64,000 bases of DNA from Planktothrix sp. PCC 11201 (GTDB taxonomy: Bacteria; Cyanobacteriota; Cyanobacteriia; Cyanobacteriales; Microcoleaceae), in NCBI RefSeq assembly GCF_900009135.1, contig NZ_LT797688.1:153428-217427 (forward strand), in the 5' to 3' direction. Both the position numbers and the translations under genes were made by a program. Numbering within the stretch: the stretch's first letter is position 1; every line of letters starts with the position of its first letter. The notes beneath the pieces are model-generated. The model saw nothing but the letters and a program-made list of their open reading frames with translations. It was not told the DNA's origin and made no database searches. Shown here piece by piece: positions 1 to 64,000 of this stretch.

Positions 1-828
1 TTAGCGAAACAATTGCAGGGGAAACTCGATGAAGCCAAATTTTGGTATACAAAAGCCCTAGATCTGAAACCCGATTGGGCGGAAGTTCATGCTAATTTAG
101 GAACAGTTTATGTTCAACAACAACAATGGCGGGAGGCCCTACAATCCTATGAAACCGCCCTACATTTTAAACCGAATCAAGCTAGAATTTATCAGAGTTT
201 ATACACAGTTTTAATTAATCTGAATCAACCGGAAGAAGCCACAAATGCCCGGTATCAAGCCTTAATTTTAGAACCCCAGTCTGTTGTCCCTCAAGAGTAT
301 ATGGACTTTGGGAAAACCTTAATTGAAAAAGGCAAATTAGAGTCAGCAATTGAATTGTATAGAAAGGGGGTAGAAGTTTACCCGAGTTTGCCCCAATCTT
401 ATTATTGGTTAGGGGAAGCATTAAGTCGGAAACAACATTGGGAAGAAGCGATCGCAGCCTATAATCAAGCGATTATTCTGAATCCCCAAAGCCATCTATC
501 TTATCAAAGTTTAGCCGATGCTTTAGTGCAACAAAAAAATTACGAACAAGCGATCGCCAATTATCAAAAAGCTATTGAACTGTGCCCAGATTTTTCTTGG
601 ACATATCATCAACTGGGAAATGCTTTATCTGAACAGGAAAAATGGCCAGAAGCCACCGTTGCTTATTATCAAGGAATCGCTCTAAATCCCAAGTTTTTTG
701 GTTCCTATTATAAGTTAGGAGAAATTTGTTCTAAGACCGGAAAACCCGCAGAAGCGATTAATTGGTATCGTCAAGCCCTGGAGATTAATCCCGATAGTTT
801 TTGGTTACATTTTACCTTGGGAAATGCT
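1..828 (+). repeat. Direct repeat, left copy (partner 2692-3519)
   Basis: These 828 bases match 2692-3519 with five differences that I counted by eye (in the stretches near 112, 182, 210-212 and 250). Similarity drops abruptly after base 828. The repeat covers the N-terminal half of the TPR arrays of the two tandem GT61 genes and probably extends left of the window. Confidence 0.93.
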
Positions 829-2505
829 CTCTGTGAAACCCAGGAATTTGACCAGGCTTTAATAGAATATTATCAAGCAATTGAATTTGAACCGAATACG
901 GATTGGTTATATCCCCCCCTGGGAAAAGTATTGATTGCTCAACAACAGTGGGCTCAAGCTATTAAAGTTTATTTTAAAGCGGTTGAACTGAATTCTAATA
1001 ATCTTTGGCTCTTAGATCAATTAGCAGAAACCTTAATTGAACAGCAGGAAGTTGAGACCGCAATTGCTGTTTATCAGGAACGTCTTAAAAGTGACCCTAA
1101 AGCTGATTTTTTACATTATAAGTTAGGCAATTTATATAAATCTCAAGGTCAATGGGAATCAGCGATCGCATCCTATCAAACTGCTATTAATGTCAATCCT
1201 AAAATTGCTGAATATTATGCTGGATTAGGAGAAATTTGGTTAAAAAAACAAGAACTAGATCTGGCAATGTCCTACTTAATAGACGCTTTAAAAATCAAGC
1301 CAGATTTATGTTCTGCTTATGAAAATATTGCTGAAATTCTACAACAGCAAGGAAAAACAGAAGAAGCATTAAAATGTTATAACTATAAATTATTACCCTC
1401 AGAAATTTTAGATCAATATTGTTTTGTTAATCCTGAACAATTGATCACATCAGACTTTAGTTCTAATGTCACCTATATTCCTGTTTATCCGGGGAGTCAA
1501 ATTTCTCTGAACCCTTCCCTAACCATTTCTCAATTTCATCCTGGGTTTATCTTTGGTCAAGCAGAAACTAGAAATGCGTTTGTAGTGACATTGGACAATG
1601 GCAAAGTTTGGGGAGATTCAGCCACCAGTGCAATTATGACAGCACAAAATGAATTACTAACTGATATTTCTACAGGATGTGCTGAATTAGTTTTATCCTC
1701 GAATAAATTACCCCCGATTTATAAAATTGATGGAACTGTTGCCTTTTTATCAGTTCAATGGGGAGAAGCATTTTACCATTGGATGTATGATGTTTTACCG
1801 GGGATTCATTTAATTCAAGAAAGCGGTATTTCCTTAGAAAGTATTGATTATTTTGTTTTCAACAGTTATCATTTTTCTTATCAAAAGCAAACCTTAAAAA
1901 TTTTAGGTATCCCCGAATCCAAAATTATCGAGAGTCGTTATCAACATTACATTCAAGCTAAAAAGGTTATTGTTCCTGCGCCTAATTTTTTCCATAATTT
2001 GACAACAACTTCTCCTTGGATTTGCCAATTCTTAAAACAACAGTTTGTTCCCCAATATTTTCTGAAAAGTCCAGGAAATCGTCGCATTTATATCAGTCGA
2101 GAACAAGCAAATTATCGCCATCTTGTGAATCAAGATGAGTTATTACAACGTTTAGAAGCATTCAACTTTGAGAGTGTTGTACTAGAATCCTTAACTATTT
2201 CTGAACAGGCTGAATTAATGGCGAGTGCATCAGTGGTTTTAGCTCCTCATGGTGCAGGATTATCCAATATTGTTTTCTGTCAACCTGGAACCAAAGTAAT
2301 TGAATTATTTGCTCCCACCCATGTCCCACCTTGCTATCGAATTATTAGTAATATTTGTGGGCTGGAACATTACTATTTAATTGGGGAACTGGTGGAAAAT
2401 GAAACATTAGATAGTATTAAGTTTTTGGGATTGTTGAATATGCGAATTAATATTGATAACTTAATGAGTTTACTGGAATTAGCAGAAATTACAAAACCTG
2501 CTTAA
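1..2505 (+). CDS. TPR-GT61 (DUF563) glycosyltransferase, copy 1, 5' truncated by window edge
   Basis: The reading frame is open from base 1, so the gene starts outside the window; by comparison with its neighbour about 52 N-terminal residues are missing. The visible 834 residues begin with some twelve TPR units (typical text 'W.EAI..Y..AI.LNP'), up to about residue 455. A GT61/DUF563 glycosyltransferase domain follows to the end. Its landmarks are FYHWMYD near residue 590 and PHGAGLSN near 750, followed by FCQPGTKVIELF. GT61 enzymes transfer xylose, arabinose or GlcNAc; the donor and acceptor here are unknown. There is no signal peptide in the visible part, so a cytoplasmic enzyme with a TPR scaffold for binding a partner or acceptor protein is inferred. 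It lies 30 bp upstream of a near-identical paralogue on the same strand, probably in one transcript. The family call is firm; the substrate is not known. Confidence 0.9.
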   Translation, partial: LAKQLQGKLDEAKFWYTKALDLKPDWAEVHANLGTVYVQQQQWREALQSYETALHFKPNQARIYQSLYTVLINLNQPEEATNARYQALILEPQSVVPQEYMDFGKTLIEKGKLESAIELYRKGVEVYPSLPQSYYWLGEALSRKQHWEEAIAAYNQAIILNPQSHLSYQSLADALVQQKNYEQAIANYQKAIELCPDFSWTYHQLGNALSEQEKWPEATVAYYQGIALNPKFFGSYYKLGEICSKTGKPAEAINWYRQALEINPDSFWLHFTLGNALCETQEFDQALIEYYQAIEFEPNTDWLYPPLGKVLIAQQQWAQAIKVYFKAVELNSNNLWLLDQLAETLIEQQEVETAIAVYQERLKSDPKADFLHYKLGNLYKSQGQWESAIASYQTAINVNPKIAEYYAGLGEIWLKKQELDLAMSYLIDALKIKPDLCSAYENIAEILQQQGKTEEALKCYNYKLLPSEILDQYCFVNPEQLITSDFSSNVTYIPVYPGSQISLNPSLTISQFHPGFIFGQAETRNAFVVTLDNGKVWGDSATSAIMTAQNELLTDISTGCAELVLSSNKLPPIYKIDGTVAFLSVQWGEAFYHWMYDVLPGIHLIQESGISLESIDYFVFNSYHFSYQKQTLKILGIPESKIIESRYQHYIQAKKVIVPAPNFFHNLTTTSPWICQFLKQQFVPQYFLKSPGNRRIYISREQANYRHLVNQDELLQRLEAFNFESVVLESLTISEQAELMASASVVLAPHGAGLSNIVFCQPGTKVIELFAPTHVPPCYRIISNICGLEHYYLIGELVENETLDSIKFLGLLNMRINIDNLMSLLELAEITKPA

Positions 2506-2535
2506 TATTTTGGGCATTCTATCGGAACAAAAATC

Positions 2536-5388
2536 ATGCCACAATCTGAAACGCCAGAAAATTCTGTGATTTTTTTATATCAACAGGCATCTCGCTATAT
2601 TTCTCAACAGCAGTTTGATGAAGCAGTTGCTGTGTGTCAACAGGCGTTAAAATTGCAACCGCGCTTTCTCCCTGCCTACAGTACCCTGGGGTTAGCGAAA
2701 CAATTGCAGGGGAAACTCGATGAAGCCAAATTTTGGTATACAAAAGCCCTAGATCTGAAACCCGATTGGGCGGAAGTTCATGCTAATTTAGGAACGGTTT
2801 ATGTTCAACAACAACAATGGCGGGAGGCCCTACAATCCTATGAAACCGCCCTACATTTTAAACCGAATCAAGCCAGAATTTATCAGAGTTTATACACAGT
2901 TTTCACTAATCTGAATCAACCGGAAGAAGCCACAAATGCCTGGTATCAAGCCTTAATTTTAGAACCCCAGTCTGTTGTCCCTCAAGAGTATATGGACTTT
3001 GGGAAAACCTTAATTGAAAAAGGCAAATTAGAGTCAGCAATTGAATTGTATAGAAAGGGGGTAGAAGTTTACCCGAGTTTGCCCCAATCTTATTATTGGT
3101 TAGGGGAAGCATTAAGTCGGAAACAACATTGGGAAGAAGCGATCGCAGCCTATAATCAAGCGATTATTCTGAATCCCCAAAGCCATCTATCTTATCAAAG
3201 TTTAGCCGATGCTTTAGTGCAACAAAAAAATTACGAACAAGCGATCGCCAATTATCAAAAAGCTATTGAACTGTGCCCAGATTTTTCTTGGACATATCAT
3301 CAACTGGGAAATGCTTTATCTGAACAGGAAAAATGGCCAGAAGCCACCGTTGCTTATTATCAAGGAATCGCTCTAAATCCCAAGTTTTTTGGTTCCTATT
3401 ATAAGTTAGGAGAAATTTGTTCTAAGACCGGAAAACCCGCAGAAGCGATTAATTGGTATCGTCAAGCCCTGGAGATTAATCCCGATAGTTTTTGGTTACA
3501 TTTTACCTTGGGAAATGCTTTATGTGAAACCCTGGAGTTTGATGAAGCTTTAGTTGCCTATTATCAAGCCATTAAACTTGAACCGAATACGGATTGGTTA
3601 TATCCTCCATTGGGAAAAGTTTTAACCGATCAAAAACAATGGAATCAAGCAATTAAAGTTTATTGTAAAGCAGTTGAACTGAATTCTAACCATCTTTGGT
3701 TATTAGGGAAATTAGCAGAAACCTTAATTGAACAGCAAGAAATTGAAACTGCTATTTCTGTTTATCAGGAATATCTAAAAGTTGATCCCAAAGCGGATAT
3801 TATACATTATAATCTAGGCAATTTATATAAATCTCAAGGTCAATGGGAATCAGCGATCACATCCTATCAAACTGCAATTAATATTAATCCTAATCATCTT
3901 TGGTTACTAGAGGAATTAATCAAAACCTTACTGGAACAGCAGCAAACTGAAATTGCAATTTTAGTTTGCCATAAATTCCTAGAAATCGCACCCAAAGCCG
4001 ATATTTTGCATTATAATTTAGCTCATATTTATCACAATTTAGATCAATTAGATAATGCTTTATTATTCTATCAAAATGCTATCAATCTAAATTCCAAGGA
4101 AGCTAAATATTATGCTGAATTAGGAGAGGTTTTCTTAAAAAAACAAGACTTAGAGCAAGCAATGTTTAACCTGATGGAATCTTTGAAAATCAAGTCGGAT
4201 TTATTTCAATCCTATGACAACATTGCTAAAATTTTACAACAACAAGGAAAAACTGAAGAAGCATTATCTTGTTATAATTATCGAGTTTTGCCCCGGTCAA
4301 TTGTAGAACAATATTGTTTTGTTAATGCTGATCAATTAATCACATCAGATTCAAGTCATAATGTTACTTATATTCCGGTTTATCCAGGTAGCCAAATTTC
4401 TTTAAAACATTCCCAAACCCTTGCTGAAGATCATTTATCGATGAGCTTTAATCAAATAGAGAATCGAAATGCGTTTGTAGTTACCTTAGACAATGGCAGG
4501 GTTTGGGGAAGTGCAGTTGTAACTGCAATTATGACGGCACAAAACGAGCTATTAACTGATATTTCTACAGGATGTGCTGAATTAGTTTTATCCTCCAATA
4601 AATTACCCCCTGTTCATAAAATTGACGGAACAGTTGCCTTTTTATCAACTCAATGTGCAGAGGGTTTTTACCATTGGATGTATGAGCTATTACCCGGGAT
4701 TCATTTAATTCAAAAAAGTGGTATTTCTTTAGATAGTATTGATTATTTTGTTGTCAATAGTTGTAATTTGTCTTTCCAAAAGCAAACCCTAAAAATACTG
4801 GGGATTCCTGAATTAAAAATTATTGAGAGTCGTTTTCACCCTCATATTCAAGCTAAAAAAATTATTGTTCCTGCACCTAATATTGATCATGTAGCATCTC
4901 CTTGGATTTGCCAATTTTTAAAGCAACAGTTAGTTGCTCAAGAGGTTTATAAAATTCCAGCCAATCGTCGGCTTTATATCAGTCGGGGACAAGCAACCCA
5001 TCGCCATATTCTGAATGAAGATCAGTTATTGCAAAGTTTAGAACCCTTGAACTTTGAGAAGGTTGTACTAGAAACTTTAACAATTGCTGAACAAGCTGAA
5101 TTAATGGCGAGTGCATCGGTGGTTTTAGCACCCCATGGTGCAGGATTATCCCATCTAGTTTTCTGTCAACCTGGAACTAAGGTTATTGAGTTATTTACAC
5201 CAAATTATATTATTCCTTGTTATCGAATTATTAGCGATATTTGTGATTTAGACTATTACTATTTAGTTGGGGAGATCATTGAGGATGAAATAGAAAATCA
5301 GGCTATGGATTTAATCAAGTTGAATATGCGAATTAATATCAATAATTTACTGAGTTTACTGGAATTGGCAGAAATTACAGCAAATTAA
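2536..5388 (+). CDS. TPR-GT61 (DUF563) glycosyltransferase, copy 2
   Basis: This 950-residue paralogue of the preceding gene starts at ATG 2536 with MPQSETPENSV. TPR units fill residues about 15-570 and a GT61/DUF563 domain the rest, with FYHWMYELLPG near 711 and PHGAGLSH near 866. It carries two extra TPR units (68 residues, around 'NPNHLWLLEELIKTLLEQ') that copy 1 lacks. DNA from 2692 to 3519 is almost identical to 1-828, while the catalytic domains differ at many positions, so the two copies may use different donors or acceptors behind a nearly common scaffold (inference). The gene ends 14 bp inside the convergent GT2 gene. GT61 membership is clear from the HGAG motif; substrate unknown. 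Confidence 0.92.
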   Translation: MPQSETPENSVIFLYQQASRYISQQQFDEAVAVCQQALKLQPRFLPAYSTLGLAKQLQGKLDEAKFWYTKALDLKPDWAEVHANLGTVYVQQQQWREALQSYETALHFKPNQARIYQSLYTVFTNLNQPEEATNAWYQALILEPQSVVPQEYMDFGKTLIEKGKLESAIELYRKGVEVYPSLPQSYYWLGEALSRKQHWEEAIAAYNQAIILNPQSHLSYQSLADALVQQKNYEQAIANYQKAIELCPDFSWTYHQLGNALSEQEKWPEATVAYYQGIALNPKFFGSYYKLGEICSKTGKPAEAINWYRQALEINPDSFWLHFTLGNALCETLEFDEALVAYYQAIKLEPNTDWLYPPLGKVLTDQKQWNQAIKVYCKAVELNSNHLWLLGKLAETLIEQQEIETAISVYQEYLKVDPKADIIHYNLGNLYKSQGQWESAITSYQTAININPNHLWLLEELIKTLLEQQQTEIAILVCHKFLEIAPKADILHYNLAHIYHNLDQLDNALLFYQNAINLNSKEAKYYAELGEVFLKKQDLEQAMFNLMESLKIKSDLFQSYDNIAKILQQQGKTEEALSCYNYRVLPRSIVEQYCFVNADQLITSDSSHNVTYIPVYPGSQISLKHSQTLAEDHLSMSFNQIENRNAFVVTLDNGRVWGSAVVTAIMTAQNELLTDISTGCAELVLSSNKLPPVHKIDGTVAFLSTQCAEGFYHWMYELLPGIHLIQKSGISLDSIDYFVVNSCNLSFQKQTLKILGIPELKIIESRFHPHIQAKKIIVPAPNIDHVASPWICQFLKQQLVAQEVYKIPANRRLYISRGQATHRHILNEDQLLQSLEPLNFEKVVLETLTIAEQAELMASASVVLAPHGAGLSHLVFCQPGTKVIELFTPNYIIPCYRIISDICDLDYYYLVGEIIEDEIENQAMDLIKLNMRININNLLSLLELAEITAN
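2692..3519 (+). repeat. Direct repeat, right copy (partner 1-828)
   Basis: Right copy of the 828-bp near-identical tract. Offset between the copies is 2691 bases. See the finding on conversion between the two paralogues. Confidence 0.93.
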
Positions 5389-6409
5389 TTCCCGCTTCTA
5401 AAGGTTGAGAACGTTTTTCTATAGTTTGTTCTAAAACCCAAGCGGTTAAATTTTGCCATTCGGGTAAATTACAAAGTTGATTCACCTCTAAAGACTGTCC
5501 TAAACTATTAGAATAATGCACAAAACTTTCTGTCCAATTTATTAGGGTTTCTACCAACAAAAATGGCGTATATTGCCAGGATTTTTGCAAATATTCTGCC
5601 ATTTCAACGGGAAAACCTGTATAATATAAATACCAGGAACTCCAGACCAAGGTACTGTAACGTACCCAATTTTCGATTAACCGAATTTCTAAGGGAATAT
5701 TGGGAAAATTAAAGAATTTATCCAAAACATAATTAATTGATTTAGCTTGGGAAATTCCATCCCGCATGGTATTTCGGTCATGTTGACGATAACAAACTGT
5801 TGATTGACGTAACCAAGCGGATTCACACCCGAATAATGCCATTCTTAAGATTAAATCGACATCTTCCGCGTGGGCTAACCCGGGTTCAAACCCATTTATT
5901 TTTAATAACCATTCTCGACGAAACATTAAGGTTCCCATGGTTCCCAAGGGTTTCCAACGTAACCAATTTTCTAAGTTTAATTCGGGAACATAGTCCCAGG
6001 GTGTCGCATCCATGAGAAGTTCTCCGGTATCGGTGACGCGACGCCATCCACTTTGAACCAGTCCTAGGTGGGGTTGGGCTTGAAAAACCGCAAGTTGGGC
6101 TGCTAATTTATCGGGAAGAAAGATATCATCCGCATCCAGAAACACAATGAACTCTCCCCGCGCCAAATTTAACCCATGATTTCGGGCGACAGAAACCCCT
6201 TGATTTTCTTGATAAACATAGCGAATATAGTCAGAATATGGTTGTAAGACTTGACGGGTATTGTCTTGGGAACCATCATCAATAATAATAATTTCGTCAG
6301 CATCATAGGTTTGATTAAGAATACTTTCGACGGCTTGCCCAACATAGCGATCGCAGTTGTATGCTGGAATGATTACACTAATTTGGGGAGTTGCTAAAGT
6401 ATGGGACAT
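5375..6409 (-). CDS. Family 2 glycosyltransferase with C-terminal helical module
   Basis: This 344-residue protein has a GT-A fold at the N-terminus: SVIIPAYNCDRY (residues about 10-21), IIIIDDGSQDNT (about 40-51) and the metal-binding FLDADD near 90. It therefore probably transfers a nucleotide-activated sugar to an acceptor on the cytoplasmic side. No membrane segment is evident. After the catalytic domain, residues about 248-325 form a helical module (RYSTLVWSSWYLYYTG... to LPEWQNL). The same module recurs three times in the 1170-residue protein at 19244-22756. The gene is convergent with the TPR-GT61 gene and overlaps its end by 14 bp. The ATG start at 6409 matches the usual GT2 N-terminus. 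Sugar and acceptor unknown. Confidence 0.92.
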   Translation of the reverse strand: MSHTLATPQISVIIPAYNCDRYVGQAVESILNQTYDADEIIIIDDGSQDNTRQVLQPYSDYIRYVYQENQGVSVARNHGLNLARGEFIVFLDADDIFLPDKLAAQLAVFQAQPHLGLVQSGWRRVTDTGELLMDATPWDYVPELNLENWLRWKPLGTMGTLMFRREWLLKINGFEPGLAHAEDVDLILRMALFGCESAWLRQSTVCYRQHDRNTMRDGISQAKSINYVLDKFFNFPNIPLEIRLIENWVRYSTLVWSSWYLYYTGFPVEMAEYLQKSWQYTPFLLVETLINWTESFVHYSNSLGQSLEVNQLCNLPEWQNLTAWVLEQTIEKRSQPLEAGINLL

Positions 6410-6442
6410 AGATGGAATCGGTAAACTTTATTGAATGTTAAA

Positions 6443-6480
6443 CGAATTACGAATTACGAATTATGAATTATGAATTAATA
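6443..6480. repeat. Short AT-rich tandem repeat
   Basis: Imperfect tandem copies of GAATTAC/GAATTAT lie in the 127-bp gap between the divergent GT2 gene and the next gene. Such short degenerate repeats are common in filamentous cyanobacterial intergenic DNA. No function can be assigned. Confidence 0.7.
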
Positions 6481-6536
6481 ACTGGTAATTCTTAATTATC
6501 AACTACTATAATACCTAAAAACGTTATTAATCATCG

Positions 6537-7979
6537 GTGCTAATTGTGAAAAATACTGTTTCTGTCAAGAAAAGTCAAAATATTCCCTGGTTTGAACAAT
6601 TGATGGCTATGGTCGCGACGCTGAACTATGGGTTGGTTTTATTCGACCTGAGTTATACGGATCTGCGAGATTACTATTTTAACTATATTCCAGTTTTGAC
6701 TCAGGTTTATGATCCGATCAAAGGAATTGAACCCCATCAAACCACAGAAAAATATTTAGGTACTATTGAACAATTAAAATCAACCGTAGTTGAAACCAGT
6801 TTAAATTCTGATCAAGCTGATAAAATTTTAGCGAACTTACGAAATCAAAGTGAGGAAATTATTAATGAAAATCCCTTTGCCATTTCCGAGAAAAGTGGGA
6901 CTTTAGAACGGATAAAAAATCGGATGCGAGAGCATATCAAAAATCCCAATAATTCCGCAAAAGAAGCCTTTAATATATTTTGGTCTCAATCTTATCTTAG
7001 ACAACAAGGATATGATCGAGAAATTCAATGGTTTGAAAAGAATATTAAACCTTTAATTGGCAGCAATTATTATCGGAGTATTAGTGAAAATGGGAAATTT
7101 ACTCGCACGTTTTGGAAAGTAGATTTACCCTTTACAATTATTTTCATTTTAGAATTTTTGGCCCGAACTTATTTGATTAGTCGTCGTTATCCTAAAGTAA
7201 CTTGGTTTGATGCGATGTTATGGCGGTGGTATGATGTGTTTTTGTTTTTACCAATTTGGCGATTATTACGAATTATTCCAGTAACGATTCGTTTAAATCA
7301 GGTGCATTTTATTAGTTTAGAACCAATTAGAATCCAAATGACTCGGGGATTTGTCGCTGCAATTGCTCGGGAATTAACCGAGTTTGTAGTGATTGAAGTG
7401 ATTCAACAAATTCAAGGAGAAATTAGGAGAGGAGATATTTTTAAACAACTGTTTTTCAATCAAAATAAACCCTATTTAGATATTAATAATGTGAATGAAA
7501 TAGAAGCGATCGCCAATCATTTAATTCAGGTTATTATTTATAAAGTTATTCCTAAATTAGAATTAGATATTGAAGCATTATTACGCTATAATATAGAACA
7601 GGTTATCGAACAATCTCCTGTGATTCAACAGTTTAAAACCATTCCAGGGTTACAACAAATTCCCCAACAGATTCAAGAAATAATTATTGCCGAACTTTCT
7701 AAATTAGCTACAGAGGGGCCCCAAGAAGCCTATCAAACCGTGACCAAAGCCATGAATGATCCCGTGGGGACAAAATTATCAAATCAATTGGTTAAAAACT
7801 TTAATAAACTTTTAGGAGAAGAATTACAAAAAGAACAGGGCTTAGAAGAAATTAAAACCCTATTAGTTGACTTTTTAGAAGAATTCAAAATCAACTATAT
7901 TCAACAAGTGGATGAATCTAACTTTGAACAAGTTCTTGCCCAGTTACAGGAACAAAGACAACTCAAAGAAACCCAATAA
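6537..7979 (+). CDS. Membrane protein of unknown function
   Basis: I do not recognise this 480-residue protein. A GTG start at 6537 is used; the internal GTG at 6546 is an alternative. The N-terminal 190 residues are soluble and partly helical. Two hydrophobic stretches follow, one at about 199-215 (FTIIFILEFLARTYLI) and one at about 228-255 (MLWRWYDVFLFLPIWRLLR). Together they look like a reduced, arginine-containing pair of the ion-channel voltage-sensor type, but no pore motif is visible. The C-terminal half is charged and helical, rich in Ile/Gln/Glu, and suggests a cytoplasmic amphipathic or coiled-coil region. It stands alone before the rimP cluster. Real gene, function unknown. Confidence 0.8.
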   Translation: MLIVKNTVSVKKSQNIPWFEQLMAMVATLNYGLVLFDLSYTDLRDYYFNYIPVLTQVYDPIKGIEPHQTTEKYLGTIEQLKSTVVETSLNSDQADKILANLRNQSEEIINENPFAISEKSGTLERIKNRMREHIKNPNNSAKEAFNIFWSQSYLRQQGYDREIQWFEKNIKPLIGSNYYRSISENGKFTRTFWKVDLPFTIIFILEFLARTYLISRRYPKVTWFDAMLWRWYDVFLFLPIWRLLRIIPVTIRLNQVHFISLEPIRIQMTRGFVAAIARELTEFVVIEVIQQIQGEIRRGDIFKQLFFNQNKPYLDINNVNEIEAIANHLIQVIIYKVIPKLELDIEALLRYNIEQVIEQSPVIQQFKTIPGLQQIPQQIQEIIIAELSKLATEGPQEAYQTVTKAMNDPVGTKLSNQLVKNFNKLLGEELQKEQGLEEIKTLLVDFLEEFKINYIQQVDESNFEQVLAQLQEQRQLKETQ

Positions 7980-8063
7980 ACATAAATGATCCTAGACCCG
8001 GGATCAAAACTCGAAACCCGATATCTGGCAATTGCTTTCCCTGTAAGCTAAACTAGAGAAATA

Positions 8064-8084
8064 GGCGAACCCACAGGGTTCGTC
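8064..8084 (+). promoter_or_regulatory. Stem-loop in rimP leader
   Basis: A 9-bp stem (8064-8072 with 8076-8084, one G-T pair) closes a three-base loop, ACA. It lies about 110 bases before the rimP start and is followed by only three T, so it looks more like a leader RNA structure than a terminator. Confidence 0.5.
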
Positions 8085-8120
8085 TTTGGCTTGGTGAGAA
8101 GACACTGTTTCACGATCTGG

Positions 8121-8142
8121 AGTGGGATTGACCCACTTTTTT
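8121..8142 (+). terminator. Terminator-like hairpin in rimP leader
   Basis: AGTGGG-attga-CCCACT is followed directly by a run of T (8137-8142). It sits 50 bases before the rimP ATG, so it may attenuate transcription of rimP-nusA-ylxR-infB rather than end an upstream transcript. The upstream gene ended at 7979. The stem is short, so activity is uncertain. Confidence 0.45.
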
Positions 8143-8192
8143 AATGGCAGTTAAGCTCTTGACCCCTGTAGACTCTAGCATTCACGTCAACT

Positions 8193-8660
8193 ATGGCTCA
8201 TCCTCTAATCCCCCAAATTCTCGACATCGCCACCCCCATCGCCCAAACATTGGGACTCGAAGTGGTCGGGGCAACCTTTTACACCAATCAGAAACCTCCT
8301 GTGCTGCGTGTAGATATCCGTAACGCCAGTCAGGATACCGGATTGGAAGATTGTGAACGGATGAGTCGAGCCTTGGATGAGGAATTAGAGACCAGCAATA
8401 TTATTCCTGATGCCTATGTGTTAGAGATTTCCAGCCCCGGAATTTCAGAATCTTTAACCAGCGATCGCGAATTCGTTTCATTCAAAGGATTTTCCATTAT
8501 TGTTAAAACATCAGAACCCTACAAAGGTCATTCTCAACAACGGGGAAAACTGGTGAGTCGGGATGAGACTGCGGTTCATTTAAGCCAAAAAGGACGACAA
8601 CTGGCTATTCCCCGGGAATTAATTACGGAAGTGTTATTTGATGAAAGTGGGGAGGAGTGA
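8193..8660 (+). CDS. rimP: Ribosome maturation factor RimP
   Basis: This 155-residue protein matches the normal RimP length and layout: an N-terminal alpha/beta domain with [19 protein letters not shown], the conserved [14 protein letters not shown] helix near 60-75, then [14 protein letters not shown] and a C-terminal SH3-like barrel. RimP assists maturation of the 30S ribosomal subunit. It is first in the order rimP-nusA-ylxR-infB, which is widely conserved in bacteria. The start at ATG 8193 gives [10 protein letters not shown]. The 210-base leader carries two hairpins. Nothing unusual in the protein. Confidence 0.97.
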
Positions 8661-8751
8661 AGGTTTTACCCCCGGCGGTGTGCTTCCCCAATTTTCCCTA
8701 AAAAATTCATCTGTGTGATCAACAAAAATTAAAGTTTAGAGGATAAAAACC

Positions 8752-9975
8752 ATGTCAATGGTGAGTTTGCCCGGTTTACAAGATATGATTAATGGTATTT
8801 CTCAAGAGCGGAATTTACCTAAACAGGCGGTAGAAGAAGCCCTACGAGAAGCCCTATTAAAAGGGTATGAACGGTATCGTCGTACCATCGAAATTCAGAC
8901 CCAATTTAGTGAAGATTATTTTGATAATTTTGACGTCGAACTCGATGTCGATGAAGAAGGATTTCGAGTCCTAGCCAAAAACCTTACCATTGTTGAACAA
9001 GTTAGTAATCAAGATCATCAAATTGCCTTAAAAGACGTACGCGAAGTCGCTCCCGAAGCCCAATTAGGGGATACCGTCACCCTAGATGTTACCCCCGATC
9101 AAGGAGAATTTGGTCGGATGGCGGCGATCCAAACTAAACAGGTTTTAGCCCAAAAACTGCGGGATAAGCAGCGCAAAATGATTCAAGAGGAGTTCAAAGA
9201 ACTTGAAGGCACGGTATTGCAAGCCAAAGTCCTGCGATTTGAACGCCAGTCAGTGATTATGGAAGTGGCTAGTGGTTTTGGTCGCACCAGTGTGGAAGCG
9301 GAACTTTCTAAACGGGAACAACTACCCAATGATAACTACCGCGCCAATGCCACCTTCCGGGTATATTTGAAAAAAGTCTCCCAAGGTTCCCAACGGGGGC
9401 CACAGTTATTAGTATCAAGGGCTGATGCCGGGTTAGTGGTGTATCTCTTTGCCAATGAAGTCCCCGAAATTGAGGATGAAGTGGTGCGAATTGTGGCTGT
9501 GGCCCGGGAGGCCAACCCCCCGTCCCGTCATGTAGGCCCCCGGACTAAAATTGCCGTCGATACCTTGGATCGGGATGTTGATCCCGTAGGAGCTTGCATT
9601 GGGGCTAGGGGGTCACGGATTCAAGTGGTGGTGAATGAACTGCGGGGCGAGAAAATTGACGTGATTCGTTGGTCTCCTGACCCGGCCACCTATATTGCCA
9701 ATGCCCTGAGTCCGGCGAGGGTTGATGAGGTGCGTTTAGTCAATCCCGAAGAACGTCGCGCCCATATTCTGGTTCCCGAAGATCAGTTAAGTTTGGCCAT
9801 TGGTAAGGAGGGGCAAAATGTTCGTCTCGCTGCCCGGTTGACGGGATGGAAAATCGATATCAAGGATACGGCTAAATATGATGCCGCAGCCGAAGACCAA
9901 AAAATCGCCGAAGAACTCGAACGTCAGGAGGCGATCAACAATCGCAACTATGATGAATTTGGGGAGGAGGAGTAG
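8752..9975 (+). CDS. nusA: Transcription termination/antitermination factor NusA
   Basis: The 407-residue protein contains the NusA N-terminal RNA-polymerase-binding domain (residues 1-125), an S1 domain (about 130-195) and two KH domains. The landmarks are PVGACIGARGSRIQ near 280 and LSLAIGKEGQNVRLAARLTGW near 345. The acidic C-terminal repeats of enterobacterial NusA are absent, as is usual in cyanobacteria. NusA binds RNA polymerase and nascent RNA and modulates pausing and termination. The start at ATG 8752 has a purine-rich AGAGGA upstream; ATG 8758 is a possible alternative. It is 91 bp after rimP. The last codons (GEEE) run into a G-rich tandem repeat. Confidence 0.97.
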   Translation: MSMVSLPGLQDMINGISQERNLPKQAVEEALREALLKGYERYRRTIEIQTQFSEDYFDNFDVELDVDEEGFRVLAKNLTIVEQVSNQDHQIALKDVREVAPEAQLGDTVTLDVTPDQGEFGRMAAIQTKQVLAQKLRDKQRKMIQEEFKELEGTVLQAKVLRFERQSVIMEVASGFGRTSVEAELSKREQLPNDNYRANATFRVYLKKVSQGSQRGPQLLVSRADAGLVVYLFANEVPEIEDEVVRIVAVAREANPPSRHVGPRTKIAVDTLDRDVDPVGACIGARGSRIQVVVNELRGEKIDVIRWSPDPATYIANALSPARVDEVRLVNPEERRAHILVPEDQLSLAIGKEGQNVRLAARLTGWKIDIKDTAKYDAAAEDQKIAEELERQEAINNRNYDEFGEEE

Positions 9976-10038
9976 GAGGGGAGTAGGGGAGTAGGGGAGT
10001 AGGGGAGCAGGGGGAGTAGGGGGAGCAGGGGGAGTAGT
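9964..10038 (+). repeat. G-rich tandem repeat between nusA and ylxR
   Basis: About eight imperfect copies of a 9-10 base unit (GGGGAGTAG, GGGGGAGCAG) begin at the last codons of nusA and fill the first half of the 118-bp gap to ylxR. Many runs of four or five G lie close together on the coding strand, so a G-quadruplex in DNA or mRNA is possible (inference). Confidence 0.9.
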
Positions 10039-10059
10039 AAAATGCTGACCACGGACTGC

Positions 10060-10087
10060 TAACCACTAACCACTAACTGCTAACTGT
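10060..10087 (+). repeat. Short AACCACT-type tandem repeat
   Basis: Imperfect copies of CTAACCA / CTAACTG fill the last bases before the ylxR start codon, leaving no recognisable Shine-Dalgarno sequence. Confidence 0.6.
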
Positions 10088-10093
10088 CAACCC

Positions 10094-10336
10094 ATGAAAA
10101 ATCAACGTCGTTGTGTGGCCTGTCGCCAATTGGGAGCAAAAGAAAGCTTCTGGCGATTTGTCAGGCTCTATCCATCACATCAGGTACAATTGGATCATGG
10201 CATGGGTCGTTCGGCCTATCTTTGCCCTAACCCAGATTGTTTGAAGGCGGCTCAGAAAAAAAATCGACTGGGACACGCACTCCGAATATCGGTGTCAGAG
10301 GAAGTTTATCAAAGCCTATGGCAACGTTTGGACTAA
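10094..10336 (+). CDS. ylxR: YlxR/DUF448 RNA-binding protein
   Basis: The 80-residue protein shows the YlxR signature: RRCVACRQ at residues 5-12, GRSAYLCPNPDCLKAA near 36-52 and a basic C-terminal helix. YlxR proteins are small RNA-binding or regulatory proteins that sit between nusA and infB in many bacteria. Its position here supports the call. Length is typical. No usual ribosome-binding site precedes the ATG because the gap is occupied by tandem repeats. Confidence 0.95.
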   Translation: MKNQRRCVACRQLGAKESFWRFVRLYPSHQVQLDHGMGRSAYLCPNPDCLKAAQKKNRLGHALRISVSEEVYQSLWQRLD

Positions 10337-10394
10337 CCTGGAATTGCTCCCCCCATGTCCTAGGAACTAGGGAAGGGTGGGAACAATTGCCAGG
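10337..10394 (+). promoter_or_regulatory. Long hairpin immediately after ylxR
   Basis: CCTGG-AATTG-TCCC pairs with GGGA-CAATT-CCAGG (left arm 10337-10351, right arm 10379-10394; one bulge and one mismatch). The stem begins at the base after the ylxR stop codon. No T run follows, so it is not a standard intrinsic terminator. It may protect mRNA ends or mark processing between ylxR and infB (inference). Confidence 0.6.
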
Positions 10395-10765
10395 TAGCCG
10401 AAGGTTTCGAGTTTCTCAATCATGTACTTTAATTCGGTTAGCAACCCTACTCCCCAGATAGAGGACTAGAAGGTCTAAGTTGAATCAAAATGAAGTAAAC
10501 TGAGTAACTTAATTGATAATTCTTCACCATCCGGTTAATATCTGCTAACTTGATAAAGACAAGACTGAAGATTTGAGGGATTTAATTTCACCAAAAATTA
10601 AAATAAAATTAAGAACTGTCAAAGCAGACCTTACATCTGCATCCTTGACACTTAAATAACCAGGGCAGATGATATCGTTATTTAAAACGTGCGGGTTACT
10701 GTTGTAAGAGTAAATCGAACTATGTAAACATCAAACCATGGGTAGGTAAGAAGAGGGGTCAGTGG
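10395..10765 (+). other. Long infB leader region without a gene
   Basis: The gap between ylxR and infB is 429 bases, long for this operon. Besides the hairpin at 10337-10394 it holds competing short pairings: ATCTGC at 10635-10640 can pair with GCAGA at 10624-10628 or with GCAGAT at 10665-10670. A separate infB promoter is likely here but I cannot place it firmly. AAGAGGGG at 10750-10757 is the probable ribosome-binding site of infB. No convincing small gene is seen. Confidence 0.5.
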
Positions 10766-13700
10766 ATGAACAACGCCAAAGTCAGAATTTACGAACTATC
10801 ACGGGAACTTAATTTGGATAACAAGGACATCTTAGCGGTGTGCGAACGGCTCAATATTTCGGTTAAAAGCCACAGTAGCACGATTTCAGAATCAGATAAA
10901 GAACGCATTGAAAAATACGTCGCAACTCATCCGAACCTGGGTCAGCTTGAAGTAAAAGCACCCGGATCGCAACCTAACGGGAAATTATCGGCGACGGCAC
11001 CTAGCGACAAAAAAAGGCAAGAAATTTTAGATATCCAGAAGCCCAAAATTCGGTCGAGCTCCGAGTCCTCCCCCCCCTACGATGAGGCGAGTTCCTCCGG
11101 ATCAGCTTCCGTTGCTACCCCACCTAAATCACTTGTTTCTTCAAAAGCGCCTGTGAAACCCACGTTAAATCGACCTGTATTATCAAAACCCACTGCTCCG
11201 GCTGCATCGGAAACGGAATCTTCCCCGATAACGGCCGAGAAGGTTACTTCAGAAACCGAGGAGATGACCATGGGGTCTTCTGTTGGGGAAATGGAAATAT
11301 CTGAACAGATTGATTCATCCCTATCGGAACCCGCACCTCTGTCTCCTCCGCCCATTAGACCAGCAGAGCCAGTTCCCGTGAGTGTCAATGTGATCACGGC
11401 GGAGCCAGCAGCCATTTCCAAAAATAAGCCCGTTTTAAAGACAAGTAAACCAACGCCTAAACCCGTTGAGTCAAAGTCTAAAGCGGACTCTCCCGAAAAA
11501 CCAACTCCCAAATCTCAACAAACCACCCCAGAAGGGAAAGAAAAAGATTCAGAGGGCCGAAGACCGCCTCGTAAAGAAATTGGCAGTCCCAGACCCCGCT
11601 CAATTTCTGATTTGCAGCCCCCTCCATCGCGTAAGCCAGCGGCTCAGGTGATTGATGAGGATGGAGAATCGACCGAGGGCGCGGAGGAGGAACCCTTAGC
11701 CACCACCGACGATTTAGTCAAACGGCCAAAACGGGCTGTAACCCTGACCCGGCCGAACCCCCCCCGCACTGGAAAACGAGGGCCAGCATGGGAGGAGGAA
11801 GAAGAAGAAGTTGTAGATACCGCTAAAACCAAGGCGGCTAAACTTAAAGCCAAGCGACGGGCTAAACCTTCCTTAGATGAGGACGACGACGATGAACTGA
11901 ATGCGTTGTCTCTGCTGAATGCCAACAACGCCATGATCACCGTCTCCCTAGCCCGTCCCCCCAAACCCAAAGCCAGCCCGGGACAAAATGTGGCGACGAC
12001 AACGGCTAGACCGAAGAAACCAGCCCCCAGTCGGGGTTCCGGTTCTTCCGGCGGAAGTTCGCGCCGGACAGAGGCTAAACCCAAGGCAGAACGCCCGGAG
12101 AAAGTAATCGTACCTGGGCCAATGACCGTTCAGGAACTCGCCTCTGCCTTAATCTTGCCGGAAACGGAAATTATCAAACGCCTGTTTTCCCAAGGGATTG
12201 CAGTTAATATTACCGAAACCCTCGACTACAACACAATTCTGTTGATTTGTCAAGACCTCGGTGTTGAAGTTGAAAACGAAAAACTCAAATCCGGTGCTAT
12301 CAAGCCCGACAATATGCTCAACGCAGAGGATCTGGAGCATCTGCAACGGCGTCCTCCGGTGGTCACCATCATGGGTCACGTCGATCACGGGAAAACAACC
12401 CTCCTGGATGCAATCCGCGAAACCAAAGTGGCTCAAGGAGAGGCTGGGGGCATCACCCAACACATCGGAGCCTATCATGTCGATATGGAACATGAGGGTA
12501 AAACCCAGCAAGTGGTCTTCCTGGATACTCCGGGTCACGAAGCCTTTACCGCCATGCGCGCCCGGGGCGCGCGAGTTACGGACGTGGCAATTCTGGTGGT
12601 GGCCGCCGATGATGGTGTCCAACCCCAAACCATTGAAGCCATTAGTCACGCTAAGGCTGCCGGAGTCCCGATGATCATTGCTATCAACAAAATTGATAAG
12701 GAAGGTGCCCAGCCCGATCGGGTGAAACAGGAGCTAACGGAATTTGCCCTGGTTCCCGAAGAATGGGGCGGTGACACGATTATGGTTCCGGTCAGTGCCA
12801 TCAGGGGAGAAAACCTTGATACCCTCTTAGAAATGATTCTGTTAGTGGCGGAGGTGGAAGATCTCTATGCCAACCCCGACAGGGCCGCGAAGGGAACAAT
12901 TATTGAAGCTCACCTCGACAAGTCCCGGGGCCCGGTGGCGACGCTGTTGGTACAAAATGGCACCCTGCGGGTGGGAGATATTGTGGTAGCCGGTTCTGTC
13001 CTGGGTAAAGTCCGGGCGATGGTGGATGACCGAGGCGATCGGGTTGATAATGCCAGTCCTTCCTTTGCCGTTGAGGTCTTAGGTCTGCGGGATGTCCCGG
13101 CGGCTGGAGATGAATTCGAGGTCTTTGAAAGTGAAAAAGAAGCCTCGGCTTTGGCGACCCAACGGGCAGAAACGAAACGGGAAACCCGTTTAATCAAGGG
13201 TCGGATCAGTCTAAGTGAATTCTCCGCCCGTGCTCAACAGGGTGAGTTGAAAGAACTGAACTTGATCCTGAAGGGGGATGTTCAAGGGTCTGTAGAAGCG
13301 ATCGTTGGCGCCCTGAAGAAACTTCCTCAAAAAGAAGTCGAACTGCAACTGCTGTTAGCCGCCCCGGGTGAAATTACGGAAACGGATATTGACTTAGCCG
13401 CGGCCAGTAATGCGGTCTTACTTGGATTCAACACCACCCTAGCCCATGGCGCTCGCCAAGCTGCCGATCGTGCCGGAGTTGATATCCGAGACTACAACAT
13501 CATTTACAACCTCTTAGATGATGTCCAGGCTGCCATGGAAGGGCTATTAGAACCGGAACTGGTGGAAGAACATCTAGGTCAAGTGGAAGTCCGGGCCATC
13601 TTCCCCGTGGGACGCAATACCATCGCTGGTTGTTATGTGCTATCAGGTAAAGTGATTCGGAACTGTAAAGTCCGAGTCCGCCGGAAAAATGAAGTGATTC

Positions 13701-13867
13701 ACGAAGGTGTCCTTGACTCCCTGAAACGGATGAAAGAAGATGCCAAGGAAGTCAATGCTGGCTATGAGTGCGGTGTTGCCTTGGATAACTTCAACGACTG
13801 GGCGATGGGCGATATTATCGAAGCCTATCGGATGACCACCAAACGTCGTACTTTGTCTCTGTCTTAA
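10766..13867 (+). CDS. infB: Translation initiation factor IF-2
   Basis: The 1033-residue protein begins [17 protein letters not shown], an IF2_N domain. A long, low-complexity Pro/Ser/Lys/Glu-rich linker (about 55-440) with basic and acidic patches follows. A second IF2_N domain ([21 protein letters not shown]) starts near 452. The GTPase has G1 GHVDHGKTT near 535, the switch [20 protein letters not shown] and SAI. Domains II, III and IV complete the factor. IF-2 brings initiator tRNA to the 30S subunit. Antisense open frames inside the linker are codon-bias shadows. A strong terminator follows. Confidence 0.98.
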
Positions 13868-13897
13868 GTGCAGGCTTCAACCTCTATTGCTATATAT

Positions 13898-13941
13898 CAG
13901 CCACCTATTTTTAACCCATAGTAGGTGGCTGGTCTGTTTTT
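13898..13941 (+). terminator. Intrinsic terminator of infB
   Basis: A perfect 10-bp stem (CAGCCACCTA at 13898-13907 with TAGGTGGCTG at 13922-13931) is followed by GTCTG and a run of T at 13936-13941. It ends the rimP-infB transcript and touches the last codon of the convergent TspO gene. Confidence 0.88.
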
Positions 13942-14416
13942 AAGCCTCTGCGGGGTTGAGTGGGATCATTGCCCAGGTAGTATAGGTTCCAATTGGACTC
14001 CACAGGACAAAGGGGAGGAGTAAATAGGCTGCGGTTTGAGATACTGGCCAAACGCTTACCATTAACATCAAGCCTAAAATAAAGCCTGTCCCTCCTAATA
14101 TTGTTCCGACCCGTAAACTTTTGGCTTTACACATTACCGGGGTATAGGACAAAATCACTAATTCTAATAATAGGTAAAATCCCATTAATACCCAGGTTTG
14201 GGATATTCCGGGTTCAGCTTCCCAGACTAAAATTGCTGACCAAGCCCCGGCAATAAAAACGATTATCCAAATTAAAGGAATTGCTTTTTCAAAGGTTAAC
14301 CAACTGGGACGGGTTAAACGATTAAACCATCGGATATCATCAGGGGTTAATAGAATATTATTGGCTAAGGCGACTAAAAATACCACTCCTCCAATTATCA
14401 TCCAAGATTTAATCAT
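13940..14416 (-). CDS. tspO: TspO/MBR-family membrane protein
   Basis: The 158-residue protein has five hydrophobic segments and the TspO pattern: RPSWLTFEKAIPLIWIIVFIAGAWSAILVW near 35-65, an aromatic third helix, and LLLPFVLWSPIGTYTTWAMIPLNP at the end. TspO proteins bind tetrapyrroles and other hydrophobic ligands and affect stress responses and pigment metabolism. It is somewhat diverged: the usual Tyr/Gln/Asn-rich 'YxxQLxxN' of helix 3 is replaced by SYTPVMCKA. The start at 14416 places the first helix at once. It is convergent with infB. Confidence 0.75.
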   Translation of the reverse strand: MIKSWMIIGGVVFLVALANNILLTPDDIRWFNRLTRPSWLTFEKAIPLIWIIVFIAGAWSAILVWEAEPGISQTWVLMGFYLLLELVILSYTPVMCKAKSLRVGTILGGTGFILGLMLMVSVWPVSQTAAYLLLPFVLWSPIGTYTTWAMIPLNPAEA

Positions 14417-14502
14417 AATTTTTTACTCTTTTAACCCTATTCAGGTTATTTTAGTGGGTTATTAGTCAAATCTCCCAAAAGCAGGAAAATTGAATCCTAT
14501 CC

Positions 14503-16434
14503 CTAAACAACTCCAGCCCATTGCATTAATTTTAAAAGGGAATTCAAATTGACCTTAATATTTTGAGATCCATCCGTAGGAGAACGACCAAAATCGGCAG
14601 GTTCACAAAATAAACAGTAATAATCGCAACCCACAATATTACTTAATTCCCAATAACAAGATAGCGTCCAATTCGACATTAAAAACTCAATCACCTGAGT
14701 TCCTGGGGAACAAAAAACTAAATTGGTTAAAGCGGCTCCATGGGGAGAAATAATGACTTTAGTATTAGCTAGATAATAGGCTTGTTGTCTGACTGATAAA
14801 GTTTCTAAACTCAAGGCTGTAAATCCAAATTGCTGTAAAAATAAGACTACTTCTGCTTCATTAGATACCTGACGATAGGATGCGTTACTGCGACTTAAAT
14901 AAACTCTTTCTAAAGGAAATAATCCTGGTTTATCTTGAGAATTCAGACATAAACTTTTTAAGAAATCACAAGCCCATTTAGGTGTTCTGGAAGTTTTATG
15001 AGAATAGGAAGGAATTAAAATTTTATCTGCTTTTAAAGCTGGATTTTTGCAACTTTCAATAACTTTTTCTGAAGGAATATTTAATAGTTGTAACGTCTCA
15101 TTTTCATGGTTCAATTGGCATCGATTCACAACAAAATAATCGATTTCTTCAATTAAAAAATGCTGTAATAATAAATCAAATCTAGCAATAATATCAAACA
15201 TCCAGTGATAATAGTTCTCACCCCATTTTACCGATAAAAATGCCACTGTTCCACTAATATTTTGTGACGCAATAAGATGAGGAGAGTTAACCAATAAAGC
15301 TGCGCTTCCGGTGGATAAATCTGTGATTAATTGATTCTCTGAATTGAGAACAGCACTGGTCAATGTATCCGCCCAAACTTTACCTTTAGGAATACTAGAA
15401 ACAAAGGTTTCTGGGAAATTAATTGAGGTTAATTGAAAATGAGGGTTGAGACTTCCTTCGATAAATTTAGGGGGAGTAAGTTCGATATTGCTAGGCGGAT
15501 AAACCAGAATTTTGGTTAGATTTTTTTCTGTATGAGTGGTAATAAAATGATCATCTGATAAATTAAATATTTTTTGAATTAAAGGGATTGGTAATTGATG
15601 ATGAACCTCACAAAGAATAGCATCTAATAGTTGATTTTTTTGTTTAAAAATGGTAGAAATATAATCATAGGCTTCATGGTAATCCGGCTGTATTTGTAAT
15701 CCTTTAATTAAATAATCTAAAGCAATATCCCATAGTTTTTGTTGAATTAAAATTTTTCCAATCTCTATATAATGCCAGGTTTGTGGATTGATTATTATTG
15801 CATTTTGGTAAGTTTTAATGGCATTTTCTAACTGATTTTGAGATAAAAAAACTTCTGCCAACTTCCCATAAAACCAATCTATATTTGGATTAAGCTGGAT
15901 TGCTTGAGAATAAGATTTAATCGCATTTTCTTGTTGCTGTAATTTCAAAAAAGCATCTCCTAATTTAATATGAATCCAGCAATTTGTAGGTTCAAGCTCA
16001 ACTGCTTTTTTATAATAATTAAGAGATTTTTCTATCTGGTTTAAGTTAAAAAAAGATTCCCCTATACCAAAATAAGCCCAACAAAAATTATTATTAAATT
16101 CAATAAATTGAGTATAGGCTGTGATCGCTTCTTCCCAGCGTTCTAATTTAATTAATACTTCTCCTAAACTATTGTAAAACCAAGGAAAATCAGGATTAAT
16201 TTGAATAGATATAGAGTAGGCTGTGATCGCATCTTCATAACGTTCTAACTGCATTAAAGTTTGACCTAATTTGTAATAAATCTGGTCATTATCAGGATTT
16301 AATTCAATTGCTTGATTATAAAAAGATAAAGCTAGTTCCGTGTTCCCCTGTTCCAAACATTGATTCGCAGAAGTTAAATAAGATTCTGTTGTTTGTAAAT
16401 TATTTTTGGTGTTATTATCGTTAAAATCACTCAT
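14503..16434 (-). CDS. TPR-GT61 (DUF563) glycosyltransferase
   Basis: This 643-residue protein has about seven to eight TPR units in residues 14-270 and a GT61/DUF563 domain in 280-643. The landmarks are GTVAFLSVKWGENYYHWMFD, then RVYLSRSNASYRQV, and SPHGAALTNLVFCSPGTQVIEFL near residue 561. It is the downstream gene of a two-gene operon: its ATG lies 5 bp after the stop of the 838-residue TPR-GT61 gene. No signal peptide. Catalytic motifs are intact. It is more diverged from the 1-5388 pair than those are from each other. Substrate unknown; a surface glycan or a protein acceptor is possible. Confidence 0.92.
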   Translation of the reverse strand: MSDFNDNNTKNNLQTTESYLTSANQCLEQGNTELALSFYNQAIELNPDNDQIYYKLGQTLMQLERYEDAITAYSISIQINPDFPWFYNSLGEVLIKLERWEEAITAYTQFIEFNNNFCWAYFGIGESFFNLNQIEKSLNYYKKAVELEPTNCWIHIKLGDAFLKLQQQENAIKSYSQAIQLNPNIDWFYGKLAEVFLSQNQLENAIKTYQNAIIINPQTWHYIEIGKILIQQKLWDIALDYLIKGLQIQPDYHEAYDYISTIFKQKNQLLDAILCEVHHQLPIPLIQKIFNLSDDHFITTHTEKNLTKILVYPPSNIELTPPKFIEGSLNPHFQLTSINFPETFVSSIPKGKVWADTLTSAVLNSENQLITDLSTGSAALLVNSPHLIASQNISGTVAFLSVKWGENYYHWMFDIIARFDLLLQHFLIEEIDYFVVNRCQLNHENETLQLLNIPSEKVIESCKNPALKADKILIPSYSHKTSRTPKWACDFLKSLCLNSQDKPGLFPLERVYLSRSNASYRQVSNEAEVVLFLQQFGFTALSLETLSVRQQAYYLANTKVIISPHGAALTNLVFCSPGTQVIEFLMSNWTLSCYWELSNIVGCDYYCLFCEPADFGRSPTDGSQNIKVNLNSLLKLMQWAGVV

Positions 16435-16439
16435 GACTA

Positions 16440-18956
16440 CTAAATAACCTTTGCCATTTTCAAAAGTTCAATAATAGTATAAGACTTAATTTTTATATTG
16501 TCAAAAATGGGAATAGAATTTAATTCGACCTCATCCAAAGGTTCACCGACACAACAGTAATATTCACAGCTAACCATATTGCAAAGTTGCCAATAATAAG
16601 AAGTCTCCCATTCAGGAAATAAAAATTCAATTACCTTTGTATTAGGACGACAAAAGATTAGATTAGTTAATCCTGACCCATGGGGTGCAATAATAATTTC
16701 TGCATTAGCAAAATAACCAACTTGTTCTTGAAAAGATAAATGTTCTAAACAAAGTGTTTGAAAACCTAATGTTTCTAAAAAGGGTAAAAATTCCGACTCA
16801 TTGATGACTTTTCGGCAGTTAGCATTTTGGCGACTTATATAAATTCGCTGAGGATAAATACTTGAGTTAATACTAGCGGAAAGAAACTTATTTCTAATGA
16901 AATTTACTCCCCATTTTGCAGACTTTAAATGACTCCAATGAACGCAAGATGGCACTAATAATACTGACCCTTTGACATGGGGATAATTACAGTTATCAAT
17001 TACTTTATGTTCGGGAATATTCAACAGCTTTAGCGTCTCTTTTTCATAAGGATATTGGTGGCGGTTAACGACAAACCAATCAATTTTATTGAAATCAAAA
17101 TCAGCTTTCTCTAATAAATGCAAACGGGCTATAATATCAAACATCCAATGGTAATAAATTAATCCGAATTGCGCTGATAAAAAAGCTACATTTCCTGATA
17201 ATTCTAAAGGATCTTGTAATTGCTCACGACTAATCACTAACTCACCACAACCCGTTGATAAATCCTTAATTAACTGGTTTTCTGAAGTCATGACAGCAGA
17301 TGTTAAAGCATCTCCCCATACTCGTCCATTAGGAATCACTGCAACAAACGCTTCTGAGGATAGCATAGAGTTAGGAAACAACCTAAAATTAGCTTCTCCT
17401 AATATTCCGTTTGGAGGATTAAAAACTACCAAACTTTGAGGATAAATTGATATTTTTTGAGCCCGGGGATAATCTTGAATATTTATTAGTAAATCAGGTG
17501 ATAAATTTAAGTGTTTTTCAAGTAGATCAAGAGGGATAACTTGCAAATATTTACATCCATCTCCATCTAACTTTCGTCCCATTTTTTCTAAAATTAAACC
17601 CAATTTAACATAACTATCAAAATCGTCCGAGTGTCGTTTTAACCATTGCAATAAATAAGAAATTGCTTCTTCCCATTGTTGTTGATCAATTAAAATATCT
17701 GTAATCAATAGATAGAAATTACAATCATGATTGATCTTAATATAATTTTGATAACAAGCGATTGCTTGCTCGATATTTCCTTGTTGTTGTAAATAATTTC
17801 CTAATTTTTGATAGACTATTTCTAAGTTTAAATTTTCTTCTAAGCAATCGTGATAAATTTTGATAGCTTCTTCCCAATTTCCCAAATTACAATGCACTTC
17901 TACTAAGTTAAAATTTAAGTCGGGATAATTAGGCTCAATGTTCAGACAATTACTAAAGGTAATGTAAGCTTCTTCCCATTGTTTCAATTCTTTTAAAACT
18001 ATGCCTAAATTAAAATAAGCTGCTGCAATATTAGGATTAATAGCGATAAAATTACGATAAGTAGAAGCTGCTTTTTTTTCCTGTTTAACGGATTGGTAAG
18101 CCTCCCCTAAACCATAATACGACCAGCTAAAATCAGGATTTAATTCTATGGCTTTTTGATAGGCTAAAATAGCTTCTTCCCAGCGTTGTAGCTTACTGAA
18201 ATTTTCTCCTAAACCTTGATACGACCAGCTAAAATCAGGATTTAATTCTATAGCTTTTTGATAGGCTAAAATAGCTTCTTCCCAGCGTTGTAGCTTATTA
18301 AAATTTTCTCCTAAACCTTGATACGACCAGCTAAAATCAGGATTTAATTCTATAGCTTTTTGATAGGCTAAAATTGCTTCTGTAAAATGTTTTTTTTGAC
18401 TTAAAGCCAATCCCAATTGACAATAAAGATGATAAAAGGTAGGATTAAATTCAATAGCGTAACGATAACAAACAATTGCTTGATCAATTTTGCCATTATC
18501 TAAAAATTCATTTCCTAAATTAAACTGATCTTCCGGTTTGATTTTATCAGGTTCTCTAATTAGAATTTGATATTGACATTCGTTAGCGAGTTCCGTTTGA
18601 TTGGTTGTATTAAAAACATTGGCTAAATCCCTATAAAATCTTGTATTATTAGGATTAATTTTTATTGCCATTTGATAATAATCTGTAGCGGATTTCCATT
18701 GTTGATTCTGAGCATAAATTATACCTAGATTAGCATATATTTCTGCTTGATTAGGTTGTAATACTAAAACTTGTTTATAATAATTTTTAGCTTGCTGGTA
18801 GTTGCCTTTTAACTGCATTACAATTCCCATTAATCGATAAGCATCGCCCAAATCAGAATTGTTTTTTAAAGCAATTTCACAAATATTAATTGCTTCATCT
18901 AATTGACCTTGTTTAATATAAATTTCAGCTTTTTTGATTATCTCTGATTGGGTCAT
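16440..18956 (-). CDS. TPR-GT61 (DUF563) glycosyltransferase with recently expanded TPRs
   Basis: The 838-residue protein carries about 14 TPR units up to residue 490 and a GT61/DUF563 domain after that, with VAFLSAQFGLIYYHWMFD near 590 and APHGSGLTNLIFCRPNTKVIEF near 755. Three consecutive TPRs are nearly identical (ELNPDFSWSYQGLGENF recurring), encoded by 102-bp tandem units. It is the first gene of a tight operon with 14503-16434. The start MTQSEIIKKAEIYIKQGQ is consistent with the paralogues. Cytoplasmic location is inferred from the lack of a signal peptide. Confidence 0.92.
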   Translation of the reverse strand: MTQSEIIKKAEIYIKQGQLDEAINICEIALKNNSDLGDAYRLMGIVMQLKGNYQQAKNYYKQVLVLQPNQAEIYANLGIIYAQNQQWKSATDYYQMAIKINPNNTRFYRDLANVFNTTNQTELANECQYQILIREPDKIKPEDQFNLGNEFLDNGKIDQAIVCYRYAIEFNPTFYHLYCQLGLALSQKKHFTEAILAYQKAIELNPDFSWSYQGLGENFNKLQRWEEAILAYQKAIELNPDFSWSYQGLGENFSKLQRWEEAILAYQKAIELNPDFSWSYYGLGEAYQSVKQEKKAASTYRNFIAINPNIAAAYFNLGIVLKELKQWEEAYITFSNCLNIEPNYPDLNFNLVEVHCNLGNWEEAIKIYHDCLEENLNLEIVYQKLGNYLQQQGNIEQAIACYQNYIKINHDCNFYLLITDILIDQQQWEEAISYLLQWLKRHSDDFDSYVKLGLILEKMGRKLDGDGCKYLQVIPLDLLEKHLNLSPDLLINIQDYPRAQKISIYPQSLVVFNPPNGILGEANFRLFPNSMLSSEAFVAVIPNGRVWGDALTSAVMTSENQLIKDLSTGCGELVISREQLQDPLELSGNVAFLSAQFGLIYYHWMFDIIARLHLLEKADFDFNKIDWFVVNRHQYPYEKETLKLLNIPEHKVIDNCNYPHVKGSVLLVPSCVHWSHLKSAKWGVNFIRNKFLSASINSSIYPQRIYISRQNANCRKVINESEFLPFLETLGFQTLCLEHLSFQEQVGYFANAEIIIAPHGSGLTNLIFCRPNTKVIEFLFPEWETSYYWQLCNMVSCEYYCCVGEPLDEVELNSIPIFDNIKIKSYTIIELLKMAKVI
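18117..18382 (-). repeat. 102-bp tandem repeat encoding TPR units
   Basis: The sequence ATACGACCAG recurs at 18117, 18219 and 18321, exactly 102 bases (three times 34 codons) apart. The first two units are almost identical over their full length; the third matches until about 18382. This is an in-frame expansion of one TPR unit and its linker. Confidence 0.93.
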
Positions 18957-19243
18957 AATTATAAAATAAAAAATATAAATTTAAGTTAAAATAGGTTTTT
19001 GTTAGAATCAATTTCGATAATAAAATCAGTTTAATGGGAGTCCATTTAACGGGTTTTAGTGTCTGCATATTTTTGCCATCTAAATTGGGTAACATTACAG
19101 ATTTAGGTGGTTTTCCAAAATTATTATATTCTCCCGATGGATTCTGTTTTTTCATTGCTCCTCAATTTGCTTTCCTCAAACTACTGATCATGTAAGCCAA
19201 TAAGACTTATAATAACAGATTGATTAGCTAAAACTGTAATTTT

Positions 19244-22200
19244 ATGTTGAGTTCATCTCCCCTGGTTAGTGTTATTATTCCGGTTTATAATGGCGATCGC
19301 TACCTTAGCCAAGCCATCGATAGTGTTTTGATTCAAACCTACTCAAACTACGAAATTGTTATAGTTGATGATGGCTCAACGGACAATACACCTAAGATCA
19401 TACAACACTACATAGATACACACCGGAACCCCTCTATAATTCGTTATATTGTGCAATCTAATCAAGGAGTTGCAGCTGCTAGAAATCGTGGAATTCAGGA
19501 AGCTAGGGGAAAATTTATTGCTTTACTAGATCAAGATGATGTGTTTTTACCTGAAAAATTAGCCCATCAAGTCGCCTGTTTTGATTCTAACCAAAATGTA
19601 GCAATTGTCAATAGTGGCTGGCGTTTAATTGATCAAAATAATAACGGAATTTCCGATATTGAACCTTGGCATGAGTTACCCGATTTAACCCTAGAAACTT
19701 GGATAAAAAGAACTCCAATTTTACCTAGCTCTTTAATGTTCAGGCAAGAATCTTGGCAGCAAGTTGGAGGATTTGATTCTCGCTTTAATGGAGTCGATGA
19801 TGTTGATTTTATTTGGCGTTTAGCATTACGAGGATATGCAGCCATTTGGCTCCCTGAAATTACCGTTAATTATCGGCAACATCAGCAAACTGTTTCTCAT
19901 CAAAAAGCTAGAGAAAGAGCCAATTTAATAGTAGCACTGCACGATTATTTTTTCAGTCAGCCCAATTTATCCGATGAAATTCTTCAACTCGAAAAACCCG
20001 CTCGATATGAAACTTTAACTTGGATGGCATGGCATTTATATCATACCCATCATCCTCAAGCAATGGCTGAATTTCTCCAGAAATCTTTACTTTATACTCC
20101 TTATACCGTAGCGATTACTATTTCTGATTGGGTACATCGATTCATGGGTTATTGTCAGGGTTATGGTTATGAACTTGATTTAGAAAGTTTCTATAATTTA
20201 CCCGAATGGAAACAACTAATTACGAAAAATATTCCCCAAAACAAACCTAGAGTGAGTGTGATTATTCCTGCTTATAATTGTGATCAATATATTGAACAAT
20301 GTGTAAAAAGTGTTCTCGAACAAACCTATACTAATTATGAAGTTATTGTCATTGATGATGGTTCTCAAGATCGAACTCAACAAATTCTAAAACCTTTTTT
20401 TCCCGTAATTAAATATATTTATCAAGACAATCAAGGAGCAGCAAAAGCCAGAAATCATGGCTGTGAAATAGCGCAAGGAGAATTTTTAGCTTTTTTAGAT
20501 GGAGATGACTTTTTCTTACCTCAAAAATTAGCCGAACAGGTTGCTGCTTTTGATGCTGATCCTAGTATTGATTTTATCCAAAGTGGGTGGTGTATTGTTA
20601 ATCAAAAAGGAATTGTAATGAGTGTCATTAAGCCTTGGGAAAACGCACCGGAATTGAATTTAGAAACGTGGGTTTTACATAAATGTGTACGTCCGAGTGC
20701 CATGATTTTGCGCCGAGAATGGTGGGAAAAAGTGGGAGGATTTGATCATCTTTATCCCCCTACTGAAGACTTAGATTTTGTCTTACGTTTATCCTTAATG
20801 GGATGTAAAACTATTTGGTTAAAAGAAATTCATGCTTGTTACCGTCAACATGACAATAACTTAATGTCGGGAGGATTAAAAGTTATCAAAAATACGGGAA
20901 TTATTATGGATAATTTCTTTAACCATCCCGATCTTCCCGATAAAATTCGTCAGTTACGTCGAAAGGAAAGTTATGATCGCTGGGTGTGGTTAGCTTGGCG
21001 AATGTATCGAGACCATTATCCTCAATTAATGATATATTGTTTAGAGAAATCCCTAGAATATAGTTTTTTCCCTCTGACAGAAACTATTTCACAATGGCTT
21101 GATGCCTTTCAAAATATAGCATCAGACTATGGGGAAAAAATAGATACTTATGATTTAATTCAATCTCAGGAATGGCAATCTATTATCCATAAAATCATGA
21201 ACCCAAAACTTACCCCCCAACCTAAACCAACCTTAACTCCTCCCTTGAATAAACCCCATATTCTGTTAATCAATACTGACGACCCAGGTATTGGGGGGTT
21301 AGCACAATATGATCATTTAATTCTTTGTGAATTAGCAAAATTAGGCTATCGAGTAACGGCCGTTAGACCCAAACACGATAACCCCTTAGTTGAGGAGGAA
21401 AAAGAGTTAGGAATTCAGCAATATTGGTTAGACTATAGCACTAGCCAAGATTTACCTAGAATTCTCAGAAATACCCAAGATGCGGAAGCTCTTTATGATG
21501 AAATTAAACCCGATTTTATTATTTTTAGTGATGGTTGGCCTTACTCCCATTTTGCCGCTAAACAAGTAGCAATTCAGCGCCATATTCCCTATATGATTGC
21601 CTTGGGATTAGCCATGCCCGAACATATTAATTTTACCATGGGAGATGGTATTCCCTACGCCAAAGGGGTATTATATCAATATGGATTAGCCCGGACTTTC
21701 AATACCGCAGCTTACGAACATCTCCAGATTTTACAAGACCAATTTGGCTTACCCAAAGATAAAGGAAATGTAGTCTATTATGGACGATCAGAAAAATATT
21801 TTTCTTCGCCTAATTTAGCCACTCGTCAACGGTTACGGCAAGAAATAGGGATTCCTGAAGATGGGATTATGTGCTTAACTACTGCCAGGTTAGCCCCCAT
21901 TAAAGGACATCGGTTTCAGTTAGAAGCGATCGCTCAATTAAAACACACTTCTATCTGGGAAAAATTATACTTTGTTTGGGCGGGAACAGGAGAGGGAAGT
22001 GATCATGATTTAGAATCCGAATTAAAACAAAAAGTGCAGGAATTAGGAGTTAGCGATCGCGTCATATTCTTAGGACAACGGTGGGATATTCCTGACTGGT
22101 TAGATGCCTGTGATATCTTTATTTTAACCTCCCTAGCAGAAGCCGCTCCCTCCTTTGCAATTATGGAAGCCATGGCAAAAGGATTACCCATTATTGCCTC

Positions 22201-22756
22201 GGCTGCGGGGGGCATTCCCGAAGGTTTAGGAGATACGGGAAAACTCTTAACTGATCCTAATATTGATCCCGAAAAAACGGTTACTGATCTCGTTGAAACT
22301 TTACAAGAATTAGCGATTAATCCTCCGTTACTCTCTAAAATGGGTGTAGCATCTAAACAACGAGCAGAAGAACTATTTAAAGAAGACCGGATGTTAAAAC
22401 AAACCCTAGAAATTATAGAAATTGCTTTAACTTCCCCCGAAGAAAATAGCTTGAGTCATTTACCTTTAACTAAAACTGAAGTAAAATATCTCAATCATCG
22501 TCTCAAATACTCATCACTCCTTTGGAATGCTTGGTATCATTATACCCAAGGAAATCCCTCTCAAATGGTTACCTTTCTCGAACAATCCTTAAAATACTCC
22601 CCCTTTGAATTTGTCACTGAAGCCGTGTTAGAATGGGTAAATGATTTTGTGCGCTTATCCAATTACAGAAACTATCCTTTGGATGCTTCCACCTTAAGTC
22701 AATCCCCTGAATGGAAATATGCAATGGAACGAATTTTAGGGATTGTTAGTCGTTAA
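19244..22756 (+). CDS. Three-domain glycosyltransferase (GT2-GT2-GT4)
   Basis: This 1170-residue protein fuses three catalytic domains. GT2-A covers about 7-240 (SVIIPVYNGDRY, VDDGSTDNT, LDQDD). GT2-B covers about 335-560 (SVIIPAYNCDQY, IDDGSQDRT, LDGDD). A GT4/GT-B domain covers about 669-1060, with HILLINTDDPGIGGLAQYD, RLAPIKGHRFQLEAIAQL and the E-x7-E motif EAAPSFAIMEAMAKG near 965. After each domain comes the same 75-residue helical module ending in 'PEW' (DNA 20000-20223, 20965-21190, 22497-22728). No membrane helices are seen. Three sequential transfers by one chain are plausible (inference). In GT2-A the DXD motif reads DQDD, still acidic. It is followed by a dehydratase that makes GDP-sugars. 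Donor sugars unknown. Confidence 0.93.
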   Translation: MLSSSPLVSVIIPVYNGDRYLSQAIDSVLIQTYSNYEIVIVDDGSTDNTPKIIQHYIDTHRNPSIIRYIVQSNQGVAAARNRGIQEARGKFIALLDQDDVFLPEKLAHQVACFDSNQNVAIVNSGWRLIDQNNNGISDIEPWHELPDLTLETWIKRTPILPSSLMFRQESWQQVGGFDSRFNGVDDVDFIWRLALRGYAAIWLPEITVNYRQHQQTVSHQKARERANLIVALHDYFFSQPNLSDEILQLEKPARYETLTWMAWHLYHTHHPQAMAEFLQKSLLYTPYTVAITISDWVHRFMGYCQGYGYELDLESFYNLPEWKQLITKNIPQNKPRVSVIIPAYNCDQYIEQCVKSVLEQTYTNYEVIVIDDGSQDRTQQILKPFFPVIKYIYQDNQGAAKARNHGCEIAQGEFLAFLDGDDFFLPQKLAEQVAAFDADPSIDFIQSGWCIVNQKGIVMSVIKPWENAPELNLETWVLHKCVRPSAMILRREWWEKVGGFDHLYPPTEDLDFVLRLSLMGCKTIWLKEIHACYRQHDNNLMSGGLKVIKNTGIIMDNFFNHPDLPDKIRQLRRKESYDRWVWLAWRMYRDHYPQLMIYCLEKSLEYSFFPLTETISQWLDAFQNIASDYGEKIDTYDLIQSQEWQSIIHKIMNPKLTPQPKPTLTPPLNKPHILLINTDDPGIGGLAQYDHLILCELAKLGYRVTAVRPKHDNPLVEEEKELGIQQYWLDYSTSQDLPRILRNTQDAEALYDEIKPDFIIFSDGWPYSHFAAKQVAIQRHIPYMIALGLAMPEHINFTMGDGIPYAKGVLYQYGLARTFNTAAYEHLQILQDQFGLPKDKGNVVYYGRSEKYFSSPNLATRQRLRQEIGIPEDGIMCLTTARLAPIKGHRFQLEAIAQLKHTSIWEKLYFVWAGTGEGSDHDLESELKQKVQELGVSDRVIFLGQRWDIPDWLDACDIFILTSLAEAAPSFAIMEAMAKGLPIIASAAGGIPEGLGDTGKLLTDPNIDPEKTVTDLVETLQELAINPPLLSKMGVASKQRAEELFKEDRMLKQTLEIIEIALTSPEENSLSHLPLTKTEVKYLNHRLKYSSLLWNAWYHYTQGNPSQMVTFLEQSLKYSPFEFVTEAVLEWVNDFVRLSNYRNYPLDASTLSQSPEWKYAMERILGIVSR

Positions 22757-22796
22757 TTTTATTGTTAAAAATTGAAATTGGGATTGTCAATTAAAG

Positions 22797-23750
22797 ATGA
22801 AAACCGCATTAATTTCCGGCATATCAGGACAGGATGGAGCTTATTTAGCTGACCTATTGTTAAAACAAGGTTATTCCGTTTATGGCACATCACGGGACGC
22901 TCAAATGTCTTCTTTTAGCAATTTATCTCGTCTAGGAATTCGAGATAAAATTAAATTAGAATCCATGATTTTGACGGACTTTAGAAGTGTATTGCAAACT
23001 CTAACTAAAATTCAACCCGATGAAGTCTATAATTTAGCAGGTCAAAGTTCAGTAGGATTATCCTTTGAACAGCCAGTAGAAACCTTAGAAAGTATGGCAA
23101 TTGGTACATTAAATTTATTAGAAGCGATTCGATTTACAGGAGCAAAAATTAAACTTTATAATGCTAGTTCCAGTGAATGTTTTGGCGATACTAAAGGACT
23201 GCCTGCCGATGAAAATACTCCATTTCGCCCCCGTAGTCCCTACGCTGTGGCTAAAGCAACGGCTTTTTGGGAAGTAGCTAACTATCGAGAAGCATACGGT
23301 TTATTTGCCTGTTCTGGGATTCTATTTAACCATGAATCTCCCCTGCGTCCTGAACGATTTGTTACCCAAAAAATTGTTAAAGCAGCCATTGATATTGCAG
23401 CCGGAAAACAAGATAAACTCTATTTAGGGGATATTTCAATTCAACGAGATTGGGGTTGGGCACTGGAGTATGTAGAAGCCATGTATTTAATGTTGCAGCA
23501 GCAAGAACCCGATGATTATGTAATTGCCACAGGGGAAACCTACGCCTTAGAATCGTTTATAGAAATAGCTTTTTCTTGTGTGGGATTAGATTGGAAAACC
23601 TGTGTTAAATCTGACAGTAATTTATTAAGACCTACGGATATTGCTGTAGGTCGAGGAAATCCCAGTAAAGCGGAAGAAAAGTTGGGATGGAAAGCTCAAT
23701 ATAAAATGCCAGATGTTGTTAGAATGATGATTGAAGCAAGACACTCGTAG
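22797..23750 (+). CDS. gmd: GDP-mannose 4,6-dehydratase-like SDR enzyme
   Basis: The 317-residue extended short-chain dehydrogenase has the Rossmann motif GISGQDGAYLADLLLKQGY near the N-terminus, SSSECFG near 126 and the catalytic YAVAK near 149. NHESPLRPERFVTQKI is a hallmark of Gmd. These enzymes turn GDP-D-mannose into GDP-4-keto-6-deoxymannose, the precursor of fucose, rhamnose and perosamine donors. It is 40 bp downstream of the triple glycosyltransferase, suggesting co-transcription and donor supply. It is slightly shorter than typical Gmd (about 325-370 residues), and the partner epimerase/reductase is not in the window. An exact substrate other than GDP-mannose cannot be excluded. Confidence 0.85.
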   Translation: MKTALISGISGQDGAYLADLLLKQGYSVYGTSRDAQMSSFSNLSRLGIRDKIKLESMILTDFRSVLQTLTKIQPDEVYNLAGQSSVGLSFEQPVETLESMAIGTLNLLEAIRFTGAKIKLYNASSSECFGDTKGLPADENTPFRPRSPYAVAKATAFWEVANYREAYGLFACSGILFNHESPLRPERFVTQKIVKAAIDIAAGKQDKLYLGDISIQRDWGWALEYVEAMYLMLQQQEPDDYVIATGETYALESFIEIAFSCVGLDWKTCVKSDSNLLRPTDIAVGRGNPSKAEEKLGWKAQYKMPDVVRMMIEARHS

Positions 23751-23817
23751 TAAGCCCTTCAGGGCTTCAATAAGCTTTTGCTGCATACAATCTAGCGAGC
23801 GAGGAAGCTCGGACTAC
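23747..23817 (+). repeat. REP-like double-hairpin element
   Basis: GTAGTAAGCCC-ttca-GGGCTT forms hairpin one (23752-23767), GAGC-gaggaa-GCTC forms hairpin two (about 23798-23811), and ACTAC closes the element. The same order recurs at 62964-63016, with single-hairpin relatives at 62919-62940 and 57791-57813. It begins inside the gmd stop codon region and may also act as the end of that transcript. Confidence 0.75.
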
Positions 23818-23930
23818 AAGAATTTAACGATTTCTGAATAGCTATTTTAGATGCGCGCGCAGCTTATTAAGCCAAAACAATTACATTCAGGAGATTAAAA
23901 TATCGTAATCAAGTTGAGTTTCCAACTAAG

Positions 23931-24024
23931 GAATGAAAAACCAATAAGGTGACTAATTGAGCAATAGTTTACAGTAGATCAAGGTTTCCAGGTTGTAATT
24001 GTGCAAGTTATTTATTTTTCATTC
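23931..24024. mobile_element. Candidate 94-bp MITE
   Basis: The segment has perfect 10-bp terminal inverted repeats (GAATGAAAAA / TTTTTCATTC) and is flanked by CTAAG on both sides (23926-23930 and 24025-24029). The homologous upstream region at 30345-30434 lacks the segment and has a single CTAAG, giving an empty site. It encodes nothing. An alternative is a chance duplication of CTAAGGxATxAAAAAC. Confidence 0.6.
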
Positions 24025-24060
24025 CTAAGGGATAAAAACAGTAATTATTTTGGATTGAGC

Positions 24061-24089
24061 TTTCATTATTGATTGGAATGCTGTATAAT
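24061..24089 (+). promoter_or_regulatory. Candidate promoter before the remnant and TPR gene
   Basis: TTTCAT (24061-24066), 17 bases, then a perfect TATAAT (24084-24089). The homologous stretch at 30399-30427 has the same geometry. It would drive the remnant and the TPR gene at 24201. Confidence 0.45.
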
Positions 24090-24108
24090 CAAAAGGCCAT
24101 TTAATGGG

Positions 24109-24192
24109 ATGGGATATGCGATTTTACGGAATCGGAGTCTTGTTGAGATGGCAGAATTCATGGTTAAATCAGGAATTGATTCTTATTCTTAA
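24109..24192 (+). pseudogene. Remnant of the gene at 30473-30836
   Basis: The 27-codon frame ILRNRSLVEMAEFMVKSG matches ILRDQSLVKMAEVMVKLG encoded at 30612-30665. The upstream DNA is also homologous, but about 170 bases that would encode the N-terminal part are missing. What remains is a deletion remnant lying 8 bp before the TPR gene. Confidence 0.7.
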
Positions 24193-24200
24193 TATATTTT

Positions 24201-25712
24201 ATGACAGTTTCGTATTTTCATCTAGCTAATCAATTTGTCCAAGAAGGAAATTTAGGAGAGGCGATCGCAATTTATCGTAAAGCAATTGAAGATCACCCCA
24301 ATGTTCATCTGTACCAACACAATCTGGGTAAACTTTTAGTACAAACTGGAGCCTCGGAAGAAGCGATAGTTAATTACGATCAATCCTGTAAAATGAATCC
24401 TAAATCAGCTTGGTATCATTATGATTACGGAATAGCTTTAGTTGAAGTTAAACAATATGCAAAATCAATTTTGGTTTTACAGGAAGCGATCGCGCTCGAG
24501 CCTAATATACCTGAGTTTTATAAAAGTTTAGGTGAGGCATTTTGGCAAGCAGGTCAAACGAATGAGGCTATCGACTATTTAAAAAAAGCTATTGATCAAG
24601 GGTTCTCAAATTCATCTCAGTTATATCAACAAATTGGCAATATTTTATTAGAACAGGGACAAGTTGAGGAAGGATTTTATTATTGGCGTAAGGCATTAGA
24701 GCTAAATTCTAATTCCTCGGAAATTTATGTTCAGTTTGGGGAATTACTACAGACTAGGAATGAAATTGCAGAAGCAATTGATGTTTATCACAAAGCTATT
24801 AAGTTGAATCCTTATGCCTACTGGTCGCAGTATAAGTTAGGGACGGCTTTAGCTGCTTGTGGTCAATTGCAAGAGGCGGTTATAGCTTATCAAAAAGCAA
24901 TAGAATTAGAATCTGGATCGGCGATTGTTCATCATTATTTAGGGCATACCTTATCGTTATTACAGAGATGGGAAGAAGCGATCATTTGTTATCAGAAAGC
25001 TGCGGAACTTGCTCCCAACTCAGCCGTGGTTTACCAACATTGGGGAGATGCGTTAATGAGTTTGGGAAGATGGAATGAAGCAGTAGGAATATACCGGAAA
25101 TCGGTTGAATTAGAACCTCATTCTTTAGAAGTCCAGGATCATTTAGGGTTTGTTTTAGCTCAACTAGGACAATCGGAAGAAGCGATCGCAGCTTATGTTA
25201 AAGCCTTAGCCATTGATCCCAATTCCGAGGTTGTCAATTTTCATTTGCTGGAAGTTTTGCAGAGTTCTAACTTATCCGTTTCATCTAATAAAAATTTACC
25301 GGAAATAGAACAGTGTTATCGTCGGATTATTGCTTGTAATCCCAATCATTTAGAAGTTTATCGAAAACTACTAGAACTTCAACCGAATGATCTTGATGTT
25401 TACTTGCAATATGGGCAAGCCTTGATTAATCAACATCAATGGCAAGATGCAATCTCAACTTATCAAATCGTAATTCAACGTCAACCGAGTGCACAAGCTT
25501 ACCAAGGTTTGGGAGATGCGTGGCAAGGTAAAGCAATATTTGATCAAGCTATTCAAGCCTATCAAAAAGCTCTGGAGTTTAACTCAGAATGTTCCCTAAT
25601 TTACAATAATTTAGGTGATGCTTTGGCAAAATTTGGCCAGATAAAAGAAGCGAGTGTTTGCTATCGTCGCGCCTTGGAGTTAGCAGCCAAACAGCACACT
25701 CTCGTTGTCTAG
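24201..25712 (+). CDS. TPR-only protein
   Basis: The 503-residue protein is made of roughly 13-14 TPR units from end to end ([33 protein letters not shown] and so on) with no recognisable catalytic domain. TPR solenoids bind peptides or partner proteins, so a scaffold for neighbouring glycosyltransferases is inferred. The N-terminal sequence MTVxxFxxANQ resembles the TPR gene at 30976-31581 and the TPR part of 25872-27992. It faces the latter convergently with a 159-bp gap. The upstream region carries a remnant, a MITE and a candidate promoter. Confidence 0.88.
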
Positions 25713-25871
25713 TTTTGCAATAGATATTCTGGGCTAAACAGCAGTCGGCTTAAGCTGTTAGGCATCTGAATAGGGTATGGGATTGTCAATGTGGCAACCT
25801 TTTTGTTGTACCATTGGTTAACAGATTTTAACCGTCTGCCATCAATAATAAAACTTGTTCCGAATTGCAGT

Positions 25872-27992
25872 CTATCTTGGCGAAAGTTCTCTAACAATCT
25901 TGACTATTTCCTTATAAATAACCGACCAATCACAATCATAATCACTGCTGGAATTATCCTGTTGTTTGCTAATAATATAATCCCTAGGTATCCATCGGGC
26001 GGGTATTAAGTTTTCACGAACTGATGGTTTTGTGCATTCTATAGCCCATACTTGATCATAAAAGAAAGTGTTTCCATGTAAAACACCGGGTTTATTGCCA
26101 ATCCATTGTACAGTTGTCAGCCCAGATCCACAAGGTGCCAAGTATAGATCTATGGAATTAAGAAAAATTACTTTTTCATACATTAATTTGCCGATTGTAT
26201 AATATGTCATAATATTGGGCTGAGTCTGTGCGATAATTTTTTCCATAACCGCTTTTTCCTGTGCAATCATAGACTCAGATAAAGCATCTTCGACTTCTCG
26301 ACGCCCCCAACCATCAAAAACTACTCCCAAATTGGGAAACTCCGCCGCTAATTTTTTGATAAGATTAGCATTTCCCTCCACCTGAGATACCCAAGTTCTA
26401 CTACTTCTAATTTGGATACATAAAAGAGGGAAATGTTTTTTAGCCCTTTCCACTTCTGCTAAAAAATCTGGATTTTCAGAACACTTTTTCAGGGAATATT
26501 GAATAACACGATCAGCTAACTCTTGGCGAAGAAATAAGTCATTTACCTGAACAGCAAAATAGTTATTATCTAAAATCGTTTGAAACACCTCGTCAGTATT
26601 AGCTAATTTAGTGATTTTATCACTAGGTATTTCAGGAAAAACACCCTCGACATTAAAGAAATCTTTAGGGCCAACTAAAAATTTTTGTATTTTCTCTAAA
26701 ATATCGTTGGATTGAAGATAAAGAATACCTGATAATTCATTCCAGTAGTAGTGACCAAAATTCTTATTAAATCCTATATCACATACAAGTTTTTTAGGAA
26801 GTTGGTTTTCTATATAAAATTTTACTTTTTCATAACTGCTGACTAGAGAAAATTTTAACCCATTGATAAATTTATCAATTTCATTAGATACTAACCAGTT
26901 AGGCGAAAATTTTATAATTATTTCTTTTTCTGGGAAATAAATACAGATTTTGCCACGACAAGTATTTCCAATTACTAGGTAAAATATTTCCTTTCCTATA
27001 AAGCGGTAAACGTGCATTAATAGCCAATTTTCATAATTAACATAAAATGATTGATTAGACTTGACAGTTTTACCACTAAAAGGGCATACTGAGTAAATAC
27101 AACCTGTTTCTACCATGGCTTTACAACAAGCATTGTTTTTATAAATTGACCATAATTCAGAGACCGTTTCAATATATTTTCTCGAAAGTTTTACTTTGGG
27201 TGTAGGATTAAAACTATTAATATAAATTTCTTCTAAGTTAAGATCGTCTTTTTTTATTAGTTGTAAATTAGCTAATGATATGCCATACTCATTGAGCAAA
27301 TTTTGATGGGATTCCGTTAAATTATTTATATCAATAATTGTATAGTTGCTGTTTTTCTCAAAATAGGCTTCAGCTTCAGCTTTTGTAGGAATTGACTCAG
27401 AGATATCATCAATTTTTCCTAATTGATTTAAGTTTTTCCACAAAATTTCATAAATTGATACTGTGCCAGGGAATTTCTCTCGATCGCGCTTATTATTAAG
27501 TTCCTGGTTATAACTAAATTGCGGGGCTTTCTGGAAAAGCGCGATCGCGTCATCCATTAAATCCTTTTCTGCCAAATACCGACTAAAATCATAATAAACC
27601 ATCGCCTGATCAGGCTCGCGTTGCAACACAGAATCAAAACAAGCAATAACTCGATCAAGTCCCCCTTGCTTAACTAAAACTACACCCCAATTAGGATTTA
27701 ACTCAATGGCTCGATAATAGGCTAAATTTGCCCTATCAATATTGCCCAATTGGGTGTAGGATTGGGCCATACCATAGTAACTAGAGCCATTCGGACTAAT
27801 GCCTATAGCTTTTTGGAAAGACGCGATCGCCTCCTCAAAGCGCCCTAATTTGGCCAAAGTTTCCCCTAAACTATGGTGATACAAATGAAACTTAGGGTTT
27901 TGTTCTATTGCCTGATAGTAATAAGCCAGAGCTTCAGAGAATTGGCCTTTTTGTTTGAGTTCGTTAGCCGTTTGAAAATAGCTAGTAGTCAT
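25872..27992 (-). CDS. TPR protein with unrecognised C-terminal domain, possibly distant glycosyltransferase
   Basis: The 706-residue protein has four TPR units (residues 1-150), a linker, and a 500-residue domain that I cannot assign with confidence. Landmarks are [16 protein letters not shown] near 295-310, [15 protein letters not shown] near 408 and APCGSGL near 617 followed by NKPGV. The same order of motifs is found in the 805-residue protein at 37199-39616. Spacing and text loosely echo GT61 (YHW..., PHGAGL, PGT), so a diverged GT-B glycosyltransferase is the best guess. It is the second gene of an operon, 41 bp after the GT2-GT2 gene. Confidence 0.8.
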
Positions 27993-28033
27993 GGTTTTTG
28001 GTTATTAGCCACTGGCGAAATGGTCTTAATTTA

Positions 28034-30274
28034 TCAGGAATTCATCAGATTTAGTGTCGATTGCTCTAATTGTGATTGGGCTTGTTTCAGTTTTAAGCGC
28101 GATCGATCCAATTCTAACTGCATTTCTTCTGCTGTTTGTTTCCAACTATTCAACTGAGATTTTACCCACTCCTTTTCCGATTGAGTCGCCTCTAATTTAG
28201 CTTGTACCTCCTGAGTTGTGCGTTGCCAAGTTTCCACTTGCACTGATAACCCAGACTTTTCTGCTTGAGTTTGCTGTAATTGTGACTCTTTTTGTACTAC
28301 TTGAGATTGTAGATTCTGTACTTGCTGGGCTAACTCTTTTGCTTCTGCGATAAAAGCCTCTTTTTGCGCCTCTAAAATAGTGGGGTTAGCCTCTGCATAC
28401 GGTTGATATCTGTTAAAAATAATCTCCCTCGTGCGAGTAAAATCTGCTCGGTTATGGCTACTGGTGTTAGTGCCATCATTTCTTTGGGTAAATTCGCAGG
28501 TAGTTTCTTTGATATGGGCGATGTCAAATTTGCGAGATAGCCGAATTATCAAATCCCAATCTTCATGGGTTGATAGGGTTTCATCAAATAAACCCACTTC
28601 ATCTAAGCAGGATTTTTCGTGCATTAGACATAAGTTAGGAGTGCAGTTGCTCACTAAGATTTTGTCCTTGTCAAAGTCTAGGGAGTAGGGCACGCTACGG
28701 TTAATTGTCACATATTCACCATTTTGTTTTTCCTGTTGCGCCATGACAGCATCGGTGTAGGCGATTTTATATTCGCTATTTTCTAGGAATTTTACTAGGG
28801 TTTCGATGTGGTTGGGGTAGTAGTTATCATCGTCATCTAAGTAGGCGATGTATTTACCACGGGCGGCGCGGATGCCAGTGTTACGGGCGGCGGAGCGATC
28901 GAGAGCGCGATCGTGTTTTTTATAGACAATATTACCCTTAGTATTGAGACGCGATATGACTGATTGTACATCAACACCACCATCATTAACTACGATGATT
29001 TCTAATTCCGTGAATGTTTGATTAAGAACACTTTGGATAGCTTGGGCAAGCATTTCGGGGCGGTCTTTTGTGGGTATGATGACGCTAACAAGCGGGCGAC
29101 CTCTGTTAACAGTTGATTGCCCTATTTTGCGATAGGGTAGTGCGTTTAGTTCTGATGGAGAAATAGGCACAGGGATGGAAGTTTTTGGGATGACACCCCG
29201 TTGGGTAATACCATATTCTTCTAGTATCTTTTGTGTTTCCTGTTGTCCGACACTTGAAGAATGTTCTAATCCTTGTGGATTTTCGTAGTACAATCCCAGG
29301 GTTTCTGGAATGCGAGCCAATTTTTCTGTTTTGCCAATTCTTAGCCAAAATTCGTAGTCACCAGCCGATGTAAATTCTGGTTGGAAGTAACCATATTTTT
29401 CATGCAGAGATTTTCTCCACATTGGTTGAGAGCCGATAATACAGCGATTCTCTAATTCGCTGTAGTTAAATGATGGCCAATTCCACTGCCGATCCGCCTT
29501 AGTTTTTTCCCAAGTATCATTAACAGTATTCGTGATTAATTGATCTGGATATACTAGACTAACTTCTGGTTGAGTATCTAGGTAATTTGCCATGATTTCT
29601 AAAGCATCAGGGCGCAGGCGATCGTCCGTATTAGCATTCGTGATGTAATCTCCTCTGGCAATCTTAATAGCTCGGTTCCAACTAGCATAAAGCGTCTCCC
29701 GCTCCAGTGTGCGTTCGTAAATAATATTTGGATATTTGGATTGAAAGTCTCCGATAATTAATTGTTCATTTTGTTCAGAAGCACTGTCAATAACGATAAT
29801 TTCAAGCTCACCTTTTTTGTACAATTCTTGCCCAACTAAATCCTGTAAACAACCACGAATAAATTCTTCAGAGTTGTATGTAGAAACAATAGCTGAAACT
29901 TTGAAGTTAGTTTTAGTTTTAGCCAGTGATGTCTGAGATGAACTGTTGAAGACTCTTTTAGGAGCAGGTAGTTGAGCAGTAGCCCACAGCCATGAATCTG
30001 ATGAATTAAGAGAAACAACATTAAAACTATGTAGTGATCGCATTCTCACCGGATAAAACTTAGCGGGTTCAATAAATTCACTTTCATATATCCGCTCAAT
30101 CGTATAACTCAATTTAGGAGTATCTGGAGGAATCCCATCTTTCATTTTTCGATAATCGCGATCGTGACTAATTACCCCTTTATTAGTATAAGCGATCCAT
30201 TGGCCCCGATATATTTTTAATTGGGGACGATTGGCTTGGTACCAATCATTAGTTGTGGCATATTCTGGTTCCAT
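28034..30274 (-). CDS. Double GT2 glycosyltransferase with C-terminal coiled coil
   Basis: This 746-residue protein starts at ATG 30274, ten bases after AAGGAG. Residues about 8-45 (YRGQWIAYTNKGVISHDRDY) resemble the small DUF5678-type module. GT2-A (about 125-370) has VSAIVSTYNSEEF and NANTDDR. GT2-B (about 393-610) has SVIIPTKDRPEM, VNDGG and YLDDDDN. Residues 640-745 form a Gln/Glu-rich coiled coil (QNLQSQVVQKESQLQQTQAE), probably for oligomerisation or attachment to partners. Both catalytic domains keep acidic metal-binding residues. It is the first gene of an operon with 25872-27992. Acceptors unknown; synthesis of a surface glycan is inferred. Confidence 0.92.
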   Translation of the reverse strand: MEPEYATTNDWYQANRPQLKIYRGQWIAYTNKGVISHDRDYRKMKDGIPPDTPKLSYTIERIYESEFIEPAKFYPVRMRSLHSFNVVSLNSSDSWLWATAQLPAPKRVFNSSSQTSLAKTKTNFKVSAIVSTYNSEEFIRGCLQDLVGQELYKKGELEIIVIDSASEQNEQLIIGDFQSKYPNIIYERTLERETLYASWNRAIKIARGDYITNANTDDRLRPDALEIMANYLDTQPEVSLVYPDQLITNTVNDTWEKTKADRQWNWPSFNYSELENRCIIGSQPMWRKSLHEKYGYFQPEFTSAGDYEFWLRIGKTEKLARIPETLGLYYENPQGLEHSSSVGQQETQKILEEYGITQRGVIPKTSIPVPISPSELNALPYRKIGQSTVNRGRPLVSVIIPTKDRPEMLAQAIQSVLNQTFTELEIIVVNDGGVDVQSVISRLNTKGNIVYKKHDRALDRSAARNTGIRAARGKYIAYLDDDDNYYPNHIETLVKFLENSEYKIAYTDAVMAQQEKQNGEYVTINRSVPYSLDFDKDKILVSNCTPNLCLMHEKSCLDEVGLFDETLSTHEDWDLIIRLSRKFDIAHIKETTCEFTQRNDGTNTSSHNRADFTRTREIIFNRYQPYAEANPTILEAQKEAFIAEAKELAQQVQNLQSQVVQKESQLQQTQAEKSGLSVQVETWQRTTQEVQAKLEATQSEKEWVKSQLNSWKQTAEEMQLELDRSRLKLKQAQSQLEQSTLNLMNS

Positions 30275-30344
30275 TATTAATTCTCTCCTTTTGAGAAATA
30301 TCCACCAAGACTACTTTGAGATTCTAAGGTAAGATTAGCACATC

Positions 30345-30434
30345 ATCAGGTTGAGTTTCCAACTAAGGGATAAAAACGGTAATTCTTTTTGATTAGGCTT
30401 TGATTATTAACTGTAATGCTGTAGAATCAAAAGA
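30345..30434 (+). promoter_or_regulatory. Upstream region shared with 23907-24096
   Basis: The stretch TTGAGTTTCCAACTAAGG to GAATCAAAAG is closely similar to the region before the 24109 remnant, but without the 94-bp insertion. It contains TTTGAT (30399-30404), 17 bases, TAGAAT (30422-30427), a likely promoter for the 30473 gene. Confidence 0.5.
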
Positions 30435-30472
30435 CAAGTTTTGACAGACAACTCAGGATTTAGCTGCCAGAA

Positions 30473-30836
30473 ATGAAAAAAGTGATTGACATTCAAGAAG
30501 TAATTAATGTTCCTGTTATGGAATCTCAAGGGTTACTGGCGTTTAATCTGGATGCACCGGAAACCGGAACCCAAATTATTGATCAGCAAGAGCAGTTAAC
30601 AATATATGGGATTTTACGGGATCAGAGTCTGGTTAAGATGGCAGAAGTTATGGTTAAATTGGGATCGGACACCTCTATGGCGGAGGTTCCCTTGCCTCAA
30701 CAGGATGCTGAATCAGGGGTAGAGGGCATAAAGTTGAAGTTACATACAACGGATTCAAGCGGATTTGGAGCGTTCTAAGGTGTTTGTGCAGGCTGTAAAA
30801 ACAGATTTGCAGAACCGTGAACAACGGAAATCTTAG
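30473..30836 (+). pseudogene. Truncated, frameshifted gene for a beta-domain/coiled-coil protein
   Basis: The open frame 30473-30778 encodes 101 residues (MKKVIDIQEVINVPVMESQ...) and ends at TAA. In the +1 frame the DNA continues to look coding from 30738 to 30836: IQADLERSKVFVQAVKTDLQ, an amphipathic helix of the kind found in neighbouring coiled-coil glycosyltransferases. The N-terminal part (FNLDAPETG, then LTIYGILRD) resembles the beta-sandwich region that precedes glycosyltransferase or methyltransferase domains in related cyanobacterial proteins (from memory). A frameshift between 30738 and 30776 and loss of the rest are inferred. A partial twin lies at 24109-24192. It could still be a short expressed protein. 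Confidence 0.6.
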
Positions 30837-30975
30837 AACCAGGGAACTCTTGCACAGGTTAATCGTCCTTCTGCCAATCGTACCTATCGATTTCTAGGTT
30901 GAAACTGTGATAGGATTCCTTTTGTTGAGACAAATCCCAGAGCAGCAACCCCTATTTTTTGAGAGTGTGGAATTT

Positions 30976-31581
30976 ATGACCGTGACAGCCTTTCAACAAG
31001 CGAATCAACTGTTAAGAGAAGGAAAGTTAGAGGCGGCAGTGGTCGTTTATCGGCAGGCGATTGATCAGAATCCACAGTTTTATGGGGCTTATCAGAATTT
31101 AGGAGAAACCTTGGGGAAGTTGGGGCGGTTAGATCAGGCGGTTGAGATGTATCAAAAAGCAATTGAGTTGAAACCGTCGGCGGGTTGGTTGCAGAAGGAA
31201 TTGGGGTTGTTGTTGGAGAGCTTGAAGCAAAATCATATAAATGATATAGATGATTTTTTCAATCTTGTGAATGTCTCCCTCCCTACTGATCCAGATTGGT
31301 TGGTTAACTTGCTTAGTTATTACGAAAAGTTTTATCGAAACTACGCTATAAGCAATCAAGTAGAACATCAAGATCAGTTATCAAGTTTTAATCTAACTAA
31401 ATTTCTTGAAGCCGAGTTTAAAAAAGATCCATCCCGCTTTGATATAACTTTAGCATTAGCATTAAATAATCTAAATCGAGGCAACCGAAACCGGGGGATA
31501 CAACTCTTAAAGAGAGTGGCGGCTTCTGGATATCGGGAGCGCTTGCCGGCTAAAAAGTGTCTTGATTTAATTATCCAATAG
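30976..31581 (+). CDS. Small TPR protein
   Basis: I start this protein at ATG 30976 (MTVTAFQQANQLLREGK), which matches the N-termini of other TPR proteins here; the frame is open from 30907 but the added 23 residues look unrelated. The 201-residue protein has three TPR units (residues 5-80), then a less regular helical region. No catalytic motif is visible. It ends 10 bp before the large glycosyltransferase gene and is probably translated with it, so it may be its scaffold (inference). The C-terminal half (RFDITLALALNNLNRGN...) may be another degenerate repeat. Confidence 0.75.
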   Translation: MTVTAFQQANQLLREGKLEAAVVVYRQAIDQNPQFYGAYQNLGETLGKLGRLDQAVEMYQKAIELKPSAGWLQKELGLLLESLKQNHINDIDDFFNLVNVSLPTDPDWLVNLLSYYEKFYRNYAISNQVEHQDQLSSFNLTKFLEAEFKKDPSRFDITLALALNNLNRGNRNRGIQLLKRVAASGYRERLPAKKCLDLIIQ

Positions 31582-31591
31582 AGCAAATATT

Positions 31592-34500
31592 ATGAAAACA
31601 TCTTTGATTGTAATTACTACCCTTGGCGCAAAAACTGCATCCATACCTCAGCCGATTCTTTCAGCGTTTAAAAAGCATGCTCAAAATTCACATATAGCAG
31701 AAGTTCACGTTATCTCAGAAGATAACTTAACCGTGCTAGAAAATTTGTGCAAAGATATCAGTTATGAATTTAAAAAATTTAAGTACATTAATGTAGAACA
31801 TCGCCCAACATTCTCAATGCTCATTAGTTACGCAAATCAGCTAATTGTTAGTGAGAACTGTATATGCGCTCTTATGAATGCAGATATAAGTTTTGGTGGT
31901 GATGATGATGTTGCACTATGTATATCGAGTCTTAATAGTATTAGCCAGGAAGATGGTAAGGTAGTTTATGCCTTGACTCGTCGAGATTATATAAAATCTG
32001 CTTGGCAACTCACTTATGAACCTACAGGATTACCTAATAATATTTCTGCAGATTGTTGGATATTTTCAGATCTAATTAATTTACCTCAAGCTAATTTCTA
32101 TTCAATGGGAGAAGTGCATTGTGATTTGATGCTGGCTTACGATTTGGTGACATCAGGTTTTCAGGTATATAATCCATGTCTTGATATAAAAATACATCAC
32201 AACGAATCAGATGTGAAAACACATGAGTTTTACAAAGAGCAAAATCAAAAGGTATCAAATCAAGATCGGTTAGGTCTACATTGCGTACGGCATAGAAATC
32301 AGCCCTTTCAATGTTTTGGAATACCCTGGGTTTCTTCTCAATGGCTAAAAACAGGGTATCATCCTCCTGCCTACGAAATGTATTCTAGGAGACGAAAAAA
32401 ACTTTATATAACCCTCTTAGAGCCATTGAATGAACTATTGATTTACTCGTTGTTTTCTATAGAATTGTTTGCCAAAGAACATGATTTTGACTTGTTTTTT
32501 GTCACAGATTTCGACCTTGAAAATTTATTTTCAAAGTTGAGACCTATAATATTAGTTAACCGAAATGTTTATTTCGCAAAACTCAATAACACAGTAGATG
32601 AATTCATTTTCCAACTGGTTAAAGGAAATCAGTGGAGTTTTAATAGATTAGCTATTGTTTCCGACCCATCGCGACTTACCAGTTCAATAGCAGATTACAC
32701 GGAATTCATACTCTTGGATGTGCGTAGCTATGTAATACAGAATCCAAGTGACAGTGAAATTCTTTGCCCTGAAATTACTGGAGATTACAAGTCGTTACTG
32801 GTTCAAAGATATGAAAATTTTGTAGATCAATCATTTGTTAATCGAAGTAAAAATCGAGAAAACAAATGCTTGTGTACATTAATTACCTCCGTTTATCAAT
32901 CAGACAATTTTATAAAAAGTTTTTTTGCTAATTGTGAACAACTAATCGGCTACTCAGACACAATTGATCATTTCGCATTTATTTCTACCCTTTCAGATTA
33001 TGAAGCTGATTGTATTAACGATTGGCTTTACAGAAATAGAAATGCAATCCTGTTCTGGAACAAGGAAGATCCTGGTCTTTACGAGTGTTGGAATATTGGC
33101 GTTCGTTTGGCACAAACTGAATTTGTATCAAATGCTAACGTAGATGATCTTAGGCATCAAAAGCACGTCGTGGAGCTTGTCGCAGATTTACGCAATAATC
33201 CTCATCTATGCGTGGCATCATCGGCACTTGTTCCCTTTGAAACCTATGTAACTAATATCGAAAAAATCGATTCTTCTCAACCATGGTACGCAGACGAATC
33301 TGGTGAATTTGGTTTCACCAGTTTGGCTCACCTAGAAATAATGGAAAACGGGATATATAAACTTAAACCCCATAACCTACCTCATTGTATGCCGATCTGG
33401 AGGAGACAACTCCATGACATTTATGGATTTTTTGATGAGAAACGTTACGGAACCTATGCTGACTGGGCTTTTTGGCTTAAGGTCACTAAAGCTGGAGAGC
33501 GTGGATATTTAAACGCTGCACCCTTGTCTTATTATCACATCAATTTGACTTCCCATAATAGACGAGCTAATAATTTAGAGCAACTCCATCGTGAAATAGA
33601 AATTGAGTATGTCGAAAGTTTTTATTTTAGGTTAAAGATAAATAACATTGAGGAGTCAAGCTATTCAATTTTTAGAGTTAATCATGGGAACCAAACGCCA
33701 TTCAAACCAAAACTGAATTTATGGGGCTTGACGCACAATTTTGGGAAGCATCGTCACTCATTCAATAAATTAATTGATTCGTTACTCCCCCTTGATGTTA
33801 GGGAAGATGGAATCAAATTTATTCCATTTATCGAGCGGTATTTTGTATGGGGAGATCACGAAGGAGAAGCGGCATCAACTAATCCCCAACCGTTAGACAA
33901 AGAATGGATAGGGGTAATCCACGTTCCCTTTGATTCGCCCGTCTGGTTCGAGCCATATAATTCTCCAGAGTATATATTTCAAACTCAACTATGGATTGAC
34001 TCTTTACCATTTTGTAAAGGACTTATTTGTCTTACTCAAGACTTGCAAAAAGACCTGCAAGAATGGTATCCTGACCTACCCACTTTGGCAGTAAATTTTC
34101 CGACTGAACTAAATCATGTAAAGTTTTTTGATTTCACGGCATATCAGAAATACCCGCGTGTTGTTCAAGTAGGAGACTGGTTACGAAAACTTCAGTCTAT
34201 TTACCAGTTACATACTGAAAGCCATCAGAAGTTAATTTTAATTAAGCCTTGTACTAGAGAATATATGAGAAGAGAAATTGAAGTTTTCGGTGACTATCGA
34301 AATGATAGTGTAACTGAGCTTGAATTTGTGAGTAATCAGGAGTATGATTCGCTACTATCAAGCTCAGTAGTACTTTGTTTGTTGTATGCAACAGCAGCTA
34401 ACAACGTAGTGATTGAATGTATTGCACGGGGTACACCAATTTTAATTAATCCTTTACCAAGTGTTGTCGAATATCTAGGTGAAAACTATCCTTTATATGT

Positions 34501-34654
34501 TAAAGATGTTCACGAGGCAGAAATAGTCTTGAACAAAGAAAACCAAATCAAAGCAGCTTCGGATTATCTTTTAAAACGTCGAAATGATATTGATTTGTCT
34601 TTTGAAGGTTGGCTTAAAAAAATAGCAGAATCTAATTTTTATAAGGGTTTATAG
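31592..34654 (+). CDS. Large multidomain glycosyltransferase-like protein
   Basis: The 1020-residue protein has at least three parts. Residues 1-260 begin KTSLIVITTLGAKTAS and contain ALMNADISFGGDDD, recalling a GT-A-like fold. Residues about 425-690 are GT2-like (CLCTLITSVYQSDNF, ECWNIGVRLAQTEFVSNANVDD, PIWRRQLHDIYGFFDE). Residues about 695-1020 look like a GT-B glycosyltransferase (IGVIHVPFDSPVWF, then GLICLTQDLQKDL, VLCLLYATAANNVVIECIARGTPILINPLPS). No GCGATCGC octamer is seen inside and the text differs from the TPR-GT61 genes, which suggests a different history. It follows a TPR gene by 10 bp. Substrates unknown. Confidence 0.8.
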   Translation: MKTSLIVITTLGAKTASIPQPILSAFKKHAQNSHIAEVHVISEDNLTVLENLCKDISYEFKKFKYINVEHRPTFSMLISYANQLIVSENCICALMNADISFGGDDDVALCISSLNSISQEDGKVVYALTRRDYIKSAWQLTYEPTGLPNNISADCWIFSDLINLPQANFYSMGEVHCDLMLAYDLVTSGFQVYNPCLDIKIHHNESDVKTHEFYKEQNQKVSNQDRLGLHCVRHRNQPFQCFGIPWVSSQWLKTGYHPPAYEMYSRRRKKLYITLLEPLNELLIYSLFSIELFAKEHDFDLFFVTDFDLENLFSKLRPIILVNRNVYFAKLNNTVDEFIFQLVKGNQWSFNRLAIVSDPSRLTSSIADYTEFILLDVRSYVIQNPSDSEILCPEITGDYKSLLVQRYENFVDQSFVNRSKNRENKCLCTLITSVYQSDNFIKSFFANCEQLIGYSDTIDHFAFISTLSDYEADCINDWLYRNRNAILFWNKEDPGLYECWNIGVRLAQTEFVSNANVDDLRHQKHVVELVADLRNNPHLCVASSALVPFETYVTNIEKIDSSQPWYADESGEFGFTSLAHLEIMENGIYKLKPHNLPHCMPIWRRQLHDIYGFFDEKRYGTYADWAFWLKVTKAGERGYLNAAPLSYYHINLTSHNRRANNLEQLHREIEIEYVESFYFRLKINNIEESSYSIFRVNHGNQTPFKPKLNLWGLTHNFGKHRHSFNKLIDSLLPLDVREDGIKFIPFIERYFVWGDHEGEAASTNPQPLDKEWIGVIHVPFDSPVWFEPYNSPEYIFQTQLWIDSLPFCKGLICLTQDLQKDLQEWYPDLPTLAVNFPTELNHVKFFDFTAYQKYPRVVQVGDWLRKLQSIYQLHTESHQKLILIKPCTREYMRREIEVFGDYRNDSVTELEFVSNQEYDSLLSSSVVLCLLYATAANNVVIECIARGTPILINPLPSVVEYLGENYPLYVKDVHEAEIVLNKENQIKAASDYLLKRRNDIDLSFEGWLKKIAESNFYKGL

Positions 34655-34798
34655 ATACATCTGAAAGATTAATAATTGGTTTAAGAAAGCGAGATGCTGT
34701 AAGATAACTTCATATTTTAGCAGAGAAAACCAAGTAAAAAAAAGGTGAAGTTAGAGTAGACGATCATAGCTTATTAACGGGCTATTGAGTCAAATCCT

Positions 34799-35518
34799 CT
34801 AACTTTGAAGAAATGTAACCCACTCGGTAGCTTGAAAGTTGCCATCTGACCAGGGAGAAAAATCTAATTTTCTTTTGAAAGATTGGCTTAAGAAAACCAA
34901 ATCTACTTGAGTTAGGTTGTCTTTGTAATAACAAAAGTCAACTATATCCCAGAGAACAAATCCATTATTATGTAAGAAAAAAAACCTTTCTGAAAATATG
35001 TTTAAATGAGAAACTTCTACATTTAAAGGAGTTTCTACTATTACACAGAATGTTTTCGCTAGAGTCTCAGTAGAACCTTCTAAAATTTGTAGTTCAACTC
35101 CATCAACATCTATTTTAAGAATAAAAGGTTCAATAAGGGTAGTTTCTCTTTGTATTTCAGGAATAATACTATCTAGCTTTCTAACTGTAATTGGTCGGGT
35201 ATTTAATGATTCTTCATCGGAAATATTACTGTGTGATACTTGGCCACTTCCAAATAATGAGCGGGTTGACAAAAAGGAATCTTGATTGCAATTTGAAAGT
35301 GCAATTTCAAAAATTTGATGATCAATATTTACATAGTTAGACCTTATAGATGGGTAGTATTCAGAAACAGGTTCAAACAATAGGTGCTTGGATTCACAGA
35401 ACACTGTTTTTAGTTCTTTTGTTTCATACTGAACACCAATATCAATTATTGTTGGATTAAAGTCAATATGATCTTTGATATATTGCAAGGTTGACAATTT
35501 GGTTGGCAGTCTAGTCAT
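34799..35518 (-). CDS. FkbM-family methyltransferase
   Basis: The 239-residue protein has the FkbM layout: TIIDIGVQYETKE (SAM-binding start), LLFEPVSEYYPSIRSNY, VRKLDSIIPE and FILKIDVDGVELQILEGS near 150-167. FkbM enzymes are SAM-dependent O-methyltransferases, often acting on sugars in glycan clusters. It is somewhat diverged (GVQYE instead of GANxG). It lies between the 1020-residue glycosyltransferase (convergent) and an insertion sequence, and may once have been linked with the TPR gene at 37199, on the same strand beyond the IS. Confidence 0.85.
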   Translation of the reverse strand: MTRLPTKLSTLQYIKDHIDFNPTIIDIGVQYETKELKTVFCESKHLLFEPVSEYYPSIRSNYVNIDHQIFEIALSNCNQDSFLSTRSLFGSGQVSHSNISDEESLNTRPITVRKLDSIIPEIQRETTLIEPFILKIDVDGVELQILEGSTETLAKTFCVIVETPLNVEVSHLNIFSERFFFLHNNGFVLWDIVDFCYYKDNLTQVDLVFLSQSFKRKLDFSPWSDGNFQATEWVTFLQS

Positions 35519-35637
35519 AATGGCAGTCTCCTATTAGGATTCGATCAGGATTATAACATGATTTGTGCAAAATAGCGAGGAAACCAGGTTTCAATCACCT
35601 AGTATGCTAAAAATATAGTTAAAGACTCAATTAAGTA

Positions 35638-35658
35638 GGTGGGCGAGAATATCCCACC
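35638..35658. other. Hairpin next to the insertion sequence
   Basis: GGTGGG (35638-35643) pairs with CCCACC (35653-35658). AAGTAGGTGGGCG around 35633-35645 is also matched in inverted orientation by CGCCTACCTACTT just right of the insertion sequence (37184-37196), so both probably belong to the pre-insertion intergenic structure. Confidence 0.4.
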
Positions 35659-35721
35659 ATCCCAGTATGGATGAAAGCTATTTACAGCAAGGGTTTGCCC
35701 TATCTACATAGTTAGGTTTAA

Positions 35722-37175
35722 CCCTCTTCTGTCAGTCTCCGAAACCAACAAGTAATAAAAAGTAGAGTTATCCATTGGGAAAATAAGATTGAAATTGATT
35801 AATATTCTGAATTAATTTATGAAACCCAAGCAATAAATAACGATCAGGAAAAACATCTAACCACGGGGCAATCAACCACAATATAATAGTAGGCTGAATT
35901 ATTAAACGCAAATTATTTAAAACATTTTTCCATCCCTCTTTATGATTCCATTGTTGGTGATTCGAGCAATCTGTGGTGTTTTTTTTGCTCTCCGATTCTC
36001 TGGGACTTCCTTGACTTAAAGACCGGAAAACTTCGGAGTTGAAACTAATCATTAAATACACACAGAAAATGATTTCCCACCATTTTTCTATATCTTGAAA
36101 ATCCGTCAACCGATAGTCAGTCCAACCCAGTTCTTGTTTACATTGTCGAAATCCATATTCCACCCATGTTCTTAACCCGTATAAATTACCTAATGTCTTT
36201 TTTATCTGGTTCCTATTTTCTGTTAAATTTGTCATGACAAATGAAGTTGAGGCTTCTGGCATTGTTTCTGGATCTGTGGTGATTTCCCAATAGGTTCTCG
36301 GACTTCTTTTTCCAAATATAATTTCTCTAATATATCGGGTTTCTGATTCTCCATTGCTAAAAACTCTCTCAAATTTACACCATTTGTTTGCTCTAACTTT
36401 CTCCTCGCTTGACATCCAGACTCCATGATTACTTCTTATTGCCAGCACCCAAGGTAATCCAAATTTATCTAATGTACTGATAAACGAACTACTTTCACCA
36501 TAAAGGCTATCTGCTAATACCAATTCAATTTGAAATCCCAGTTCAACCAACTCTGTTAGGATTTCTGATGCGATTTCAATCTTAGTTTTGTAGACATCTC
36601 CTTCTTTTAATGTTCCTTTGGGTTTAAATACTCTAAACACTAAAGGAAAAGTTATATTTTTATAAACACCGTAAGCATTAACTGATACTATTCCCCGATC
36701 TATTTTGCCCACACTTCCCAAGTATTGTCGGGCTACATAGTCGGTTTTTTTACCCTTTCTCCTATCTCCTGTTTCATCAATTATTACTATAATCTTCTCT
36801 TCTTTCAATGCTTTTAGAGTTCGAGCTAATCTTCTTTCCTTTAATTCCCTTGCTGACCAAGGCGAATTGGCTAAAAAATGATGGAGTGATTGCGGCGACC
36901 TAATTCCTACTATTTTAGCAATTTCCGGTAAAGATTTTCTCGGAATTGGTGAGATGATTCCTAGATGTAAGTATTTAAAACATTCGTAACTTCTAACTTC
37001 AGGGAATAGGTCTTTATAACCTTGACAATATTCATCAATCACTGAAACTGTTGGTTGTGCATCTCTGGCTAAATGTTTGATAATCTGTAATTCTACATCC
37101 ATTACCCTATCCCCCTTCTAGCTACCCATGTGGTTTATTTTCTAATTTTACTTCTAGGAGACTGACAGAAGAGGG
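35722..37175 (-). mobile_element. IS701-family insertion sequence
   Basis: The 1454-bp element has perfect 19-bp terminal inverted repeats (CCCTCTTCTGTCAGTCTCC at 35722-35740, its complement at 37157-37175). It is flanked by TTAA on both sides (35718-35721, 37176-37179), matching the YTAR four-base target duplication described for the IS701 family. It contains one full-length transposase gene. It looks intact and recent. Confidence 0.93.
35768..37102 (-). CDS. IS701-family DDE transposase
   Basis: The 444-residue transposase is complete. The DDE residues are recognisable: IVIIDETGDRRKGKKTDYVARQ (first D, about 110), ELVLADSLYGE (second D, about 195) and WVEYGFRQCKQELGW (E, about 330). ETGDRRKGKKT and ARQYLGSVGKIDRGIVSVNAYG are typical of IS701-like transposases from cyanobacteria. 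It catalyses cut-and-paste movement of the element. No frameshift or stop interrupts it, so it may be active. Confidence 0.95.
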   Translation of the reverse strand: MDVELQIIKHLARDAQPTVSVIDEYCQGYKDLFPEVRSYECFKYLHLGIISPIPRKSLPEIAKIVGIRSPQSLHHFLANSPWSARELKERRLARTLKALKEEKIIVIIDETGDRRKGKKTDYVARQYLGSVGKIDRGIVSVNAYGVYKNITFPLVFRVFKPKGTLKEGDVYKTKIEIASEILTELVELGFQIELVLADSLYGESSSFISTLDKFGLPWVLAIRSNHGVWMSSEEKVRANKWCKFERVFSNGESETRYIREIIFGKRSPRTYWEITTDPETMPEASTSFVMTNLTENRNQIKKTLGNLYGLRTWVEYGFRQCKQELGWTDYRLTDFQDIEKWWEIIFCVYLMISFNSEVFRSLSQGSPRESESKKNTTDCSNHQQWNHKEGWKNVLNNLRLIIQPTIILWLIAPWLDVFPDRYLLLGFHKLIQNINQFQSYFPNG

Positions 37176-37198
37176 TTAATTACGCCTACCTACTTAAA

Positions 37199-39616
37199 CT
37201 AACTGAATAATCTATTTTTATCTTTAGCATCAGCTAACGATTGCACAAGTTTCAGGGCTATATCATAAATCACGCGCCAATCATAATCAAAATCGCTATC
37301 CCAACTTCCAGGACTCGTTTCATTAAAAATATTTTCAATTGGAACCAGAGTAGGCATGATAAAATTCTCTCTGTCTTCGAACTGCTTGATTACACCTGTT
37401 TCATGAAAAGCTGTATTCATAAACTGCACTCCTGGCTTATTGGCAATCAGTGGAAAAAGTATCCCTGAAGCAGTCGGAGCGATATAAAAATCTATAGCAG
37501 TAGCAAAAAGAATAGTTTCATACACTGAACTACCAACAGTGCTGTATATCGGAATTTCTGATGGGAGTAGAGAACAAATATTCTTGACAACTTCTTGATC
37601 TTTCTCAATTTGCCTTTGTTCATTGGGATCTTCTACGCCTTCCACAGTAGACCATCCATCAAACAAAACTGCTAAATCAGGATAATCCAAATAAAATTGT
37701 TTAATTAAATTTGCTGTTCCCTGGATTTGAGATAACCATGATCTTTGATTAGTGCGAACTTGGAACAAGATAAGCGGAAAATGACTTTTAGCTTTTTCTA
37801 ACTGTTGCAAAAAATCTTGAGAGCATTTTTTCCGACCCGCTGGATAAATTCTGTTTTGCACAAAATCTTCAGTCAGTATGAAATCAGAGGGAGTGAAGCA
37901 AAAATAATTACCTTTTAAAAGAAATTTAAAAAGATCATAATTATCAGAATCTTTTGCTGAAGAAAAATTCACTATTTTATCTGAAGAAATTTCTGGAAAA
38001 AGTAATTCTATCTTAAAATAATCCCAAGTTCCCGCCAAAAAAGTATCTATTTTATGTAGTCTTTTTGTTTGTTGTATGTAGTTTAATCCACCGAAATCAA
38101 TCCACAAATTATGAGATATATTACTAAAAACACCCAAGATAACTGCTGTTTTTCTCGCCGATTCGGATAAAAGGTAAGATTCAAAATCTTTCCAAAAACT
38201 GACTGCGTATGCTTTAAATGTATTAAAGATCAGGTAATCAAAAGTATTCATAATTGCAGAATGCCTCAGAATAATTATAGCTTCTAATTTGGGAAAGTAA
38301 AGGAAATTTTTTTGCCAGAAGAAAGGAGAACACATAATATAAAATACCTGTTCTCCAACAAAGCGATATATATTTCTTTGCTCACGCCTATTTTGCGGGC
38401 AAGAACCAGAACGTCGGCATTGTAAAGAAAAAGATTGATTTGAACGAAGAACTCTACCACTAGTAGGACAAATTACATAAAGATAACCAGTTTCTGCTAT
38501 AGTTTGCTGAAAATATCGATCAATATGTTCACGATTAGTAGCGATAGATGGTTCTTCTTCGGAAAAGTTGATGGGTTGTTCACAATTAAAACTATTAATA
38601 TAAATTTGCTCTAAAGCTGCACTACTTTGTCCCATTAACTGTAAATATTCTATTGATAATCCTGAAGATAACAAAAAGTTGTTATCTTCTTGAGTTAACT
38701 CCCATATCTTGATCACTCTATATTGGCTAGTTTGACTAAAGTAAGCTTCTGCTACTTCTGGCTGAATTTCAATTTGATAGAGTGGATCATTTTCATCAAA
38801 GGAACTTAAGGCATTTAAAGATTTCCAGATAGTCTCATAAATTTCTGGTTCTGTTTTTTGTTTCCCAGCAGCAGAGAAGCAAGCAACAGCTTGATCTATC
38901 AAGCCTTGTTGAGATATAGCTATTGCTAAATCATGATATAGTTGATTTCGGTAAGATTCAGTTTCAATCACTTCTTGATAAGATGAAATAAGCTTATTTA
39001 TCATTCCATTGCGAGCTAAAGCAATCCCTAAAGTCAAATAAGTATTAGTTAAAATATCCGGCTCTTTTAAGAGTTTTTCATAAAAATTAATTGCGATTTC
39101 ATTAGATATCAAGTTATTGGTATCTAATGCTTGACAATAAGTGGCAATAGCTTCTTGCAAATTTTCCGACTCAGCTAATGTTTCAGCACGTTCTAACAAA
39201 GCATCTAACTCAGTTCCGTGGACTTCCCGTAAGCTTCTGTATACTTGTAAACAATTGGGATTTACTTTCAATAGATGCTCATAGGTGGCGATCGCTTTTT
39301 GACTCCTAACTTGGCTTTTTAGCTGATTAATGAAATCGATAAATTCTGGTGATTCTTCAATTAATGAGGGGTCTAGACCAAAAGCTTTGTACCAAGCCTC
39401 AGCAGCTTTATCAAATCTATTTAACTTATACCACAGGTCTGCTAACTTTTTATAAGCAATGGCCAAGTTGGGATTGATTCTAAGAGCTAGTCGATAATGA
39501 GCAATTGCTGATGGCCACTGTTTTTTTTGTTCATATAATGAGCCTAAGTTGATATAAAAATCAATTAACTCAGCATTTGTGCTGATAGCGTTATCATTGG
39601 ATTTCTCTAACTTCAT
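37199..39616 (-). CDS. TPR protein with the same unrecognised C-terminal domain as 25872-27992
   Basis: The 805-residue protein has about two clear and several weaker TPR units in residues 14-270, then the unrecognised domain. Matching landmarks are VICPTSGRVLRSNQSF near 378, NLWIDFGGLNYIQ near 500, WDYFKIELLFPEISSDKIVNF near 525 and IAPTASGILFPLIANKPGV near 712. Where the relative has PCGSG, and GT61 has PHGAG, this protein has PTASG; and HYYW is replaced by HNLW. It may therefore be a catalytically altered relative. It lies just right of the IS701 element. Function unknown; distant GT-B glycosyltransferase is a guess. Confidence 0.78.
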   Translation of the reverse strand: MKLEKSNDNAISTNAELIDFYINLGSLYEQKKQWPSAIAHYRLALRINPNLAIAYKKLADLWYKLNRFDKAAEAWYKAFGLDPSLIEESPEFIDFINQLKSQVRSQKAIATYEHLLKVNPNCLQVYRSLREVHGTELDALLERAETLAESENLQEAIATYCQALDTNNLISNEIAINFYEKLLKEPDILTNTYLTLGIALARNGMINKLISSYQEVIETESYRNQLYHDLAIAISQQGLIDQAVACFSAAGKQKTEPEIYETIWKSLNALSSFDENDPLYQIEIQPEVAEAYFSQTSQYRVIKIWELTQEDNNFLLSSGLSIEYLQLMGQSSAALEQIYINSFNCEQPINFSEEEPSIATNREHIDRYFQQTIAETGYLYVICPTSGRVLRSNQSFSLQCRRSGSCPQNRREQRNIYRFVGEQVFYIMCSPFFWQKNFLYFPKLEAIIILRHSAIMNTFDYLIFNTFKAYAVSFWKDFESYLLSESARKTAVILGVFSNISHNLWIDFGGLNYIQQTKRLHKIDTFLAGTWDYFKIELLFPEISSDKIVNFSSAKDSDNYDLFKFLLKGNYFCFTPSDFILTEDFVQNRIYPAGRKKCSQDFLQQLEKAKSHFPLILFQVRTNQRSWLSQIQGTANLIKQFYLDYPDLAVLFDGWSTVEGVEDPNEQRQIEKDQEVVKNICSLLPSEIPIYSTVGSSVYETILFATAIDFYIAPTASGILFPLIANKPGVQFMNTAFHETGVIKQFEDRENFIMPTLVPIENIFNETSPGSWDSDFDYDWRVIYDIALKLVQSLADAKDKNRLFS

Positions 39617-39750
39617 CTTTGTCTGTTTTCCAGCTTTGAGGTTAGTTTACCATAATTTGGAGACACAGTGGAGCAGTTTTTGTTCCTTGGGGGATGGGTG
39701 GATGTTGAAAAGCTGATATACTACCAATAAGCACAACTCCAATAGGAATC

Positions 39751-40875
39751 ATGATTTTTCACAGGGCGAGAAAGCTGCAACGAGAGGGGAAGTTAGAGGA
39801 GGCGATTTCAGCTTACCAAAGCGTAATTGCACATAACCCTGCTTTTTATCTAGCCTACCAAAATTTGGGAGAATCTCTTGAAGGGTTGGGGCGCTGGGAA
39901 GAGGCAATCATTCATTATCGTCAGGCAATAAAACTAAACTCCAATTCTGCTTTGTCTCACTATCAATTAGGAAGGGCATTAGTTAAAAGTGGCTGTTTAA
40001 ACCAAGGCATAGAAGTATTGAATGCTGGTTTAAAATTAAAACCAGGTTATCATAAGTATTATGAACAGTTAAGAAATGCTTGGGTTCAGAAAGGAGAGTG
40101 GGAAAAAGCGATCGCAAATCATAAAAAAGCCATTGAAATCAACCATTCAGAATCCTTGCAAATTTTTGATTTCATTGATTACAAAAGTCAATTAAATCAA
40201 GATAAATGGGTTGTTATGATGACCCAAGGCAAACAACTAGGGGTTTTTCTGGAAATTGGTTCTACAGATGGAGTAGATCTAAATAATACTTTTTGCTTGG
40301 AAAAAGTCTTTTCTTGGTCTGGTATATGTGTAGAGCCTAATCCAGATTTTTTTAAAAAACTTTGTGCAAACCGCACAGCTACAACTTTTCCATATTGCTT
40401 TTATAAGGAATCAGGGCAAATAGTTGAATTCATACCTGATAGTGTTTATGGAACAATCTCCGAGTTCTCATCAACTGATTTTCACGCTTCAAGGAGAGAA
40501 AAATTTGTTTCTGAAAGTGGTACTATTAAGGTTATAACAGCACGTCCAGAAGATATTTTAAATCTTTACGATTTTCCCGAAATTTTTGATTTTTTAAGCT
40601 TAGATGTAGAAGGTGCAGAGCTTGATGTTTTGGAATGTTTCAATTTATCTAAATGGCGTCCTGCTTTAGCTTGTATTGAACATAACTATGTAGCTGATAA
40701 GCGATTAGCTATTTTTGAACTTCTTTCTAGTTATGGCTACCAACGTATAGAGTGCCAGTGGGATGATTGGTACTACAATTTGGATATCCTCAAAGTTCTG
40801 AATCCCGAAATTCCTATCAGTCATTATCAGCGAGTATTAGAGTATTTTTGTAACTACCATGACTGCAAATTATAA
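39751..40875 (+). CDS. TPR-FkbM methyltransferase fusion
   Basis: The 374-residue protein has three to four TPR units (residues 1-135) and an FkbM-type SAM-dependent methyltransferase (about 145-374): FLEIGSTDGVDLNNTF near 168, ICVEPNPDFFKKL near 192, then FDFLSLDVEGAELDVLECF near 290. The SAM-binding and DVEGAE motifs are intact. TPRs presumably dock it to partners or acceptors, as in the TPR-GT61 proteins. TAGGAAT precedes the ATG at 39751 and the start gives a natural TPR N-terminus. The methyl acceptor is unknown; a sugar hydroxyl is the usual FkbM target. Confidence 0.88.
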   Translation: MIFHRARKLQREGKLEEAISAYQSVIAHNPAFYLAYQNLGESLEGLGRWEEAIIHYRQAIKLNSNSALSHYQLGRALVKSGCLNQGIEVLNAGLKLKPGYHKYYEQLRNAWVQKGEWEKAIANHKKAIEINHSESLQIFDFIDYKSQLNQDKWVVMMTQGKQLGVFLEIGSTDGVDLNNTFCLEKVFSWSGICVEPNPDFFKKLCANRTATTFPYCFYKESGQIVEFIPDSVYGTISEFSSTDFHASRREKFVSESGTIKVITARPEDILNLYDFPEIFDFLSLDVEGAELDVLECFNLSKWRPALACIEHNYVADKRLAIFELLSSYGYQRIECQWDDWYYNLDILKVLNPEIPISHYQRVLEYFCNYHDCKL

Positions 40876-41265
40876 TAAAAAATACGGCTACTAATTTCTC
40901 TACTTATCAACTTCTTCACGACAAGCAACTAACAGTTATTCAGGAAATTAAACTGTGATGCTCATGCTTTCAATCCGAGCAAAAATTATAACAGGATTTT
41001 TGAGGAGTTTTTCTTGAATTTTTGGTGTGATCGCGATCGCATCTCCACTATATAATTGTACTTTAATTATTCCCAAAAGAGCTTGTATAATCAATAAATT
41101 GATACTCCTAGCAGTGAGCTTGATAAGTAGATGGTCATAAATAAAGTAACAATAAAAACACGTTTTGCTGTTTCGCTTAAGCGCAATAATAGAGGGCTAA
41201 AGCCCAACAACAAATTTCTTTGTGTGCGCGAGGTAATATAAACACCTGCTTAAATTCAGTTATTA
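40876..41265. other. Intergenic region with small palindromes
   Basis: The 390 bases between the two FkbM genes hold a perfect palindrome CGCTTAAGCG (41174-41183), GGGCTAAAGCCC (41194-41205), a HIP1-like GCGATCGC near 41034 and a possible -10 box TATAAT (41086-41091). I see no gene. Confidence 0.5.
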
Positions 41266-42831
41266 ATGGTTTCCTTTAATTCAATTCTACTACCTGATAC
41301 AATGGAAACTCAGATCATTAGACCTCAAGCGACCCTCTCCATGAAACTCAACTTTCCCGACCTCTGCCAACACCACAACATCACCCCACGCGGCATTATC
41401 TTGGTTGGTGCTTACGATGGCAAAACCCTCAAACGCCTCAACCTCCCCAATACGGTTAAAACCCTACTTATTGACGCTAACCCCAGCGCCGTCGGACGAC
41501 TACAAGCTAATTTTGCCGATAGTCCCAATATTCAAGTGGTTCAGGCTGCTATTGCCAACCATAATGACACCGTTACCCTGCACCTAACCTCCCTGGAGTC
41601 TAGCAGTTCTATCTTGCCCTGGAAACAGTACAGCGAAATTTACCCCAATATTAAAGAAATTCAACAACTCACCCTTTCCTCGCGAACTCTGGATACTCTG
41701 CTTGAAGAATTGAACCTCTCTCCCAGTGACTTTAATATTCTAATTCTCGATATCCAAGGTGCTGAACTTTTAGCCTTGGAAGGTGCTACCCAACTCCTGA
41801 ATAACCTAGATGCTATTTACACCAATATTCACTATCAAGAACTATTTGAAGGAGGCGCATTAGCAGGAGAAGTTAATCAGTTTCTCACCGACTATCAATT
41901 TGACTGTGTGGCAGAGGAGACTCCTTACCATCCCGCTTGGGGAGAAGCATTTTATGTGCGTCAAACAGTGAGTCCAGAGGATGGAGTTCAACCCATTAAA
42001 CCTCTATCCCCAATATCCCAACAACTTCAAGAAACCCAACAGGAGTTGGAAACTTTACAATTAGAGTACCAAGACATTTTGATAACATTAGAACAAACCC
42101 AAGTTCAACTGCATAAGAGTACAGAGGATTTAGCTGAGTTAGAATCTCAACGGGATCAAATATTGGAGGAATTAGAACAATCTCAAACTAATCTTAAACA
42201 AACCCAAACGGAATTAGAACAATCTCAAACTAATCTTAAACAAACCCAAACGGAATTAGAACAATCTCAAACTAATCTTAAACAAACCCAAACGGAATTA
42301 GAACAATTTCAAACTAATCTTAAACAAACGCAGAAAGAATTTGACCAGTCTCAAACTAATCTTAAACAAACCCAAACGGAATTAGAACAATCTCAAACTA
42401 ATCTTAAACAAACGCAGAAAGAATTTGACCAGTCTCAAACTAATCTTAAACAAACCCAAACGGAATTAGAACAATCTCAAACTAATCTTAAACAAACGCA
42501 GAAAGAATTTGACCAGTCTCAAACTAATCTTAAACAAACGCAGAAAGAATTTGACCAGTCTCGTTCCGAACTGCATGAAGTTCGAGAAGAATTAGAATTA
42601 ACTCAATTTCAACTAGATGAAGTGCAGGTCGAGTTAGAACAATATGTTTCCCAGTTTCATCAACAGAAAGAAGAAATCACCAAACTGCAAACCGAACTAC
42701 AACAAGCTAAAACTCAATTAACTCAAGTTCAATACCAACCGGAAATCACCGTGAGTAAAAAATCCAAATCCGATAATGCAGCAATAGTTAAATTATTAGC
42801 AAAAGTTCTGGCAGAAACCATTGAAGATTAG
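41266..42831 (+). CDS. FkbM methyltransferase with repeat-built coiled coil
   Basis: The 521-residue frame has an FkbM-type methyltransferase at residues 26-240 (ILVGAYDGKTLKRL, LLIDANPSAVGRLQANF, LILDIQGAELLALEGA) and a long coiled coil at 245-500. The coil includes nine 14-residue units of the type LEQSQTNLKQTQTE (two heptads each), followed by degenerate ones. The methyltransferase starts naturally at ATG 41341 (MKLNFPDL), so the true start may be there; neither ATG has a clear ribosome-binding site. The coil probably drives oligomerisation or spacing. Neighbouring glycosyltransferases have similar coils. Acceptor unknown. Confidence 0.88.
   Translation: MVSFNSILLPDTMETQIIRPQATLSMKLNFPDLCQHHNITPRGIILVGAYDGKTLKRLNLPNTVKTLLIDANPSAVGRLQANFADSPNIQVVQAAIANHNDTVTLHLTSLESSSSILPWKQYSEIYPNIKEIQQLTLSSRTLDTLLEELNLSPSDFNILILDIQGAELLALEGATQLLNNLDAIYTNIHYQELFEGGALAGEVNQFLTDYQFDCVAEETPYHPAWGEAFYVRQTVSPEDGVQPIKPLSPISQQLQETQQELETLQLEYQDILITLEQTQVQLHKSTEDLAELESQRDQILEELEQSQTNLKQTQTELEQSQTNLKQTQTELEQSQTNLKQTQTELEQFQTNLKQTQKEFDQSQTNLKQTQTELEQSQTNLKQTQKEFDQSQTNLKQTQTELEQSQTNLKQTQKEFDQSQTNLKQTQKEFDQSRSELHEVREELELTQFQLDEVQVELEQYVSQFHQQKEEITKLQTELQQAKTQLTQVQYQPEITVSKKSKSDNAAIVKLLAKVLAETIED
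42172..42549 (+). repeat. Nine in-frame 42-bp tandem repeats
   Basis: Nine units of 42 bases encode alternating LEQ/FDQ-SQTNLKQTQ(T/K)E peptides; a tenth degenerate unit begins at 42550. Two higher-order variants (TTAGAACAATC... and TTTGACCAGTC...) alternate, showing expansion of an 84-bp unit. The array is expected to vary in length between strains. Confidence 0.95.
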
Positions 42832-42920
42832 GGAGGATATATTGTAACGGCAACCGCCAAATAGTTTGATTTATGCCATTTTCCTGATGTGAAACTTAAT
42901 TTTCAAGGCACTTCCGGTGT

Positions 42921-43385
42921 TCAATATTCCCAATCTTGGCTAGTATCGCAGATAGTTTTATCTGCGATAACTTCCTCAAAATTGTATGGACATTGTTCTG
43001 GAAAAGTTCTCAATGGCAAGTTTGTTTCTCGTAGTGCCAAATCAACTCCTGCTTCAAAGCCATCTTCTAAAGCGTCAATTATGCGAGACTTTAAGCTAGG
43101 ATTACGATAAAAATGGCGACTAATGGCACGGCGTTGTTCTCTGATGGTCAGAAACCAACTGCGAGAACGGTTTTCTGGTTGATATTGCCAATTGAGGAGA
43201 TGCCCTAACAAGACAGTAAGACGACTGACTAATTCTCGGTATTCCTGTCTCCCCAAAGATTCCAACTCCTCCTGTAAGTTTTGCCAATCTAATTCTGATA
43301 CTTGTCTGTTGGCTAGTACCTGTACTTGCCACTGTGTCCAGCCATAAAAATCTTGTTCGTATTGTGGAACTGTTTTAGAATTCAT
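42921..43385 (-). CDS. DUF29 family protein
   Basis: The 154-residue protein shows the DUF29 pattern: YEQDFYGWTQWQVQVLANRQ, then LDWQNLQEELESLGRQEYRELVSRL, HLLNWQYQPENRSRSW and a C-terminal CPYNFEEVI. DUF29 proteins are abundant in cyanobacteria and their function is unknown. Length is normal. It stands alone between the FkbM gene (convergent) and the nSTAND gene (same strand, upstream). Confidence 0.92.
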   Translation of the reverse strand: MNSKTVPQYEQDFYGWTQWQVQVLANRQVSELDWQNLQEELESLGRQEYRELVSRLTVLLGHLLNWQYQPENRSRSWFLTIREQRRAISRHFYRNPSLKSRIIDALEDGFEAGVDLALRETNLPLRTFPEQCPYNFEEVIADKTICDTSQDWEY

Positions 43386-43584
43386 GGTAATAACTATAAA
43401 TTATTTAGGTAATAACTATTAAATCAATCGTTAATTGTAGAGGAGTCGATAAATTAATTGTGGCAAATTCCATAGCCTTTCCCCCATCTAATTTTTGATA
43501 TTTAAAACCCACTGCTGTAGGGCTTGGCAATCACTTTTTAATTAACCCGTTGATCTTTATCTGATCTTTGGTTGGTCTGACGGT

Positions 43585-46500
43585 CTATGGGGCAGGTTTT
43601 TTGGCTGATCTGTGAATTGGATCAAATCTTGAAGAACCTGCTTCTACGGGATAATCACATAACTTCCGGTCGTGTCCCTGTAATTCGGTTGGGTTGGTGG
43701 TGAGATAGTCTCGAAGCCATTTACAACTTTGTCCCATCTGAGTTTCTAACTTTAAATTCCCTAAACTCCAGAGAATCGTGGTGCCATTATCCTTGCCAAT
43801 GGCGAGAATTCCGGTATTTCCCGGACTAAAACTAATACTATTCACAAAATCATTCTGTTGTAAAACAATTAAAGGTTGAATCTGATCACAAGCCGATGTG
43901 TCCCAAAGACCGTCATTGATTTCCCATAGTCTGACTTTTTTATCATCACTAGCTGTTGCTAAAATTGCTCGGTGGGAATCATAACTTAAACTTTGTACCT
44001 GAGCATTATGTCCCAGAGGACAAGAGGCGAGGGGTTTTTTCCCTTGAAGATTCCAAAGCCTGACCACATCATCTTCAGCCACGGCGATTTGTTCAGAATT
44101 GCCCAAAAAAGCTAAAGTTGCCACGGGATTTTTCGCAGGTAATTCTAAGGTCGGCTGCCATTTTTTACCTTTTTTTGTCCAGAGGGTAATACCGTTACTG
44201 GGAAGTTTGATAGGACTTTCAAAAAAACTTGCAGATGTGGCTAAGGTATTACCATCGGGACTAAAACGGACATCCCAAACAGCATCTTGATGAAGCAAAG
44301 TGGCCATCAATTTTCCTTGTTTGTCCCAAAGTTTAACGGTTTTGTCTTTACTGGCACTGGCTAAAGTCTGACCGTCAGGGCTAAATGTCACGGCCTTAAT
44401 TGCTTGAGTATGACCGGAAAGTGCTTGCAACAACTGACCTTTTTTTGTCCAGAGTCGCACTATTTTATCCTCACTGGCGGTGGCAACTTCTTGACCATTC
44501 GGACTGAAACTCACCCAGTTAACTTTACTGGGATGGGGCAAAATCGAAAAAGGCTGTGAAGTATATTTCAGAGGCTCGGTGGCGACCCATAATTTCACGG
44601 TTTTATCTTCACTCGCACTGGCTAAACTTTGACCATCGGGGCTAAAACTCACACTCAACACCCCTTCTGTATGACCCTGTAAGGTCGTATTTAAGGGATC
44701 TCGACTCCGATCCCAGATGCGGGCGGTCGTGTCAGCACTGACGGATACTAGGGTTTGACCATCGGGACTAAATTCCACACCCCAAATACTATCTCGATGT
44801 CCAATAAAGGTTTTGAGTAATACCCCGTTTAAATTCCAGAGTTTTACCGTGCGATCGCGACTACCACTGAGCAAAAATTGACCATCGGGACTAAAATTGA
44901 CCGTTAAAATATCATCGTTATGACCCTTGATCGGGGTGTTAATTTCCTGACCTGTTTCCGCATCCCAAAGCTTGAGGGTGCGATCGCCACTGGCGGAAAC
45001 AATTTGTTTACCATCGGGACTAAAATCGAGATCATAAATGGGTTGATTATGGGCTTTAATTGTGCGAATTAGTTGACCATCAAGCGACCAAATTTTAATT
45101 TCTCCATCTTTACTACAACTGGCAATTGTTTTACCATTGGGACTAAATTCTGCATCAAAAATCCGATCCGTATGACCTTTGAATTCACGAATTAATGTTC
45201 CGTCTAAACCCCATAATTTAATTGTTTTATCATTACTAGAAGTGACTATTTTCTTGCCATCGGGGCTAAAACTAATACTATTAATCACGGCTAGATGTCT
45301 CATGGGACGCTGCTGCAAGGGAGTTCCCATTACTGTCCATAATAAAACTTGATTTTGCTCCGGGTTATTGACACTGGCTGTAGCGGTGGCAATAATTTTT
45401 CCATCGGGACTATAACGAACCCTGTTAATCGGACTTTTATGGGGAAATTGGGAAGATTCAGTTAATAACTTGCCCTGAATGCTCCAAATTTTGAGCGTCC
45501 GATCAATACTAGCCGTGGCAATCTGCTGACCATCGGGACTAAAACTAACTCCTAAAATGCTTCCCGTATGCCCTTCTAATCGATTTTTTTCTTGAATCCC
45601 AGAAATCATCTGCATTAATCCCTGGGAAATTTCTGTTTTTGTTTCCTCTGGAGCTTTGGTTTTTAAGGTATTTTTACCAATCTGCACGGTGGTTTTTAAT
45701 ACCCCTAATTGATCTTGTTGATCCGCTAATAACAGGGCATTTTTAGCATAGGTTAAGGCTTGAACTCTAGCTTTAACTTCATTCTGCCCGTTGATATAAA
45801 GGGTAGCAGCAAAACCAATTACAACCGCCCCTACAATCAATCCCATTAATCGTTCTAAACGACGATTTTTTGCTTCGGCTTGGTGGCGTTTTTCCTGTTC
45901 CTCTGAAAGTTTTTTGCCTATTTCTTTTTCTTGAATCAGTTGGGCTTTTTCCTGTTGCAGTTTTGTGATGACTTCTTCTTGTTCGTTTCTATTTTGTCGG
46001 CGGATAAATCCTGCCAAATAATCATGTACTAATTGATAAAATTCTCCAGTAGTTCCAATATCTCGATAGACTAATCCAGACTTTTCTAAAATATAAAGGA
46101 TAATATCTAACGGGCCTAGAACCTGCTCTCGATGTAGTTTTTGTTTTAACTCCTCGGCTAATTCCAGGCGTGTTTTTAAAGGGCGGGTATCATTTTCATC
46201 GGTTAACGCATATAAAACCACCCGCGCCGTGGCGTCGTTTTCTGGGCCACAATCCCCTATAACTTCTTCTAAAAACCGTTCGACTAACTTTTGTTTCGGG
46301 CCTTGTTTTTGATAGCTTTCTAACGTGGCAATATTTTCTGCTTGTAATTGAGTCCCGACCACTTGTAATTCAATAGGACGAACTTCTCCCGCTTCTCCTG
46401 CCAAATCTTTAACCAAGGCTTGAATTAAGGCATCTTCTAAATAAAAATGGGCGCGATCAGTTAAACTCTTGATGACGTTATGGGCTTCTTTTTTGCTAAA

Positions 46501-48690
46501 ATTTCCTAAATAAAATATAATATCTTTACTTAAAATATCATTATTAATGGCTTCTAAATCAACCTGGCGGGTTCCTTCTAGTAAATAGTGTAAGTAATCT
46601 TCTCGCAAGGAAATAATTATTTTCACAAATGGTAAATTTAAGGCATCTTGTAAAAACTCAAAAAATAGCCTTTGTAATCTTAGAGACTGAACAAAAAATA
46701 ATTCTTCAAATTGATCAAAAATTAAAACCGTCAATAAATTTTGTCTGGCATTTTCCTTGAGTTGTGCAATCACCCTTACTAAAATCTCTGCATAATCTTG
46801 ATTTTCCGGTTCTTCGGTGTGTTTCAAATACAAGTCACTCTCTAACACCAAGGGTACGGGAACAGCCGAATTTTCTAACCCTCTGTTCAGCAGTTTTTGT
46901 TCTAACTCAATGATAAAACAATTATAGGTTTTAATCACAATGGGAAAGCTAATCCGCGCATCAATAATTTTTTGCTGCAAGGCGGGAACTAATCCGGCTC
47001 CTAAAATCGAGCTTTTTCCTACCCCAGATTGACCATAAATCACCGTTAATTTATGATGACTACTCGCCATCCTTTGTAACAGATGTTTAATGGCTTCTTC
47101 CCGTCCTGAAGCGGTAATTTCATCGGTAAAATTGGCGGTGATTTCACTCGGATCTAAAGTAGAAGTCAGAGCTTGTTTCCGAGGTTGTAATCGTCCGGCT
47201 CCCACAAAGGCATTATACCCATAGGCACTTGATTGATTGCGATATTCTTCCTTGATTTTAAAGGCTTCTTGATAATCTTTCAATTCAAAATAAAGGCGGT
47301 TTAACATCTGCAAAATTTGCAGATACAACCAAATTAAATTAACGGTTAAAAGGGTCTTCTTAATCGTCTCTGCCGCCTGTTCTAATTTTTGAATTGCTTC
47401 CTTTTTTAACCCCTGCTTTTCTAACGCCTGGGCTAACACATAGAGGAAAAAACTTTCTAATTGATCAATCCAGGGATTATCGGGATTTTCCTTTGCTACT
47501 AAAATCAGAGTTTCTAAGGCTACATTAGCTAATTCTTTAGCATTTTGCCAGTCGTGATCCTGTAGAGCTACATTCGCCAAAAATCCATAATCCTGGGCTA
47601 GTGGAATCAAAAAATTATTCCCGAGTTCCTGATGTAATTTGCGACCTTTTAAAGCTAATTCTTGCAGACTTTTCCAATCTTTTAAATGGATAAAAACTTC
47701 TCCAATTTTATTGAGAAACTTAGCAACTAAATCCTGACGTTGGGCGACTTCAAACCTTTCTATGGCTTGTCCAAAGGCAACACCCGCTTGTCTCCATTCC
47801 CGTTCACCATTCGAGCCACGGTGTTGTTCGGCTAAATAACACCAACATAAACCAATATGAAATAATATTAATCCTTCCCATAATAGAGGATTAGAACAAT
47901 CTTTAAAACCCGTTGAAATTCCATTGACACCGACGATTTCTGGGTCTGGTGGTGATTGTTGTTGCCAAAATCTTAAAGCTTGTTGATATTGTTGTAACGC
48001 CAGAGTAACCTGTTGATTTACATAAAAATAGCGACCATAAACCCATTTTAACTTAGCTTCCAAAACGGGATCGATGGGAATTTCTCGACTTTTTAAATCT
48101 TGATAAGCCGCTTGCAGTTCGGTTCCTGATTCCGAGCCTAAAATATTAGTTGTGGGTAAAAATCGTTCTGAACCTGCTTCTAAAACCGTTGTAAAAACCG
48201 ATGAAACTTTTTCCTCTAAAAATTCAATTAATTCATCAGAACTGAGTAAAAACTCATAGGTTGTTGCCCAACTGGTAAAATCGGGAGCATTACGATTGAG
48301 TTTTTTCCATAATTTATCATTAATCCATAGGACTAAAGGAAAGGGAAAATTACGAAAGGCTTCCCTAACTAAATTAGCCGAATGCAAGAGTTCATCGATC
48401 GCAACAACAGATTCTAAACCATAAACTATTAAAACTGAGGGATAATTGGGCTCTAGTTCGGCCTTAATTGAACCATATAGGGTTTGACTCCCAGGAGCTA
48501 ACTTAAGTTCTGTGAAGGTCAGGGAACATTCCTGTTTGAGTTCGGCGACCATTTTTTCCCGCAAACTTTCATAATTGCATCGCAACAGCAAGAGCGAAAA
48601 ACTGCCCTGCATTTTCGTTATTGCTCTGACTAAGGTATGAATCTGCTGATGATTATGGCTGATTGTATTGTTTACGGGGTAAAGTGCCAT
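43585..48690 (-). CDS. nSTAND NTPase with TPR-like region and 14 WD40 repeats
   Basis: I start this 1701-residue protein at ATG 48690 because AAGGAG lies ten bases upstream; the frame is open to 48720. An unrecognised N-terminal domain (1-160) is followed by TPR-like helices (200-490). The STAND NTPase has a P-loop YGQSGVGKSS near 552 and Walker B VLIFDQFEELFF near 655. A winged-helix-like part, a coiled coil, one membrane-like helix (IVGAVVIGFAATLYI near 948) and 14 WD40 repeats (about 1050-1660, 'FSPDGQxLASASxDKTVKLW') complete it, enough for two seven-blade propellers. Such proteins are signal-sensing switches; several bacterial STANDs act in antiviral defence or programmed death. The trigger and output here are unknown. 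Confidence 0.92.
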   Translation of the reverse strand: MALYPVNNTISHNHQQIHTLVRAITKMQGSFSLLLLRCNYESLREKMVAELKQECSLTFTELKLAPGSQTLYGSIKAELEPNYPSVLIVYGLESVVAIDELLHSANLVREAFRNFPFPLVLWINDKLWKKLNRNAPDFTSWATTYEFLLSSDELIEFLEEKVSSVFTTVLEAGSERFLPTTNILGSESGTELQAAYQDLKSREIPIDPVLEAKLKWVYGRYFYVNQQVTLALQQYQQALRFWQQQSPPDPEIVGVNGISTGFKDCSNPLLWEGLILFHIGLCWCYLAEQHRGSNGEREWRQAGVAFGQAIERFEVAQRQDLVAKFLNKIGEVFIHLKDWKSLQELALKGRKLHQELGNNFLIPLAQDYGFLANVALQDHDWQNAKELANVALETLILVAKENPDNPWIDQLESFFLYVLAQALEKQGLKKEAIQKLEQAAETIKKTLLTVNLIWLYLQILQMLNRLYFELKDYQEAFKIKEEYRNQSSAYGYNAFVGAGRLQPRKQALTSTLDPSEITANFTDEITASGREEAIKHLLQRMASSHHKLTVIYGQSGVGKSSILGAGLVPALQQKIIDARISFPIVIKTYNCFIIELEQKLLNRGLENSAVPVPLVLESDLYLKHTEEPENQDYAEILVRVIAQLKENARQNLLTVLIFDQFEELFFVQSLRLQRLFFEFLQDALNLPFVKIIISLREDYLHYLLEGTRQVDLEAINNDILSKDIIFYLGNFSKKEAHNVIKSLTDRAHFYLEDALIQALVKDLAGEAGEVRPIELQVVGTQLQAENIATLESYQKQGPKQKLVERFLEEVIGDCGPENDATARVVLYALTDENDTRPLKTRLELAEELKQKLHREQVLGPLDIILYILEKSGLVYRDIGTTGEFYQLVHDYLAGFIRRQNRNEQEEVITKLQQEKAQLIQEKEIGKKLSEEQEKRHQAEAKNRRLERLMGLIVGAVVIGFAATLYINGQNEVKARVQALTYAKNALLLADQQDQLGVLKTTVQIGKNTLKTKAPEETKTEISQGLMQMISGIQEKNRLEGHTGSILGVSFSPDGQQIATASIDRTLKIWSIQGKLLTESSQFPHKSPINRVRYSPDGKIIATATASVNNPEQNQVLLWTVMGTPLQQRPMRHLAVINSISFSPDGKKIVTSSNDKTIKLWGLDGTLIREFKGHTDRIFDAEFSPNGKTIASCSKDGEIKIWSLDGQLIRTIKAHNQPIYDLDFSPDGKQIVSASGDRTLKLWDAETGQEINTPIKGHNDDILTVNFSPDGQFLLSGSRDRTVKLWNLNGVLLKTFIGHRDSIWGVEFSPDGQTLVSVSADTTARIWDRSRDPLNTTLQGHTEGVLSVSFSPDGQSLASASEDKTVKLWVATEPLKYTSQPFSILPHPSKVNWVSFSPNGQEVATASEDKIVRLWTKKGQLLQALSGHTQAIKAVTFSPDGQTLASASKDKTVKLWDKQGKLMATLLHQDAVWDVRFSPDGNTLATSASFFESPIKLPSNGITLWTKKGKKWQPTLELPAKNPVATLAFLGNSEQIAVAEDDVVRLWNLQGKKPLASCPLGHNAQVQSLSYDSHRAILATASDDKKVRLWEINDGLWDTSACDQIQPLIVLQQNDFVNSISFSPGNTGILAIGKDNGTTILWSLGNLKLETQMGQSCKWLRDYLTTNPTELQGHDRKLCDYPVEAGSSRFDPIHRSAKKPAP

Positions 48691-48783
48691 TTTTATGAAT
48701 CTCCTTGACGGGGTGATCATCCGACGGTTGATCTTGAAATCGGCTGTTTAACCTTAACTCCCCATCATAACTCAAAGCCATAC

Positions 48784-49038
48784 CTATTCCGGTGTGACTT
48801 GTTCGGTTCTATAGCATAAACCATTGTCGATACATTCAGAAGTGCGTCTTTGTTCTGGGTGAGTCAATATGGATTTATGATTGGGGGTATACTTTATTGA
48901 CCCAGGACTCAAGGGTTCAACTCTCAAATGACTAGAACTTACCCCTTGTGGGTTGGCAAAACCGGGGGTAGCATTGAGTACGCCCGCTAAGGATAATGCC
49001 AGGATCAAAGTATATTTTTTTCTCGGGTTGGTCAACAT
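48784..49038 (-). CDS. Small secreted protein of unknown function
   Basis: The 84-residue protein has a clear signal peptide (basic NPRKKY, hydrophobic TLILALSLAGVL, cleavage likely after GFA near residue 29). The mature 55 residues contain two cysteines in ECIDNGLCYR that could form a disulfide. AGGAG lies 9 bases before the ATG. It precedes the nSTAND gene on the same strand with 93 bp between them, so a link is possible but not shown. I do not recognise the family. Confidence 0.65.
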   Translation of the reverse strand: MLTNPRKKYTLILALSLAGVLNATPGFANPQGVSSSHLRVEPLSPGSIKYTPNHKSILTHPEQRRTSECIDNGLCYRTEQVTPE

Positions 49039-49524
49039 AGTATTTAGCTCCTAATTGATTTCTAAGTTAGTGATTGATGGCTTGATCTAGGGAAAGGCGG
49101 GGTACTGAGTTCTGACTTCATATTTAGACTCATCCATTGATTTAGTCTGTTCCCTGGGGTTGAAACTTGCTGGTGACTCTTTAATTATCTAAAATCTACG
49201 ACGACTTCATGCTTGATTGGTGTGACAGTTTAATTCTCAGTTGATTTCAAAGGGTTTGAGATTAAGATGGTTGGGGGAGTCTCAAGTGTCTAGTCTGTTT
49301 GATCAACGGTTCAACCTGTTGTTATGGGAGATCGGGGGCTGGACTTTCTGCAAAGGCTATAACACTTTGGCAACTGACACAAGGGCTGAAGATTTCAAAT
49401 CAACTGATCTATTCTATTCCAAGGGTTTCCAGGCTTAAATCTGTTTAGGTCGATGGGTTTGGGGCTTTAGGTGGAGGGCTACAATATAAATATAGCAAAC
49501 TCCGGTTAATTTATCACAAATTTG
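49039..49524. other. Intergenic region without a convincing gene
   Basis: This 486-bp divergent region must contain promoters for the secreted protein and the ArsA-like gene. TATAAA at 49485-49490 is a possible -10 box for the latter. An open frame at 49241-49438 has no homology I recognise and no ribosome-binding site. Confidence 0.4.
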
Positions 49525-51411
49525 ATGTTTAATTCTAATACTCTTAGTCTAGCTTTATTGAGTGGAAAAGGGGGTGTGGGAAAGACCACCCTTTCCTGTG
49601 GGTTTGCCCTCAATTGGGCGAAAAAATTTCCGAAGGAACAAATTTTACTGATTTCCACTGATCCCGCCCATTCCTTGGGGGATGTCTTACAAATTCCCGT
49701 GACTGATCAAGCTGAAGTTATTAAAAATTTCCCTAATTTAAAAGTTAGAGCTATAGAATCAGAAACCTTATTAACAAAGTTTAAAACTCGTTATGGTGCG
49801 GTTTTAGAATTGTTAGTAGAACGGGGCAGTTTTGTCGAAGGGGAAGACTTAACTCCGGTTTGGGATTTAGACTGGCCGGGAATCGATGAATTGATGGGAT
49901 TATTAGAAATTCAACGGTTATTTCATGACCAAGTTGTGGATCGAGTTGTGGTGGATATGGCTCCCAGTGGTCATGCGTTAAACCTTTTAGAATTAATGGA
50001 TTTTTTAGATAATTTATTGGCTTCTTTAACCTTATTTCAAGAAAAACACCGCACCATTAGTCAATCTTTTACTGGCCGTTATCAATCGGATCAAGCGGAT
50101 GTTTTTTTAGAAGAAATGCAGGAAGAACTGGCTTCTGGAAGATCTCGACTTCAAAATCAAGAAAAAACCGCTTGTTTTGTGGTAGCTATTCCTGAACCCA
50201 TGAGTTGGTTAGAAACCCAACGTTTTTTAGAGGCTCTCCAAGGTTTAAAGATTCCGGTTGGGGGGTTATTCATTAATCATCTTGTTTCTCAAAGTCAAAA
50301 TTTAGATCGGTATCAGGAACAGCAGAAACTTCTCAAACAATTTCAGGATATTTCAGACCATCATCCTATTTTTACTATTCCTGAACTTTCGACAGAACCC
50401 TTGGGAACCATAGCCTTAGAAACCCTATTTTCCCAACTCCAACCTTTAATAATATCAGAAGATTTAGAGGAGCAAATTTTTATTCCTTCTCAACCCTTAG
50501 AATTTTCTACCCCCCTAGCCAAATTGAGTGATTTTATCGAGGAAAATAGACGGTTAATTATTGTTGGTGGGAAAGGAGGTGTGGGTAAAACAACTGTTGC
50601 CGCTGCTATAGGTTGGGAAATGGCTGAACGATATTCTGATAAAAAAATTCAGATGGTTTCTATTGACCCAGCCCATTCTTTAGGAGATGCTTTTGGGTTA
50701 AAATTAAGCCATGAACCCATGGCAATTACGCCCAATTTATTCGGTCAAGAAATAGATGCTGATCAGGTTTTAAATCAGTTCCGGGAAGACTATCTTTGGG
50801 AACTCGCAGAAATGATGAGTGGGGAGAAAGATGATCCCAATGCTATGTTAAAACTAGCTTATGGCCCGGAGGCGTGGCGACGAATTGTGTCTCAATCTTT
50901 ACCTGGAATTGATGAAATGTTATCTTTAGTAGAAGTGATGGATTTATTGGAAAGTCATGAACTGGATTTAATAATTTTAGATACGGCTCCTACGGGTCAT
51001 TTATTACGGTTTTTAGAAATGCCAACGGCGATGAGTGAATGGTTAGCGTGGATTTTTAAACTGTGGATTAAATATCAGAATGTGTTAGGAAGAACTGAAT
51101 TTATGGGACGTTTAAGAAATTTACGTCAACGGGTTGTTAAAGCTCAGAAAAAATTGCAAGATCCTAATTATACTGAATTTATTGGCGTGATTCAAGGACA
51201 AATTGCGATTGTAGCAGAAGCAAAAAGGTTAACGGAATCTTTAATAGAAAAGGGCATTAGTCAACGCTTTATTATTCAGAATCGCTGGGAACTAGGACAG
51301 GAATTAGTAACGGATCAATTTCCCGATCAAACCTTAATTATTTTGCCTAATCTTTCCCGTTCCGTTGAACCGATTGTTAGAATTAAAGACGCAGCTAAAA
51401 TTATATTTTAA
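49525..51411 (+). CDS. Double-domain ArsA/Get3-like ATPase
   Basis: The 628-residue protein has two ArsA/Get3 domains. The first has SGKGGVGKTT at about 13-22, STDPAHSLGD and DMAPSGHALNLLE. The second has GGKGGVGKTT near 345, SIDPAHSLGD and DTAPTGHLLRFLE. Deviant Walker A, switch I and switch II motifs are intact in both halves. Tandem ArsA proteins drive arsenite efflux, whereas Get3 homodimers deliver tail-anchored membrane proteins. No arsB, arsD or arsR is nearby and no arsenite cysteine cluster is visible, so a Get3-like chaperone or other role is more likely (inference). ATG 49525 is preferred over TTG 49522. A small secreted protein gene follows after 9 bp. Confidence 0.9.
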   Translation: MFNSNTLSLALLSGKGGVGKTTLSCGFALNWAKKFPKEQILLISTDPAHSLGDVLQIPVTDQAEVIKNFPNLKVRAIESETLLTKFKTRYGAVLELLVERGSFVEGEDLTPVWDLDWPGIDELMGLLEIQRLFHDQVVDRVVVDMAPSGHALNLLELMDFLDNLLASLTLFQEKHRTISQSFTGRYQSDQADVFLEEMQEELASGRSRLQNQEKTACFVVAIPEPMSWLETQRFLEALQGLKIPVGGLFINHLVSQSQNLDRYQEQQKLLKQFQDISDHHPIFTIPELSTEPLGTIALETLFSQLQPLIISEDLEEQIFIPSQPLEFSTPLAKLSDFIEENRRLIIVGGKGGVGKTTVAAAIGWEMAERYSDKKIQMVSIDPAHSLGDAFGLKLSHEPMAITPNLFGQEIDADQVLNQFREDYLWELAEMMSGEKDDPNAMLKLAYGPEAWRRIVSQSLPGIDEMLSLVEVMDLLESHELDLIILDTAPTGHLLRFLEMPTAMSEWLAWIFKLWIKYQNVLGRTEFMGRLRNLRQRVVKAQKKLQDPNYTEFIGVIQGQIAIVAEAKRLTESLIEKGISQRFIIQNRWELGQELVTDQFPDQTLIILPNLSRSVEPIVRIKDAAKIIF

Positions 51412-51420
51412 GCACAATTT

Positions 51421-51948
51421 ATGGGATTTAGTTTTATGCAAAACCATCTCAAATTCATGCTAAGTATTCTGATTCTTATAAATGGAATCATAGGTTTAGT
51501 TTTTAGTTCTAATGATCTCCCTATTCCTTTTATTCTTGCTGCGAGTCGGGCTGATTCCTTGCCTGAAAAAGAACTGGGTTTAGGACAATTTCGTGTAGGA
51601 GATTCAGCGTCAAGATTAGATATTTTAGGAACACCGCTTCAAATTCGCAAATATCCTCCGGGTAACTATAAAACCTATCGCCAACTGGTTTATCCTAATT
51701 TAATTGTGGGAGTGGGAGACGAAACAATTGCGGTTTTAACCACGACCGATCCCAGTTTAGCAACCCCTGATCAGGTTCGTGTCGGAGATTCTCTCAAGCG
51801 AATATTAGAGGTTTATGGAGAAAAAGAACCTTATATTGATGGAGAAAACCAATTTCTAGGATATTCATTTTCTGGAGGAAGATATCTCACCTTTAAATTA
51901 AACAGCGATCGCATTGTTGAAATAAGTTGTGGATTTCTCCCCGACTAA
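51421..51948 (+). CDS. Exported protein, BamE/SmpA-like layout, function unknown
   Basis: The 175-residue protein begins with a hydrophobic signal-like segment (LKFMLSILILINGIIGLVFSS at about 10-30). After a linker come two similar halves, LGQFRVGDSASRLDILGTP and PDQVRVGDSLKRILEVYGE, each followed by a beta strand (VVPNLIVGVGDE-like text). This 'GDS..rIl..G.P' pattern resembles the BamE/SmpA fold. Either ATG 51421 or ATG 51436 may be the start. It sits 9 bp after the ArsA-like gene and is probably co-transcribed. Function unknown. Confidence 0.75.
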   Translation: MGFSFMQNHLKFMLSILILINGIIGLVFSSNDLPIPFILAASRADSLPEKELGLGQFRVGDSASRLDILGTPLQIRKYPPGNYKTYRQLVYPNLIVGVGDETIAVLTTTDPSLATPDQVRVGDSLKRILEVYGEKEPYIDGENQFLGYSFSGGRYLTFKLNSDRIVEISCGFLPD

Positions 51949-51961
51949 TGGTAAACTAATT

Positions 51962-52996
51962 TTATTGCCAATCGGGAGAATGTAAGCGTTTCAACTGTTC
52001 TAAATGTCGAGTAAAATAGCAGGAATCTAAACGGCTATAATTAAACTGCTCCGCGTTAATAATACTAATCGCCCAAGCCCAAATATGAGCCGTTTCAGTT
52101 AACCCTTGAAGCAGACTTTTTTCTAGTTCTATTAGGGGGTTAATTTCTTCATAACCGAGTACAAAAGCCTCACGAACTTTTTTACTGAGTCCCGACTGTA
52201 ATGAGACTTGTAAAAACTTAGCAATATCAAAAGATCGCCACCCATATCCACATTGATCAAAGTCAAATAGGGTAATTTGATTATCGGCGGTGAAATGAGC
52301 ATTCCCACTATGGGGATCACCCCAACAAATCCCCCATAATGGAGGAATTTTAGGTAAATTTTCCAGTTGAGCTTCGAGTTGAAAGACAACTTCTACTAAA
52401 TAGTTTAAATCCTTGGATCTGTTTTTTAAATAGGGTGCGATCACCACTAAGGAACTCTCTAATAAATAATCTAAGGTTAAAGGTTGACGTTGAACAGGGG
52501 GTTTGAAATTCAAAGAAACTTGATGAATTTTAGCAACGGTTTCACCTAACTTTAAACTTTGGCTAACATTCAAATCTCCGATCGCAATTTGACCGGGAGC
52601 ATTGACAAATAACACCGCATATCGTTTTCCTTCAGGAGCATTAATTTCCAGAAATAATTGTCCGTCTTTTGTTCTAATGGGATAAGCAACGGGGAGTTGA
52701 TGTTGATGCAAAAAATCCAGCAATTCCACCTCAAAATTAATTTCATCCTGACAGCGCCAATGTTGATGGGAAATTCTCAAAAAATAGCGGGTTGTTTGAG
52801 TTTTTACCGAATAAACATCACTTAATCCTCGATGCCAAAATTTGCATTTTTCAATCGGATCAATGGGATAGTGATTTAAAATTTGAGTGATTAATGCTCT
52901 GATGTCTAAGGTCGAGTAACTAATCGGAAAAATATCGGATTGACTTCTAACTCCAGACTCATTCTGCTGAAGATTAGGTTGGTTTAAAAGCATCAT
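51962..52996 (-). CDS. APH-fold phosphotransferase
   Basis: The 344-residue protein shows aminoglycoside phosphotransferase/choline kinase family motifs: YFLRISHQHW (ATP-binding lysine replaced by Arg), LPVAYPIRTKDG, the catalytic WGDPHSGNAHF near 235 and ITLFDFDQCGYGWRSFDIAKF near 248. The D-x-x-x-x-N and DFD residues needed for phosphate transfer are present. Homoserine kinase-, SrkA- and choline kinase-like proteins share this fold, so the substrate is open. Antibiotic resistance cannot be inferred. It converges on the exported-protein gene with a 13-bp gap. Confidence 0.85.
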   Translation of the reverse strand: MMLLNQPNLQQNESGVRSQSDIFPISYSTLDIRALITQILNHYPIDPIEKCKFWHRGLSDVYSVKTQTTRYFLRISHQHWRCQDEINFEVELLDFLHQHQLPVAYPIRTKDGQLFLEINAPEGKRYAVLFVNAPGQIAIGDLNVSQSLKLGETVAKIHQVSLNFKPPVQRQPLTLDYLLESSLVVIAPYLKNRSKDLNYLVEVVFQLEAQLENLPKIPPLWGICWGDPHSGNAHFTADNQITLFDFDQCGYGWRSFDIAKFLQVSLQSGLSKKVREAFVLGYEEINPLIELEKSLLQGLTETAHIWAWAISIINAEQFNYSRLDSCYFTRHLEQLKRLHSPDWQ

Positions 52997-53371
52997 ATTG
53001 GTTTTAGGGTGATGGGGAATTTTCCTGATTTGTAGGATAGAGGATGAGGATGAGGATTAAACAACCCAATGGTTAACGATTCCGCTTTCCCCACCAGACA
53101 ACCTACGGATTGGATAGATTTAGAGATTTGTTATTCAGTATGATTCAAAATCAGGAAAATAAAATATTTTTTATTCAGAGTTTAAAAACTTTCACTAATT
53201 TAATAAAAGTCAATATTTGTTAATCTTTCTTTACTGATTTCTGGTTTTAAATTGCCAGAATTGTGCATCACGTTCCAGTATTTTTTTAATGTAAAGATCT
53301 ATATTTATAAGGTAATCAAAAAAACATAATTTGTCAAGAATTTCAGTTCATTAGGATACAAAATCAAAGGT
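52997..53371. other. AT-rich intergenic region
   Basis: Between the phosphotransferase start and the terminator-like hairpin of the ABC gene (53372-53409) the DNA is AT-rich and holds a small inverted repeat (TCTGG ... CCAGA, about 53240-53260). Promoter signals for the phosphotransferase must lie here but none stands out. No gene seen. Confidence 0.4.
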
Positions 53372-53409
53372 TTTGTGGCGCGTGCAGTTTCCCTGACGCA
53401 CTCCACAAA
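53372..53409 (-). terminator. Hairpin downstream of ABC ATPase gene
   Basis: TTTGTGG (53372-53378) pairs with CCACAAA (53403-53409), with a further inner stem around the loop TTTCC. It begins 4 bases after the stop codon of the gene on the minus strand. The following T-rich tract is interrupted, so terminator strength is uncertain. Confidence 0.6.
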
Positions 53410-53413
53410 TAGT

Positions 53414-54562
53414 TTAGGGGTAGAGAGTCTGACCTGTGGTGGAATCAAAAATTAAGATCTGGTTAAAATCCAGTTTGACCGTGAGGTGATCGCCCGGACG
53501 AATTCGATGGTGAATGGGGACTTGAAATTGAATAGAATATTGATCGGTTTGGGGGATATGGGCACGAACTAAGATTTCTCGTCCCAGGGGTTCGATCACA
53601 CTGATTTCTACCTCCAGGGGTGATTTTTCAAATGCCCAAACATCTTGCTGTAGATCATCAACAAATTGATCGGATTTGGAAAGAAGTCCTGAAGGACTTA
53701 CGAATTGAATGTGTTCAGGACGAATTCCTAAATCGAATTGCTGACCGTCTTGGGGTTGTAATTTTTCTCGAATTGCAGGAGGACAAGTTAAGGATTGATT
53801 CCCTACCCAAAATAAACTATTTCCATAGGTAATGGGTAAAATATTCATTGGTGGATTGCCTAAAAAGGTGGCGACCATGCGATTTTTGGGGCGAGAATAA
53901 ACCGTTTGTGGATCACCAATTTGTTGAATTTTTCCTTGATGGAGAATGACTATTTTATCGGCTAAAGTCATCGCCTCGACTTGATCATGGGTAACATAAA
54001 TTGTGGTAATTTTTAAGCGCTGATGCAGTTGTTTGAGTTCTGCTCGGGTGTCATCTCGCAGTTGAGCATCTAAATTAGAGAGAGGTTCATCTAATAGAAA
54101 TACTTTCGGTTCCCGGGCGATCGCCCGTCCTAATGCCACCCGTTGTTGTTGTCCTCCAGAAAGTTGTTTGGGTTTGCGATTTAATAAATGTTCAATGGAT
54201 AAAGATCGGGCGACCTGTAAAATTATTTCTTGGGTTTTGACCGGATCAACTCCCCGCATTTTTAAACCAAAGGCTAAATTTTCAGCCACGCTAAGATGGG
54301 GATACAGGGCATAATTTTGAAAGACCATTGCCACATCCCGTTTACGGGCTGGAATTTCATTAACTAACAAATTATCAATATAAACATTGCCACTGGTTAC
54401 GGTTTCTAACCCGGCAATGGTTCTTAAAACTGTTGATTTTCCACAACCGGACGGCCCGACCAATACCCAGAATTCCCCGTCGGGAATTTCTAAATTAATA
54501 TTTTCAATTGCGATCGCGGTCTGATAGCGTCGGGTGATATTTTCTAAACGAACGGTTGCCAT
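53414..54562 (-). CDS. Carbohydrate-type ABC transporter ATPase (MalK/UgpC family)
   Basis: With ATG 54562 (MATVRLENITRRYQ) the protein has 382 residues, normal for this family; the frame is open to 54613 but would overlap the upstream gene. The ATPase has Walker A GPSGCGKST near 37, the Q-loop VFQNYALYPHLS, the signature LSGGQQQR near 133, Walker B VFLLDEPLSNLD and the H-loop THDQ. A C-terminal TOBE/OB domain (about 240-382) is typical of sugar and glycerol-phosphate importers. One such ATPase often serves several permeases; none is adjacent. It follows the HD gene with 34 bp between ends and start. Confidence 0.93.
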   Translation of the reverse strand: MATVRLENITRRYQTAIAIENINLEIPDGEFWVLVGPSGCGKSTVLRTIAGLETVTSGNVYIDNLLVNEIPARKRDVAMVFQNYALYPHLSVAENLAFGLKMRGVDPVKTQEIILQVARSLSIEHLLNRKPKQLSGGQQQRVALGRAIAREPKVFLLDEPLSNLDAQLRDDTRAELKQLHQRLKITTIYVTHDQVEAMTLADKIVILHQGKIQQIGDPQTVYSRPKNRMVATFLGNPPMNILPITYGNSLFWVGNQSLTCPPAIREKLQPQDGQQFDLGIRPEHIQFVSPSGLLSKSDQFVDDLQQDVWAFEKSPLEVEISVIEPLGREILVRAHIPQTDQYSIQFQVPIHHRIRPGDHLTVKLDFNQILIFDSTTGQTLYP

Positions 54563-54596
54563 TAGTAATCCATTAAAATAGAATAATTTTTTAGGG

Positions 54597-55169
54597 TTAA
54601 TGATTCTGTTCAACTAACTGTTCTAGTTCAGAAACAACCCGATCTAATTCTTCAACTAAAGGAGTTGAATCGACTTTACGAAAGGCATGGACTAAAGATC
54701 GATAGTACCATAGAGTTCCTGCTTTTTTGCCCGTAAATCTTTCCCATAAATCCTCCCCAATTTGACGATAATCTTTGACAATTGATTGAGCATTATAGAG
54801 TTTATCCGCCGCCGAAACTAAGCGCACCGATGGCGAAGCGTGAATAATATGGTCAATATAGGCTTGTTTTCGTTCTCTCCAAGGAGGTTTGGGAGTAATA
54901 TCGGTATCGGTACAACCTTGAACAATTGTGGCGACGGTTTCCCCAAATCGGTGTTGAATTTCGGCTCGAATGGTAGCACCGCCCTGATCTTCTATGGCAT
55001 CATGTAAAAGGGCTGCGATCGCTTCTTCCTCATTAGCCCCGTATTCTAAGGCAATACTGGCTACTCCCAACAGATGGGCAATATAGGGAACCTCCGAACC
55101 CTTACGAATTTGGTTGGCGTGGAGTTCGGTGGCGTAAACTAAGGCGGCGGTAAATTTGTCGGAAAGCAT
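54597..55169 (-). CDS. HD-domain phosphohydrolase, small alarmone hydrolase-like
   Basis: The 190-residue protein has an HD domain of the RelA/SpoT/Mesh1 type: ALVYATELHANQIRKGSEVPYIAHLLGVA, LLHDAIEDQGG near 55-65 (metal-binding HD and the ED pair) and a later SAADKLYNAQ near 120. No synthetase domain is present, so a stand-alone (p)ppGpp hydrolase or related nucleotide hydrolase is suggested. It lies upstream of the ABC ATPase gene on the same strand and is probably co-transcribed. Substrate is inferred from family only. Confidence 0.85.
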   Translation of the reverse strand: MLSDKFTAALVYATELHANQIRKGSEVPYIAHLLGVASIALEYGANEEEAIAALLHDAIEDQGGATIRAEIQHRFGETVATIVQGCTDTDITPKPPWRERKQAYIDHIIHASPSVRLVSAADKLYNAQSIVKDYRQIGEDLWERFTGKKAGTLWYYRSLVHAFRKVDSTPLVEELDRVVSELEQLVEQNH

Positions 55170-55280
55170 AATTGCGAATTCTGTTGTTCATCCTAAAATA
55201 TATCAAATTGATCCATTTAATGCTTTAATGTTAAAGGCTTAAAATATTAAAACTTTTAATTGAGTTGGTTGTAGTCAAAA

Positions 55281-56003
55281 ATGGATCGATTTCGTGTAGA
55301 AGTTATTGCTAAAACTCCTTGCCCTCAGCAAGTTATTTATGCGGCAATGCACCAAGATTATACGGATATTTTTGTGGCAGAGGAAAAAGATGCTTGGCCG
55401 TCGGAGGAAAAATGTGGGGAAGTGATTGTTAAGCGTTTATTAGCAGGAGAAAGGGGACATTATGGGCCGTTAGAACACTGTCAAATTGTCTTGGGTTGTG
55501 GTTATTTTCCCCATAGTGTTATGCAGCAAGCTAGAACTCACAGAATAGGAATTAGTTTTGATTGTCAATCGTACCGCTATACTTCAGGAAAAGTATTAGC
55601 AGTAGCCGAAGGAAAAAGGGATATTGAGGATGCGTTTTATTTAAGACCCGTAGGAAATTATAGCGATCGCCAAGGCAAAAAATATTACTATTCTCCTGAA
55701 CAACGTCAACAGGATTTAAACTGGTGTTTAGAAGCCGCAAAACGCTATAAAATTGATATTGATAATGGAATGTCTGAAGAACACGCCCGGGGAAAAGTTC
55801 CCTTTGATTATCGTCAACATTTTGTAGTCAGTTTTACTTTAAGAGCCCTATTACATTTTCTGGATTTACGCTTTAAAAAAGATGCCCAGTTAGAAATTCA
55901 AAAACTCTGCGATTTAATTTGGCCCCATACTCAAGAATGGGTTCCAGAAATTGCTAAATGGTATGAACAAACTCGACTCGGAAAAGCTCGACTTGCACCG
56001 TAA
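55281..56003 (+). CDS. thyX: Flavin-dependent thymidylate synthase ThyX
   Basis: The 240-residue protein has the ThyX signature region QQARTHRIGISFDCQSYRY near 90-108, preceded by GHYGPLEHCQIVL, and the C-terminal FVVSFTLRALLHFLDLR. ThyX makes dTMP from dUMP with methylene-tetrahydrofolate, FAD and NADPH. Length is typical. It is followed by dut and a dCMP deaminase gene, both of which supply dUMP, so the three form a functional dTMP module. In the motif RHRxxSxNxxS(x)RY the Asn-equivalent is replaced by Cys/Gln as in other cyanobacteria (from memory). Confidence 0.95.
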   Translation: MDRFRVEVIAKTPCPQQVIYAAMHQDYTDIFVAEEKDAWPSEEKCGEVIVKRLLAGERGHYGPLEHCQIVLGCGYFPHSVMQQARTHRIGISFDCQSYRYTSGKVLAVAEGKRDIEDAFYLRPVGNYSDRQGKKYYYSPEQRQQDLNWCLEAAKRYKIDIDNGMSEEHARGKVPFDYRQHFVVSFTLRALLHFLDLRFKKDAQLEIQKLCDLIWPHTQEWVPEIAKWYEQTRLGKARLAP

Positions 56004-56028
56004 ATCAGTTATCAGTTATCAGTTGTAG

Positions 56029-56081
56029 GGGCGGGTTCATCAAGATTTAAGTGATTAACAAAGATCTAAAAAAACCCGCCC
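56029..56081. repeat. Palindromic GGGCGGGTT element
   Basis: GGGCGGGTT (56029-56037) is perfectly complementary to AACCCGCCC (56073-56081), with a 35-base AT-rich centre. A related inverted pair lies at 59360-59409. It sits between thyX and dut and may be a non-autonomous element or a hairpin in the mRNA. Confidence 0.6.
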
Positions 56082-56103
56082 GTACCAGTTTATTACCCAT
56101 TAC

Positions 56104-56140
56104 CTGTTCCCTGTTCCCTGTTCCCTGTTCCCTGTTCCCT
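56104..56140. repeat. Heptamer tandem repeat CTGTTCC
   Basis: About five perfect copies of a seven-base unit end four bases before the dut start codon. This is the STRR type of repeat known from cyanobacteria. It displaces any ordinary ribosome-binding site of dut. Confidence 0.95.
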
Positions 56141-56144
56141 CTTT

Positions 56145-56591
56145 ATGAAATTAAACATTTTAAAACTGAATGAAGCCGCAATTTTACCTCAATATGCCCA
56201 TATTGGAGATGCGGGATTGGATTTATTTGCGATCGCTAATACCACTATTGATCCGGGAGCAAGTCAACTAATTTCCACCGGAATTGCCATTGAATTACCC
56301 CTAGGAACAGAAGCCCAAATTCGACCCAGAAGTGGTTTAGCCTTAAAACATCAAATCACCGTTTTAAATAGCCCCGGAACCATTGATGCCGGATATCGGG
56401 GAGAAATCGGCGTGATTTTGATTAATCATGGCAAGACATCCTTTAATATTACAAAAGGTATGAAAATTGCTCAAATGGTGATCGCCCCCGTTTTGCGGGT
56501 TGAAATTGAAGAAGTTCAACAGTTAAGTGATACAAAAAGAAGCGATAATGGATTTGGGTCTACGGGATTAATCTCCAACAAACCTTACTAA
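56145..56591 (+). CDS. dut: dUTP diphosphatase (dUTPase)
   Basis: The 148-residue trimeric-type dUTPase shows all five motifs: GDAGLDLFA (1), [10 protein letters not shown] (2), [17 protein letters not shown] (3), [10 protein letters not shown] (4) and [10 protein letters not shown] (5, C-terminal). It hydrolyses dUTP to dUMP, preventing uracil incorporation and feeding ThyX upstream. ATG 56145 gives a typical N-terminus (MKLNILKLN). The leader is made of a heptamer repeat, so translation may be inefficient or phase-variable in level (inference). Confidence 0.97.
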
Positions 56592-56610
56592 TTCTTACGG
56601 TTTTATTAGC

Positions 56611-57177
56611 ATGGCAGACTTACCAGAAAACTATCAACCCCCCCTGCGACCAACCTGGGATGAGTATTTTATGATGATGGCTAAACTGGTAGCAACGCGC
56701 TCCACCTGTTTAGTGTTTCCCGTGGGTGCAGTGATTGTTAAAGACCGACAAATGCTGGCTACGGGTTATAATGGTTCCCCTTCCGGTTCCATTCACTGTA
56801 CTACCCAGGGCTATTGTTATCCAGGGTTAAGCACCTGTGATGCGAGTTCGGTGTTACCGTCCCGCGCGGTTCACGCAGAAGCCAATGCGATCGCCCAAGC
56901 GGCAAAACACGGAATTTGTTGTAACGGGGGAAGTATTTATGTTACCTTGGAACCTTGTATTTCCTGTTTAAAATTAATTATTTCTACAGGAATTAAGGAA
57001 GTCTTTTATGAGACGGTTTTTAATTCTGGAGACAAGGCGATGGTACGAGATTTATATATTAATGATGGCTTAGTTACCTTAAAACAAATCCATCTTTGTG
57101 AAGCAATTACTCAAAAAGGGGCTTCATTTTTATTAAATCCAACATCGGTTTTTGGAATGGTTAAGGGGGGAAACTAA
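56611..57177 (+). CDS. dCMP deaminase (ComEB-like)
   Basis: The 188-residue zinc enzyme has the deaminase core VHAEANAIAQAAKHG near 90 and TLEPCISCLKLII near 114, giving the catalytic H-A-E and P-C-x-x-C zinc site. An additional Cys/His-rich stretch (HCTTQGYCYPGLSTC near 57-71) is typical of dCMP deaminases with a second zinc. It converts dCMP to dUMP for ThyX. It lies 19 bp after dut and is probably co-transcribed. dCMP rather than cytidine specificity is inferred from length and the extra zinc site. Confidence 0.93.
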   Translation: MADLPENYQPPLRPTWDEYFMMMAKLVATRSTCLVFPVGAVIVKDRQMLATGYNGSPSGSIHCTTQGYCYPGLSTCDASSVLPSRAVHAEANAIAQAAKHGICCNGGSIYVTLEPCISCLKLIISTGIKEVFYETVFNSGDKAMVRDLYINDGLVTLKQIHLCEAITQKGASFLLNPTSVFGMVKGGN

Positions 57178-57228
57178 ATCAAGAATTTAAACAATGGTCA
57201 AACTTGAACATCGGAGGAGCTAAATATT

Positions 57229-57777
57229 GTGAGACTGGTGATTCTAGGTGGCCCAGGAGCGGGAAAGGGAACTCAAGCCAAATTGTTGTGTAGTGATTTG
57301 GGTATTCCTTGCTTAGATATGGGTCAGATTCTCAGACAAAGGATCATTTCTGATACAGAGTTGGGCCAACAAGCTAAACCCTATGTGGAAAAAGGCGAGT
57401 TAGTCCCAGATGAAATAATGATTCAATTTGTCCGTCAACAATTGCTTGATCCAAATGTGGGGCAAGGTTGGCTTTTAGACGGTTATCCCCGTACCGCATT
57501 TCAGGCGGAAGAATTGGATTTTTTATTAGAAGATTTAGAACAAAAGTTAAATTGGGCGATTTATTTTAATGTTCCAGAAATGGTGTTAAAAAGGCGTTCT
57601 TTAGCGCGATCGCGAGCCGATGACCAACTGGGAATTATTGAACGTCGCATTGAACTATTTTATCAACGCACTGTGCCAATTTTAGAATATTATGAACTCA
57701 CCAATCGTCTTTTAGATATTAATGGGGAGCAATCTCCAGAACAAATTTATCAAGAGATTTGTCAACGTCTCAAGTAA
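57229..57777 (+). CDS. adk: Adenylate kinase, short form
   Basis: The 182-residue nucleoside monophosphate kinase begins at GTG 57229 with VRLVILGGPGAGKGTQAKL (P-loop at 7-15) after GGAGG. DGYPRTAFQ near 84 and RSRADDQ near 125 complete the pattern. The LID region is short, as in the cyanobacterial small adenylate kinases. It is 51 bp after the dCMP deaminase gene. A second, ribosomal-operon adk usually exists in cyanobacteria, so this may be a paralogue with another NMP preference (inference). Confidence 0.85.
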   Translation: MRLVILGGPGAGKGTQAKLLCSDLGIPCLDMGQILRQRIISDTELGQQAKPYVEKGELVPDEIMIQFVRQQLLDPNVGQGWLLDGYPRTAFQAEELDFLLEDLEQKLNWAIYFNVPEMVLKRRSLARSRADDQLGIIERRIELFYQRTVPILEYYELTNRLLDINGEQSPEQIYQEICQRLK

Positions 57778-57790
57778 GAATAGATAGATA

Positions 57791-57813
57791 AAGCCCTGAA
57801 GGGCTTACTACAA
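57791..57813 (-). repeat. REP-like single hairpin
   Basis: AAGCCC-tgaa-GGGCTT followed by ACTACAA is the reverse-oriented version of the element at 23747 and 62919-63016. It lies in the 52-bp gap between adk and rph. Confidence 0.75.
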
Positions 57814-57829
57814 TTACCTTTAATTAATT

Positions 57830-58573
57830 ATGTGGAAACGTCCTGACAATAGACAACCTAATCAACTTCGTCCTGTAAGTTTTGAGCGAAATTTTACTCG
57901 CTTTTCCCCTGGTTCTGTGTTAGCAAAAAGTGGAGATACAAAAGTCTTATGTACCGTTAGTATTGAGCCAGGAGTGCCTAAATTTTTACAGAATACAGGA
58001 CAGGGATGGCTAACCGCAGAATATCGAATGTTACCTGGGGCTACACCCCAACGTCAACCCAGAGAATCTTTCAAATTATCAGGAAGAACCCAAGAAATTC
58101 AACGGTTAATTGGACGAAGTTTAAGGGCCGCATTAGATTTAAAAGCATTAGGAGAATTTACAATTACCGTTGATGCCGATGTGATTCAAGCGGATGCTGG
58201 AACCCGAACCACGGCGATTACCGGGGGGTTTGTGGCGCTAGTTGATGCCTTAAATTCCTTAGTGGAAAAAGAGCAACTGCAACAATTACCCATCTGTCAT
58301 CAAATTGCAGCCATTTCTGTAGGATTATTAGCAGGAGAACCCTATTTAGATTTGAATTATCCCGAAGATGTAGCCGCCGATATTGATTTTAATTTAGTGA
58401 TGACGGAAGAATTAGAAATTATTGAAATCCAAGGAACCGCAGAATCCGGTAGTTTTAGCCGGGAAAAACTCAATAAAATTTTAGATTTTGCCGAACTAGG
58501 AATTAAAGAGTTATTAGAGGCTCAACGTCAAATATTAGGAGAGTTTATCCTCCTAAAAAGTGAGGAATCATAA
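57830..58573 (+). CDS. rph: Ribonuclease PH
   Basis: The 247-residue protein has the RNase PH fold motifs: [40 protein letters not shown] near 62-82, then [35 protein letters not shown]. It removes nucleotides from tRNA precursor 3' ends by phosphorolysis. Length matches the family and the start [16 protein letters not shown] is typical. A long heptamer repeat follows. Confidence 0.97.
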
Positions 58574-58587
58574 ATAACAAACGGTGC

Positions 58588-58654
58588 ATTCCCTATTCCC
58601 TATTCCCTATTCCCTATTCCCTATTCCCTATTCCCTGTTCCCTGTTCCCTGTTC
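58588..58654. repeat. Heptamer tandem repeat TTCCCTA/TTCCCTG
   Basis: More than nine copies of a seven-base unit fill the 83 bp between the convergent rph and RHH/coiled-coil genes. The unit changes from TTCCCTA to TTCCCTG near the right end. This is the same repeat type as at 56104-56140. Confidence 0.95.
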
Positions 58655-58656
58655 TC

Positions 58657-59235
58657 CTAAAAATCATCCAATAAAGAACCTAAACGTTTAAGTAAAGGAT
58701 CAGCTTCTGCCATCGCTTCTGGAGAGGGAGAGACGGTTTCTGGTTCCGGTTCGGGTTGGGGAGGTTTTGACTCCATGATGATTACAGGTTGAGATTTAAC
58801 TGTTTCTAAACCCGTAGCAAGTTGAGCTAATTTTTGGTTAATTGATGTTTGTAATTGACTCACTTGTTCGGTTAACTGATGGAATTGAGTCTCTAATTTT
58901 TCTGTCTTAGTTCCATCGTCAACTATGACTTTTTTTTCTAAATCTGTTAGTTTATTGTGAATTTCAGATAACCGTTCTTCAAGGGGCTGTAAATTCGGTA
59001 AAACAGGTAAAACTTGAGGAGGATTCAGGTTAGGAATCTCAGGCGGTGGGGGTGGGGGCGTAGGTTCAGATTTAGATAATAATAGAAATTGCCACAGAGC
59101 TTGTTTACAAAGATTGCTAAAGGTTTGATACTTTGCCTGGGATAATTCCTTTTCAATAGCATCTAATAATGTCTGATCTGCGGCATCTTCCGTGAATGTT
59201 ACCGACTGAGTTTGTTTGCGATTTGCCCACAGCAT
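58657..59235 (-). CDS. RHH/coiled-coil protein, candidate ParR-like partner
   Basis: The 192-residue protein has an N-terminal segment (SVTFTEDAADQTLLDAIEKE, then YQTFSNLCKQALWQFL; residues 11-50) with the pattern of ribbon-helix-helix DNA-binding proteins of plasmid partition systems. A proline-rich linker (PPPPPPEIPNLNPP), a coiled coil (about 80-150) and an acidic Pro/Glu tail follow. It lies immediately downstream of an actin-like ATPase gene on the same strand, the usual order for ParM-ParR. The RHH assignment is by eye and tentative. Confidence 0.6.
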   Translation of the reverse strand: MLWANRKQTQSVTFTEDAADQTLLDAIEKELSQAKYQTFSNLCKQALWQFLLLSKSEPTPPPPPPEIPNLNPPQVLPVLPNLQPLEERLSEIHNKLTDLEKKVIVDDGTKTEKLETQFHQLTEQVSQLQTSINQKLAQLATGLETVKSQPVIIMESKPPQPEPEPETVSPSPEAMAEADPLLKRLGSLLDDF

Positions 59236-59359
59236 AATATAAGTCCAGACCTACTGTTATCCCATTATTGAGTTTGGAGCCTGGAAAATTTTGATCCAAA
59301 CAATATTAACCAGATTCACCCTTTGTTAGTGTATCAGAATCGGGATACCCCAGAGCCAA

Positions 59360-59409
59360 AATTAAACCCGCCCTTGCCCAGTGGAACTGAGTTCAGGACG
59401 GGTTTAATT
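59360..59409 (-). terminator. Hairpin between actin-like gene and its downstream partner
   Basis: AATTAAACCCG (59360-59370) pairs with CGGGTTTAATT (59399-59409), with further pairing inward. On the minus strand the right arm is followed by a short T-rich tract. It starts 7 bases after the stop codon of the actin-like gene, so it may reduce read-through into the partner gene. Confidence 0.55.
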
Positions 59410-59416
59410 CACAAAA

Positions 59417-60526
59417 TTAACGTCGGGTTAACTGAGCTTCACCATAGACATACTGTCCTAAAGCATTAGCTTTACGCGAAGGTTGCACTAAATGGGCTCT
59501 TAGACCTGCGTTTTTGAGCAGAGGTTGTAGATCTTCCCAGAAAAATTCGCCACCGCCCCCGGTCACGACCACATCCGTTACCCGTTCAGGTAACCATTTA
59601 ACAACGCGATCGGATAAATCCCGGGCAAAATTTTTCCGTAATTCCGGCACAATATCATCTAAGTTAAAAGGTTTAACGGCTCCCCGAGGACGATATAACC
59701 GTTCTCCGGCGGGTTTATGAACCGCTTCAAGTAAGTACAGAGACTGACTATCGGCGCCTTCAATTTTACTCGCCACTTCTTCATAGAATTTACCCATAGC
59801 AAAGTTATCACTTTGGGAAACCCCTCTGGCAAAACGGAAGCGATCAACCGTTAAGAAATCGGTGGTTTGATGACCAACATCCACAATCGCCACAGAGAGA
59901 TCAGCAAAATTGGGAACTTCTTTGCCGCCCTGAGCTTCCAGCCAAATCAAACTACCATAGCCCTCGGGCATGATCCGAACCGTAGTCACATTGACGGCGA
60001 TCTTTTCGCCCCGATAGAGCATCTCGTGGCCACCACTGAGTAAACGGGTGATGTGTTCCTTCTCTTGCTCAAATTGTGATTGAGAATAGAAAGGCAGTCC
60101 TAGAACCACATCAATTTCGCCTTGTAGTTTGAAGTAGCCGATACAAGCAAAAAGTTTAATTAAAGCATCATCAACCTTGGAAGGAGAATCGGAACCATCT
60201 TTAAACAAACTGGCTCCAAAGTCAGCCGCCAGTTGACCCACGGCATAACCTGTTCCTTGATATTCCACCCAAATATCCAGAAGGGGATCGGTATTTTTCG
60301 ACTCAAAGCCACCGCCTCTAGCGGTATCAACTGTCAGTGCTTTGATATTGGAGGGAATGAAAACGACTTCATTTGGGTTCCGACTGGTGGAAGCCTTTGT
60401 CGATGTCCGTCCTAAATCAATACTTAAAATCGTTTTTTTGCCTGCTGTCGGCGTTTGCCGACTCAGCATGGAAGCCGCTGCGGCTGCTGCGGCTGGTTGT
60501 CCGGGCTGTTTGTTACCACCTTGCAT
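59417..60526 (-). CDS. ParM/StbA-like actin-family ATPase
   Basis: The 369-residue protein has the actin-fold phosphate motifs ILSIDLGRTSTKAS near 33-46, VAIVDVGHQTTDFLTV near 213 and the adenosine motif DVVVTGGGGEFFW near 316. It resembles the ParM/StbA/Alp actin homologues that form filaments for plasmid segregation. The N-terminus has an alanine-rich tail (AAAAAAAS), and ATG at residue 20 (MLSRQTPTAG) is an alternative start. It is divergent from ftsH with a 435-bp gap and precedes the RHH/coiled-coil gene. Whether it segregates DNA or does another job in a chromosome is not known. Confidence 0.85.
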   Translation of the reverse strand: MQGGNKQPGQPAAAAAAASMLSRQTPTAGKKTILSIDLGRTSTKASTSRNPNEVVFIPSNIKALTVDTARGGGFESKNTDPLLDIWVEYQGTGYAVGQLAADFGASLFKDGSDSPSKVDDALIKLFACIGYFKLQGEIDVVLGLPFYSQSQFEQEKEHITRLLSGGHEMLYRGEKIAVNVTTVRIMPEGYGSLIWLEAQGGKEVPNFADLSVAIVDVGHQTTDFLTVDRFRFARGVSQSDNFAMGKFYEEVASKIEGADSQSLYLLEAVHKPAGERLYRPRGAVKPFNLDDIVPELRKNFARDLSDRVVKWLPERVTDVVVTGGGGEFFWEDLQPLLKNAGLRAHLVQPSRKANALGQYVYGEAQLTRR

Positions 60527-60961
60527 CGGAATATGTTACCTCACGGAGATTCAAAATATATAATGCCTTATCTGTTGCCCATTTTATCTACTTTCAAGAA
60601 ACCGACAACAATCAGTCAAATCTAGGATTTTGAGTTCTTTCTGGAGAGAACCACAGAAGCAACCGAGTCTAGTAAACCCCGTAATTACTATAGTTACTGG
60701 GTTGTGCTCAATTGAAAACCACATTAATGACCAAAAATAACAACTTTTGAGTCTTCTGCCCACATTCAGGTCTTACCGGAAATCTTGTTGAAGGCCCTAT
60801 GGATGCACCCATGATTTTATTCTATGGTTTCCCTAGCTATTACCACAATTTTAAGGAGGTCAGTTGCCTGATACCGAAATATTACGTTAAATTTAGTTAA
60901 GATTATGAATAACAAAGAGCGATCACAGATTCTATATTCCACACCATAGGCAACGCAATTT
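60527..60961. other. Divergent regulatory region of the actin-like and ftsH genes
   Basis: The 435-bp gap contains no gene. A perfect Shine-Dalgarno AAGGAGGT lies at 60853-60860, about 100 bases before the ftsH ATG and three bases before TTG of an eight-codon frame (60864-60890). This may be a leader-peptide site or chance. Promoters are not assigned. Confidence 0.4.
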
Positions 60962-62845
60962 ATGAAAACATCCTGGAAAACCATAATTCTTTGGACTTTA
61001 CCCGCCTTAGTCATCGGGTTTTTTGTCTGGCAAGGGGCTTTTGCCACAGCCCCCGCAGAATTGGGCAAAAACACCGCCAGCACCCGTATGAGCTATGGTC
61101 GTTTCTTAGACTATTTGAATGCGGGTCGTGTGACCAGTGTAGAACTGTATGATGGCGGACGCACCGCTATTGTGGATGCGATCGATCCCCAACTGGATAA
61201 CCGAGTGCAAAAACTGCGGGTGGACTTACCGAATAACGCCCCGGAATTGATCGCCCGGTTAAGAGAGTCCCAAATTAGTTTTGATACCCACCCTCCTCGG
61301 AATGATGGAGCGCTGTGGGGACTGTTGGGAAATCTGATCTTCCCGATTTTATTAATTGCTGGTCTATTTTTTCTGTTCCGTCGGTCGAATAATGTTCCAG
61401 GTGGCCCGGGTCAAGCCATGAACTTTGGCAAGTCCAAAGCTAAATTTCAAATGGAAGCCAAAACCGGAGTTTTATTTGATGATGTGGCTGGGGTAGAAGA
61501 AGCCAAAGAAGAATTGCAAGAAGTCGTTACTTTCCTGAAAAAACCGGAAAAGTTTACCGCCGTCGGCGCGAGAATTCCTAAAGGGGTGTTATTAGTCGGC
61601 CCTCCAGGGACGGGTAAAACTTTATTAGCTAAAGCGATCGCAGGGGAAGCCGGAGTTCCCTTTTTCAGTATCTCCGGTTCGGAATTTGTGGAAATGTTTG
61701 TGGGTGTAGGCGCGTCCCGGGTGCGTGACCTGTTCAAAAAAGCCAAGGAAACCGCTCCTTGTATCGTTTTTATCGATGAAATTGATGCCGTCGGTCGTCA
61801 ACGGGGGGCCGGAATTGGCGGGGGAAATGATGAACGGGAACAAACCCTAAACCAATTATTAACGGAAATGGATGGGTTTGAGGGCAATACCGGAATTATT
61901 ATTATTGCGGCGACCAACCGCCCGGATGTTCTCGACTCTGCCCTCCTACGTCCGGGTCGGTTTGACCGTCAAATTACCGTGGACGCGCCGGATATTAAGG
62001 GCCGTTTAGCGGTCTTGGAAGTGCACGCCCGCAATAAGAAAATTTCCGAGGAAGTGTCCTTAGAAGCGATCGCCCGTCGGACTCCGGGGTTCACCGGGGC
62101 TGACCTAGCCAACTTGCTGAACGAAGCGGCAATTTTAACCGCCCGCCGTCGCAAAGAAGGCATGACCATGATCGAAATTGATGATGCGGTGGATCGGGTG
62201 ATTGCCGGGATGGAAGGAACGCCCTTAATTGATGGCAAGAGCAAACGATTAATTGCTTACCACGAAGTCGGTCATGCGATCGTCGGAACCCTGCTTAAAG
62301 AGCATGATCCGGTGCAGAAAGTTACCTTAATTCCCCGGGGTCAAGCCCAGGGTTTAACCTGGTTTATGCCCGATGAAGATCAAGGGTTGATTTCCCGTTC
62401 CCAAATCCTAGCCCGGATTACCGGAGCCTTGGGCGGTCGGGCGGCTGAAGATATCATTTTTGGCGATTCGGAAGTTACAACGGGCGCTGGGGGCGATTTA
62501 CAACAGGTAGCGGGCATGGCACGGCAGATGGTCACCCGTTACGGAATGTCGGATTTAGGGCCATTGTCCTTAGAATCTCAACAGGAAGTGTTCCTCGGTC
62601 GGGACTTTGCGACTCGCACGGAATATTCTAATGAAATTGCCTCTCGCATTGATGGTCAAATTCGCAGCATTGCCGAACATTGCTATCAGCAAGCCTGCCA
62701 AATTATTCGGGAAAACCGGGCCGTGATTGATCGCTTAGTCGATCTTTTAATTGAAAAAGAAAGTATCGACGGCGATGAATTTCGGCAAATTGTCGCCGAG
62801 TACACAGAAGTTCCTGAAAAAGAACGGTTTGCTGCGGTAATTTAA
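60962..62845 (+). CDS. ftsH: ATP-dependent zinc metalloprotease FtsH (FtsH2 type)
   Basis: The 627-residue protein has two membrane helices (about 8-27 and 118-138), a short lumenal/periplasmic loop between them, and an AAA domain with GPPGTGKT near 215, [12 protein letters not shown] near 268 and the second region of homology [20 protein letters not shown]. The zinc protease motif HEVGH is near 433. It is close in text and length to the cyanobacterial FtsH2 (slr0228 of Synechocystis, from memory), which degrades damaged D1 during photosystem II repair in thylakoids. A strong terminator follows. Confidence 0.97.
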
Positions 62846-62877
62846 TCTGAATTTCAGTCACAATTCACTTAAAATTA

Positions 62878-62911
62878 ACAAGGGTAAAGCAATTGCTTAC
62901 CCTTGTTTTTT
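62878..62911 (+). terminator. Intrinsic terminator of ftsH
   Basis: ACAAGGGTAA (62878-62887) pairs with TTACCCTTGT (62897-62906), with additional inner GC pairs, and a T run extends to 62911. It starts 33 bases after the ftsH stop codon. Confidence 0.93.
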
Positions 62912-62918
62912 ATCACCC

Positions 62919-62940
62919 GTAGTAAGCCCTTTAGGGCTGT
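62919..62940 (+). repeat. REP-like single hairpin
   Basis: GTAGTAAGCCC-ttta-GGGCT: first of two tandem copies downstream of ftsH, same family as 23747-23817. Confidence 0.75.
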
Positions 62941-62963
62941 CTTTCACAAGGTCTAAAAATCTT

Positions 62964-63016
62964 GTAGTAAGCCCTTCAGAGCTTTCTGCTTCTGAGGCGT
63001 GAACGCCTCACTACAA
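62964..63016 (+). repeat. REP-like double-hairpin element
   Basis: GTAGTAAGCCC-ttca-GAGCT is followed by the 7-bp hairpin GAGGCGT-ga-ACGCCTC (62994-63009) and by ACTACAA. It ends 18 bases before the aminopeptidase start codon. Confidence 0.8.
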
Positions 63017-63034
63017 TTTTAGGAGATATAAAAG

Positions 63035-64000
63035 ATGATTACTCAAACAGAATATCGGCAACGACGGGAACAATTAATGGCAAATATTAGGCAGGGAACT
63101 GCCATTTTTAGAAGTGCGCCCATGGCAGTTATGCACAATGATGTGGAATATAATTTTCGCCAAGATAGTGATTTTTTCTATTTAACGGGGTTTAATGAAG
63201 CGAATGCGGTTGCTGTTTTTGCCCCTCACCATGAAGAACATAAATTTGTTTTATTTGTCCAACCGCAAGACCCAGAAAAAGAAACTTGGTCAGGTTATAT
63301 TACGGGAGTAGAAAAAGCTAAAGAACTTTATGGAGCGGATGAAGTTTATCCGATTCATGAATTAGATGAAAAATTGCCCCAATATTTAAAAAAAGCTGAC
63401 CGGATTTATTATCGTTTAGGACGGGATGAAAAATTTAATGAAAAGATTTTAAAACATTGGCAAAAACTATTAAGAGTTTATCCTAAACATGGCACGGGGC
63501 CGATTGCGATTGAGGATGTTTGTAATATATTACATCCTATCCGTTTAATTAAAAGCGAAACGGAATTAGAGTTAATGCGCAAAGCGATAGAAATATCAGT
63601 AAAAGCCCATAACCATTCCCGGGAATTTGCCCAACCCGGACGTTATGAGTATGAAATTCAAGCGGAAATTGAACATATTTTTGGTTTAAATGGGGGAACT
63701 ATTGCCTATCCTTCGATTGTGGCATCGGGAAAAAATGCTTGTATTTTGCATTATGTAGAAAATAATTGTCAAATACAAAATAATGATTTATTGTTAATTG
63801 ATGCGGGATGTTGTTATCAATATTATAATGGAGATATTACCCGAACTTTTCCCGTTGGTGGTAAGTTTACACCGGAACAAAAAATTATTTATGAATTAGT
63901 TCTGAAAGCCCAATTAGCCGCCATTGAACAAGTTAAACCCGGAAATCCTTATAAAAATATTCATGATGTGGCGGTGCGGGTGTTGGTGGAAGGGTTAATG
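63035..64000 (+). CDS. pepP: Xaa-Pro aminopeptidase (aminopeptidase P), 3' truncated by window edge
   Basis: From ATG 63035 (AGGAG 11 bases upstream) the frame runs to the window end, 322 codons. The N-terminal domain reads MITQTEYRQRREQLMANI, AVMHNDVEYNFRQDSDFFYLTGFNE, typical of aminopeptidase P. The M24 catalytic domain starts near 170; the first metal-binding aspartates are in LLIDAGCCYQYYNGDITRTFPVGGKF near 257-275. The enzyme removes the N-terminal residue from peptides with proline at position two. The C-terminal metal ligands lie outside the window. Confidence 0.93.
   Translation, partial: MITQTEYRQRREQLMANIRQGTAIFRSAPMAVMHNDVEYNFRQDSDFFYLTGFNEANAVAVFAPHHEEHKFVLFVQPQDPEKETWSGYITGVEKAKELYGADEVYPIHELDEKLPQYLKKADRIYYRLGRDEKFNEKILKHWQKLLRVYPKHGTGPIAIEDVCNILHPIRLIKSETELELMRKAIEISVKAHNHSREFAQPGRYEYEIQAEIEHIFGLNGGTIAYPSIVASGKNACILHYVENNCQIQNNDLLLIDAGCCYQYYNGDITRTFPVGGKFTPEQKIIYELVLKAQLAAIEQVKPGNPYKNIHDVAVRVLVEGLM

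Follow-up and report, generated by a model that had tools for sequence, protein, structure and literature searches.

What is the domain that two TPR-repeat proteins of Planktothrix sp. PCC 11201 have in common, and are both copies still active? The two genes, A and B, lie in a 64,000-nucleotide stretch of DNA (the window). A sequence-only reading of the window had proposed that its 706- and 805-residue proteins share a C-terminal region with a hallmark motif, which might be a new glycosyltransferase family with one possibly inactive member, or else a sugar-binding domain. Both reading frames are open and intact, and the features are as follows:

25872..27992 (- strand): gene A, 706 aa, TPR repeats plus the new domain (ORF; Pfam TPR models)
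25875..27392 (- strand): A, the new domain as modelled, 506 residues (model residue 1 is protein residue 201)
27045-27086 (- strand): A, hallmark hairpin motif of the CP.SG....SNQSF pattern (six-frame translation)
26121..26135 (- strand): A, PCGSG, aligned with PHGSG/PHGAG of GT61 (profile-profile comparison)
37199..39616 (- strand): gene B, 805 aa, TPR repeats plus the new domain (ORF; Pfam TPR models)
37202..38794 (- strand): B, the new domain
38429-38470 (- strand): B, hallmark hairpin motif CPTSGRVLRSNQSF (six-frame translation)
37463..37477 (- strand): B, PTASG variant (six-frame translation)

Across the whole proteins, TPR part included, BLASTP aligns A and B with 31% identity over 739 columns (321 bits, E = 8e-103), and the C-terminal domains alone are 36% identical. 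The best Pfam stretches for the TPR part of A fall between residues 6 and 101. The hallmark pattern occurs exactly twice in the window's six-frame translation, once in each protein. The shared region, the hallmark, and the change from PCGSG to PTASG were all correctly described from the sequence.

The shared region reflects more than chance, since the domain of A recurs in 20 of the 59 genomes searched (including the window's own), several of which have two or three nearby copies. It is nevertheless rare in the phylum: a phylum-wide sample gave 11 of 292 genomes, again including the window's own. A pattern-based scan of a species-genome collection, using alignment A2, found 39 loci, of which 34 have cyanobacterial names; the other five are from Desulfovibrionaceae, Rubritepida, Silvania, Methylovulum, and an uncultured member of the Rhodospirillales. 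(A2 omits L017, L021, L029, and L030, which have stops or are fragments, as well as L020 and the window copies, L001/L002.) A larger alignment, A3, has 39 rows and includes 37 of the 39 scan loci, omitting L054 (partial) and L056 (internal stop). We refer to A, B, and 29 cyanobacterial loci as the near rows (n = 31) and to L062-L069, which are at most 25% identical to A, as the outlying rows (n = 8); "outlying" is a label and not a clade, and L062, L064, and L069 are scattered over a tree, each on a long branch. The profile of the near members matches that of the outlying ones with a score of 465 over 395 columns, so both belong to one family. Within the hallmark, the Cys is conserved in 29 of the 31 near rows of A3 and the Gly in all 31.

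With the domain of A as the query, tblastn matched two plasmid records and found no match in a phage collection. An outlying member on an E. coli plasmid (L225, 6744-8567) is annotated as "hypothetical protein," and matches over at least 80% of its length were found in 3 of 5426 E. coli genomes, always on plasmids. The nearest relative of the window's genome has a broken extra copy with four stops beside two intact ones (G027:C37:151849-152226). The Desulfovibrionaceae genome (L062) has three neighboring copies, at 5968-7884 (- strand), 9464-11248 (+ strand), and 12939-14861 (- strand). In these copies, CPxCG replaces CPxSG, and a further Cys lies downstream in the sequence (by eye). Judged from these residues, the hairpin may be a metal-binding knuckle that the cyanobacteria have lost.

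We found no convincing match to the domain in Pfam, NCBIfam, or PHROGs, and a profile search of the PDB gave nothing convincing either (best E = 0.53). The model for GT61, PF04577, matched none of the 25 members of A2 at E <= 1; at that threshold A and B each matched 22 families, with PF04577 in neither set, and it was also absent from the matches listed for 10 proteins scanned. The model for GT9, PF01075, was likewise absent from the families of A, B, and all 25 members of A2 at E <= 1. A search of the literature by titles and the starts of abstracts did not find a description of the domain, which may still be published. The predicted structure, which the sequence-only reading had suggested as a check, is a confident GT-B fold, with the lobes starting at about model residue 199 of A. 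The nearest fold listed by VIA-align is a GT9 heptosyltransferase, and POMGNT2 is not among the 50 VIA-align entries listed. A viral structure library gave remote GT-B-type matches only, and the matches listed by Foldseek have low TM-scores (0.18-0.33, by query length).

Profile-profile comparison (hhalign) links the family to GT61. Against 21 cyanobacterial GT61 domains (alignment A4), residues 199-263 matched the YHW region (score 50.3, E = 2e-5) and, colinear with this, residues 370-438 matched the PHGxGL region (37.0); the highest score among 60 column shuffles was 24.5. The E-values are for single comparisons, and each GT61 match consists of two local segments: a third hit (28.5) was not colinear, and the score of a global run was just 11.3. 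With a second GT61 profile, built from sequences of the window and of viral contigs, the scores were 37.0 and 35.7, and a 45-sequence profile that includes proteobacterial members gave 46.7 and 32.6 (shuffle maximum, 17.0); seven proteobacterial GT61 sequences alone gave just 21.0. For the cyanobacterial members, GT61 was the best match among the five family profiles tried, with scores of 43 to 50 for four profiles that contain cyanobacterial GT61 and 34 for a mainly viral one. Thus, the GT61-like spacing of motifs noted earlier is borne out by colinear segments in both lobes.

Could the domain be a divergent subfamily of GT61 that Pfam's short PF04577 model misses? The best profile match of the cyanobacterial members, in both lobes, is to GT61; the family has an invariant His, as does GT61 according to PMC13123520; real GT61 proteins have the same TPR fusion and gene neighborhood; and some proteobacterial PF04577 proteins bear NYGHF- or FGHF-type motifs. 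The domain differs from GT61 in its motifs and in its nearest listed fold, as detailed below, and we consider this explanation rather unlikely.

The family also resembles GT9. In the donor lobe, a diverse GT9 profile (16 sequences) scored 43.2 against the whole family (A3) and 54.1 (E = 4e-6) against the outlying members; the best of 30 shuffles scored 17.5. (A narrow cyanobacterial GT9 profile, with Neff of 2.0, scored only 23.1 and was superseded by the diverse one.) Near and outlying members are unlike in the family that they resemble: the near members scored 27.6 against GT9, and the outlying members alone scored only 20-29 against GT61. Compared directly, GT61 and GT9 scored 16-21. Given separate matches to GT61 and to GT9, the family has separate links to both. 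The proposal of a new glycosyltransferase family stands insofar as the domain is GT-B-like, is unmatched by the family models searched, and has GT61-related motifs; the link to GT9 had not been foreseen.

Comparisons with other GT-B families, which the sequence-only reading had also called for, gave scores at shuffle level for GT41 (16.5; GT41 profile Neff, 2.8) and GT4 (15.6). The domain might instead be a GT-B sugar-nucleotide epimerase, akin to UDP-GlcNAc 2-epimerase or NeuC. An Epimerase_2 profile, admittedly narrow (Neff, 2.0), scored 19.3, less than the best shuffle (20.2); the tandem copies and the fusion to TPR repeats near GT61 and GT2 proteins fit transferases better; and G000 already has an Epimerase_2 protein. 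We consider an epimerase very improbable.

Together, these results favor a GT-B family that lacks defining features of both GT61 and GT9 and has detectable kinship to each. The residues that could form its active site are these:

26751..26762 (- strand): A, NFGH; the His aligns with the invariant His of GT61, is His in 39/39 rows, and is the proposed catalytic base
38111..38122 (- strand): B, NISH, with N-x-x-H retained (A3 alignment)
26382..26408 (- strand): A, two Arg proposed as donor-phosphate binders (role by analogy), with a near-invariant Trp and Gln
37727..37756 (- strand): B, RTNQRSWLSQ, with both Arg, the Trp, and the Gln retained (A3 alignment)

It was hhalign that placed His214 (model numbering, as for the residues below) on the GT61 His. 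PMC13123520 describes the latter as an invariant active-site residue (H248 of EOGT, H166 of POMGNT2) and the proposed base. In the comparison with A5, hhalign also aligned Asn211 with the Asn three residues ahead of the GT61 His. According to the same source, this Asn and two Arg contact the UDP phosphates in EOGT and POMGNT2, and proteobacterial GT61 proteins keep the two Arg and not the Asn. By eye, just 1 of the 21 rows of A4 has it. Because bacterial GT61 proteins mostly lack the Asn, Asn211 is weaker evidence than His214, and its match may be a coincidence.

The Arg pair is at residues 529 and 532 of A (Arg329 and Arg332), three apart, and is followed by the near-invariant Trp and Gln. 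In our reading, which was made by eye and lies outside every hhalign segment, it may correspond to the Arg pair of GT61. Among the near rows, Asn211 is present in 27/31, the first Arg in 31/31, and a second Arg or Lys in 31/31. Among the outlying rows, Asn211 is present in 0/8 (with Arg in its place in 5/8), Arg329 in 3/8, and the second Arg in 8/8; with Asn211 replaced and Arg329 lost, their donor site may differ. The His of the GT61 motif PHGxGL, invariant in the 21 domains of A4, is not kept (3/31 near rows and 1/8 outlying rows), and none of the 39 rows has Asp at the column aligned with the Asp of the D-S/T-G motif of GT9.

By analogy, we infer catalysis, stereochemistry, donor, acceptor, and the role of the TPR repeats along these lines. 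A nucleotide-sugar donor would bind the C-terminal Rossmann lobe, with its phosphates held by Arg329, Arg332, and Asn211 without a metal. His214, in the loop past the first N-lobe strand, would act as a base on the acceptor, giving inverting transfer, and the TPR repeats would keep the acceptor or partner enzymes in place.

The suggestion that one of the two proteins is inactive is not supported. B keeps N-x-x-H, both Arg, the Trp, and the Gln, and L051, its nearest relative in A3, is 61% identical. This pair gives dN/dS of about 0.24 at dS of 1.1. The first changed position in PTASG (Cys in A) is variable across the family; the change from Gly to Ala is rare, as 2 of the 31 near rows depart from Gly there. 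For A, dN/dS is about 0.32 with L031, 0.37 with L032, and 0.19 with L033. Both A and B are under purifying selection, and as far as the sequence indicates, there is no sign that B is dead.

The PTASG of B might also point to a broader alternative: that the domain is a pseudo-transferase, which binds glycans or nucleotides without catalysis and serves as a scaffold of TPR complexes. The loss of Arg329 in 5/8 outlying rows would fit, as would the fusion of one member to a GT29-like segment, possibly the catalytic part. However, His214 is present in 39/39 rows and residue 332 is R or K in 39/39, and selection is purifying for A (three pairs) and B (one pair), although conservation alone does not prove catalysis. 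We consider a pseudo-transferase improbable. The conserved set of active-site-like residues also makes a sugar-binding domain less likely. The domain is most likely a metal-independent inverting glycosyltransferase for surface-glycan or protein glycosylation.

The window is a glycan gene cluster, with FkbM methyltransferases, proteins of the GT2 and GT2-GT4 types, and a GDP-mannose 4,6-dehydratase-like gene. Its features include:

14503-16434 and 16440-18956 (- strand): two GT61 proteins with TPR-like repeats, in the same cluster (PF04577 over cut-off; TPR by eye)
13-2505 and 2536-5388 (+ strand): two further GT61 proteins with TPR-like repeats (PF04577 over cut-off; TPR by eye)
19244-22756 (+ strand): GT2 and GT4 domains on a single ORF, then the GDP-mannose 4,6-dehydratase-like gene
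35768-37102 (- strand): DDE-type transposase ORF (PF13546/PF01609)
43585-48720 (- strand): 1711-aa nSTAND1 NTPase carrying a large WD40 array

The transposase ORF is 96 bases from B, so a mobile element has reached the cluster. More broadly, of 14 genomes that carry the domain and were covered by both searches, at least 7 have GT61 genes no more than 25 kb away from it.

Some outlying members have a different setting. The E. coli and Enterobacter plasmid copies are in capsule-type operons with annotated export genes, and these copies and that of Silvania adjoin genes of the acylneuraminate-cytidylyltransferase type and of the inositol-monophosphatase and NeuB families. In a cyanobacterial locus (L226, 8850-11399, - strand), the domain is fused behind a short GT29 match (51/272 model positions, E = 1.3e-13) and is followed by NeuB-family, cytidylyltransferase, and inositol-monophosphatase-family genes. 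The neighborhood of L063 includes a cytidylyltransferase, a HAD phosphatase, an HMGL-like aldolase, and a TPR protein that matches GT29. L064 is about 6 kb from a protein that we take, by similarity, to combine a GT29-like C-terminus with a cytidylyltransferase-like N-terminus, and L062 is near genes that are presumably SpsF-like and HAD genes on the same grounds. There were no such neighbors among the hits for L065, L067, L068, and L069, some of which are short on one side, or at any of five further outlying loci (L228-L232; membership is weak for L232). A sixth, L233, is apparently the same contig as L065. Altogether, such neighbors occur at 7 of the 16 outlying loci, and three of the seven are closely similar enterobacterial operons.

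We also considered a CMP-sugar donor as a general rule for the window's branch and rejected it. At the near-member loci, tblastn with NeuA-, NeuB-, KdsB-, HMGL-, HAD-, phosphatase-, and GT29-type queries found no match. In 12 of the 20 genomes with the domain, PF02348 matched nothing at E <= 0.001, so such a donor is unlikely for most of this branch. As an exception, a PF02348 gene in G033 is about 4.6 kb from a broken copy of the domain.

Overall, we propose, with a probability of roughly 0.7, that the domain defines its own GT-B glycosyltransferase family between GT61 and GT9, which is fused to TPR repeats in Oscillatoriales and builds surface glycans or glycosylates proteins. A more tentative extension, which we think possible but doubtful, is that the family forms a living link between the GT61 and GT9 families, which lack a direct match between their profiles, and that the outlying branch serves as a partner glycosyltransferase, in some cases with a GT29-type domain fused to it, in the assembly of CMP-nonulosonate (sialic-acid-like) glycans in cyanobacteria, Rubritepida, and enterobacterial capsule-type plasmids. 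A family now seen as TPR or hypothetical proteins would become recognizable across cyanobacteria and some proteobacteria, and capsule-type operons would gain a candidate transferase for what is annotated there merely as "hypothetical protein." The family would also link GT61 to the GT9 heptosyltransferases in sequence and fold, which would open the origin of the GT61 active site to testing. GT61 includes POMGNT2 and EOGT, in which mutations cause human disorders.

How does the domain compare with known systems? Like GT41 (OGT, SPINDLY), it is a GT-B domain fused to TPR repeats, but the catalytic-domain profiles have no similarity above shuffle level. Some outlying members resemble GT29 and CMP-nonulosonate clusters in having GT29-like, NeuA-, or NeuB-type genes as fusion partners or neighbors, but the domain itself is not GT29, and 9/16 outlying loci and the near-member loci have no such neighbor. 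The domain differs from GT9 (PF01075), which includes TibC and the ADP-heptose:LPS heptosyltransferases WaaC/WaaF, in being unmatched by PF01075 and in lacking Asp at the column of the D-S-G motif. GT9 uses an N-lobe Asp where the domain has His. The domain also differs from GT61 (PF04577; POMGNT2, EOGT, and cyanobacterial TPR-GT61 proteins): it is unmatched by PF04577, it has no His in the HG motif, its Arg pair is 3 apart instead of 4-6, it has a conserved Trp and Gln past the second Arg, and its nearest listed fold is GT9 and not POMGNT2. Nevertheless, it shares with GT61 the GT-B fold, an N-lobe His aligned with the invariant His, two Arg in the donor lobe, a GSG turn aligned with HGxG, the fusion to TPR repeats, and the gene cluster in which both are found.
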